From a virus: a stretch of DNA of 36,422 nucleotides. The position numbers and the translations under genes are program-made. The stretch lies in the IMG/VR virus record IMGVR_UViG_3300030108_003529, positions 2,085 to 38,506 of that record. One strand, 5' to 3'. Positions within the stretch are counted from its first letter, which is position 1; every line of letters begins with the position of its first letter. Positions 1 through 36,422 of this stretch are shown here, piece after piece. Below the pieces are notes generated by a model. The model worked only from the letters and a program-made list of their open reading frames with translations, did no database searches and was not told the origin of the DNA.

Positions 1-1
1 G

Positions 2-961
2 ATTATCGAGACTGCTCGTAGGCGGTTTATCGTTAGGCTCTGTCACTCCGTTATTGCGAGTGATGAAGAGAACGAGCCTTTCTCTGAGATTCTAAAACTC
101 ACTACGAACATCTCTACAGTCTCTACATGGGCACCAGAGGGGCGCTCAGAGCCTCGTTTGGCGCACGAGATTACTAAAGACTACTTAGACGACTTAGAGG
201 CGCAGAGACTGGGCCTTAAGACGAACACGCTGATTCGTTGTGGCGTAGGTGACCTTGATGACATCCTGTACATCAGGCCAGGGCAGATGATCGTAGTAGG
301 TGGTCGCCCGAAGATGGGGAAGACTCACCTGATGATTACGATGCTTCGCAACATTGCGAGGCTTCAGGACAAGCCGACGCTCTTTGTGTCTGCTGAGATG
401 AGCGAGATGCAGGTCGGAGAGCGCATTGCGACCTCTGAGAGAAGCCTGGGGATGAGCGCACAGGACGTAGCCTCTGTTAAGGAGGCCATTGTCAACGAGT
501 GGAAGGACGTTCCTATCTACTTCGATGACAAGCCTAAGAGCTTAGGTGCTGCACTTATGTCTATTAGGACGCAGAAGCAGAAGATGAACATCTGCGCTGC
601 TGCTGTTGACTACCTCCAGCTACTTAAGCTGCCGCAGGCATCGAGTAGAGAGAGGCAGGTTGCTGAGGCTTCTAGTGCGTTTAAGCGTCTTTCTATGGAG
701 CTTGGCATTCCTATCTTCGTTGTTGCTCAGCTCAACAGAAGCTGCGAGTTCCGAGAAAACAAACGTCCGATTTTGTCTGACCTGAGAGACTCAGGTCAGA
801 TTGAGCAAGACGCTGACGCTGTCATCTTTGTCTACAGGCACAGTGTCTACCATCAAGACTACGAGGGGACTGACGAGGCTGAGGTCATTGTCAGGGCACA
901 GCGCAATGGGCCTACGGGCACTTCTCTTTGCCAGTGGGAGCCCGGTAATGGATGGTTCTAG
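2..961 (+). CDS. replicative DNA helicase, DnaB-type (5'-truncated by window edge)
   Basis: This is the C-terminal part of a hexameric ring helicase that unwinds DNA at the phage replication fork. The frame is open from base 2 with no stop before TAG at 959-961, so the 320-codon piece continues left of the window. An internal TTG at 158 is not the true start, because the 52 codons before it read as a DnaB linker leading into the RecA-like domain. Visible motifs are Walker A GGRPKMGKTH (about residues 100-109 of the visible part), the Walker B-like strand AAAVDYLQL, the sensor strand FVVAQLNRS, the segment RDSGQIEQDADAVIFVYR and the family signature AQRNGPTG near the end. DnaB proteins are usually around 450 residues, so roughly the N-terminal third is missing. 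It is followed by an unknown gene and a RuvC-like resolvase, which fits a replication/recombination module. Confidence 0.93.
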   Translation: MIETARRRFIVRLCHSVIASDEENEPFSEILKLTTNISTVSTWAPEGRSEPRLAHEITKDYLDDLEAQRLGLKTNTLIRCGVGDLDDILYIRPGQMIVVGGRPKMGKTHLMITMLRNIARLQDKPTLFVSAEMSEMQVGERIATSERSLGMSAQDVASVKEAIVNEWKDVPIYFDDKPKSLGAALMSIRTQKQKMNICAAAVDYLQLLKLPQASSRERQVAEASSAFKRLSMELGIPIFVVAQLNRSCEFRENKRPILSDLRDSGQIEQDADAVIFVYRHSVYHQDYEGTDEAEVIVRAQRNGPTGTSLCQWEPGNGWF

Positions 962-971
962 CGAAGGCATC

Positions 972-1418
972 ATGAGCGGCTACATCTCAATCATGTCTAT
1001 GGAGCATGAGTTCAGCGGCTGTACGAACCACATTCCTACAAAAGAAGAGGCTCATGACTTCGCTGTAGACGTGTTTAGGCGCGCTGTAGCGAAGGCTAAT
1101 GGGCATGTAGGCTATGGGCCTAAGGCTGTGGCTGCGTGGGCTTATGTAAGGGCGTGGTACCGGGGCTATATGGATCACTCGGGCTTTTGGTACGAGAGGG
1201 CCGTGGCAGCGGGGGAGGTCGATGATGACTTCCTCACCTCACCAACTCTGAGTAAGGTGAAGAGAAGGTTGGACCTTGAGGAGCGTCTTTGGATCTCAAT
1301 GAAGCGCTGGAAGGCTAAGCACGAGAAGGTGTGGGGAGTCCCTTTGTGGGTCCATATGGACAGCATGGATAAGGAGTGGGAGGAGAGGCAGGCCAGTGAG
1401 AGTCTTTGTGGGGATTGA
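972..1418 (+). CDS. hypothetical protein, 148 aa
   Basis: I do not recognise this protein. The frame is open further upstream inside the helicase gene, but ATG 972, ten bases after the helicase stop, is the sensible start; ATG at 993 is an alternative. The product is soluble, largely helical and rich in Trp and Tyr, with a central WAYVRAWYRGYMDH segment and a charged C-terminal half with several Trp/Lys pairs. There is no membrane segment or cysteine cluster. Its last 23 bases overlap the start of the RuvC-like gene, which suggests translational coupling and a role in the same replication/recombination unit. No function is assigned. Confidence 0.75.
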   Translation: MSGYISIMSMEHEFSGCTNHIPTKEEAHDFAVDVFRRAVAKANGHVGYGPKAVAAWAYVRAWYRGYMDHSGFWYERAVAAGEVDDDFLTSPTLSKVKRRLDLEERLWISMKRWKAKHEKVWGVPLWVHMDSMDKEWEERQASESLCGD

Positions 1419-1896
1419 CCCAGGCATGACAGGAGGTCTTGCTGCCGTAGACGAGGGCGGCAAGCTCCTCTCTGTTATTGCTATCCCCAGGGTTAAGGGG
1501 AGCACAGGGCCTCAGGACTACCACGCGATTAAGTCGTGGTTCGCTGAGATGAAGAAGATGGGGAAGGTAGAGGCTGCTCTAGAGCGAATCTCAGTCAGAC
1601 CAGGGGAGGGGGTCAAGAGCACGCTGACAGCAGGGACAAACTGGGGGTTCCTCAAAGGAATGCTCGTCGCTATCAACGCTAGGTACGTCGAGCCCACTCC
1701 TCAAGCCTGGAAAAAGACGCTGGGTCTCCCTAAACGCTCTGGCAAAGAGCGGAAGCAGGGAAAGGAAGATGCTGTGGTCCTCGCTACTCAACTCTTCCCC
1801 GGCATCGACCTGACACCAGGGCGGAAGAAGATCCCTCATGACGGAATGGCCGATGCTGTTCTCATAGCTGAATACGCAAGAAGGACTCTTAGCTAG
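1396..1896 (+). CDS. RuvC-like Holliday junction resolvase
   Basis: This predicted RNase H-fold endonuclease would cut four-way DNA junctions, resolving branched replication intermediates before packaging. The start is GTG 1396, preceded by an AGGAGAGG ribosome-binding site inside the previous gene. The acidic catalytic set of the RuvC family is visible: Asp8 in GIDPG at the end of the first beta strand, Glu63 in AALERIS, and Asp149/Asp153 in HDGMADAVLIAEYA near the C terminus. At 166 residues it matches the usual RuvC length. TAG at 1894-1896 shares the palindrome CTAG with the stop of the convergent gene, so the two genes overlap tail to tail by four bases. Class is secure from the motifs; cleavage specificity is inferred. 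Confidence 0.9.
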   Translation: MRVFVGIDPGMTGGLAAVDEGGKLLSVIAIPRVKGSTGPQDYHAIKSWFAEMKKMGKVEAALERISVRPGEGVKSTLTAGTNWGFLKGMLVAINARYVEPTPQAWKKTLGLPKRSGKERKQGKEDAVVLATQLFPGIDLTPGRKKIPHDGMADAVLIAEYARRTLS

Positions 1897-2279
1897 CCCT
1901 TCCCCTCCTTCACCGTCAGCCTAACATCTGCATATCCAGACTTAGAGCACTTGAGAAGCCTCTCCTCAAAGGTAAACAGCCTGTACTTAGTCTTGAAGAG
2001 CATGGACAAGGCAGACATCAGAAGCTTTTGCTTCGAGCCCTTGTCTTTGCACTTAGGCGATATGCGTATTGTCGCGTTCACATCTGGGTGAGGCGGCTCC
2101 TCTACACCCAGCACAAAGCAAGCCCCGTCATCAATCCTGCAACCCTCGACTCTCCATCGCGGGTCGTCAAACGGGATGCAGGGAGGGGCTGCTGGGATGT
2201 GGCAATCAGGCTCCATTACGAGCTTCGTAACCACGGGGCTTGTGGCTTGTGCCAGGAGTAGCAGGCCCCAGAAGAACAT
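1893..2279 (-). CDS. predicted exported protein with six cysteines, 128 aa
   Basis: I do not recognise the family. The N terminus FFWGLLLLAQA is a hydrophobic stretch ending in a small-x-small site, as expected of a signal peptide, and there is no lipobox cysteine directly after it. The mature part holds six cysteines (26, 34, 47, 54, 77, 111), an even number that could form three disulfides in the periplasm. A Pro-rich stretch (residues 24-40) and a Lys-rich C terminus are present. Its ATG overlaps the TGA of the upstream gene (TGATG), so it is probably co-translated with the membrane coiled-coil protein 2279-2908 and may be its partner. A spanin-like role is conceivable, but the pair lies far from the lysis genes. 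No function is assigned. Confidence 0.7.
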   Translation of the reverse strand: MFFWGLLLLAQATSPVVTKLVMEPDCHIPAAPPCIPFDDPRWRVEGCRIDDGACFVLGVEEPPHPDVNATIRISPKCKDKGSKQKLLMSALSMLFKTKYRLFTFEERLLKCSKSGYADVRLTVKEGKG

Positions 2280-2908
2280 CAGACCGAAGAGTCGTCCTGT
2301 AGCTCGCGGACAGCCTTCTGGAGTCGCTTCACCTTGCGCTCGATGTCCTCTGAGTCAAAGTCGTCTCCGATAACCAGGAGGCGCTTCTCAATCGACGCGA
2401 CTTTGGCTCTTGTCTCCTCTAGGGAAGACTCGATCTTCGTGTAGACAGCCTGACAGGAAGGTGGGGGCGTAGAGCCAGCGCCAGCGATGTCTCTCTGCAT
2501 CTCAAGCTTCTTAAGCTCAAGCTCATGCTTTTGCTCAGCACGCTCAGAGTAGAAGGACCACGCCTTCTTGCCGCCAAGCACAGCAAGCAACGCAAGGATG
2601 ACGGCTAGGACCGGGGCGTACTCGCCGCCAATCTCAGCCGCTGCGTTGGTTACCTGACTAATCTCCTCCGAGACAACGACCTCAGAGGTGGTCTCTACGT
2701 CTTCTTGCTCTTCCACGGCCTTCTTCCTTTCCCAACGCTTAGCGATGGCGTCTGCCTTCTTTTCGCTAGGGGGCTCGCTGTATATTCTGACGACAGACCC
2801 GCTCTCTAAGTCGCAATTAGACAGGCTATGGGTTTCCCCAGAAAGCCTGACGTTGCTCTCACTAAGGAGTATTGCTCGCTTCCCTCGCTGTACAGAGCAA
2901 TCAGACAC
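2279..2908 (-). CDS. predicted single-pass membrane protein with coiled coils, 209 aa
   Basis: I do not recognise the family. The protein has a polar N-terminal half with a charged Lys/Glu-rich stretch (about 47-72), one hydrophobic segment YAPVLAVILALLAVLGG (about 97-113), then heptad-like helices (about 121-145 and 158-205). The start is GTG 2908; no good Shine-Dalgarno sequence is seen, and the frame upstream is closed only by the TAG that ends the preceding gene, four codons away. Its TGA overlaps the ATG of the exported six-cysteine protein by one base. Topology could resemble an inner-membrane spanin, but the long N-terminal domain before the membrane helix is unlike known i-spanins. 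The start codon is the least certain part. Confidence 0.68.
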   Translation of the reverse strand: MSDCSVQRGKRAILLSESNVRLSGETHSLSNCDLESGSVVRIYSEPPSEKKADAIAKRWERKKAVEEQEDVETTSEVVVSEEISQVTNAAAEIGGEYAPVLAVILALLAVLGGKKAWSFYSERAEQKHELELKKLEMQRDIAGAGSTPPPSCQAVYTKIESSLEETRAKVASIEKRLLVIGDDFDSEDIERKVKRLQKAVRELQDDSSV

Positions 2909-2920
2909 GAGCAGGGGTCG

Positions 2921-3250
2921 CTAGTACATCCCGGACAGGGCGTCTTCCATCTTGCCCGCCATGCGAGCCTTCTTAGCCTTCTTAACAGCCTTCTTCATGG
3001 GCTTAGGCATGGGCATGGGACTAGGCCCTGCACCCACGTTCACCACAATCTTGATTCCAGGCATCTCAGGCTTTTGGTGGCCCATCTTGTCTGCCTTGCC
3101 GATGAGGCCTCGGATTCTGTCAGCCTGACCCTTGTGCTTCTTAGAAGCGGCATCTAGCTCGTCAGAGATCTTCGCAAGCTCTTTGCCGAGACCAGCTTCT
3201 TTCAAAGCCTTCTCGACCTCTTCAACCATGTGCTTTTTGGGCATGTGCAT
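2921..3250 (-). CDS. small basic protein, 109 aa (fifth of the basic-protein cluster)
   Basis: This unrecognised protein has a charged helical N-terminal two-thirds and a Pro/Met/Lys-rich tail with the repeated pattern PMPMPKPMKKAVKKAKKAR. ATG 3250 overlaps the TAA of the preceding 49-residue gene (TAATG), and an AAGGA site lies ten bases upstream; ATG 3244 is a possible second start. The Lys-rich tail could bind nucleic acid. It is the last of five consecutive small basic proteins. It ends with TAG in the same frame as the following membrane-protein gene. Confidence 0.75.
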   Translation of the reverse strand: MHMPKKHMVEEVEKALKEAGLGKELAKISDELDAASKKHKGQADRIRGLIGKADKMGHQKPEMPGIKIVVNVGAGPSPMPMPKPMKKAVKKAKKARMAGKMEDALSGMY

Positions 3251-3399
3251 TAGTATTTCTTCCTTCTTGACTGCGAAGCCTTGATGGCTCGCCCTTGTCG
3301 TTTGGCCTTAGATGAAGCGCCTTTGCCTGTGTAGCATTTGCCGGTAGGCCCGTACTTCTTCCCGGACCTACCGCCAGACTTGCACTTCTTTACAGGCAT
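3250..3399 (-). CDS. very small basic Gly/Lys-rich protein, 49 aa
   Basis: This gene is too short for routine ORF lists, but it is held tightly between its neighbours by TAATG overlaps at both ends: its ATG shares a base with the TAA of the 46-residue gene, and its TAA shares a base with the ATG of the 109-residue gene. The protein begins MPVKKCKSGGRSGKKYGP and ends SRRKKY, with about one third Lys/Arg and many Gly/Ser residues. It shares the motif GGRSGK-Y with the preceding 46-residue protein. Two cysteines (6 and 22) are present. No strong Shine-Dalgarno precedes it, so termination-reinitiation is the likely route of translation. Nucleic-acid binding is inferred from composition only. Confidence 0.72.
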   Translation of the reverse strand: MPVKKCKSGGRSGKKYGPTGKCYTGKGASSKAKRQGRAIKASQSRRKKY

Positions 3400-3539
3400 T
3401 AATACTTGCCGCTTCGGCCACCCGGCTTCAGCTTCTTCTTGGCAGTCTTCATCTTGCTGACAGGCTGTCGCTTGGTGGTGCGCTTCTTCGGCTTAGCCTT
3501 CACACCACTGGGCTTCTTCATCATCTTGTAACCGGGCAT
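3399..3539 (-). CDS. very small basic Lys-rich protein, 46 aa
   Basis: This short gene runs from ATG 3539, three bases after the TAA of the DUF5872-like gene, to a TAA that overlaps the next ATG (TAATG). An AGAGG site lies about six bases before the start. The product begins MPGYKMMKKPSGVKAKPKKR and ends PGGRSGKY; about 40 per cent of residues are Lys or Arg. The C-terminal GGRSGKY matches GGRSGKKY in the following 49-residue protein, which suggests a duplicated or jointly recognised tag. No fold is predicted; it is probably a disordered nucleic-acid-binding peptide. Its tight place in the coupled series is the main support that it is real. Confidence 0.7.
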   Translation of the reverse strand: MPGYKMMKKPSGVKAKPKKRTTKRQPVSKMKTAKKKLKPGGRSGKY

Positions 3540-3542
3540 CTC

Positions 3543-3956
3543 TTACCTCTTCTTCCTTGCGGACTTAACAGCCTTAGCGGCTGCCTTCGTGTTCTTCACA
3601 AACTGCTTGCCAGCCTTCATGCCAGCGCGCTTCTTTCTACTGGTTGCAGCATACTCACTGGACGAAAGCTTTTTAATCGCCTTCTTAGGCATGTAGCGCT
3701 CGCCAGTCTTGAGGCTCGGCTTGCCAGACTTAGTAGTCCACTCCTCTTTGGCCCACTTAGTCAGCGCTCGTTGCGCCTGATTCTTAGCCCCCTTGTAACC
3801 GCCACCCTTAGCCTTGTACTTCTGGGTGACCATCTGGGCCTTTCGAGCACTCCACTGCCCAGGCTTTCCGCCCTTGCTGCCAGCAGTAACCTGCCGCTTG
3901 ATGCGCTGGTATAGAGCTTCGTTGGTTCGGTTAGTCGGTTTCTTCTTAGTAGCCAT
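3543..3956 (-). CDS. basic protein resembling the DUF5872 family, 137 aa
   Basis: The protein is strongly basic and patterned: ALYQRIKRQV near the N terminus, GKPGQWSARKAQMV, repeated YKAKGGGYKG, then ERYMPKKAIKKLSSSEYAATSRKKRAG and a Lys/Ala-rich tail. From memory this arrangement matches DUF5872, a family of unknown function found in phages and large DNA viruses; I could not check this. The frame extends to GTG 3962, but ATG 3956 is chosen because it overlaps the upstream TAA by one base (TAATG) and has AGGTG about nine bases before it. A DNA-binding or DNA-condensing role is inferred from charge, not demonstrated. Confidence 0.85.
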   Translation of the reverse strand: MATKKKPTNRTNEALYQRIKRQVTAGSKGGKPGQWSARKAQMVTQKYKAKGGGYKGAKNQAQRALTKWAKEEWTTKSGKPSLKTGERYMPKKAIKKLSSSEYAATSRKKRAGMKAGKQFVKNTKAAAKAVKSARKKR

Positions 3957-4261
3957 TACCACTTCACCTTGTCTGCCCAGTAGGCTGCTGACATCTTGCC
4001 TTTGGCGATGTTCTTAGCGTGACGAGACTTGAAGCTCTTTCGCTTCATCCTCATCTTGCGACCCTCGCCAGCCTTTGGCTTGCCAGCGGTCTTAGCGCCC
4101 TGCTCGCCAAAGCGAATGGTCTTAATCTTCCCGCCCTCTGTAGCGACCACGACGTGGCTCTTCTTAGGGTGGTTGGGTGTGCGCTTGGGCTTGTTAGCCC
4201 CAGAGACGCCAGCCCTCTTAACTGCTCGCGCAAGCATCTCTCTGTATGATTGCTTTGCCAT
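3956..4261 (-). CDS. conserved small basic phage protein, 101 aa
   Basis: First gene of the coupled minus-strand series. A short helical N terminus is followed by a beta-like stretch SHVVVATEGGKIKTIRFGEQG and a basic helical C terminus ending GKMSAAYWADKVKW. I recall closely similar C termini (FKARHAKNIAKGKMSAAYW-type) in conserved hypothetical proteins of marine podoviruses, which supports an aquatic phage, but the function of that family is unknown to me. An AAGGTG site lies eight bases before ATG 4261. It is divergent from the gene starting at 4308, so the short space between must hold promoters for one or both directions, or transcription must come from elsewhere. Its TAA overlaps the next ATG. 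Confidence 0.86.
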   Translation of the reverse strand: MAKQSYREMLARAVKRAGVSGANKPKRTPNHPKKSHVVVATEGGKIKTIRFGEQGAKTAGKPKAGEGRKMRMKRKSFKSRHAKNIAKGKMSAAYWADKVKW

Positions 4262-4307
4262 GTCGGTACACCTTGTTTACTGTGTCGGCATATTCACCGG
4301 AGTGATG

Positions 4308-4640
4308 ATGTTTGATCCTAGCGAACTTACCGTTAAGCAGGCCAGGGCTCGCCTTTGCGAGCTAGACATTGCTGGCCTTCAGGAGCTTCTGCAAGCAGAG
4401 ATTGACGGCAAGCACCGGACATCCCTCATTGCAGACATTGGCAGGAACATCGACATGATCAAGACTGCTGAAGCCGCTGAGGCTCAGGAAGTCGAGGAAG
4501 AGTCTGTTGATGTTGTTGAGGAGGAGGTCGTTGAGGCGTCTTCTGAGCTTATTATCCCTGAGTTTCAGTGGTTCATCATGAGGCGTCACTCCCGCAAAGA
4601 GTGGGAGCGCCTTCCTTGTGGGAACTACCGCAAGAAGTGA
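4308..4640 (+). CDS. hypothetical acidic helical protein, 110 aa
   Basis: I do not recognise a specific family. Residues about 5-50 (LTVKQARARLCELDIAGLQE and onward to the Ile-rich helix ending near NIDMIK) form two or three predicted helices of a kind common in small phage head-associated or SAP/Rho-N-like modules. A Glu/Val-rich acidic stretch follows, then an aromatic basic tail ending WERLPCGNYRKK. ATG 4308 has GGAG five bases upstream; ATG 4305 is a near alternative, and a longer frame upstream is antisense to the minus-strand genes and rejected. The TGA overlaps the GTG of the next gene. The acidic linker plus basic tail suggests a protein-interaction role near packaging, but this is inference. 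Confidence 0.72.
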   Translation: MFDPSELTVKQARARLCELDIAGLQELLQAEIDGKHRTSLIADIGRNIDMIKTAEAAEAQEVEEESVDVVEEEVVEASSELIIPEFQWFIMRRHSRKEWERLPCGNYRKK

Positions 4641-5008
4641 AGAAGCGATGCACCGGGTGCAGCAAAGAACTTCCTCTTTCCGCCTACCACAAAGACTCTA
4701 GGTCGAAGGATGGTAGGAGGTCTCGCTGCGCGGTCTGTGTGTCTCAGAGGTCAAAAAACGCTTCCCTAAGAGACCCCGTTGATGATGGACTTACTGAGAA
4801 GGAATGCACTCGGTGCAATAAAATCCTTCCCATCGAGAGCTTTGGGATTGCGAGGCGACGGCTAAATGGACGCAACTCCTGGTGCAGAGAGTGCTGCTCA
4901 ACAGCCACAAGAGAGTGGCAGCGCACCCCGCAGGGGCGGCTCAAGCACATCGAGGCGGTCAAGAGGTACAACGAGAAGCGTAGGCGAGAAAAGCTTTCCC
5001 ACAGATGA
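4637..5008 (+). CDS. tandem zinc-ribbon protein, 123 aa
   Basis: The protein carries two Cys4 modules: C5-C8 with C31-C34 and C57-C60 with C83-C86. Both have exactly 22 residues between their CxxC pairs and a shared pattern C-x2-C-x-K-x-LP-x-(S/E)-x-(Y/F), so it is an internal duplication of one zinc ribbon. A basic helical tail follows (VKRYNEKRRREK). GTG 4637 is chosen because it overlaps the upstream TGA and places the first ribbon at the N terminus; a longer frame from 4568 is unlikely. Such ribbons occur in phage HNH/endonuclease VII-type proteins, but I see no nuclease histidines here, so it is called a zinc-binding, probably nucleic-acid-binding protein. The 3' end overlaps the next gene extensively. 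Confidence 0.82.
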   Translation: MKKRCTGCSKELPLSAYHKDSRSKDGRRSRCAVCVSQRSKNASLRDPVDDGLTEKECTRCNKILPIESFGIARRRLNGRNSWCRECCSTATREWQRTPQGRLKHIEAVKRYNEKRRREKLSHR

Positions 5009-5432
5009 AGAGCGCTACGAGTGGGAGATAGAGCAGCGCTTCAAGGCTATGGACAGCCGAGACAGGTGGGTTGCTGCTGACGGGGTTCACACGATAGGAC
5101 CGCCAATCCCTCCTAGCGCGACAGTCTTTCACGGGGAAAGCCCGACCCCAACGTTCAAGCTTGCGACCGACGAGGGCTACATAGCTGTAAGGCCAGCGTG
5201 CGAAATTCTGGGCATATCAAGAAGAGGCATGAGGAGCTTGATTGACAAGCTTATGGTGCTTGATGTCGCGTACGTTGTTTATCCAGGTGTGAAGAAGAAC
5301 AGCCGGTATCACTGCCGGATGATTCACAGGAAGTCTGTGAACGTTCTTAAACGGGATGTGCGTAAGTGGATGAAAGAAGCCAACCGTAATGGCAAGAAAA
5401 CAAAGGCAGCAAACATACGCAGAAGTGGCTGA
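4866..5432 (+). CDS. helix-turn-helix protein, candidate small terminase subunit, up to 188 aa
   Basis: A DNA-binding domain is visible at about residues 105-160: YIAVRPACEILGISRRGMRSLIDKL is a MerR/excisionase-like helix-turn-helix, followed by a Lys/Arg-rich beta-turn region and a basic C-terminal helix. Directly upstream of the large terminase and overlapping it by 44 bases, it is the best candidate for the small terminase that recognises phage DNA. This is a positional inference, since no TerS family motif is seen. The start is uncertain: ATG 4866 gives a 143-base overlap with the zinc-ribbon gene and a low-complexity Ser/Arg/Gly start; ATG 5049 gives a 127-residue product but drops the convincing acidic segment before it. 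Confidence 0.75.
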   Translation: MDATPGAESAAQQPQESGSAPRRGGSSTSRRSRGTTRSVGEKSFPTDEERYEWEIEQRFKAMDSRDRWVAADGVHTIGPPIPPSATVFHGESPTPTFKLATDEGYIAVRPACEILGISRRGMRSLIDKLMVLDVAYVVYPGVKKNSRYHCRMIHRKSVNVLKRDVRKWMKEANRNGKKTKAANIRRSG

Positions 5433-7326
5433 GCTAGAGCTTACCTCTGGCGACTACAACGACTTCACTTCGTTCTCTGAAGAGAACCTGTTTATCCAGA
5501 CAAAGCGGGGCGATCTAGTTCCGTTTAAGCTCAACAAGTCTCAGGTGCTTCGTCAGAAGATGCTTGATGAGATGGATGAGGCTGACATCCCAATACGAGT
5601 TTGGGAGGCAAAAGCTCGGCAGGCTGGGTGCAGCACACACATCCAGGGTTGGATGTTTCACCGCTGCATCACCCGCAGAGATGAGGTAGCCCTTATCGCT
5701 GCCCATGCCGATCACTCGGTACACAGCATCTTCACTAAGGCGAAGATGTTTTACGACAACCTCCCCAAAGACATCCAGCCGATTACCAAATACAACAACA
5801 GGGCCGAGCTGGACTTTAGGGCTCCCACCGGGCCGACAGGTCTAAGAAGCAGGCTCTCTGTTATGACGGCTAAGAGCGCTGAAGACGCTCGTGGTACGAC
5901 AGCGCGGTTGGCTCACTTCTCAGAGGTGGCTTTCTACAAGCAGCCTGAGCGCTACTTCCTAGCGACATTGCAGTCGATGCCTGATGAGCCAGGGACGTTT
6001 GCTTACGCAGAGTCTACTTGTAACGGTTCAGGCGACTTCCACCACACCATGTACTTAAGTGCAAAGGTCTGGCAAGACGAGCCGTACCCCTGGATGGCAC
6101 TTAAGAACAAGTACCCCGGAGACCCTGACTCTGACTGGTACGCCTACTTCACCCCCTGGTTCATCGTAGAGGAGTACGAAAAGCCGCTTAATTGCTCAGA
6201 GGAGGAGTTCCGCGCGTCCCTAGATGGAGAGGAGCGGGAGATCCTAGAGAAGTTTGGAGAGTGGGTAACGCTTGAGAACCTAGTTTGGCGCAGGGCCACT
6301 ATCTCATCAAAGTGCGGAGGCTCTGTTGAGCGCTTTCATCAGGAGTATCCGAGTACAGATGAAGAGGCGTTTAGCTCTTCGGGTTCGCCAGTCTTTGACC
6401 GGGATGCAATTCAAGCTCAGAAAGAGGTTCACGGTTGCTGGTGTGAACTCTGCCTCCCTTACGCAGGAGCAAAGAAGCCAGCCAAAAACGTATGCCCACC
6501 CCATGAGTGGTTTGAAGTTGCAGATAGTAGCGACTATCCGCTTGGTCGAGAGCGACTCTACTCCACCTACAAGCCCAGGCTAGACAAGACGATGGACGGC
6601 TCTGGGAGGATGTCTGTGTGGAGGCATCCTGTGCCGGGGGAAAAGTACGTTGTAAGCGCAGATGTAAGCAAGGGGGCGAACAGTAGAGACTGGGACCACC
6701 TCTGCGTGTTTAACCTTTCGACGCTTGAGCAAGTTGCAGAGTGGCGAGGCAAGCTTGAGCTAGATGAGCTAGCTCCTCTGTGTTTGCTTGTCGCCCTTCA
6801 CTACAACAACGCTGTCCTCGCTCCAGAGGTCACGGGTCTAGGCGCGGGGCTTATCGCCTTGCTTGAGAGGTCGAAGTACTGGAATCTTTACCGGCGCATC
6901 AATACGGACACAATAGGTGGTCCGGGGATCATGCTGGGCTGGGACACCAACAGGAAGACCAAGCCCGCGATGGTCGGGCTTATGCAGAAGGCGGTTAAGG
7001 ATGGGTATGTAAAGATTCATTCTAAGCAAATCCTCGATGAGATGGAGGCTTATACAAGGACTGTGCTTTACAGCAAGGATGGCATCGACAATCTCCAGGC
7101 AAAGATGGGCGCTCCTCCTGGGAAGAACGACGACGCTTGTGTCTCAGCCATGATTGCAACCGCAGTCGCCCACTACACCCCTGGTGGCATGACCAAAATC
7201 AATGCCACAGAGGTGGATATGGAGAGGGCTCTAGACCACAACAAGTGGTCAGACGATGACTGGGATACCTACGAGCAGAGCCAGTCTTCTATGCGGAGGA
7301 TGCTGTCTGGGAGGAGACGCCAGTAA
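5389..7326 (+). CDS. terL: large terminase subunit (ATPase/nuclease)
   Basis: This is the DNA packaging motor and headful or site-specific nuclease. The N-terminal ATPase carries a deviant Walker A, KARQAGCST (residues 75-83), where the usual GKS/T lysine is Cys and the Lys sits at the start of the loop, as in several phage terminases. Walker B LAHFSEVAFY (174-183) and a coupling motif AEST (207-210) follow. The C-terminal RNase H-like nuclease shows Asp425 in VVSADVSKG, an acidic residue in LAPEVTGLG near 481, and Asp581/Asp582 in KNDDACVSAM. At 645 residues it is somewhat long but normal. ATG 5389 has AAGAAG nine bases upstream within the preceding gene. The last 38 bases are antisense to the convergent gene. 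Confidence 0.95.
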   Translation: MARKQRQQTYAEVAELELTSGDYNDFTSFSEENLFIQTKRGDLVPFKLNKSQVLRQKMLDEMDEADIPIRVWEAKARQAGCSTHIQGWMFHRCITRRDEVALIAAHADHSVHSIFTKAKMFYDNLPKDIQPITKYNNRAELDFRAPTGPTGLRSRLSVMTAKSAEDARGTTARLAHFSEVAFYKQPERYFLATLQSMPDEPGTFAYAESTCNGSGDFHHTMYLSAKVWQDEPYPWMALKNKYPGDPDSDWYAYFTPWFIVEEYEKPLNCSEEEFRASLDGEEREILEKFGEWVTLENLVWRRATISSKCGGSVERFHQEYPSTDEEAFSSSGSPVFDRDAIQAQKEVHGCWCELCLPYAGAKKPAKNVCPPHEWFEVADSSDYPLGRERLYSTYKPRLDKTMDGSGRMSVWRHPVPGEKYVVSADVSKGANSRDWDHLCVFNLSTLEQVAEWRGKLELDELAPLCLLVALHYNNAVLAPEVTGLGAGLIALLERSKYWNLYRRINTDTIGGPGIMLGWDTNRKTKPAMVGLMQKAVKDGYVKIHSKQILDEMEAYTRTVLYSKDGIDNLQAKMGAPPGKNDDACVSAMIATAVAHYTPGGMTKINATEVDMERALDHNKWSDDDWDTYEQSQSSMRRMLSGRRRQ

Positions 7327-7834
7327 GGCCATAGACTCCCCAGCCAGTCTTAGTGATACGGCCTGGGTCTTTGTAGACAACATCGTGGACAGCCTTGGTG
7401 GTTAGGCCAGTGGCTTCGATGATGTCCTTAAGTCGCATCTCACCCTTTTCGGTGAGCAGAGACTCGATGGCAGCACGGGCAATGTCCCGGTCAGAGGCGG
7501 TGACTGCGCCCTTCTTCTTCCCGAAGGTGCCACGGTAGTCGCCATCGTCTGCGATTTTGCTACCAGCAACAGCAAGCTGCCGGTCTCGCTCCTGCTTTGT
7601 GTAGTAGCTCTTGCCCTTAAGCTCTGGGCTCGCAGTTCGTCCCCAGGTTCCACGGACTGTTAGGTCAGCAGGGGCAGAAGTGAAAGCACGCTTCGCTCCC
7701 ATTCGGCCACAGTGCGGGCACCACACGTCTCGGAAGTCGTCCTTGCGGCTTCGCTCGTAGATGTCAGGCTTTGTGTGCCAGTCAAAAACACGCCCGCACA
7801 GGTCGTGCGTGCATTTCATGTCGTAGATACGCAT
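7289..7834 (-). CDS. FmdB-like zinc ribbon plus winged-helix protein, 181 aa
   Basis: Two domains are visible. Residues 1-55 read like an FmdB-type zinc ribbon: MRIYDMKC, then C8-x4-C13 and C39-x2-C42, followed by KRAFTSAPADL, which matches the ribbon's usual KR-x-(F/I)-x-SAP ending. Residues about 112-170 (IARAAIESLL..., LKDIIEATGLTTKAVHDVVY, then WGVYGL) form a winged helix-turn-helix. The combination suggests a DNA-binding regulator or packaging accessory protein. ATG 7834 has AAGGGGA six bases upstream and lies nine bases after the portal stop, so the two are co-transcribed. Its 3' end overlaps the terminase gene on the other strand by 38 bases. Function is not known. Confidence 0.82.
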   Translation of the reverse strand: MRIYDMKCTHDLCGRVFDWHTKPDIYERSRKDDFRDVWCPHCGRMGAKRAFTSAPADLTVRGTWGRTASPELKGKSYYTKQERDRQLAVAGSKIADDGDYRGTFGKKKGAVTASDRDIARAAIESLLTEKGEMRLKDIIEATGLTTKAVHDVVYKDPGRITKTGWGVYGLTGVSSQTASSA

Positions 7835-7843
7835 TAAATCCCC

Positions 7844-9811
7844 TTAGTTTTGGAATCGACCCATGACAGCTTCTGCGCTGCCAGGAGCAACTTCCCGTGG
7901 CCCGGTTCCAGCAAGAGGCTGGCCTACCGCATTCATACCAGTATCTTCTACGCCCTGAGTCTGGGGCTCTTCTGCCGCTTGTCCAGCAGCGCCAGCCGAG
8001 ACAGCAGCGTTCTGTAGCTGAGAGAGCGGACCAACGAGGGCTCGCTTGTCCTGTCGCCAGACCTTGAAGGCTTGATCCATAAAGTTCTGGATTGCATCTG
8101 GCGGAAGGACACCGCCTTGCACCAGGGGAGCAAGCGTCCCCGTGACTCCCTGGATGGTCTGCAACAGACCCATGAAGGCACGCTGCTCTTCAGCAGGGTC
8201 AGTCGGAATCGTGGAACCAGCCTGGATGTTCACGTCGTACATGCCCTGGATGTCAGAGGCCGTGAAGGAGATGAACTCGTCTTCTCCCATGTCCCCGTCA
8301 ATCCGCAAGTAGCGAACCTCATCGAAGTACTGGCGCATGATGGAAAGAACCTTGCGCGCAATGTTCGAGATGAACTTCTCAGTGCCCTCAAGGCGCATCC
8401 CTACGCGACCCTTGGTAGCAGCGGAAGCAATGGCGACCTCAGTTGCCGTTGTTCCCTTACGGCTTGCCCCACCACGCTGGAAAGAGTCAATGCCTGAGAT
8501 CTCATACATAAGACGAGCAAGTCCCTGAAGCACCATAGGAGTAGTGCTGGGAGGCGGGGCTTCTGGGAGAAGCATCAGGGCATCCTGGATTCGAGCAACG
8601 CTGGCAGGAATCTCTGCGACAGACATGTCTTCTTCAGACTCAAGAAGTCCAGCAAGCTGCCCAGACTCCAAAGCTCCAGGGGCAGCAACGAACTTACGGC
8701 GGGAAGAAAGTCGGTGGTGCCGAAGGATGTAGGCCCACTCATCGTTAAGGCGCTGAGCGATGTCCTTGATGGAGTAAAGGTCAGCAACCTTAGTGCTGTA
8801 GAAGTTGTTGGGCACATCCACGAAGCGCAAGACCTCGTAGGGGTAGCCCTTCATCTCGATGGGGTCAGGGATGTGCCGAAGGATTGCGTCCTTCGCATCG
8901 CCGGTCCCTGGGTTCTTCAGCATCCACATGACGTAACGGCGAAGGCCGTCGCCTGCGTCAGCCCAGTACCGAAGCTCGTAGAGCGTGACGTACTCAGGCT
9001 CGATCTCTGGCTGTCCTGTGTTGTTGTTTGAGCTAAAGCCAGTGAGGGTCGTGGGGATTGCTTCCTCAAGCCAGGAGTCAGGCTTTACGTCGGCAGGCAC
9101 GGTGAACCTGTCGTCGTTTCTCAGGTCATCGAGTCGAACAATCATTCGCTCGCAGACCCAGGGGCACTGCTTAAGCTCTGTGTAACCGGGGGGGATAAGG
9201 AGGTCCCAGGGGCACACGCGGTTGTAGGTGGGGTTGTCGTCAGGGGTTTCCTCAAACGACATCATGTCGTCAGCCATCATGGCTCGAAGCTGACGCCGCT
9301 GCTCTGGCGTTAGCCCCCCTTCTTCGGTGTCTCCTGGCAGAGGCTTTTCTGGGCCGCTGTCGTATTCTTCTTCTGTGTAGAAAGACCCGCTTCCTTCGTA
9401 GCCGACTTTGGCGACTCCGATGCCAAACAAGATCGTATCCAGAACAACGCTGCGAGTTGTCCGGTTTCCATCAATCTCTCTCCAAATGTAGTTAAGGGCT
9501 GTCTCGGCAACGCGAGCAGACTCTTTATCGCCAGGGCGACGAGGCTTAACATAGATGTAGGGATTGGCGGAAATTACGCCGGGGATAATGGTGTTCGCAT
9601 TAGCCAGGAGAAAGTTGAAGTTGACCTCTTGGCCCTCGTCAAAATGCAATCCTTCTGGGTTGTCTGCGGTTTCAGCAGCGTAAGCGTGCTGTACGGATCG
9701 CCAAATCGGGAGGTGATTTTCCTCAAGAAGCCTCTCGGACTCCTCGATCTTTTCGATCCAGTCTGAGATTTCGGAAGAGGAGAATTCAATTTTAATATTT
9801 TCGTTTGGCAT
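7844..9811 (-). CDS. portal protein
   Basis: This 655-residue protein would form the dodecameric ring at the capsid vertex through which DNA is packaged and ejected. Supporting features are the helical start (EISDWIEKIEESERLLEENH), the stretch FLLANANTIIPGVISANP typical of podovirus portals, VLDTILFGIGVAKVGYEG, an Asp/Glu-rich insertion (about 155-195), a basic strand region before a tunnel-like segment, and a helical C terminus rich in Gln/Pro. Size and position between terminase and scaffold genes agree. The frame extends to TTG 9832, but ATG 9811 with GGA just upstream is preferred, since the extension contains a TTGACA promoter-like box for the opposite strand. The portal is on the opposite strand to terminase and capsid, which is unusual. 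Confidence 0.92.
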   Translation of the reverse strand: MPNENIKIEFSSSEISDWIEKIEESERLLEENHLPIWRSVQHAYAAETADNPEGLHFDEGQEVNFNFLLANANTIIPGVISANPYIYVKPRRPGDKESARVAETALNYIWREIDGNRTTRSVVLDTILFGIGVAKVGYEGSGSFYTEEEYDSGPEKPLPGDTEEGGLTPEQRRQLRAMMADDMMSFEETPDDNPTYNRVCPWDLLIPPGYTELKQCPWVCERMIVRLDDLRNDDRFTVPADVKPDSWLEEAIPTTLTGFSSNNNTGQPEIEPEYVTLYELRYWADAGDGLRRYVMWMLKNPGTGDAKDAILRHIPDPIEMKGYPYEVLRFVDVPNNFYSTKVADLYSIKDIAQRLNDEWAYILRHHRLSSRRKFVAAPGALESGQLAGLLESEEDMSVAEIPASVARIQDALMLLPEAPPPSTTPMVLQGLARLMYEISGIDSFQRGGASRKGTTATEVAIASAATKGRVGMRLEGTEKFISNIARKVLSIMRQYFDEVRYLRIDGDMGEDEFISFTASDIQGMYDVNIQAGSTIPTDPAEEQRAFMGLLQTIQGVTGTLAPLVQGGVLPPDAIQNFMDQAFKVWRQDKRALVGPLSQLQNAAVSAGAAGQAAEEPQTQGVEDTGMNAVGQPLAGTGPREVAPGSAEAVMGRFQN

Positions 9812-9885
9812 GGTTCCGATGGTACTTGACAAAAGTTTCTGGTTAAACTCATATCCAATTAACGCAAAACGCGTTTGGAGGAACC
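9812..9885. promoter_or_regulatory. divergent control region between portal and scaffold genes
   Basis: This short space separates the minus-strand portal from the plus-strand head operon. On the plus strand a perfect TTGACA lies at 9826-9831, followed by an AT-rich stretch with a weak CATATC (9850-9855) 18 bases downstream, a sigma70-like arrangement. A perfect 10-bp palindrome AAACGCGTTT lies at 9867-9876, between the -10 candidate and the GGAGGA ribosome-binding site, where an operator would act. No equally good minus-strand promoter was found. Only the -35 box is a strong match. Confidence 0.4.
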
Positions 9886-10701
9886 ATGACAGCAGAGACG
9901 CCCATCGACAACTTTGATGAGACCCTCGAAGAGGATAACTCTGAAGAGATCGGTAGTGAGGTTGAAGATGCCTATGGTGAAGAAGAGTATCTAGCTGAGG
10001 CTGACGACGAACTTGAAGAAGAGGCTGATGAGTCTTTTTGGGGTGGAAACCCTGAGGAACTCCCCGATGAACTGAAGTCTTCCTACAAGGGTATGCAGGC
10101 TGCGTTTACTAAGCGTATGCAGCGCCTGTCCGCTCTTGAGAATAAGTACTTCGAGTCCATCGACGCCGCGAATGCTGCCGTGCTTGCACGTCAGGAGTCG
10201 CAGCAGCCTGTTCAAGAGGAGATGGAGGAGGATTCTCCCCCTGACCTCTCTCAAGGAGCCAAGCCTGAGGATGTGATTTCGTATTACGTCCAGAAGGAGG
10301 TTCAGCGCCGTCTTGAGGTTTCCGGGATTAAGGACCTCGCTCAGGAGATGCAACCCGTCGCGCATCGAGAACGAGTTACTGGAGCTTACCGAGAGTTTGC
10401 ATCTAGTAACCCGAAGCTCGACCACCAGAAGCTTGCTCCGCTTACTGGTCAGGTGATTGACAATGACCCTGAACTAAGTGAGTTGGCTCAAGTCAACCCT
10501 ACTGCTGCCATCCGTCTCGCTGCGCGTGTTGCTCAGGCTGAGATGAGGGCGGTTGCAACCAAACAAAAGAGCCGTAAGCGTCGGCAAGCTGCCCCTGTAG
10601 CTGCTCGTAGTGGAACTGTTGTTAAGCCTCGTCGTGAGTCGATGCTTGATGCAGCTACGCGAGCACTCAAGGAAGCTGGCCTTAACCCTGAAGGCTTTTA
10701 G
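9886..10701 (+). CDS. capsid scaffolding protein
   Basis: A 271-residue, very acidic protein preceding the major capsid gene, the standard position of a scaffold that guides procapsid assembly and later leaves. The first 60 residues are dominated by Glu and Asp; the middle is helical with Gln-rich coiled-coil character (QAAFTKRMQRLSALENKY, then VISYYVQKEVQRRLEVSGI); the C terminus turns basic (KQKSRKRRQ and KPRRESM) and ends in a helix, as scaffolds that bind coat protein by a positively charged C-terminal hook do. GGAGGAACC sits directly before ATG 9886. Sequence families of scaffolds are poorly conserved, so the call rests on composition and place. Confidence 0.87.
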   Translation: MTAETPIDNFDETLEEDNSEEIGSEVEDAYGEEEYLAEADDELEEEADESFWGGNPEELPDELKSSYKGMQAAFTKRMQRLSALENKYFESIDAANAAVLARQESQQPVQEEMEEDSPPDLSQGAKPEDVISYYVQKEVQRRLEVSGIKDLAQEMQPVAHRERVTGAYREFASSNPKLDHQKLAPLTGQVIDNDPELSELAQVNPTAAIRLAARVAQAEMRAVATKQKSRKRRQAAPVAARSGTVVKPRRESMLDAATRALKEAGLNPEGF

Positions 10702-10715
10702 GCAAAGGATGAGTC

Positions 10716-11816
10716 GTGGCTAACCCTACCGCTACTATTACATTTAACCGGGTCTACTCGACCACCGCCGCTGCTGAGCGGTCTACGGTGGCGATGGAGA
10801 TCGTCCAGGCTAACCCCCTCCTCTGGCACATGTACCGCCAGGGCGCGATTGTCTACGAGGGAGGCACTGAGTGCCGTGTCCCCGTGGTCCTTACCGAGTC
10901 GCAGAACATTGGTGCCATTGGTACCTACGAGACCTTCTCGACCACCGCTGAGGATGGCCCGACGAAGGCTCGCTTCCCGAACTGGTACAAGAACCGCGCT
11001 TCGATGGTGATTGACAACACTGAGCTTGCCCAGAACCGTGGCAAGTACCAGATTGTCAACCTGCTCAACGCGAAGATGGCGATCTCGAAGATCAGCATGA
11101 TCAACGACCTTTCCCGCCAGCTTTACGCTGATGGCGGTGCAGAGACCGCTACCGCTGGAGCGAACGCAAAAGAGGTCAACGGCCTTCAGTCGATGATTGA
11201 CTTTGACACCCTGGCAAATCAGGCTGCTGGCACGCGAACTGTCGGTGGAATCGCCAAGGCTGACTACGCCAACTGGCGTAACCAGTTCGGCGCGATTACT
11301 GCGTTCGGGACTGACGGCCTGGACGTTTGGGAAGAGGTCTACATGGACTGCTCGAAGAAGGGCACCCACCCGGACATCATCCTGACGGACCCCACGGTCT
11401 ACCGCTTCTTCAAGCGTCTCGTCGCTCCCAACCAGGAAGAGCGTGACGTTGCGATGTGGAACCAGGGCTTTGAGAACCTGCTCTTCAACGGAACTCCGGT
11501 TGTCCCGGACGAGGAGCTTTCCGGCACCGGAAAGACCTTCTTCCTGACCACCAGTGGCCGTCGCGGAGTCACCGACTTCAACCTGAAGCCGGAATTCTTC
11601 GAGACCCCCGGAAAGAACCCGATGGCTCAGGGCAAGGGAACGGGCATTGGCCTTCAGCTTGGCATCCTGTCTTCGGATGACTTCCGCCAGACTGAGTTCA
11701 TGACGCCGCCTAACAGTGACGTTATCCTCAGCCACACCTACTTCACGTCGATGCTTGTCTGCTCTTCGCTGGCCCGTCAGGGTTGCACGAAGTTCAGCGG
11801 CACCGTCCAGTTCTAA
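10716..11816 (+). CDS. major capsid protein
   Basis: This 366-residue protein forms the icosahedral shell and would be the most abundant virion protein. It starts at GTG 10716 with AAAGGA eight bases upstream. The N-terminal half contains MEIVQANPLLWHMYRQG, a Glu/Thr-rich region and a long spine-like helical stretch (ELAQNRGKYQIVNLLNAKMA); the C terminus has SHTYFTSMLVCSSLARQG, consistent with an HK97-like fold. Codon choice differs from its neighbours: it favours C-ending codons (ACC, AAC, TTC, GAC), as expected for a highly expressed gene. A 345-codon open frame on the opposite strand is a by-product of this bias. The place after the scaffold and before a cement-like protein supports the call. 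Confidence 0.93.
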   Translation: MANPTATITFNRVYSTTAAAERSTVAMEIVQANPLLWHMYRQGAIVYEGGTECRVPVVLTESQNIGAIGTYETFSTTAEDGPTKARFPNWYKNRASMVIDNTELAQNRGKYQIVNLLNAKMAISKISMINDLSRQLYADGGAETATAGANAKEVNGLQSMIDFDTLANQAAGTRTVGGIAKADYANWRNQFGAITAFGTDGLDVWEEVYMDCSKKGTHPDIILTDPTVYRFFKRLVAPNQEERDVAMWNQGFENLLFNGTPVVPDEELSGTGKTFFLTTSGRRGVTDFNLKPEFFETPGKNPMAQGKGTGIGLQLGILSSDDFRQTEFMTPPNSDVILSHTYFTSMLVCSSLARQGCTKFSGTVQF

Positions 11817-11836
11817 ATTAAGAGAGGAGACTAGGT

Positions 11837-12310
11837 ATGTCTGATTTCATGTTTGGTGGTTCGGCTCTTACGCTGGACATTGGAGCGCGCAACGCAACTG
11901 GTGCGGCTGTCTCGAAGGGAGACCTTCTTCAGCTTGACCTCACGGCTGCAACGGAAGACGGGTACGACGCTGTTGTTTGCCAGTCGGGTGACACCGACGT
12001 AGGCAACTACTCGTTTACGGGCGCTGTGATTGCCCCTGATGGCCTTTCAATTGCTGACGGAGACTCTGTGATTCTCCGTATTGTCGGCAAGTGCAAGGTT
12101 GTTGCGGCTACGAGCGCTACGTTTACTGCTGGTCAAGTTTGCATTCCCACGGACAACGCGAAGACGCTTGCTTCTTCGGCTGCTGTTGCTCTGGGAAGTT
12201 TGGCCTCAGCAGACTTCAAGCCGAAGGCGATTGCCCTTGAGACTGTTGGCGGCAGCGGCGCTACTGCCGGTCAGTTGGTTGACGTGTTCATGCGCGGCTT
12301 CCCCCTCTAA
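11837..12310 (+). CDS. probable capsid decoration (cement) protein
   Basis: A 157-residue Ala/Gly/Asp-rich beta protein directly after the coat gene. The pattern LTLDIGARNATGAAVSKGDLLQLDLTAAT followed by GKCKVVAAT and TAGQVCIPTDN resembles DUF2190-type capsid cement proteins, small beta barrels that bind the outside of the shell. The DUF assignment is from memory. GAGAGGAGAC precedes ATG 11837, a strong ribosome-binding site that fits high expression. It ends just before a GC-rich UUCG hairpin, so coat and cement form the most highly expressed part of the operon. A head-fibre or minor head role is an alternative. Confidence 0.75.
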   Translation: MSDFMFGGSALTLDIGARNATGAAVSKGDLLQLDLTAATEDGYDAVVCQSGDTDVGNYSFTGAVIAPDGLSIADGDSVILRIVGKCKVVAATSATFTAGQVCIPTDNAKTLASSAAVALGSLASADFKPKAIALETVGGSGATAGQLVDVFMRGFPL

Positions 12311-12322
12311 CAGACGTGTGTT

Positions 12323-12346
12323 GGCGGGGGGCTTCGGCCCCCTGCC
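12323..12346 (+). terminator. GC-rich UUCG hairpin after the cement gene
   Basis: Bases 12323-12332 pair with 12337-12346 to give a 10-bp stem with one G-U pair and a TTCG loop closed by C-G, an exceptionally stable tetraloop. It lies 12 bases after the cement stop and 20 bases before the next start. No U-tract follows (TACGCAACTAGG), so it is more likely a partial terminator, a pause or a 3'-end stabiliser for coat/cement mRNA than a full intrinsic terminator. Confidence 0.7.
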
Positions 12347-12366
12347 TACGCAACTAGGAGATTATT

Positions 12367-12834
12367 ATGGCTGTTGCAACACACGTTAGCCGGGTAGCAA
12401 AAGATTACGCTCCCCACGGCTATTCGATCCGAGAAGAGTTTATTGGCGAGGTCACAAGTAAGACCGGCTCGCTAGACGAGCCTGAGTTCATTAACAAGAT
12501 TATTGTTGGCGATTCTGGCGACATCTACATCGAAGAGGTGAAGATCATCGGCTACGACGCGATTGCCGCAGACAACACGAACTATTTGACTCTTCAGATT
12601 CTTTCCTACGAGTCAGGTGCGGCAAACTTGGTCACTCATGCGTCTACGGACACTAGGGCGGCAAACAACGGGGCTCTTGTTGCAGACACGATTTACGATG
12701 TTGCCGTTACAACGCCTGTTGTTTCTGGCAGCCCAAACCGTGTTCTTGCCGTTGCTGTGTCCCGCAGCGCAAACCACAGCGACCTTAATAGCAAGACGAT
12801 CAACATGAGCGTCCGCTATCGTCGCAAGGCGTAG
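12367..12834 (+). CDS. small beta-rich virion protein, 155 aa
   Basis: Unrecognised. The sequence alternates beta strands and turns (DIYIEEVKIIGYDAI, NYLTLQILSYESG, NRVLAVAVSRSA) and ends with a basic tail MSVRYRRKA, looking like a single beta-sandwich domain. AGGAG lies seven bases before ATG 12367. It falls between the cement-like and adaptor genes, where podoviruses often place minor head or head-fibre proteins. Its strand pattern recalls the small protein at 30499-30879, but the similarity is too weak to claim. Being downstream of a stable hairpin, it probably is made at lower levels than coat and cement. Confidence 0.78.
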   Translation: MAVATHVSRVAKDYAPHGYSIREEFIGEVTSKTGSLDEPEFINKIIVGDSGDIYIEEVKIIGYDAIAADNTNYLTLQILSYESGAANLVTHASTDTRAANNGALVADTIYDVAVTTPVVSGSPNRVLAVAVSRSANHSDLNSKTINMSVRYRRKA

Positions 12835-12866
12835 TCTAAAACTCACTCGCTCTAGGAGGGTTGTTC

Positions 12867-14144
12867 GTGAACCTCTCGGAACTCAGAACGGCTCTTCAAG
12901 AGCGACGTGAGGACTACTCAGCCTCCGACGCTAAGCTCAATCGTCGGATTAATCAGGCGTACCTAGACATCTGCTCTAGGCGTAAGTGGGGATGGCTTCG
13001 CAGGGAATACACTGCGAACACCTACCAGAGCACTACAGTTACGGGGACAGGGGCGGCTCCAAACAACGTCCACTACACCAACGGGTCTAACAAGGTGGGG
13101 CTAGGAGCCAACAAGGTTCCAGGCCCTACAGTGCTTGGTAAGCGAGTCCTCATCGACAGCGCTTTCTACACAGTCATTGACATGGACTCTAATGGTGAGG
13201 GTCTCTACCTAGACCGCCCGTTTACTGGGACCACGGTGGCCTCAGGAACAGGCACTGGCACCGTCAAGTTTGTCTATGACGAGGTAGCCCTTCCGCTAGG
13301 TACAGAGTCTGTCATTGAAGCAGCTTTGTTTACGGGGTCTACGTCTTACGCTCTAAACCTAGAGGCGATCCAGCCAGCCACGATGGCTATGCGCGATAAG
13401 GATGTCTCTGGGCAGCCCACTGCTTGCTCTGTGATGGAGAAGAAGCCCATCTACAGGCCGCGCACTAAGATAGGCGCAATCTCCTCGTCTGCTGGCGCTG
13501 GTGGCCTTACTACAGGGGCTACTTACAAATACTGGTACTCCTTCTACGACAAGAAGTGTGGGGCTGAGTCTGCTCTCAGCGAGTACACAAGCGTCACATT
13601 GGGGGCAACCCACAACACGGTCACCTTGCCCAACGTATCGGCCCGCAAGGACTACGTTGTTCGGCTTTACAGGAGCACCGCTAACGGCTCTATCCCTTAC
13701 CTCCTCAGGGACCAGCTTGAGGAGACTGTCGTTGCTCTCAACGACACAGAGTCTGACGAGTATCTCGGCGCTAGAGGCCCTGACAGCGCGTCTACGATGT
13801 TCATGACGCTCTACCCGTACCCAGACTCGACGTATCAAGTTCACATGCTTCTGATGATGGAAGCTCTCAAGCTTGATGACGACAACGACCGTCCGATGTT
13901 CGACTCTGGATATTCGACTGTGCTTCTGGATGGCGCTGAGATGCTGATGCTCAACGCAGAAGACGAGCAGTCTAGAGCGAGTGCAGCCCAGCGTCGTTAC
14001 GAGGCTGGCATTCAAAGGATGATTATGCAGGACAGGCTTAACTTCCAGCAGCGTGTCTTGATTGGCAGGGGGAACCGCAGGGTCGTAGGAAAGGGCACTT
14101 GGCTCTACGCATCTGGCCTTGATGACAGCAACTTTAGGGCTTAG
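12867..14144 (+). CDS. head-tail adaptor / tail tubular protein A-like
   Basis: A 425-residue protein whose N terminus (LSELRTALQERREDYSASD followed by LNRRINQAYLDICSRRKWGWL) is the helical signature of podovirus adaptor proteins that dock beneath the portal, such as T7 gp11 and P22 gp4. The middle part (about 60-310) is an inserted Thr/Gly/Ser-rich beta region with a fibronectin-like pattern YKYWYSFYDKKCGAESALS and VRLYRSTANG. The C-terminal part returns to helices (LDGAEMLMLNAEDEQSRASA). The inserted domain makes it about twice the length of T7 gp11. GTG 12867 is chosen because AGGAGG lies seven bases upstream; TTG 12861 is too close to that site. Confidence 0.8.
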   Translation: MNLSELRTALQERREDYSASDAKLNRRINQAYLDICSRRKWGWLRREYTANTYQSTTVTGTGAAPNNVHYTNGSNKVGLGANKVPGPTVLGKRVLIDSAFYTVIDMDSNGEGLYLDRPFTGTTVASGTGTGTVKFVYDEVALPLGTESVIEAALFTGSTSYALNLEAIQPATMAMRDKDVSGQPTACSVMEKKPIYRPRTKIGAISSSAGAGGLTTGATYKYWYSFYDKKCGAESALSEYTSVTLGATHNTVTLPNVSARKDYVVRLYRSTANGSIPYLLRDQLEETVVALNDTESDEYLGARGPDSASTMFMTLYPYPDSTYQVHMLLMMEALKLDDDNDRPMFDSGYSTVLLDGAEMLMLNAEDEQSRASAAQRRYEAGIQRMIMQDRLNFQQRVLIGRGNRRVVGKGTWLYASGLDDSNFRA

Positions 14145-14146
14145 CA

Positions 14147-16417
14147 ATGTCTAAGGCACGCGGGAAGCTCACTGCGTTTGAGCCAGCTAATGTTGCTGGT
14201 CTAGACACTCGAATCTGGCAAGGCAAAGGTTCTGCTGGCGCTATTGATGGCGTTGAGTTCTCTCTTGAGGGGGAGATCATCAAAGCCTTTGGCTATCAGA
14301 GGCTGCTTTCCTGGCGCAGAGAACAAGGCGCTCGTGGCCTTGTAGAGGTCAACCCCCTCAAAGACGCTGAGGTTCTTACTCTGGGCACGTTTACCTGGGG
14401 TGGGGCGACTGAGCTTGTTGTCGCTTACTGGGTGCCGCCTTACGTCGCTGACCTCACTGATGCTGACAGGGGTAAGGTGTTCATCGCTGTCCTTGAGACG
14501 AATAAGCTCAGGACTATCTACAGCTACGCGCTAGGCCGCACGAAGCCTCGCCCTAACAAGTACCCACGCTTCACTGACGCAGGTCAGTTCCTCATCATCA
14601 CTGTAGATGGGATGAAGCCGCGTAAGTGGGATGGTCGCCTGTTGACCATGATGGGCATCCACACGGTCCCTGAGCCGGTTCAGGTCGCTGCGATGGTTGG
14701 GTTGGGCGACAAGAAGGACGAGCCAACAAGTAAGCCAGATAGCGCTGGAGACTTCTGGGAGTCTCACTGCTTTGACCAGGATGACGCCACAGCGGCTGAG
14801 GTTGAGTATTACCAGACCTTTATGAACATGTATGGGCAGGAGTCGAACCTGTCTGCTGTGTCAAACAGGCTTGTCCTTAGTGACTACCTTGAGGTTTCGG
14901 CTAAGAAGAGCTTTGCCCCAGCGGTTGGCGGGAACGCCAGTGTGGGCTTTACTTCGACGGTTGCTGGAATGGCTGGTGTGGGTCAGTCGTCATCTTCGGC
15001 GGCTAACTACTCAGTTACGACAGAGGGCTCGTACAACTCAACCAGCCCCAGCACTGCCTCTGGTACTCCTCTGACAAATGTAACTAGGATTTCTGGGGCA
15101 AACGCAGGCTCGCCTCAGAACAGGCGCATCGTTGCTTTCCTAGACCTGGGCGACCCGCCCCCTGAAGTAGACATTACCCACCGCCTTCTCTACCGCAGCA
15201 TTAGCGGACAGCCTCCGGTTGCTCTCCCCCGAAAGCTAGGGGTTGCGTCTAACACACACTTTGATGTCCGCAGAATCGTCGCAGCTTCTGCTACTCCTGC
15301 CCCTGGCCCTGGCGAGAATGACCCGCCGCCCCCTGCGCGATGGTGTTTCATGTTTAGGGGCCGCGCTTACTACCGTGGAGAGGGGTCAATCCTCTACTAC
15401 TCAAAGTTGAACTTCCCTGAGGCGGTATCTACGACGAACTTCATTGAGATCAACACCAGCGATGGTGACGAGATCACCGCCTGGGGCGCTTCTCAGGACT
15501 ACGCAATCATCTTCAAGCGTAAGAGCGCCTTCCTCCTTACTCATGACAAGAGCGAGGAGCCAGTAATCACGCCATTGCAGGGGACTTTCGGCGCTATTAC
15601 AGACAGAGCCGTCATTACCTACGACAACAACACATACTTCTTGTCGGACATCGGCTTCCACTTGTTTGATGGGTCTAGTTTTAAGCGCCTGTCCTCTGTC
15701 CTTGACCAGAAGGTTAAGCAGCTTCCCATGCACACCAGGGAATCGGCCACTGTGTTCGCTGATAGGTCAAACAACAGGGTCTACATCTCGGTCAATGGCA
15801 ACCCTGGCGTAGAGAACAACCAAGTCTGGGCGATTCACACAGACAACGGTGCCTTCACGGTCATCGACAACCGCCCTGTCGCCGCTGCGGTCCCCTACAA
15901 GGGCGAAGTCATCCTGTCGGCTAAGGATTCTGGCGACGAGTACAACCTGTTCCTCTGGGGGACTGGTTATGACCTGGACGGGGAAGCGTTTACGGGGAGC
16001 TACTCCACTGAGTGGATTGAGTTAAAGAACCCACACAGCGATAAGCGCTTCTACAAGCTGCTTATGTACTTTGTGCAGACCGGGAACATCTCTATGACGG
16101 TTTCCTGGTACGCAGACTGGGACGACAGGACCCCTGCTGGCTCTGCGACGTTCACGCTCAAGGCTGACGACGCTCTGTACTGGGATGACTCCACTAAAAC
16201 CTGGAGCACCAGCTACAAGTGGGACTCTCGACGCCTTGTAAGCAAGTTCGTGGACCTCAAAGAGACCCTCAACAACGCCGCTCAAGACATCACGGCAAAG
16301 GCTGTGCGCTTTGAGTTCAAGACTACGGCTGTAGACACGCCATTCCGCCTAGTCGGGTGGCAGGTTGTTGCTGACGACTACGGTGAGCGCGCAGAGGGGA
16401 CGGCAAAGCGTGATTGA
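14147..16417 (+). CDS. tail nozzle / tubular protein B-like, beta-propeller hub
   Basis: A 756-residue beta-rich protein directly after the adaptor, matching in size and place the T7 gp12 nozzle (and the role of P22 gp10). Propeller-like repeats are visible in the middle and later parts: DEITAWGASQDYAIIFKRKS, TDRAVITYDNNTYFLSDIGF, ATVFADRSNNRVYISVNG and DEYNLFLWGTGYDLDGEAF. A Ser/Ala-rich low-complexity loop (about residues 270-305) and a Pro-rich segment (GPGENDPPPPARW) interrupt the fold, as surface loops that could hold fibres. The start ATG 14147 follows the adaptor stop by two bases. The last eight bases overlap the next small gene. Confidence 0.82.
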   Translation: MSKARGKLTAFEPANVAGLDTRIWQGKGSAGAIDGVEFSLEGEIIKAFGYQRLLSWRREQGARGLVEVNPLKDAEVLTLGTFTWGGATELVVAYWVPPYVADLTDADRGKVFIAVLETNKLRTIYSYALGRTKPRPNKYPRFTDAGQFLIITVDGMKPRKWDGRLLTMMGIHTVPEPVQVAAMVGLGDKKDEPTSKPDSAGDFWESHCFDQDDATAAEVEYYQTFMNMYGQESNLSAVSNRLVLSDYLEVSAKKSFAPAVGGNASVGFTSTVAGMAGVGQSSSSAANYSVTTEGSYNSTSPSTASGTPLTNVTRISGANAGSPQNRRIVAFLDLGDPPPEVDITHRLLYRSISGQPPVALPRKLGVASNTHFDVRRIVAASATPAPGPGENDPPPPARWCFMFRGRAYYRGEGSILYYSKLNFPEAVSTTNFIEINTSDGDEITAWGASQDYAIIFKRKSAFLLTHDKSEEPVITPLQGTFGAITDRAVITYDNNTYFLSDIGFHLFDGSSFKRLSSVLDQKVKQLPMHTRESATVFADRSNNRVYISVNGNPGVENNQVWAIHTDNGAFTVIDNRPVAAAVPYKGEVILSAKDSGDEYNLFLWGTGYDLDGEAFTGSYSTEWIELKNPHSDKRFYKLLMYFVQTGNISMTVSWYADWDDRTPAGSATFTLKADDALYWDDSTKTWSTSYKWDSRRLVSKFVDLKETLNNAAQDITAKAVRFEFKTTAVDTPFRLVGWQVVADDYGERAEGTAKRD

Positions 16418-16610
16418 GCGCATGTTGGATAGGCTCTACCGGGCTGTGAACGACTCTGACGTAGGCGTTCCTAACTCCGTTCTCAATAACGACATGCTGA
16501 GGGCTGTAAACATGGCGCTCTCTCGTGCTGGCGGCGCTAAAGTAAAGGACCTGGACGATGTCGCTCAGGTGCGGCGTGCTTTAATGACGCTAGAGAGGGA
16601 GCAAGAATGA
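16410..16610 (+). CDS. small helical protein, 66 aa
   Basis: Unrecognised. GTG 16410 overlaps the nozzle TGA by eight bases and has AGGGGA about ten bases upstream; ATG 16422 is an alternative, and a longer frame upstream is a shadow of the nozzle gene. The protein is one or two amphipathic helices (VIERMLDRLYRAVNDS, LRAVNMALSRAGG, VRRALMTLERE). It ends with TGA overlapping the ATG of the next gene (ATGA). It may be a small structural or chaperone component of the tail. Confidence 0.72.
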   Translation: MIERMLDRLYRAVNDSDVGVPNSVLNNDMLRAVNMALSRAGGAKVKDLDDVAQVRRALMTLEREQE

Positions 16611-17326
16611 AGTATGTCGTCAAAGAGCCCCCTAAGTCAGGACATGTAGTAGACGCAGACAAGCTGATGCGCGAGTTCAACCGCGCTATGGCTACTGCCT
16701 ACAACGAGATTGACCAGAACAACGTCTCTAACTCGGCCTTTCAGAGGGATGTCATCGCCAGCCCGGTGAGTCAGCCTGAGGTTTCCAGCAGTCTCATTGG
16801 CCGGGTCACGACAGTCGATAACCCTGGCCTCCCTCCCACGACCACCATTGACCCCTACTACGCCTACCAGACTTCGGTGGTGCTCCAGACTCTAGACGCT
16901 CCGACTGCATCAGAAGACGGCGACTACGAAGAGCGCACTGAGAACAAGTTTTGGCAGTACATCACAGCAGGCGCTGACCAGAAGCTGACGCTCGAAACAG
17001 TTAGCCTGTCTACAGCGACAGAGCTTACTGTCATTGCTAACGGGCAGATACGAGTCGCTGACGAAGATCCTTCTGCGTCAGACGATGGGGCCTTGAGAAC
17101 GTCCATCTATGACATCCGCATACTGCACAACTCGTCACCGCTAGACTCTGTCTGCACGGTGTCAGTTGAGACGAATAACGGGTACGTCCCCTTTCACGCT
17201 TCTGTTCGCAAGGTGTTTACGGCTGGAGACCACCAGTTCCGGGTCCAGATTAGGGACCGCTCTAATGGGATTGTGGCTTCTCAAGTCGAGGACACCATCA
17301 TCTGCGCTTATGGGTTTGCTCGATAA
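16607..17326 (+). CDS. virion protein, first of three related tandem genes, 239 aa
   Basis: First of three consecutive genes with a similar layout: a short polar start, a helix containing FNRAMATAYNEIDQNNVSNSAF (residues 24-45), then a beta-rich body with alternating Val/Thr strands. The helix pattern (hydrophobic-x2-A/L-x3-I/A-x-D-x-N-N/F) recurs in the two following proteins. This fits a fibre- or nozzle-attached beta domain anchored by an N-terminal helix. ATG 16607 overlaps the TGA of the 66-residue gene, and the TAA overlaps the next ATG (TAATG). I do not recognise a named family. The role is inferred from the position between the nozzle and internal-protein genes. Confidence 0.8.
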   Translation: MKYVVKEPPKSGHVVDADKLMREFNRAMATAYNEIDQNNVSNSAFQRDVIASPVSQPEVSSSLIGRVTTVDNPGLPPTTTIDPYYAYQTSVVLQTLDAPTASEDGDYEERTENKFWQYITAGADQKLTLETVSLSTATELTVIANGQIRVADEDPSASDDGALRTSIYDIRILHNSSPLDSVCTVSVETNNGYVPFHASVRKVFTAGDHQFRVQIRDRSNGIVASQVEDTIICAYGFAR

Positions 17327-17991
17327 TGCCTGGTCTAGACAAGCTTATTCTCCCTGGCGATGACCTGACAGCGGCTGACGTTGCGTCGAATTTCACGTCT
17401 TTGCAGAGCACCATCAATGGCCTCAAGGACGACAACTTCGAGGCAGGCGCTCTAAACACGAGGCACTTTGTTCCGCAGTCGTTGGCTTCTGATGGCCTCG
17501 ACTTCAAGAGCATGTACCGCAGGGAGTTTAACGAGACCACGATTACGAACAGCGGCTACACGGAGATGGTCAAGCTGTCTTTGGCAAAGGACTTCCCAAG
17601 GCTTTACGGGGAGAACTCCTTTGTCTTCGTGTTTGCTGAGCTTGAGGTCTACAACACGGCAGCGAACAGCACCCCGATAGGCGCAGCCGCCACTGAAGCG
17701 TTTTCTTTGCGCCTTGAGTTTGGGCAGGCTGCGGGGGTAGTCACCTCTTACTCCTCTGGCGTGTTTAGAAACGACACGACAAGGGTCATCACCCCAGGCA
17801 GCGCGGTCTCTGGAGTGCCTGCTGAGATTGGCAACGTAGTCCTCTTCGGTGTGGTCGCTGTCTCGTCGGGGTCTACACACTTTGACGCGAGAGTGACTGC
17901 TAGGTCCTTTGCGTATGACCTAACGTCAAACGGGAGCAGCACAGACGGTCGTTGCAAGGGCGCTATCAGCGCATTGGTGGTTTCGAGATGA
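17326..17991 (+). CDS. virion protein, second of three related tandem genes, 221 aa
   Basis: Begins MPGLDKLILPGDDLTAADVASNF, followed by LQSTINGLKDDNFEAGALNT and HFVPQSL. This N-terminal module aligns with that of the next protein (AAADVQDSFDRFATAANAVDENNIANKTAL, then SIHPESL) and more loosely with the previous one. The rest is beta-rich with a conserved-looking strand FVFVFAELEVYNTAAN and a C-terminal strand GAISALVVSR. Starts by TAATG overlap with the previous gene and ends by ATGA overlap with the next, so all three are probably translated in fixed ratio. Similar N termini occur, to my memory, in structural proteins of marine podoviruses; exact function unknown. Confidence 0.8.
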   Translation: MPGLDKLILPGDDLTAADVASNFTSLQSTINGLKDDNFEAGALNTRHFVPQSLASDGLDFKSMYRREFNETTITNSGYTEMVKLSLAKDFPRLYGENSFVFVFAELEVYNTAANSTPIGAAATEAFSLRLEFGQAAGVVTSYSSGVFRNDTTRVITPGSAVSGVPAEIGNVVLFGVVAVSSGSTHFDARVTARSFAYDLTSNGSSTDGRCKGAISALVVSR

Positions 17992-18803
17992 GCACCTACG
18001 GAGGGCCAAACCCAAACATCGCAGACGGCAACGCTCTTGCTGCCGCTGATGTTCAAGACTCCTTTGATAGGTTCGCCACCGCAGCCAACGCTGTTGACGA
18101 GAACAACATTGCCAACAAGACGGCTCTGACCTACAGGAGCATTCACCCTGAGTCTCTTACGCAGACCTTCAGGCAGGGGCAGCTAATCTACGGGGAGCCC
18201 GCTGCGTGGGTCGCTGTTGGCAGGGGTGGTGTTTCTGGTAGCGAGGCCACGCGGTTCAGCCTGGGTCCTAGAGAGAACCTTTACACGGTTGATGGCTGCT
18301 CTTTGCGAGTCTCTATCAACGAGTCTTCTCGCGCGTTCGTGCATAGCTTTATCCAGGTAGAGTCCATCAAGGTCGCTAACGTCGTTACAGAAGACGACGA
18401 CTTCACTGCGAACGACAAGATCTACACCATCGACCTCTCCCTCACGTTCAAGCTCAAGAGGATGCTGTCTGGGGATACGCACTCTAGTGCCACGACGTTA
18501 GACACAGTCGTTAAGAAGATGAAGATTGGTGCCTTCAATACTGGTACTGGCTTTTACGATTCCGGCCTTAACCGGCGCAGGGGCTTTACTGTTGAGCTTT
18601 CTGACGACGTGACTCTTAGCTCTGTCGATGACAACGGGACTGCCTTCGACTTCTTCGTTACTGTGGAGTCAGAGATCACAGCGGCTAAGACGCATTCGCA
18701 CTCAGACGCTGCCCTTGCGACCTCGGACTACAACAACCACCTTTTCCTTGCTCATCTAAGAAGCTATAGCCGTTACACTACGGCCCGCGTTTTTCTAAAG
18801 TAG
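17988..18803 (+). CDS. virion protein, third of three related tandem genes, 271 aa
   Basis: ATG 17988 overlaps the upstream TGA (ATGA); the frame runs a little further upstream but that part shadows the previous gene. The N-terminal module (residues about 15-60) contains NALAAADVQDSFDRFATAAN then AVDENNIANKTAL and IHPESLTQTF, close to the second family member. The body is beta-rich, with an Asp/Thr-rich stretch (VVTEDDDFTANDKIYTIDLS) and a Lys-rich segment before the C-terminal His-containing stretch AKTHSHSDAA. The C terminus HLRSYSRYTTARVFLK is basic. It is the longest of the three and possibly the outermost domain. No catalytic motif is seen. Confidence 0.8.
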   Translation: MSTYGGPNPNIADGNALAAADVQDSFDRFATAANAVDENNIANKTALTYRSIHPESLTQTFRQGQLIYGEPAAWVAVGRGGVSGSEATRFSLGPRENLYTVDGCSLRVSINESSRAFVHSFIQVESIKVANVVTEDDDFTANDKIYTIDLSLTFKLKRMLSGDTHSSATTLDTVVKKMKIGAFNTGTGFYDSGLNRRRGFTVELSDDVTLSSVDDNGTAFDFFVTVESEITAAKTHSHSDAALATSDYNNHLFLAHLRSYSRYTTARVFLK

Positions 18804-18810
18804 GTTTGTT

Positions 18811-19536
18811 ATGGCGACTATTGGAGATGCTCTGTACGACGTTTTCGGTCCTGGCCGTGCCGATGATGGCATGTCCATGCGCGCATACGATCCTGCCTTT
18901 GGAGAAGAAGAGCGAATTGCCATCCAGGCACAGCTCCCACAACTCACAGGAAGGGTGCCGATTGCTACTGGACCTACTGGGGTTTATGGTCGCTTGCTCG
19001 CTGATGCTGGTAGGCGTCAAGCTGCTCAATCAGCCGCGCTAGGGGAGCTTGTTACGGCTGCTCGTGGACAGCGCATGAGAGCCCGCGACGAAGCCCTCAT
19101 TCAAAAGCAGCGTGAAGAGCGTGCAGCCGACGAGGCCACTCGCCTTCAGCAGGCTCGACTCCGCAAGAACATCCTCGCTGGGGTGGGGGAGATGGGCGAG
19201 AACGTCATGTCTTACCTACAAAGCCCTGGCTTCCAGGCACAGCTACAAGCGCAGAAGGACGCTAAGGCTAAGGAGCCGGCTTACAAGCTAGATGCCAGCC
19301 CCATGCTGGCCGAAGAGCTAGACTTTTCCTTGTCGCGGGCTGGTGCCCCGGCAATGACGGCCCAGCAGAAAGCGATTAGTCGAGCCCAGGAGGGGATTAT
19401 GGGCGACGTGGCTAGGGGTTACCAGTTGAGGCAAGCCAACAGGGAGCTTGCGGACCTTGCGCCGACAAATCTTGAGGGCAGGCTTGGTCAGCTTTACAAA
19501 AGCGGCCCCGCGTTCAACCCCTTGATGAGGTATTGA
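18811..19536 (+). CDS. probable internal virion protein, 241 aa
   Basis: An Ala/Gln/Arg-rich, mostly helical protein. The central part (about 70-130) is a long charged helix rich in Arg/Glu/Gln (GQRMRARDEALIQKQREERA), typical of coiled coils; a Gln-rich stretch FQAQLQAQKDAKAKEP follows. It begins the group of internal/ejection proteins and is two bases from the next gene. It has no T7 counterpart that I can identify. The N-terminal MATIGDALYDVFGPG is less helical. The assignment as an internal protein follows from composition and position before the glycine-zipper protein. Confidence 0.75.
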   Translation: MATIGDALYDVFGPGRADDGMSMRAYDPAFGEEERIAIQAQLPQLTGRVPIATGPTGVYGRLLADAGRRQAAQSAALGELVTAARGQRMRARDEALIQKQREERAADEATRLQQARLRKNILAGVGEMGENVMSYLQSPGFQAQLQAQKDAKAKEPAYKLDASPMLAEELDFSLSRAGAPAMTAQQKAISRAQEGIMGDVARGYQLRQANRELADLAPTNLEGRLGQLYKSGPAFNPLMRY

Positions 19537-19537
19537 G

Positions 19538-20311
19538 ATGGCTAGAGGCACACGACAAGATCCGTTCCTTCCCAGTCGAGACCGAGACAGGGGTGGCATC
19601 AATCAAGAGAAGCTCTACCGGGACATCCAGCAAGCTCAGCGTGCGCGCATTGCATCTGGGATGAAGCTGGGCCGAGAGGCCACTGAGGCTGCTCAGGCCG
19701 CTGGAGCCATTGAGGCTGGACGACTCGCTGCTGCCCGTGGGATGGGCGGTGGCATGGAGGAGACGCTTCGAGGAGCTATGTCTGCCAGTCAGGCAGACGC
19801 CCTTGCTGCTTCTGACGCGCGCCGCAGGGCTAAGCTTCTTGACGATGTCCAGGCTGTTGGCGTCCAGATGACAGAGAAGGCTGCTGCTAGCGCCGCTGAG
19901 AGGGCAGAGCGAAAGGCTCGGCGTGCTTCTGAGGCTGGCTCTGTGCTCGGAATGCTCGCTGGCCTTGGCGGTCTTGCCTCTGCGGCAACCCCACTTGCTG
20001 CTGCCGCTGGCCCGATTGGGCTTGCCCTTGGTGGCATTGGGACTATTGGCTCTACCATCGCTGGGCTTGAGGGTCAGAAGGCTAGAGGCCAGGCGTCTGA
20101 CATTCGCAAGGAAGCCTCTGACTTCATGACTGAGAAGCTCCCCCAAACCACTAAGGGTCTTGAGAAGATTACTTCTATGACCCCTTCTTACAGTGGCTTC
20201 GAGAGTAGCTTCCTGGGAGGCCAGGGGATGGGTCGCCCTCGTCGCATGGCACAGCAAGCCTCTCCCTTCGCAGACGCTCTGTCTGACATCAGCTTCATTG
20301 ACATCGAATAA
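19538..20311 (+). CDS. internal/ejection protein with glycine-zipper segment, T7 gp14-like position
   Basis: A 257-residue Ala-rich protein. Residues about 130-170 (VLGMLAGLGGLASAATPLAA followed by GPIGLALGGIGTIGSTIAG) are a long small-residue hydrophobic stretch with GxxxG spacing, able to insert in membranes. Before it lies a long Ala/Arg/Glu helix. In T7-like virions gp14 is the small ejected protein that forms an outer-membrane pore, followed by gp15 and gp16. The gene order here (257, 965 and 2391 residues) copies that small-medium-large series, so a gp14-like role is inferred. Sequence similarity to T7 gp14 itself was not assessed. Confidence 0.72.
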   Translation: MARGTRQDPFLPSRDRDRGGINQEKLYRDIQQAQRARIASGMKLGREATEAAQAAGAIEAGRLAAARGMGGGMEETLRGAMSASQADALAASDARRRAKLLDDVQAVGVQMTEKAAASAAERAERKARRASEAGSVLGMLAGLGGLASAATPLAAAAGPIGLALGGIGTIGSTIAGLEGQKARGQASDIRKEASDFMTEKLPQTTKGLEKITSMTPSYSGFESSFLGGQGMGRPRRMAQQASPFADALSDISFIDIE

Positions 20312-20321
20312 GGAATAAACA

Positions 20322-23219
20322 ATGGCTTTCGTCCTTCCCGCTGGAGACTACGAGAGAGCCCTTCGCATGGCGGGGGCTTCTAACTTTATGGAAGCGCTGG
20401 AAGCCGGCATCGACAGGGGGATGCAGCGTCAGGCCATGCGGGAGAAGGCTGCTCGCGATAGAGAGCTTTACTACCGGGCGCTTGAAGACCAGGACGCTCC
20501 TCTCCTGTCTCCGGTAGACCTAGCTCCTGAAGATGTCACGATGGCAGACCTCCTTGCTGGTGTTGATACGGCGGCTGCTGCTGAGTTGGCCCAGGAGGCT
20601 CGGGTTGCTGGAGCGATGGAGCAGGCTCTTAGTGGGGCGGGGGCGATGGGCACTAGTGGGGCGATGGGTGCTGCGCCTAGCACTGGCGCTGGCACGGCTC
20701 GTGCCGCTACTCCAAAGGCAGCTACTGCCCCGCCGCCTGCTGCTTCTGAGCCATCGCGGGGTCGCACGACAGTTGTCTTCCCTGAGAGTGAAGTGGGGGT
20801 TATTTCTGCAATTCGTCCTACCCAAGCACCCGCAGCGCCCGCTGTGGCTGCTGAAGTTCCGGCTGCTGGAGCGACCACTAGCGCGACTGCTGACTCTCGG
20901 CAGAAGGCTCTTGATGAGTACCGAATGGCAGAGGCTGCTCACAATGAGGCCCTTAGAAGGGGTGATAAGGATGTGCAAGCTACGAAGGCTCGCCTAGACG
21001 AGGCATCCAGAGCTTACAAGATGCTCGACCCATCTGTTCAGGAACAGGCGTCTACCCTTGAGCGCGCTCTTGCCGCTGACGCAAGCTACCAGTCTCAAAC
21101 CAGAGGAGACCTAGCCCCATCTCTAGACAACCGAAAGTTAGAGCTTGGCGCAAATGTTAGGCGAGCAAGGACTGCTTTAGAGCAGGCGCTTGATGCGGTT
21201 TCTATCCCTCCGAGTGAAGAGGCTGACAGGGAAAGCGCTCTTGAGCGGATAATCCGTGGGGCGGTTAGCGCTGCGAACGCCATGTATCCTTCGGTCCCGC
21301 CTTCGTCAGCCGTGCAGGCTGCGGCTATTGGCCCTGTGGCTTTGATGGCGGCGCAAGAGGCCAGTAGAGGCGCTCTCCCTGGCGCTGGTGAGATGGCTGG
21401 AGTCAGCACCGCAGACCAGCGAATGTCTGACGCTGTGCGCTCGCCCCAGCCTTCGCCAGTGGAGCGTACGCGGGCGAGGCTTCGGGACTCGACTGAGTTC
21501 GGCGTCCCCCTTTCCGCCCTTGATGAGGCTCTCGCGCCACGGGTTGCTAGCTCCCTTGGTGAAACCATTGATGAGACTAGGCGGCAGGAACAGCGTCGTC
21601 TCCAAGGCATCGAAGAGAATGCTCTTGGCGCTGGCTCGATGGCTCCTGGCGACCTTGGGTTTGGGGCTACTCCTGGCACTCCGCTTGATCAGGCTGTTGC
21701 TGATCAGCAAGAAGTGACTGAACAGGCTGCTGTTGCTGAGCCTGAGGTCCCTGCTCAGACTGCTGAGACAAAGATTGAGGGCACGGACTCTAAGGGCAAC
21801 AAGTACACGGTTGTCGCTGGAGACACGGTAAGCGGGCTTGCCAACCAGTACGGCACTTCTGTGCAGGCCATCTTTAACGCTAACAAGGGCCTCTTTACTG
21901 AGAAGGACGGTACTCCGCGAGCCTTTGTCGGGCGTGGCGGTAAGCGACTTCTTGAGGGCGTGGACTACATTGAGATTGGCGACGAGCTTGTTATCCCGAG
22001 TGGCAAGGGCCTTAAGGATGGCGGGGAGCCAGGTCCTATTGACCCTCGACCATTGACCACTGGCACTGGACCTAGCGGTGAAGTGACTAGCTCAGAGGGC
22101 GTCCTTGCAAGGCTCCAGCGAGCGACTAAGAACAACGCTGAGCTTAAGTCGAGACTTGAGGCAGAGCAGAGGAAGAACCCGACCTCCCTCCTCAACCCGT
22201 TCACCCGCTTTGGGCGAGACATTACTTACACTCCTGCTCTTGAGGCTGTGTCTCGTGCCATGCTTCGCGCTAAGCGCGGAGACTTTGGCCTTATCAATAA
22301 CTTGGCTGGGCGACCTGTCCGCAACGATGAGGTCATGGGCCTTTACAACGAATACCAGGATTTCGTTCGTGGAGCTAAGGGCAACGCTAAGCAGATCGTC
22401 ATCAACCGCGCTATCCGAGAGAAGCAGAAGGCGCTCGCTGAGAAGACTGCCTCTGAGAACGCGATTGCAGCTTTGTTCACTGAGCAGCTTGTTCGCAACG
22501 GGATGAGTGCGAGAGAGGCGCAGACTATTGCGGGGCACGCATCCACCATCCAGGACAAGAACATCCGGTCTCAGTTCCTCCGTGGTTACCAGCAGCTTGG
22601 TGCTGACAAGCGGAAGGTCGCCCTCGCTAGGATTAAGTCCAACTTGGCTGCGACTGCGAAGGGTGTTGACCCGCTGAAGTCTGCGACTGGGGACCTAAAA
22701 ATTGCTCAGGTAATCAGTGCTAGGGAAGATCAAGAGAAAGCAGTCAGGTCCATCTTGGGCCTAATTGGCAATCGGGCTAAAGACCTTAAGGATGGTGGGC
22801 CTGCGATTTCTAGGTACCTAATCATGTCTAGGGACCCGGACTACCCGGTTCCTGTTCTGGACAGGGGGAAATTAGACGACTTGGTCGAGTCGGGCCAGAT
22901 GGACAAGGCTAAGGCAGACGAGTTTAAGGGAGAGTACGACGCCTGGTTTAGTAGCATTGAGCCTCTTACGACTGACCTGGAAACAGCTAGGCAGCAGGTA
23001 ACGATTTTCAAGAAGATGGAGAACGCGATGGTTCCATTCTTGAAACAGGAGAGGCAGGCGCTAGAGGCTGGCGGTGAGGTGGAAGACCTTGGGGAGGCCC
23101 CGGAGGGTTACATGAGGGCTCGACGCCCAGGCACCAACGAGGTGTACGACATCCCGATTGTTGACGGAAAGCAGGGTCCGGTTGAATCTTGGATTCCTGT
23201 TGAAGTAGGCCAGGGGTAA
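20322..23219 (+). CDS. internal/ejection protein with LysM domain, 965 aa
   Basis: Three parts can be seen. The N-terminal third is helical, then low complexity, rich in Ala/Pro/Gly (about 85-190), with further helices. At about residues 494-559 lies a LysM-type peptidoglycan-binding module: KYTVVAGDTVSGLANQYGTS, then AIFNANKG and finally IGDELVIPSGKG; the loop before the last strand is about 20 residues longer than in ordinary LysM repeats. The C-terminal 400 residues are helical with many charged residues. It occupies the gp15 position between the glycine-zipper protein and the giant protein. The LysM suggests that it grips the cell wall during DNA ejection. GGA lies eight bases before ATG 20322. 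Internal location is inferred. Confidence 0.78.
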   Translation: MAFVLPAGDYERALRMAGASNFMEALEAGIDRGMQRQAMREKAARDRELYYRALEDQDAPLLSPVDLAPEDVTMADLLAGVDTAAAAELAQEARVAGAMEQALSGAGAMGTSGAMGAAPSTGAGTARAATPKAATAPPPAASEPSRGRTTVVFPESEVGVISAIRPTQAPAAPAVAAEVPAAGATTSATADSRQKALDEYRMAEAAHNEALRRGDKDVQATKARLDEASRAYKMLDPSVQEQASTLERALAADASYQSQTRGDLAPSLDNRKLELGANVRRARTALEQALDAVSIPPSEEADRESALERIIRGAVSAANAMYPSVPPSSAVQAAAIGPVALMAAQEASRGALPGAGEMAGVSTADQRMSDAVRSPQPSPVERTRARLRDSTEFGVPLSALDEALAPRVASSLGETIDETRRQEQRRLQGIEENALGAGSMAPGDLGFGATPGTPLDQAVADQQEVTEQAAVAEPEVPAQTAETKIEGTDSKGNKYTVVAGDTVSGLANQYGTSVQAIFNANKGLFTEKDGTPRAFVGRGGKRLLEGVDYIEIGDELVIPSGKGLKDGGEPGPIDPRPLTTGTGPSGEVTSSEGVLARLQRATKNNAELKSRLEAEQRKNPTSLLNPFTRFGRDITYTPALEAVSRAMLRAKRGDFGLINNLAGRPVRNDEVMGLYNEYQDFVRGAKGNAKQIVINRAIREKQKALAEKTASENAIAALFTEQLVRNGMSAREAQTIAGHASTIQDKNIRSQFLRGYQQLGADKRKVALARIKSNLAATAKGVDPLKSATGDLKIAQVISAREDQEKAVRSILGLIGNRAKDLKDGGPAISRYLIMSRDPDYPVPVLDRGKLDDLVESGQMDKAKADEFKGEYDAWFSSIEPLTTDLETARQQVTIFKKMENAMVPFLKQERQALEAGGEVEDLGEAPEGYMRARRPGTNEVYDIPIVDGKQGPVESWIPVEVGQG

Positions 23220-23224
23220 GGGAC

Positions 23225-26200
23225 ATGGCGGTCGAGGTTGATTGGAGCGTTCTTGACAGCCCCCCTGCCGAAGCTGAGGTCCCTGAGAGCGAGGCTGTTG
23301 AGGTTTCTGGGGCTGCTCCTGTAATCGACTGGGGTGTCCTTGACGAAGAGAAGCCTCAGGAGGCCCCGGCCTTAGAGCCTGCTCCAGCAATGCCAGAGGC
23401 AAAGGCTGAAGCCGACAAGGGGGTTGAGGTTGATTGGAGTGTTCTCGACGGTGAGGAAGCTCTAGCTCAGCCTGTTCGCAGAATTCCAGGCACTCCGATC
23501 CGAGTCCCAATGCCCCAGCCTTCTGCGGGTATGACGACATCAGAGAGGCTTTCGTTTGAGGCTTCTGGAGCCACAGCGCCTGAGGTCCCAGGGCTTGAGT
23601 TCGCTGGAGCTAGGCTCTCTCAGCTACCGGAAGAGCTTACGATTAAGCCTCCTGAAGACATCAAGAAGCGGTCAAAGAGGCTTACTGGTGAGGAGCTTGA
23701 GGTTAAGTGGGCTGAAACTGCTTACGTCTACAACAGACTAGATAACCCTTCAGAGAGGGTTAAGGTCCTTGCTGACTTCTTCTACGCCTGGGACCCAGAG
23801 GTCGCGGAACGGTTTGGCCTTAAGGAAGATGGCACTGTTGAGGCTGAGGGAATCTGGTGGGCCTTTGACCAGTTCGACAAGTGGTTCCCAACAGAGCGAC
23901 CCCTTCGCGCTGCTATCAACTCTCTTTACGATCTTCGCAAGTGGTACTCAGCAGCAGACCTTTCTGACGACATTGAGAGACCAAAGTTTGATGACGTTGC
24001 ACGGATGCTTTACCGCAACTGGGAGCAAGACAAGGGAAGCTTTGAAGACGGAGAGAAGGCGTTTAAGAGCCTTGGCATGTACCTCAGTGGGCTCGCCCTT
24101 GGGGGGACTGATGAGGAGAAAGCTAAGGCCCTATTTGAGCTAGACGCAAATTGGGACCAGTCAGCCGACAGTACGGCTAAGGCAATTACTTCGTTTGGCT
24201 GGAGCGCGGCTAAGCCAGCAATCAAAGCGCTTACGGGGGCAAATGAAGAGCAGTTCCAGAGAGCAAAGGATGAGGCCGTAGCCCAGGGTGAGGGTGGTCA
24301 CATGGTGATTGGTCTTGGTGGCCTAATGCTTGGGGACACCATCCGGGGCATCACCAACCTAGCCTCTGGGAAAGCTGCAACCTCCTTAGCCCCAGAGGCT
24401 GAAGAGGCGATCAAGGACTTGATGACGGGTGGTGTTGACCTGACAGAGCAGGGCAAGCTTGCTATCGCCTCCCACGCTGACGACCTCCAGACTCAGGCTC
24501 GCCGCGTTCTTATGAGCGACATCGTTGAGGCCAACCCAGCGATGGACCTGTCTAGGCTCTCTAAAATATCTAAGCAGATTGACGAGACTGAGGACCTGAT
24601 AGAGACGTATGAGACAAGCGCTGTCGTTAGGCCAGACTTTGCAGAGGCTGAGCTTCCGGCCTTGCGGGAGCTAAAGGACACTCTGGACGAGCAGTTCTAC
24701 AGCGTTTACGACGAGCTAAAGCCTAAGGATGTTAAGCGAAAGGGTGGCGTAGTTAGTGGGGTCTCGTCGCTTCTTCCGGCAAAGTCTGCTGAGAAAGCCA
24801 TTAAGTCTAGGCTTCGCATTCTTGCTGCGATGGACATGAACGACGCTGTTGACGTTGCTTTCAAGTACAACGCTCCGCTGGCTGGCATCGACTCTCTTAA
24901 GGTGTTCACGAGGCTTCGGCACATAGCTAAGTCAAACGACATCCCGATGAACCAAATGGACAAGGCGTGGGCAGACGCGGCCTTGCGGGCTGATGCGCGA
25001 GGCGAAGTCTTAGTTAAGGGCGTCCCAGAGATGTCCGCAGGCGAGCTTCTTAGGGTCAACGGAGTCTCTAAAACTCCTGAGGTTGCAGACATCTACAGGC
25101 GCGCTCTCAAGGGAGAGTTCGGTGATGCAGCTAGGGTTTCTGCTCAGCGTCCTGAGTACAACGCACTTGAGACCCTGCTCTCTCGTGGGGTTAAGGGAGT
25201 TCCTAGCTTCAGCGACCTGAAGAAGACTGCAAAGGAAGGGCTTGAGAACCAGACAAAGGTGTTCCGAGACCTTAAGGACGCAGCGAGGATGCGTGCTGCT
25301 GCTGATGGCACCACCGTTGTAGGCCGTGCAGCGCGGCGTGCTGGCGAGACGATTGCCTCTGCGATTCCAGGGGCGAGCAAGGCCGCGAAGACCGCTGATG
25401 GCCGAATCATGCGGGCTCAGAGCCTAGTAGACAACATCTCCCCAGTGGGCTTCTTGGTTGCCCACAAGATTGCTGGCATCGGCGGTGTAGGGGCAGCCTT
25501 TGACAAGCTTCGTAGGGCTGTCAACGGGATGATGCACTTGCGTGGTCCTGCCAGGGTTCAGGCTTACACCACTCAAGTCGATGGCTTTACTCGGCAGATT
25601 GACCGACGACACCTTGTCCATCCTGGCCTTCACTACAAAGCTCAGAAGGCGGAGCGACAAAGGCTACGCAATGCGAGCGCTCTCCGCTCCAGGTTGCCAG
25701 AGGTAGAGCGCAAGCTTGCCACCATCACAACCAACAAAGCCATCCTAAGGATTGCCCGTGACTACATTGAGCGTGGCTGGATAGACGAGACTGAGTTGGC
25801 CCAGCTTGAGCAGGAGCTTTACACGGCGGCTGCTTTCAGAGAGTTGACTGGAGTCATTGAATCAGTTGAGGCTCTGTTTAGTCTTCAGAAGGTTGGGACT
25901 CCAGGAGCTAAGCCCCTTGGTGATCTTAGTGTCATCTCGCCAGAGGACACCAGGAGAGCGGTTGAGTCTCTGCGCCACCTCAAGACTGTCAACATTGGCG
26001 ACAACCCAGCGTTCGACCCAGAGGCTCTAGACGCCCTGGCTTCAGACATTGTCGCTTACGGGGACGCTGTCGAGGCTGACCTTCTTGTTCCGCTTGCTGA
26101 GCGCAGAAGGATGAAGGTCGGTGGAGAGGCTGAGGCAGAGAGGCTTGACAGGCTTAGGAATGTAAAGAAGCAGCTTGGGACTTTCGCCAGTGTTTACGAG

Positions 26201-29200
26201 GGAGTCCTTAAGGGCAACCTGGGGACAAGGACAGAGCTTTCCATCGCTAAGATGGCTGACTCGTATACGCCAGAAATCACAAGGCTTCAGGGTGACCTGA
26301 TTGAGATTGAGAAGCGCCTCAACCAGACAAAGGACGATGTTGCTGAAGGCTTTGACGTAGACGCTGCGGTGGCAGAGGCGCTTGCTGGCGCTCGTGAGGC
26401 TTTGCCTGGAGCTAAGTTTGCCGAAGACGTACTCCCTGTTGCTGATGAGATTGTGGAGTCTGCTGAGTCCACTGTCCCAAACTGGAAGAAGCCCTTTGAA
26501 GAATCTGGCTTAACCAGGGACGTTTACGAGGCAGAGGTCATTGGCGCTATCAAAGCTGGCGAGGATGTCCCTGACTCTGTTGTCAATGCGCTGCCCTCCG
26601 CTAAGGTCGCCCAGCTTGAAGGCGAGCTTGAGCTTCTTGCCCGCTCTTTGGCTGAAGGCACAAAGGCTGCGGAAGGGGCCATTAAGAGCGCTGAGAAGGG
26701 AGCATACGGAGCAGTCGCTAGAAAGGCGGGGGTGGCCCAGAAGCAAGCTAAGGTTGCTGCCCGCACTGGTGTCCGCGCTAAGGGTGGGGCTAGCTCTATC
26801 CGTGCTTTGACTCGCCAAATCAAGGAAGCCAAGAGAAGGGCTAACTTTGCCATCCCTGTTGGCAGTAAGAACCGGCAACTCCTTGAAGCTACGAGACAGC
26901 TTTACCGAAGCAGGATGGCTGAAATCTCTGGGATCATCCGAGACGAAGCCACTCTTATGCGGCAGGAGACTGCTAACGCCATTGAAGGGTTGCTTGAGAA
27001 CGTCATCCCCAGTGGCATCGTTAGCCCCGACGAGAGGAGACTGGTTGAGCAGGCTGTTGACGCCATCATGCAAACCATTTCTCCTAAGAGCCCGGAGATC
27101 CCTTCGGTCGGCAAAGAGAGAATCAACAAGACCTTTAGGAAGCTTCTTGACCCAGACACCCTAGAGAGAATCGCTAGGCGTCAGATAGAAGTAGACCGGA
27201 TTAAAGACCCAAAGAAGCGCGCAACAGAGCAGGCGAAGCTTGACGATAAGAAGCTGAAGCTCTCAGAGAGCATCGAAGAACTCGTTGCTAGTGGCGTTAA
27301 GATGACCCCTCTTGACGCTGCCATCCACAGCATTTCACCTGTTGCCCGTAAGGCTACGGCTGGGATGCCTGGGAAGCGCCTTACACTTAAGGACATCAAG
27401 GAGCGTGCGGCGAAGGGGAGCCCTGAGCTAAAGGCTTTCATCCGTTCTCTGGACGACCTAGACAACGACCTTCGGCATCCAAAGGACATTCGCAGGAGTC
27501 TTGAGGCGACCGTAAGCTCTAGCTTCAACAACCTTGAGAAGGCTGCCTTTGACTTCCAGGACAAGCTGAGGGCCTTTGAGGCTTCCGAGTGGGCGAGGGG
27601 GCTCAAGGGGATGACGGTCTCTCAGCGCCATCGGGTCGCTAGGATTGTTCAGAACCCTAAGCACCACGACTTGATTGGCGGCAAGAAGATCCTTGTCTCT
27701 GAACTCCAGACTAAGCTGGCAAAGGTGTCCCAGGCCGCTAGGAAGCTAGAGCAAGAGGGCAAAGACAACAGCAGGCAGGTGCAGACTAAGGCTGACATCG
27801 AGGAGAAGCTTGCTCTTCTCGGTGACGCTGAGGAGTCCCAGCGGATTATCGACGCTGCCAGAGTCATGAAGAAGTTTTTTGACGACTGGAAGAAGGACCT
27901 TGAAGACGTTGGAGTTCTTAGCGACCTGGACGTTGATGAGTTCTTCTCTCGCGTCAACGTCGCTGGCTACATCCCTCATGTCCTTTCTTACGCAGGCGGT
28001 AAGAAGATTGCCGCTCTCAGGGCTAAGAACGCACTCCCCGGTAACTCAAGTCCTAACTTTGCGAGGCTTCGTAAGATCACCGGGACGATTGATGAGATTA
28101 ACGACCGATTCCGTAGAGAGCTTGCGGAGAGCATCGTTGGGCATCAGGCGCTTCGTGGCGTGTACGGAGAGGCTGCTGCCAGAGCGGCTGAGGGTGGTTC
28201 GTTCAAAGAGTTTGCAGAAGAGGCGGCAGCGCAGGGCACGCTCAGGAGCTACGACGAGCTTGTCGATTCTGTAAACGTAGAGTTTGGCCTGGACTCTGTT
28301 TACGAGTTTTTTGAGACAGACCCTCTCGTCCTTATGGAGAGGTACAACTCTCAGGCAAGTCGCTCTGTCGCAGACGCAGTCTTTATCGAGGACATCCTAG
28401 ACATCTTCCCGATGGGTCGTCAGTTCTCCCGTATCTACGGCAACAGGGCAGATGCAGACTACGCAGCTTCCCAGGCTGGCTACGTCAGGCTCGACAAGGT
28501 CAGCCACCTTGAGAGCATTCTTAGGACGCCGCTTCCTAAGAAGCTTAGAGAGTTTGAGCCGTACATCAGGCGTCGCCTCGACGAGGGTGTTTCGATGCCT
28601 GAGATCGTTACAGAGCTTAAGGCGTTCGATGTTGATGTAGACCCAGACATCGTAGCTTCAATGAGGGCACCGGATGTTTATGTCCCTGTGTCTGTTGGTG
28701 AGTACCTAAACTGGAAGAACACTTCAGACGCTGGCTATGCAGACTCCGCGTTTGGAAAGCTTGCCGACAGGATGCACTCGTGGATGAAGGCGCAGGCAAC
28801 GATTGCTGCTTTCGCTCACATCATGAGAAACGTCATTGGCAACGTCGTCTCCACGGCCCAGGAGATTGGTTGGTCTGCAATCAACTGGCGGTATCAGCTT
28901 GCGGCTATACGGATTTGGGGAGACATCGGCTCTGCTGACGACATCATCCAGATTGGTAAGCACTCCCTAACGCGGGACGAGTGGCAGGGCATCTTCCGCG
29001 AGGCTGGCTTCTTCGAGACTCCGCTCTCTTCTGACTTCGCTTATGAGATGGGGAGAGGTGGTCTTAAGCAGATTCCCACCCTCAAAGACCTGGGAGTCCA
29101 GCTTGCGAGCACTGTCGCTGGGGCTGCTGCGGGCGCTGGTGTTGGAGCCCTGTTTGGCGTAGCTCCTGCGGCTGCGTTTGGCGGTGCGGCCCTGTCTCTC

Positions 29201-30400
29201 GCCGCCAGGAGAGCCCTGTGGTCTCCTAAGATTGTTAATGGCAACAGAAGCCTTACGAAGTTTGCCAAAGACACTATCGAAGAAATCAAAGCAGCCCCTG
29301 AAGAGGCTTTGTCTGGCGCTATCCCTGGCCTGCTGATTGGCTCTGCAACCGGCGGTGTGGGTGCAATCCTTGGGGCGGCTATCGGCGCGTCAACAATGTC
29401 TGACTACCTCAAGATGATGGGTGGGCTGAACGCTTCTATTGAAGCTCAGGCGCGCTTGTCTATGGGGATTGGCGCTATCGCTAAGGGCAAGAACTTTGAC
29501 GAGGCCCTGGGCTCTGTTAATGCCGCACTTCGTGACTACTCAGACTTGACTCCGTTCGAGAAGAACGTCCTTCGCCGCGTCTTCTTCTTCTATACCTGGG
29601 AAGCTGGCAACCTTAAGTTCCAGCTTGATTGGCTACGTCGCAGGCCGAGAGCCGCTGCAATGGTCAGCAGGTTTATGAACGGGCTCTACAAGGAGCAGTT
29701 CACTGAAGAAGAAATCTCCATGATCCCTGAGAACTGGAGGTACAGAGTCATTCTGCGGACTGGCGCGAGCAAGATGATTGGCATCTCAGGGCTCCCGTTT
29801 GAGTCTGCCCTAGACATCCTTACTCGCGGGGAGCGCCCAGTCTTTGACGCGATGGTACAGAGGCTGCACCCTGTCCCCCTTACTGCGATGGAGTTCTTCA
29901 TTGGAGGCGGCAAGAGCGTCTACTACGGGCGAGAGTGGCGCGACCTCACCAACGTAAGGCAGCTAAAGAACGCTCCTCCTGGTCTTAAGTGGGCGGTTGG
30001 TTTCCCGAAAGAGGGCGAAGAGACTTGGACTGAGGTCTACAAGGATGGAGTTGTTGTCGGACAGCGACCCGTCTATGTGGCTAAGAACCCCACCATCTTC
30101 TACTTGCTGCAAAGACTTCCTGGTTGGCGAGTGATGAACCAGTACATGGCGGTCGCTGCTGACACGTTTGACTCTTACGCGCTCGACGCAGGAGACGAGT
30201 CGGCAAAAGCAACGAACCTAGACAGGGCCTTGATGTTCGGTCTTGGGTACAGGTTTACGTCTGTAGATATGGAGACTATGGGGCAGATCGCTTCTGCGAA
30301 GCTTGAGCGAAAGCTTCTTGAAGAGCTTGACCGAGTCAACTCAAGGTCCGTCGTTGAGATGCGTAAGCTTCGTAAGGATTACAGTGCGCCTAAGCAGTGA
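23225..30400 (+). CDS. giant internal/ejection protein, 2391 aa, T7 gp16-like position
   Basis: One uninterrupted frame of 7.2 kb. Residues 1-80 are acidic and Pro-rich with three copies of (V/I)DW(S/G)VLD. The bulk (about 150-1850) is helical with many Lys/Glu/Arg coiled-coil stretches, including a Lys/Arg/Ala-rich basic part (about 1150-1250). From about 1855 a segment AFAHIMRNVIGNVVSTAQEIG precedes two glycine-zipper hydrophobic stretches: TVAGAAAGAGVGALFGVAPA (about 1963-1985) and IPGLLIGSATGGVGAILGAA (about 2033-2055). The C terminus is globular and ends LRKDYSAPKQ. T7 gp16 is 1318 residues; this is nearly twice as long. I see no clear lytic transglycosylase or protease motif. The role as the major trans-envelope DNA conduit is inferred from size, order and zippers. 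Confidence 0.85.
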   Translation: MAVEVDWSVLDSPPAEAEVPESEAVEVSGAAPVIDWGVLDEEKPQEAPALEPAPAMPEAKAEADKGVEVDWSVLDGEEALAQPVRRIPGTPIRVPMPQPSAGMTTSERLSFEASGATAPEVPGLEFAGARLSQLPEELTIKPPEDIKKRSKRLTGEELEVKWAETAYVYNRLDNPSERVKVLADFFYAWDPEVAERFGLKEDGTVEAEGIWWAFDQFDKWFPTERPLRAAINSLYDLRKWYSAADLSDDIERPKFDDVARMLYRNWEQDKGSFEDGEKAFKSLGMYLSGLALGGTDEEKAKALFELDANWDQSADSTAKAITSFGWSAAKPAIKALTGANEEQFQRAKDEAVAQGEGGHMVIGLGGLMLGDTIRGITNLASGKAATSLAPEAEEAIKDLMTGGVDLTEQGKLAIASHADDLQTQARRVLMSDIVEANPAMDLSRLSKISKQIDETEDLIETYETSAVVRPDFAEAELPALRELKDTLDEQFYSVYDELKPKDVKRKGGVVSGVSSLLPAKSAEKAIKSRLRILAAMDMNDAVDVAFKYNAPLAGIDSLKVFTRLRHIAKSNDIPMNQMDKAWADAALRADARGEVLVKGVPEMSAGELLRVNGVSKTPEVADIYRRALKGEFGDAARVSAQRPEYNALETLLSRGVKGVPSFSDLKKTAKEGLENQTKVFRDLKDAARMRAAADGTTVVGRAARRAGETIASAIPGASKAAKTADGRIMRAQSLVDNISPVGFLVAHKIAGIGGVGAAFDKLRRAVNGMMHLRGPARVQAYTTQVDGFTRQIDRRHLVHPGLHYKAQKAERQRLRNASALRSRLPEVERKLATITTNKAILRIARDYIERGWIDETELAQLEQELYTAAAFRELTGVIESVEALFSLQKVGTPGAKPLGDLSVISPEDTRRAVESLRHLKTVNIGDNPAFDPEALDALASDIVAYGDAVEADLLVPLAERRRMKVGGEAEAERLDRLRNVKKQLGTFASVYEGVLKGNLGTRTELSIAKMADSYTPEITRLQGDLIEIEKRLNQTKDDVAEGFDVDAAVAEALAGAREALPGAKFAEDVLPVADEIVESAESTVPNWKKPFEESGLTRDVYEAEVIGAIKAGEDVPDSVVNALPSAKVAQLEGELELLARSLAEGTKAAEGAIKSAEKGAYGAVARKAGVAQKQAKVAARTGVRAKGGASSIRALTRQIKEAKRRANFAIPVGSKNRQLLEATRQLYRSRMAEISGIIRDEATLMRQETANAIEGLLENVIPSGIVSPDERRLVEQAVDAIMQTISPKSPEIPSVGKERINKTFRKLLDPDTLERIARRQIEVDRIKDPKKRATEQAKLDDKKLKLSESIEELVASGVKMTPLDAAIHSISPVARKATAGMPGKRLTLKDIKERAAKGSPELKAFIRSLDDLDNDLRHPKDIRRSLEATVSSSFNNLEKAAFDFQDKLRAFEASEWARGLKGMTVSQRHRVARIVQNPKHHDLIGGKKILVSELQTKLAKVSQAARKLEQEGKDNSRQVQTKADIEEKLALLGDAEESQRIIDAARVMKKFFDDWKKDLEDVGVLSDLDVDEFFSRVNVAGYIPHVLSYAGGKKIAALRAKNALPGNSSPNFARLRKITGTIDEINDRFRRELAESIVGHQALRGVYGEAAARAAEGGSFKEFAEEAAAQGTLRSYDELVDSVNVEFGLDSVYEFFETDPLVLMERYNSQASRSVADAVFIEDILDIFPMGRQFSRIYGNRADADYAASQAGYVRLDKVSHLESILRTPLPKKLREFEPYIRRRLDEGVSMPEIVTELKAFDVDVDPDIVASMRAPDVYVPVSVGEYLNWKNTSDAGYADSAFGKLADRMHSWMKAQATIAAFAHIMRNVIGNVVSTAQEIGWSAINWRYQLAAIRIWGDIGSADDIIQIGKHSLTRDEWQGIFREAGFFETPLSSDFAYEMGRGGLKQIPTLKDLGVQLASTVAGAAAGAGVGALFGVAPAAAFGGAALSLAARRALWSPKIVNGNRSLTKFAKDTIEEIKAAPEEALSGAIPGLLIGSATGGVGAILGAAIGASTMSDYLKMMGGLNASIEAQARLSMGIGAIAKGKNFDEALGSVNAALRDYSDLTPFEKNVLRRVFFFYTWEAGNLKFQLDWLRRRPRAAAMVSRFMNGLYKEQFTEEEISMIPENWRYRVILRTGASKMIGISGLPFESALDILTRGERPVFDAMVQRLHPVPLTAMEFFIGGGKSVYYGREWRDLTNVRQLKNAPPGLKWAVGFPKEGEETWTEVYKDGVVVGQRPVYVAKNPTIFYLLQRLPGWRVMNQYMAVAADTFDSYALDAGDESAKATNLDRALMFGLGYRFTSVDMETMGQIASAKLERKLLEELDRVNSRSVVEMRKLRKDYSAPKQ
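23231..23449 (+). repeat. three imperfect repeats encoding (V/I)DW(S/G)VLD
   Basis: Copies at 23231-23257 (residues 3-11, VEVDWSVLD), 23321-23344 (residues 33-40, VIDWGVLD) and 23423-23449 (residues 67-75, VEVDWSVLD) sit in an acidic Pro/Ala/Glu-rich, probably disordered N terminus. Copies 1 and 3 are identical in protein and differ at the DNA level only in third positions, so selection acts on the peptide. They look like short linear docking motifs spaced by about 30 residues. Confidence 0.8.
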
Positions 30401-30429
30401 TTGTTGTAAGTAACTCTCGCTGATATTGT
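30401..30429 (+). promoter_or_regulatory. candidate promoter for the fibre/lysis genes
   Basis: TTGTTG at 30401-30406 and TATTGT at 30424-30429 are separated by 17 bases, a plausible sigma70-type pair (four of six matches in each). They begin right after the stop of the giant gene and precede a run of genes that reads to the terminator at 35017. The match is modest and could be chance. Confidence 0.3.
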
Positions 30430-30452
30430 TCAGACATAACCCCATAGACCCA

Positions 30453-30478
30453 CCGGCTATCTGTCGCTTGATAGCTGG
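30453..30478 (+). promoter_or_regulatory. 9-bp hairpin upstream of the 30499 gene
   Basis: Bases 30453-30461 pair with 30470-30478 (nine pairs, one G-U) around an eight-base loop. ACAAGGGG follows, so it is not an intrinsic terminator. It sits in the second half of the longest leader in the window, about ten bases before the AGGAGG ribosome-binding site. It may be an RNA processing site or a modulator of translation. Confidence 0.45.
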
Positions 30479-30498
30479 ACAAGGGGCAGGAGGAAGCG

Positions 30499-30879
30499 AT
30501 GGCGTATAACGCAAAAGAGATCTGGATCCCTGTAGATAGAGTTGCTCACAGCGGCGTGGCGAACAACGCCACCACAACAGTTGCGCCAATTAAAGCGGGG
30601 CTGTCCAATGTTGACAGGGGCCTTCTTTACGGATGCCAGCTTACGGTCAGCGCAAGCAGCGGTGCTTCTCATAAGGCTACGGTCAAGGTGTACAGCGGGA
30701 CTACCACCACTTACCTCCATTACGAGGTGACGCTAGACCTAAACCCCAACACCCAAAGCAGCGACACCCTTGCTACACCGATTCCTTTCTTTGAAGGAGC
30801 CAGCTACACAATTACTGATGTGGCTGGAGGCGGAAGCAAGGACTACACGATCACCTTTTACATGAAGAGTCTGGCTTAA
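30499..30879 (+). CDS. small beta-rich virion protein, 126 aa
   Basis: Unrecognised. After a short start (MAYNAKEIWIPVDRVAHSG) the sequence is a single beta domain with alternating strands LLYGCQLTVSASSG, HKATVKVYSG, YLHYEVTLDLNP and ASYTITDVAGGGSKDYTITF. It has a strong AGGAGG site before ATG 30499 and heads the group of fibre-like genes. It may be a short fibre, a fibre base or a decoration domain. The separate leader with a hairpin suggests its own expression control. There are no catalytic residues or membrane segments. Confidence 0.78.
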   Translation: MAYNAKEIWIPVDRVAHSGVANNATTTVAPIKAGLSNVDRGLLYGCQLTVSASSGASHKATVKVYSGTTTTYLHYEVTLDLNPNTQSSDTLATPIPFFEGASYTITDVAGGGSKDYTITFYMKSLA

Positions 30880-30881
30880 TT

Positions 30882-31751
30882 GTGGCTAAGGCATTTCCAG
30901 GAGGCTCTGGAGTAACCAGGGCTTTTCCACCTTCCCTGTCTGGTGGCGGTGGTGGCGGTGGTGGCGACCTCAAGTGGCAGGAAGCTTACAGCGTAGACTG
31001 GTCTGCCCAGAGTGTTCACGACTTCTCCTCGACAGCCACGCTTTCGATCGGCGGGGTGACATGGACCGCTCTAAACAACTCAGCGTCTATCCAGACCAAT
31101 GGGTTGAGGACTGACGGCTCTAATGGACTCTGCATTTGGCCCGATGGTTCGGAGCGAATCTGGGACAGCCGCGTGGATGCGCCGATTGTCTCGGTGCTTC
31201 TGAAGGACGCTGTGGGGCTTGCAAAGACCTACGCGATGAACAAGCAGGCTGTAGCCTTTCAATGTACAGCTACCGCTAGCCAGGACATTGCCAACAACTA
31301 CGACGCCTTCGGTGCGATCTTCATGAACTCAGAGGTCGGAACGAGCAACGGCAACGCTCGTTACCTGAACTGTACTGGACTCTACGACGGTGGAACTAGG
31401 GCGAATCTCGCCGCGAAAATGCAGACTGGAAACATGCAGTTTAAGTCGAGCACTGGGGTGGCTCAATCGGCTCGCGACTTCTTCCAGTTGATTGTCTGGC
31501 CTGGGCCGAATTACATCTCTGCGATCTTCGGGTCGGTCGGTGACATGCCTGCGGATGGAAACTTCCCAGACCCTAATGACTTCACCCCTACCCTCCAGGC
31601 ATCGGCTCCGTTTTCTACGCTCAACGATGGTTCAGCTTTCACTTTGGCTAACGCCCGGTTCGGGATGTCCTGCGCTGCGGAGCGAGGGTCAGCCCCTGAC
31701 GCAAACCCGATCTTCTCGAAGTGCCGGGTGCTCTACATGGATGTGTTCTGA
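30882..31751 (+). CDS. fibre/receptor-binding protein candidate, paralog A, 289 aa
   Basis: Starts at GTG 30882 with MAKAFPGGSGVTRAFPPSLS, a Gly8 hinge, then a jelly-roll-like beta domain: WQEAYSVDWSAQSVHDFSS, TLSIGGVTWTALNNS, and later FQLIVWPGPNYISAIFGS. The N-terminal pattern A-F-P-x-G-S-x2-T-R-A-F-P and the domain after the hinge recur in the next gene. Such an arrangement (short tag, flexible linker, carbohydrate-binding-like beta domain) is what one expects of a host-recognition protein, but binding is inferred. It ends with TGA overlapping the next ATG (TGATG). Confidence 0.72.
   Translation: MAKAFPGGSGVTRAFPPSLSGGGGGGGGDLKWQEAYSVDWSAQSVHDFSSTATLSIGGVTWTALNNSASIQTNGLRTDGSNGLCIWPDGSERIWDSRVDAPIVSVLLKDAVGLAKTYAMNKQAVAFQCTATASQDIANNYDAFGAIFMNSEVGTSNGNARYLNCTGLYDGGTRANLAAKMQTGNMQFKSSTGVAQSARDFFQLIVWPGPNYISAIFGSVGDMPADGNFPDPNDFTPTLQASAPFSTLNDGSAFTLANARFGMSCAAERGSAPDANPIFSKCRVLYMDVF
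30942..30965 (+). repeat. 9-bp tandem repeat encoding a Gly8 hinge
   Basis: GGTGGCGGT occurs twice in perfect tandem (30942-30950, 30951-30959), followed by six more matching bases, coding for eight glycines. Perfect short repeats are prone to slippage in multiples of nine, which would lengthen or shorten the hinge without a frameshift. The paralog downstream has a Pro/Ala linker at this point instead. Confidence 0.75.
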
Positions 31752-32605
31752 TGGCTAGATCATTCCCAGACGGAAGCAAATCAACAAGGTCATTCCCTGA
31801 CCCGCCTGCCCCTGCTGCGGACACTTCTTTGTGGGAAGTTGTTTACGACGCAGACCTCACCGCCCAGTCGGACTCGGGCTCGCTCGGGACTGGCGCGACG
31901 GTAACCATTGAGGGCGTTGACTGGTCATCTCAGTCTGGGGTGGGCACCTATTGCGCTAGCTGTGAGATCAACTCCTCCGGTTTGCAGATTCGCATCACAG
32001 ACAGCAACTCGGATGCGGAGCAAAAGGGGAGCACTGATACGTCTCCTAGAATTGAGGTTTTAGTTAGCGCTCTTCTTGGAGGCAGCGCGCCCGCTTATGA
32101 CGATACTCTCGCCTTTCAAGTCTTCCAGACCTCAAGCGGCATGAACGACAACTGGCTTACGCAGGGCCTTACGCTTAGGGGCGCTTCGACTAAGTGGGTT
32201 GCAAATCGAACTCTCTACTACAGCAGCTACACTTCTGGCCCTATCGGTAACGACGTAATGAAGGGGGACAACGAAAGGCTTTCTGTACTAGAGACCTACG
32301 GCACAGGTAGCTCAGAGCCTGGGCTTCGTGAAATCGTTTGGCATTGCGGGTCGTCTTCGTTTGTACTAGGAGCAAACATTAGCGGTGCGGCGATTGACCC
32401 ACTGAATTGCACTTCTTTGGAAGCCCTAACGACCGTGGACTCAGCGGGGGGTACCACTAACGTCAACCCAGCCCCCACTATTGCTATTACTCCTAGCGCT
32501 GCAAAGTTGCAGATTATTGCGGCTCACGAGGACTCAAGCGGGGGCCTTCCCTCTGACTGGACAGCAACCTTTACCCGCATCCGAGTTCTTAAAAGGAAGA
32601 AGTGA
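31751..32605 (+). CDS. fibre/receptor-binding protein candidate, paralog B, 284 aa
   Basis: ATG 31751 shares a base with the TGA of paralog A. The N terminus MARSFPDGSKSTRSFPDPP repeats paralog A's tag, the linker is Pro/Ala-rich (PPAPAAD), and the body keeps the order W-E-x2-Y-x-A-D followed by SGSLGTGATVTIEGVDWSSQ. The C-terminal parts diverge more, as in host-recognition domains under selection. Four cysteines occur in the body. The C terminus RIRVLKRKK corresponds to the other's KCRVLYMDVF strand. Enzyme motifs are not seen. Confidence 0.72.
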   Translation: MARSFPDGSKSTRSFPDPPAPAADTSLWEVVYDADLTAQSDSGSLGTGATVTIEGVDWSSQSGVGTYCASCEINSSGLQIRITDSNSDAEQKGSTDTSPRIEVLVSALLGGSAPAYDDTLAFQVFQTSSGMNDNWLTQGLTLRGASTKWVANRTLYYSSYTSGPIGNDVMKGDNERLSVLETYGTGSSEPGLREIVWHCGSSSFVLGANISGAAIDPLNCTSLEALTTVDSAGGTTNVNPAPTIAITPSAAKLQIIAAHEDSSGGLPSDWTATFTRIRVLKRKK

Positions 32606-32606
32606 C

Positions 32607-32879
32607 ATGACTAAGGACCAACTCATCCAGATTGGAATCGTTGTCTTCCCTACGCTTATCGCAGTGGGTGGGTTTCTTGCCGTTCAGGAGAGCACTGCTT
32701 CTGATGTCATGGCCCTAGAGGAAGCGGTGTCGGTTCACTCAAGCCTTCCCTCGCACCCAGTTGGCGCTAGCCAGATGGAGTCGATGCGAGAGGAGCAGCG
32801 TCTTATGCAGTCGGACCTCGTTACTGTTCGTGAAAACGTCGCAGCTATCTGCGCTGCAACCGGAGCAAGGTGCAAGTAA
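32607..32879 (+). CDS. small membrane-anchored coiled-coil protein, 90 aa (possible i-spanin)
   Basis: One N-terminal hydrophobic segment (residues about 7-26, IQIGIVVFPTLIAVGGFLAV) is followed by a polar helical part with heptad character (MESMREEQRLMQSDLVTVRE). This layout fits an inner-membrane spanin or another lysis-associated anchor, and the next gene is a cell-wall enzyme. ATG 32607 has AGGA about ten bases upstream and lies just after the fibre gene stop; the longer frame upstream is a shadow. Two cysteines near the C terminus (82 and 89) could form a disulfide in the periplasm. No outer-membrane lipoprotein partner was found overlapping it. Confidence 0.7.
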   Translation: MTKDQLIQIGIVVFPTLIAVGGFLAVQESTASDVMALEEAVSVHSSLPSHPVGASQMESMREEQRLMQSDLVTVRENVAAICAATGARCK

Positions 32880-33487
32880 TGCTTCCTCCTGTACTACATC
32901 GTATCAAGTCCCTGGGTCATAAGGTCTTCACGAATGGAGACTACAACCTCAACCTCTTTGGGATCCGCTCGCCCGAGACAACCTCCGGGGCTTACAATGA
33001 TCTGCTCGGCTGCGCCTATAAGGTGGGCGGGCAGTGGCACGTCCGCTACTGGGCAGCGACGACGGACCCCTCCATCTACTACCGAGAGAACCCGCTCAAC
33101 GTAAAGGGCACCGCGATCCTCGTTCCAGGCCAGTATTCCGGGGTCTACAAAGTGGACATGCATGCTGGCAAGTACCTCGCGCTCTGCCAGCGCAACGGAC
33201 CCGTGACGGTCTGGCGAGACGACAACCGGGACGAGGTTCTCGACCACAACGTGGACGAGGACACTGGCTACTTCGGCATTAACATTCATGCCTCATCGAG
33301 CACGCCCTACGACCAGACAAGGGACCGGGATGAGGACTCTGACATCGGAGTCTGGAGTGCCGGGTGTCAGGTTCACGCTACGACGACCGGATTCCGCGAA
33401 ATGATGGACCTAGTGAACAAGCAGATTGAGACTCACCCAACCTGGAAGAAGGCGTTTACATACACCCTTATCGACGGCGGGTGGTAA
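32879..33487 (+). CDS. YkuD-like (L,D-transpeptidase fold) cell-wall enzyme, probable endolysin
   Basis: The motif YFGINIHASS (His137) and, 26 residues later, VWSAGCQVHA (Cys163) match the H...S-x-GC signature of the YkuD fold, whose catalytic Cys and His attack peptidoglycan peptides. Upstream strands GTAILVPGQYSGVYKVDMHAGKY and PVTVWRDDNRD are typical of the phage version of this family. There is no signal peptide. It sits among small membrane proteins, so it is the likely lysis enzyme; whether it cuts or exchanges cross-links is not shown by the sequence. ATG 32879 overlaps the previous TAA (TAATG); GTG 32870 is an alternative. Length 202 residues. Confidence 0.82.
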   Translation: MLPPVLHRIKSLGHKVFTNGDYNLNLFGIRSPETTSGAYNDLLGCAYKVGGQWHVRYWAATTDPSIYYRENPLNVKGTAILVPGQYSGVYKVDMHAGKYLALCQRNGPVTVWRDDNRDEVLDHNVDEDTGYFGINIHASSSTPYDQTRDRDEDSDIGVWSAGCQVHATTTGFREMMDLVNKQIETHPTWKKAFTYTLIDGGW

Positions 33488-33573
33488 TGCGCCATGAGCC
33501 TATCGTGGATTGGCTCGCTATAGCTGGTATCCTCGTGGTGGTCTTGCTTCTTGCAAGCACCCGCTTTTGTTAA
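33487..33573 (+). CDS. 28-residue single-span membrane peptide
   Basis: Too short for usual gene calls. ATG 33487 shares a base with the TAA of the cell-wall enzyme (TAATG), with GGGTGG just before. It begins MRHEPIVDW, continues with an unbroken hydrophobic stretch LAIAGILVVVLLLAS (residues 10-24) and ends TRFC. It fills the space between the enzyme and the holin candidate with nothing left over: its TAA is part of the AAGGA ribosome-binding region of the next gene. A holin-related or lysis-modulating micropeptide is inferred. The C-terminal Cys is notable. Confidence 0.65.
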   Translation: MRHEPIVDWLAIAGILVVVLLLASTRFC

Positions 33574-33581
33574 GGAACATC

Positions 33582-33812
33582 ATGGAAAAGTTCGTATCTC
33601 GTAAGCTCATCCTGACCCTGGTAGTGGTCGTCCTTGTTGCTGGCTCTGACATGCTCGGCCTTGGGTTGTCGGATGAAACGCTTTCCTCTCTGACCACGAT
33701 GGTCCTGTCCTTTGTGGGCGCTCAGGGTCTTGTCGATGTAAGCGAGGCTATCCGCTCTGGCCGTAAGGTTGCTGCTGCTGTCGAGGAAGTTGCGGAGGTG
33801 GCAGATGAGTAA
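33582..33812 (+). CDS. holin candidate, 76 aa
   Basis: A basic start (MEKFVSRK) is followed by one strong membrane segment LILTLVVVVLVAGSDMLGL (about 9-27) and a second weaker hydrophobic helix LSSLTTMVLSFVGAQGLVDV (about 35-54), then a charged helical tail rich in Glu/Val. Size and layout match small phage holins, which form holes in the inner membrane at lysis. ATG 33582 has AAGGA five bases upstream; a longer frame from 33510 runs through the 28-residue peptide gene and is rejected. Its stop overlaps the next start by eight bases. Confidence 0.68.
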   Translation: MEKFVSRKLILTLVVVVLVAGSDMLGLGLSDETLSSLTTMVLSFVGAQGLVDVSEAIRSGRKVAAAVEEVAEVADE

Positions 33813-34221
33813 GCGAGCCCGCCGACTAGCTAAGGAGAAGGAAGCAGCAGCCTTCGTCAACAAGCACAACGACAAGATGACTGCGTTGTTGCTTGATGTT
33901 ACTGAGGACATTGGCTCTGAGCTTGTGGGTCTGAACCAGATCCAGCGTGACAGCCGCATCGCCCTAGAGGCAGCGCATCGCCTGGATAAGGCCATCAACA
34001 TCCCGAACGAACTAGCTGAAGCTCTTGATTTCTTCGGCTTTTTCCTAGCAGCACTTGCCGTGCTCGGTGTGGTGAGGGCCATCGAGAAGGACATGGCTCG
34101 TAAGAAGGAGCGCAAGGAGAAGCTTGAGCGTCGGCTTAAGGAGCGAGGGCCTAAGATGGCTGCTGCTGCGAAGCGGCGGATTGAGCGGCGCATCGCTAAG
34201 CTAGAGGAGGCGGTGAGGTAA
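33805..34221 (+). CDS. membrane protein with basic coiled-coil tail, 138 aa
   Basis: ATG 33805 has an excellent GGAGGT site and overlaps the end of the holin candidate. A basic N-terminal helix and an amphipathic part precede a membrane segment LDFFGFFLAALAVLGVV (about 74-90), then a very basic coiled coil (KKERKEKLERRLKERG and onward to the end). It could be an antiholin, a second holin or an anchor for virion or lysis proteins. The charge split (membrane helix with Lys/Arg-rich cytoplasmic tail) suggests that the C terminus stays inside. No family recognised. Confidence 0.72.
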   Translation: MSKRARRLAKEKEAAAFVNKHNDKMTALLLDVTEDIGSELVGLNQIQRDSRIALEAAHRLDKAINIPNELAEALDFFGFFLAALAVLGVVRAIEKDMARKKERKEKLERRLKERGPKMAAAAKRRIERRIAKLEEAVR

Positions 34222-34611
34222 ATGGCTGTTTACAAGACAGATATTGCATCGCAGGTAGCGACAGCAGTCATCTCCATGTCTCAGTCGTTCCCCTCTGGGG
34301 GAGCGTCCTTGTCTGAGCAGGTCGTTACAAGCTCAGCCACTGACGTGTTTGCTGTTGTCATTGATAACAGCCTGAACACTTCGGCTTCTTACTTGAAGTG
34401 CTGGGATACGACAGGCTCCATCACCATCGGGACAACAAACCCCAACATGATTCTCAAGGCTGACGCTGGCGTAAAGGTTCAGTACAGCTTTGACTCAGGC
34501 GCTCCGTTCAGTGCTGGCATCAAGGCGGCTGTCCTTACATCTAAGGGGAAGGCTGGAACGACTGCCCCTGCAAGCGATGTAACCATCACGTTCCTGGCGA
34601 CCCCAAGCTAA
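34222..34611 (+). CDS. small beta-rich protein, tandem paralog 1, 129 aa
   Basis: ATG 34222 follows the previous TAA directly. The sequence is beta-rich with SASYLKCWDTTG, a central ILKADAGVKVQYSFDSGAPF and a C-terminal GKAGTTAPASDVTITFL. The next gene shows the same order of elements (ANYVLIWD, then SSTDMVIYIDKGIA, then GGTAPNGTVNVNLF), so the two are probably a duplicated pair. Small beta domains of this kind are often fibre or decoration proteins, or assembly caps. The place behind the lysis genes is late but still within the structural transcript. Confidence 0.75.
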   Translation: MAVYKTDIASQVATAVISMSQSFPSGGASLSEQVVTSSATDVFAVVIDNSLNTSASYLKCWDTTGSITIGTTNPNMILKADAGVKVQYSFDSGAPFSAGIKAAVLTSKGKAGTTAPASDVTITFLATPS

Positions 34612-34967
34612 TGCCTACCTACAAAGTATCGCCTTTTAGTTCGCCTACTCTCCAGAGCTTCATAGTTACTGGTGCTGGGGTAGACGAGAATGGGAAGATC
34701 AACGCTGTTGGTACGACCGGGACTGTCAACGCTATCCACAAGAGTGGTGGCTCTGGTGCCAACTACGTTTTGATTTGGGATGCAGTGACTGCGACTACAG
34801 AGGAGGCTGACATCGTCATCCCGGTGACTGGCTCCAGCACAGACATGGTCATCTACATCGACAAGGGGATTGCCTGCTCTACGGCAGTGACCTTCGCAGT
34901 ATCCTCTGTTCCTCAAGGAGGGACTGCACCGAACGGCACTGTTAACGTCAATCTCTTTGTTGTTTAG
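34611..34967 (+). CDS. small beta-rich protein, tandem paralog 2, 118 aa
   Basis: ATG 34611 shares a base with the TAA of the previous gene (TAATG). It opens MPTYKVSPFSSPTLQSFIVT and carries the elements listed for its neighbour, with Gly/Thr-rich turns between strands. The protein has no charged clusters or membrane segments, and one Cys. It ends GTVNVNLFVV, a strand closing the domain. It is the last gene before the strong terminator at 35017. Function unknown; a virion surface or fibre domain is the best guess. Confidence 0.75.
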   Translation: MPTYKVSPFSSPTLQSFIVTGAGVDENGKINAVGTTGTVNAIHKSGGSGANYVLIWDAVTATTEEADIVIPVTGSSTDMVIYIDKGIACSTAVTFAVSSVPQGGTAPNGTVNVNLFVV

Positions 34968-35016
34968 GTGGAGCAGCGGCGGTCCCCCAATCCCCCCTTA
35001 CGCCCTCTCTGCCATT

Positions 35017-35054
35017 GAAAGCGTCGGCCCCCTGACCGGGTCGGCGCTTTCTTT
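35017..35054 (+). terminator. strong intrinsic terminator ending the plus-strand late genes
   Basis: Bases 35017-35030 pair with 35038-35051 to form a 14-bp stem with two G-U pairs and a seven-base loop, followed by TTTAT; the stem's own 3' arm ends CTTTC, giving a T-rich run. It lies 50 bases after the last plus-strand stop and touches the stop of the convergent minus-strand gene. In the reverse direction the stem is followed by AATGG, so termination of the minus operon here would be weaker. Confidence 0.88.
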
Positions 35055-35262
35055 ATAGGACCCTAGCGCCCCACATCTCCTTGAACTTGATGCGTACTAG
35101 TGGCCTCTTCCTGGACCTTAGCCAGTGCTCTGAGCCACAGTCACAAGCCTGGACCCAGAAAGGCGGGAACCTAGTCTGCTCTGCGTATTCCTTATCGGGC
35201 AGATGAGCTAGGTCCCCAACCTTCTTGAGCGTCCAGGGGCCATACCTATGGTAGTGCTTCAT
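35053..35262 (-). CDS. hypothetical protein, 69 aa
   Basis: Unrecognised. ATG 35262 has AAGGGA about five bases upstream and gives MKHYHRYGPWTLKKVGDL; the longer frame upstream shadows the preceding gene. The protein is basic and aromatic, with CDCGSEHWLRSRKRPLVRIKF near the C terminus, but a single CxC does not make a zinc site. The first 17 bases overlap the gene upstream. It is the last gene of the right-hand minus operon. Confidence 0.65.
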   Translation of the reverse strand: MKHYHRYGPWTLKKVGDLAHLPDKEYAEQTRFPPFWVQACDCGSEHWLRSRKRPLVRIKFKEMWGARVL

Positions 35263-35458
35263 CGCTTCCCTTAATCCAGATCTCGTAAGCCTGGGTAGGG
35301 TCAAGTCCGAGAGCCTGCTCGTTACGGTACTCGCCAAGCCTCCCCTCGAAGTACCCAATCCTATAGCCAGACTCAAACGCTGCCTTTCGTGCGCTCTTAA
35401 GGAGAGCCTGGAGGTTCTCGACCTCTGCCTCTAAGCGACCTGCTGTCTTCAGACTCAT
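35246..35458 (-). CDS. hypothetical helical protein, 70 aa
   Basis: Unrecognised. The N-terminal 40 residues form an amphipathic helix with heptad spacing (LEAEVENLQALLKSARKAAF), then GYRIGYFEGRLGEYRNEQ. It may be a small coiled-coil regulator or inhibitor. ATG 35458 overlaps the TGA of the upstream gene (ATGA), with GGAGGA six bases before it. The short, overlapping and well-translated layout is typical of phage accessory genes. Confidence 0.68.
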   Translation of the reverse strand: MSLKTAGRLEAEVENLQALLKSARKAAFESGYRIGYFEGRLGEYRNEQALGLDPTQAYEIWIKGSDEALP

Positions 35459-35895
35459 GGCTTCCTCCTCTCTTCTCCGTCAGACCATCCGAAGAGGTCA
35501 GGCTGAGGGCCTAGAGGGTAGGGCTCACGCACCTTCCCTGAGCCTCCGCATAGAGGGCATGTCTTGACGGCCTTGTGCGGGCTCTTAGGGGGCTCCTCGC
35601 AAGCAAGCCAGACAGTGGCGGAGCGACCTGAGCCAGTGGGGCGACGGTCACCTGAGTTCTTAGCGTAGCCCTTGAGCACAAGCTCTCTGCGTCGAGCGCT
35701 CGCAGTCTGGTGACTGAGCCCCAGGTGCTGCTCAATCTCGTAGTCCGTAGCTCCGAAGATGCCGCGCACCTTGAGGAACTCATGGACCCTCTCTCTGAGG
35801 GTAGGTGCCTTGGCCTTGATGCTCTTAGCCGCTTCTTCTGAAGTGTCTGAGCCACGCACAAAGAAAGCTTTGCCTGAGTAGTCTTGCTTAACCAT
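35455..35895 (-). CDS. winged helix-turn-helix protein with CPLCGG motif, 146 aa
   Basis: Residues about 33-98 form a winged helix: LRERVHEFLKV, YEIEQHLGLSHQTASARRRELVLKGYAKN, then a wing ending SATVWLAC. Near the C terminus CPLCGGSGKV (113-122) is half of a DnaJ-like zinc site; only one CxxC is present, so metal binding would need a dimer or another ligand. The product is probably a DNA-binding regulator. ATG 35895 is chosen over GTG 35904 because AGGTGG lies five bases before it. It overlaps the upstream gene by eight bases. Target sites were not identified. Confidence 0.78.
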   Translation of the reverse strand: MVKQDYSGKAFFVRGSDTSEEAAKSIKAKAPTLRERVHEFLKVRGIFGATDYEIEQHLGLSHQTASARRRELVLKGYAKNSGDRRPTGSGRSATVWLACEEPPKSPHKAVKTCPLCGGSGKVREPYPLGPQPDLFGWSDGEERRKP

Positions 35896-36160
35896 TGCAC
35901 CCACCTAACTGAGAGTCGATAAAACCGCTTAACGCTTCGAAAGACTTAGCTGGCGACAAGGGGTCGATGGGTATCCGAGTAAAGATACCTGTAGATAGAA
36001 TCCGAACCTCAAAATACGGCTCGCCGTCTTCCGTCAAAAGCTGTGCAATGTCCACAAGATGTTCGCCAGTGTCGAAGTCTCTAACGCGCATGCCCACATG
36101 CTCAACCCATACTGTGTTTAGGTGCTTGTCGTACTGCATGAATGGCACCTGGTCTGCCAT
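35888..36160 (-). CDS. hypothetical protein, 90 aa
   Basis: Unrecognised. A small alpha/beta or all-beta protein with strands VWVEHVGMRVRDF, HLVDIAQLLTEDG and YFEVRILSTGIFTRIPIDP, and a C-terminal helix ending in CNG. ATG 36160 has an ideal GGAGGT site five bases upstream and shares a base with the upstream TGA (TGATG); GTG 36163 is rejected for that reason. No motif suggests a function. Confidence 0.72.
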   Translation of the reverse strand: MADQVPFMQYDKHLNTVWVEHVGMRVRDFDTGEHLVDIAQLLTEDGEPYFEVRILSTGIFTRIPIDPLSPAKSFEALSGFIDSQLGGCNG

Positions 36161-36357
36161 CACGCACCTCCTTCTTCTTCGTCATCGACAAAGACGCCAT
36201 CGACTAGCCATGTCCCAGGCTGCTCCTTAAACCACTTGATGGCCTCTTCTGGAGTGCCGTCAAAGCCAGGGAGAATCTTCGGCATGTCGTCTGGGTAGTG
36301 CATGAGGAAGTGAATGACTGCGTTCTTGTGTACTCGCATGGACTTAACTCTGCTCAT
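36160..36357 (-). CDS. hypothetical protein, 65 aa
   Basis: Unrecognised. ATG 36357 has AAGGAG seven bases upstream; the frame is open to ATG 36402, but the longer form would overlap another coding frame and lacks a ribosome-binding site. The product begins MSRVKSMRVHKNAVIHFLMH, continues with a Pro/Asp-rich loop and EEAIKWFKEQPGTWLVDGVF, and ends in an acidic tail DDEEEGGA. A compact small domain with an acidic tail could mimic DNA or bind a host protein; this is speculation. Confidence 0.68.
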   Translation of the reverse strand: MSRVKSMRVHKNAVIHFLMHYPDDMPKILPGFDGTPEEAIKWFKEQPGTWLVDGVFVDDEEEGGA

Positions 36358-36421
36358 CTTGTTTCTCCTTGTGTTGAATGGAAGCCCTGAACTCTGGGTC
36401 ATGAAGGGCTCTTGTTAAATC
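36344..36421 (-). CDS. partial gene running in from the right edge (C-terminal 25 residues)
   Basis: A frame open to the window edge ends with TAA at 36344-36346 and reads DLTRALHDPEFRASIQHKEK followed by QDEQS. The stop lies just inside the next gene, giving a 14-base overlap, and the AAGGAG ribosome-binding site of that gene sits inside it, the same packing as elsewhere in this operon. Too little is visible to name it. Confidence 0.5.
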   Translation of the reverse strand, partial: DLTRALHDPEFRASIQHKEKQDEQS

Positions 36422-36422
36422 T

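Follow-up and report, generated by a model that had tools for sequence, protein, structure and literature searches.

A giant candidate ejection protein of an uncultured short-tailed phage and the exchange slot in its backbone

The 2391-residue protein encoded in the window (the whole stretch of 36,422 nucleotides analysed here, taken from the 38,506-base IMG/VR record of an uncultured virus) is probably the largest and last-acting ejection protein of a short-tailed marine phage, with a slot for lineage-specific domains that ride into the host. Judged from the aligned sequences, one fixed slot in the giant's backbone is shown to carry exchangeable inserts in near-identical relatives. The defined exchange slot between two conserved flanks is the feature that appears here through the comparison of near-identical phages. 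The kind of protein is already known; its natural payload exchange appears unusually clear in this lineage.

The giant gene, its neighbours and its relatives

The giant gene starts with an ATG at 23225, ends with a stop codon at 30398-30400 and has no internal stop. A plausible AAGG-type ribosome-binding site lies directly 3' of the stop codon of the LysM gene. The frame is a real gene and not a chance ORF, because full-length homologues of 2792 and 2574 residues occupy the same place in two other contigs. The first-pass annotation had described a 2391-residue gene, covering about a fifth of the window and nearly twice the size of T7 gp16, that follows a small zipper protein and a LysM protein in small-medium-large order. 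The intact frame at 23225-30400, its 19.7% share of the window, its ratio of 1.8 to the 1318-residue T7 gp16 sequence, and the gene layout all agree with this description. The neighbouring genes used in the analysis were as follows.

5389-7326, + strand: terminase large subunit (phrog_2, 6.9e-13)
7844-9832, - strand (opposite strand): portal (phrog_1216, 1.7e-18)
12861-14144, + strand: head-tail adaptor, SU10 adaptor family (Pfam PF24175, 5.9e-9, above cut-off)
14147-16417, + strand: candidate tail nozzle (phrog_511, 3.6e-6; phrog_3287, 3.3e-6)
18811-19536, + strand: 241-residue protein with a variable C-terminal part, probable ejection cassette member (synteny and comparison of relatives)
19538-20311, + strand: glycine/alanine-zipper protein of 257 residues, candidate gp14-like pore protein
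20322-23219, + strand: LysM protein of 965 residues, candidate periplasmic-tunnel (gp15-like) ejection protein, mosaic among near-identical relatives (LysM domain at about 21804-21890, E=2.9e-8)

The structural genes run in the order terminase, portal, candidate scaffold, major capsid protein (phrog_9953, 7.5e-40), SU10-type adaptor, nozzle candidate, three probable tail proteins, the gene at 18811-19536, zipper protein, LysM protein and giant. The gene content of the window is of the short-tailed phage type, and the giant is the largest and last gene after two smaller candidate internal virion genes, downstream of the adaptor and the nozzle candidate. The synteny is kept in two contigs of about 52.7 kb and in two partial contigs. 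No sequence link was found between the LysM and zipper proteins and their T7 or phiKMV-like partners.

The portal gene and an adjoining 181-residue gene (together 7289-9832) are inverted between the terminase and the scaffold and capsid genes. As this inversion was also found in two relatives (G7 and G13), it is a stable feature of the lineage. Elsewhere in the window, 4568-5008 encodes an Endonuclease VII/HNH-like protein that also matches the Lar-like restriction alleviation family (2.2e-14). The product of 32870-33487 showed a strong match to phrog_3000 (function not known) and to an endolysin family (1e-19), and is probably a lysis enzyme.

No significant match emerged when the single sequence of the giant was searched against Pfam, PHROGs, NCBIfam, PDB sequences and phage records. 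By tblastn of the whole giant against 50,697 phage records, no match was obtained at 1e-3, and up to E 10 the matches were at chance level except for Cellulosimicrobium phage DS1. A PDB profile search gave no match, and no relatives were found in 84,980 bacterial and archaeal genomes. The strongest of the weak single-sequence signals came from phrog_167 (tape measure, E=0.0016) and from DS1, with a short match that gave E=4e-5 when a short query was used.

A search for related loci with the giant alone gave no relatives; they were reached via the terminase, and then by alignment and motif patterns. The terminase-based scan of IMG/VR yielded 36 contigs, 18 of which were searched with the giant, resulting in homologues in four records. 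Four more contigs with giant relatives were obtained by profile and motif, and later scans yielded no further ones. These eight other contigs hold two full giants, in G7 (2792 residues; contig of 52,763 bp) and G13 (2574 residues; 52,558 bp), and six partial ones. Both ends of the G7 contig fall in the nozzle gene, with about three codons between them, and G7 is therefore probably a complete circularly permuted genome.

Between the window and G7, identity was 89% for the portal, 86% for the capsid protein, 82% for the adaptor and 80% for the terminase. It fell to 68% for the nozzle, 39-41% for the small proteins, 31% for the LysM protein, and 24% and 38% for the N-terminal and C-terminal parts of the giant, respectively. 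This gradient agrees with the pattern described in PMC8954989, in which ejection proteins diverge faster than portals. Compared with each other, the near-identical phages G7 and G9 were 94-100% identical over most of the giant covered by both, while strong differences were seen in the LysM protein and in the 18811 homologue, there in its C-terminal part. The ejection cassette thus varies at several places in phages that are otherwise near-identical. The LysM protein of G7 (L045 5607-8891) has about five imperfect tandem repeats (SYGPGSGVVSVEDA...), which are absent in the otherwise near-identical G9.

The exchange slot and its payloads

The giant itself was divided into the following parts.

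23225-30400, + strand: giant candidate ejection-type protein, 2391 codons (ORF intact; homologues in other contigs)
23237-23449, + strand: N-terminal tail with three copies of [V/I]DW[S/G]VLD (aa 5-11, 33-40, 69-75)
23495-26503, + strand: N-terminal conserved helical region, aa 91-1093 (24% identity to G7; low-confidence helical model)
26504-26860, + strand: payload slot, aa 1094-1212 (119 aa), with the small segment P.WK...AEV..A.KAG..VP..V....P common to the window and G13
26861-30388, + strand: C-terminal conserved module, aa 1213-2388 (38-44% identity to relatives)
28814-28831, + strand: AHIxRN signature, aa 1864-1869
29090-29206, + strand: glycine-zipper hydrophobic segment 1, aa 1956-1994
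29309-29392, + strand: glycine-zipper hydrophobic segment 2, aa 2029-2056 (about); relatives match DUF6861 here, below the Pfam cut-off only
29531-29611, + strand: RDYSDLTPFEKNVLRRVFFFYTWEAGN signature, aa 2103-2129, partly common to the giants of phages DS1 and ctEqG8

Over G7 aa 586-1047 the giant of G7 matches that of G19 (contig 3300025112_000326) at 90% identity, and over aa 1446-2792 at 95%. Between these flanks the two giants carry unrelated inserts of 398 residues in G7 (aa 1048-1445) and 315 residues in G19 (aa 461-775). At the nucleotide level the flanks showed 93.8% and 96.2% identity, with no match between them. The sharp junctions can each be placed to within a few bases, both reading frames are open across them, and each insert has the GC content of its giant. 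Substitutions in the flanks were most frequent at third codon positions, as functioning genes would show.

Two other metagenomes yielded a pair of near-identical contigs whose first bases lie close to the start of the right flank, 2 bases before it in one contig and 18 bases after it in the other. Assembled contigs tend to end where members of a population differ in sequence. The two contig ends at the right junction agree with a polymorphic slot, and the contigs are probably not independent events. The payload swap between G7 and G19 rests on one fully spanned metagenomic contig pair and these two contig ends.

In the G7 insert a zincin was detected, with LHELVH (HELVH) and a downstream ELVAYGLT. 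It matched the solved internal virion protein chain 9sfn_G (1.9e-8), phikF77 gp41 (4e-9), the giant of a Limnohabitans phage (1e-13), the DarB-like protein of Serratia phage Parlo (8e-15), the LUZ7 vRNAP (2e-3) and phrog_2206, a virion RNA polymerase family (1.1e-10; this match of the relative falls on the zincin), and the HExxH is aligned between the G7 zincin and its homologues. The recurrence of this zincin in phiKMV-like cores, N4-like polymerases, DarB-like proteins and an unrelated giant backbone points to transfer of the payload among ejection machines that are not related to each other. The shared domain was noted at L045 12038-13231 (in the G7 giant) and L074 4738-8751. Metallopeptidase domains of this type have been described in N4 vRNAP and P1 DdrB (Iyer et al. 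2017, PMC5512222). In G7, a stretch on the upstream side of the zincin was read by eye as ParB-like, without profile support. The G19 payload (L054 1381-2325) belongs to no recognised family; in its N-terminal half it is similar to protein 47 of Salicola phage SCTP-2, a phage of 440 kb (E=1e-8). A GNAT-like reading of this payload was made by eye alone and received no support from Pfam or PDB.

The slot is about 120-130 residues long in the window and G13, which share the short motif listed above. No HExxH and no recognised enzyme were found in the 119-residue segment of the window, and its assignment to a known polyvalent-associated domain found no support. The earlier statement that the giant has no enzyme motif holds for the window copy (no HExxH, no Pfam or NCBIfam match above cut-off) and fails for the family as a whole, as the zincin of G7 shows.

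The family bears on how very large proteins pass through the narrow phage tail and on the roles that they have inside the host. Near-identical phages that differ in one carried domain would separate backbone from payload in nature, and the slot would supply natural insertion coordinates for tests of protein delivery by phages. It would also be a place to look for counter-defence domains of the infection stage.

The conserved backbone and its comparison with known ejection proteins

The motifs of the N-terminal tail differ in sequence between relatives (three EIVFDFS in G7, three SVYDLD in G9, two LLxELRAxR in G13), yet every relative whose sequence extends this far has its motif in two or three copies. 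G7 and G9 are 89% identical over 778 residues, yet all three copies of the tail motif differ.

The C-terminal module was conserved in every relative reaching that part. Its signature has the form RDYSDLTPxEKxVxRRxFFFYTWEAGN and was aligned by hhalign with the giants of DS1 and ctEqG8 at E values of 9.9e-6 and 2.4e-5, against 0.43 and 0.23 for the reversed controls, respectively. The two zipper segments that the first-pass annotation had placed near the C terminus were found 335-435 residues before the end, and the aligned relatives have both of them at the corresponding position. The giant has 5 hydrophobic windows against a shuffle mean of 6.6, which is not above shuffle; counts of hydrophobic segments alone are no evidence. 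Zipper triads were weakly enriched given the local composition (12 against 7.7, P about 0.08), and this region is the zipper maximum of the giant. Insertion of the segments in the inner membrane is plausible by analogy. The zippers may have entered an older module by insertion, as the DS1 giant showed none of these hydrophobic segments at the threshold applied.

Both halves of the giant were modelled with AlphaFold from six or seven sequences, and gave mean pLDDT values of 42.5 and 43.8, so that only helicity was taken from the models. Fold searches with these models returned low-score coiled-coil and tape-measure noise, and none at E 0.001 or better.

The best reading is that the giant is analogous to the gp16-type terminal ejection protein and not demonstrably homologous to it. 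Like T7 gp16 (with gp14 and gp15, the Autographiviridae core), it is the largest and last member of a small-medium-large set after the nozzle, is helical, diverges fast and has hydrophobic segments towards the C terminus. Unlike gp16 it has no recognised transglycosylase, the peptidoglycan-related domain (LysM) being in the medium protein, and it is 1.8 times as long, with a payload slot. Searches of Pfam, NCBIfam and PHROG gave no match to an N-terminal lytic transglycosylase in the giant. This domain is also absent in P22-like members of the gp16 type. In hhalign, the giant alignments A3 and A4 reached E values of 0.059 and 0.52 against T7 gp16, with 0.14 for the reversed control of A3. The homology to gp16 that the earlier comparison invited was looked for by sequence and profile, and none was found. 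Its ejection-type assignment was right in kind, considering the gene order, the neighbours, the LysM partner, the divergence and the payload homology in a relative, but it gained no support as homology to gp16.

In the phiKMV-like phages, the internal virion protein phikF77 gp41 (1337 aa) is likewise the largest of a three-gene set (181, 898 and 1337 aa), and it shares with its solved relative 9sfn_G the zincin of the G7 payload, which the window copy does not have. The N4-like vRNAP (gp50; LUZ7 gp73, 3403 aa) is also a giant ejected protein with an internal enzymatic domain, and has the same zincin as G7. No RNA polymerase domain was matched in the window giant (Pfam, PHROGs, NCBIfam, PDB), and neither phikF77 gp41 nor the LUZ7 vRNAP showed a relation to either half of the giant outside the payload. 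Polyvalent proteins (P1 DdrB, DarB-like) resemble the G7 payload in their zincin and ParB-like content and are encoded among late virion genes, whereas the window copy has no recognisable enzymatic domain. The several disparate enzymatic domains typical of polyvalent proteins were not recognised in the window giant, and in G7 only the zincin was confirmed. The giants of DS1 (1783 aa) and of the podovirus ctEqG8 (1106 aa) share the C-terminal signature D...LT..E..V..R...FY and a similar genome position. They have no N-terminal similarity to the window giant, and the DS1 giant differs further in that no hydrophobic segment passed the threshold in it.

Proposed ejection route and alternative explanations

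We infer that the giant is present in the virion. By analogy with known phages, it would be a late product that is packed into the head close to the portal. During infection, the small zipper protein and the LysM protein would be threaded out along with it; the first may form an outer-membrane pore and the second a periplasmic tunnel. The two C-terminal glycine-zipper segments would then insert in the inner membrane, and the long helical regions would line or follow the DNA path into the cytoplasm. Slot domains would ride with the giant into the host cytoplasm as its payload. The contents so delivered would be a zinc metallopeptidase and a ParB-like region in G7, a domain set without known family in G19, and a minimal segment without recognised enzyme in the window and G13. 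As a tentative extension, somewhat short of an even chance in our judgement, the terminal ejection protein of this lineage may be a fixed delivery backbone with a dedicated exchange site, by which close relatives deliver different domains at infection, and the N-terminal tail may be a loading tag that changes with its binding partner.

It is unlikely that the giant is instead a polyvalent effector packaged as head cargo, with the DNA channel built by the other two proteins alone. A relative does bear domains of the polyvalent type (the zincin and the ParB-like region), and packaged multidomain proteins exist, namely P1 DdrB and N4 vRNAP (PMC5512222), which counts for this explanation. However, the giant sits in the gp16 position, and the window and G13 keep about 2200 conserved backbone residues without a recognisable enzyme, which suggests a structural task of the backbone.

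A terminal ejection protein also accounts for the giant better than a tail tape-measure protein of a long-tailed phage, which we regard as improbable. The weak phrog_167 match lies at aa 1854-2183, the length and helicity of the giant would fit, and hydrophobic segments are common in tape measures. However, the structural region showed no recognisable gene for a tail tube, tail terminator or tail chaperone, and the adaptor and nozzle candidates are of podovirus type. The C-terminal signature is also found in the giant of ctEqG8, a record deposited as Podoviridae, and the payload zincin of the relative is found in podovirus internal virion proteins.

An assembly artefact as the source of the insert difference between G7 and G19 is very improbable, for although both are metagenome assemblies and a single contig pair spans both junctions, the frames stay open across sharp junctions, the inserts match their giants in GC, the contigs from two other metagenomes end at this very site, and ejection proteins of other phages contain domains homologous to the G7 insert.
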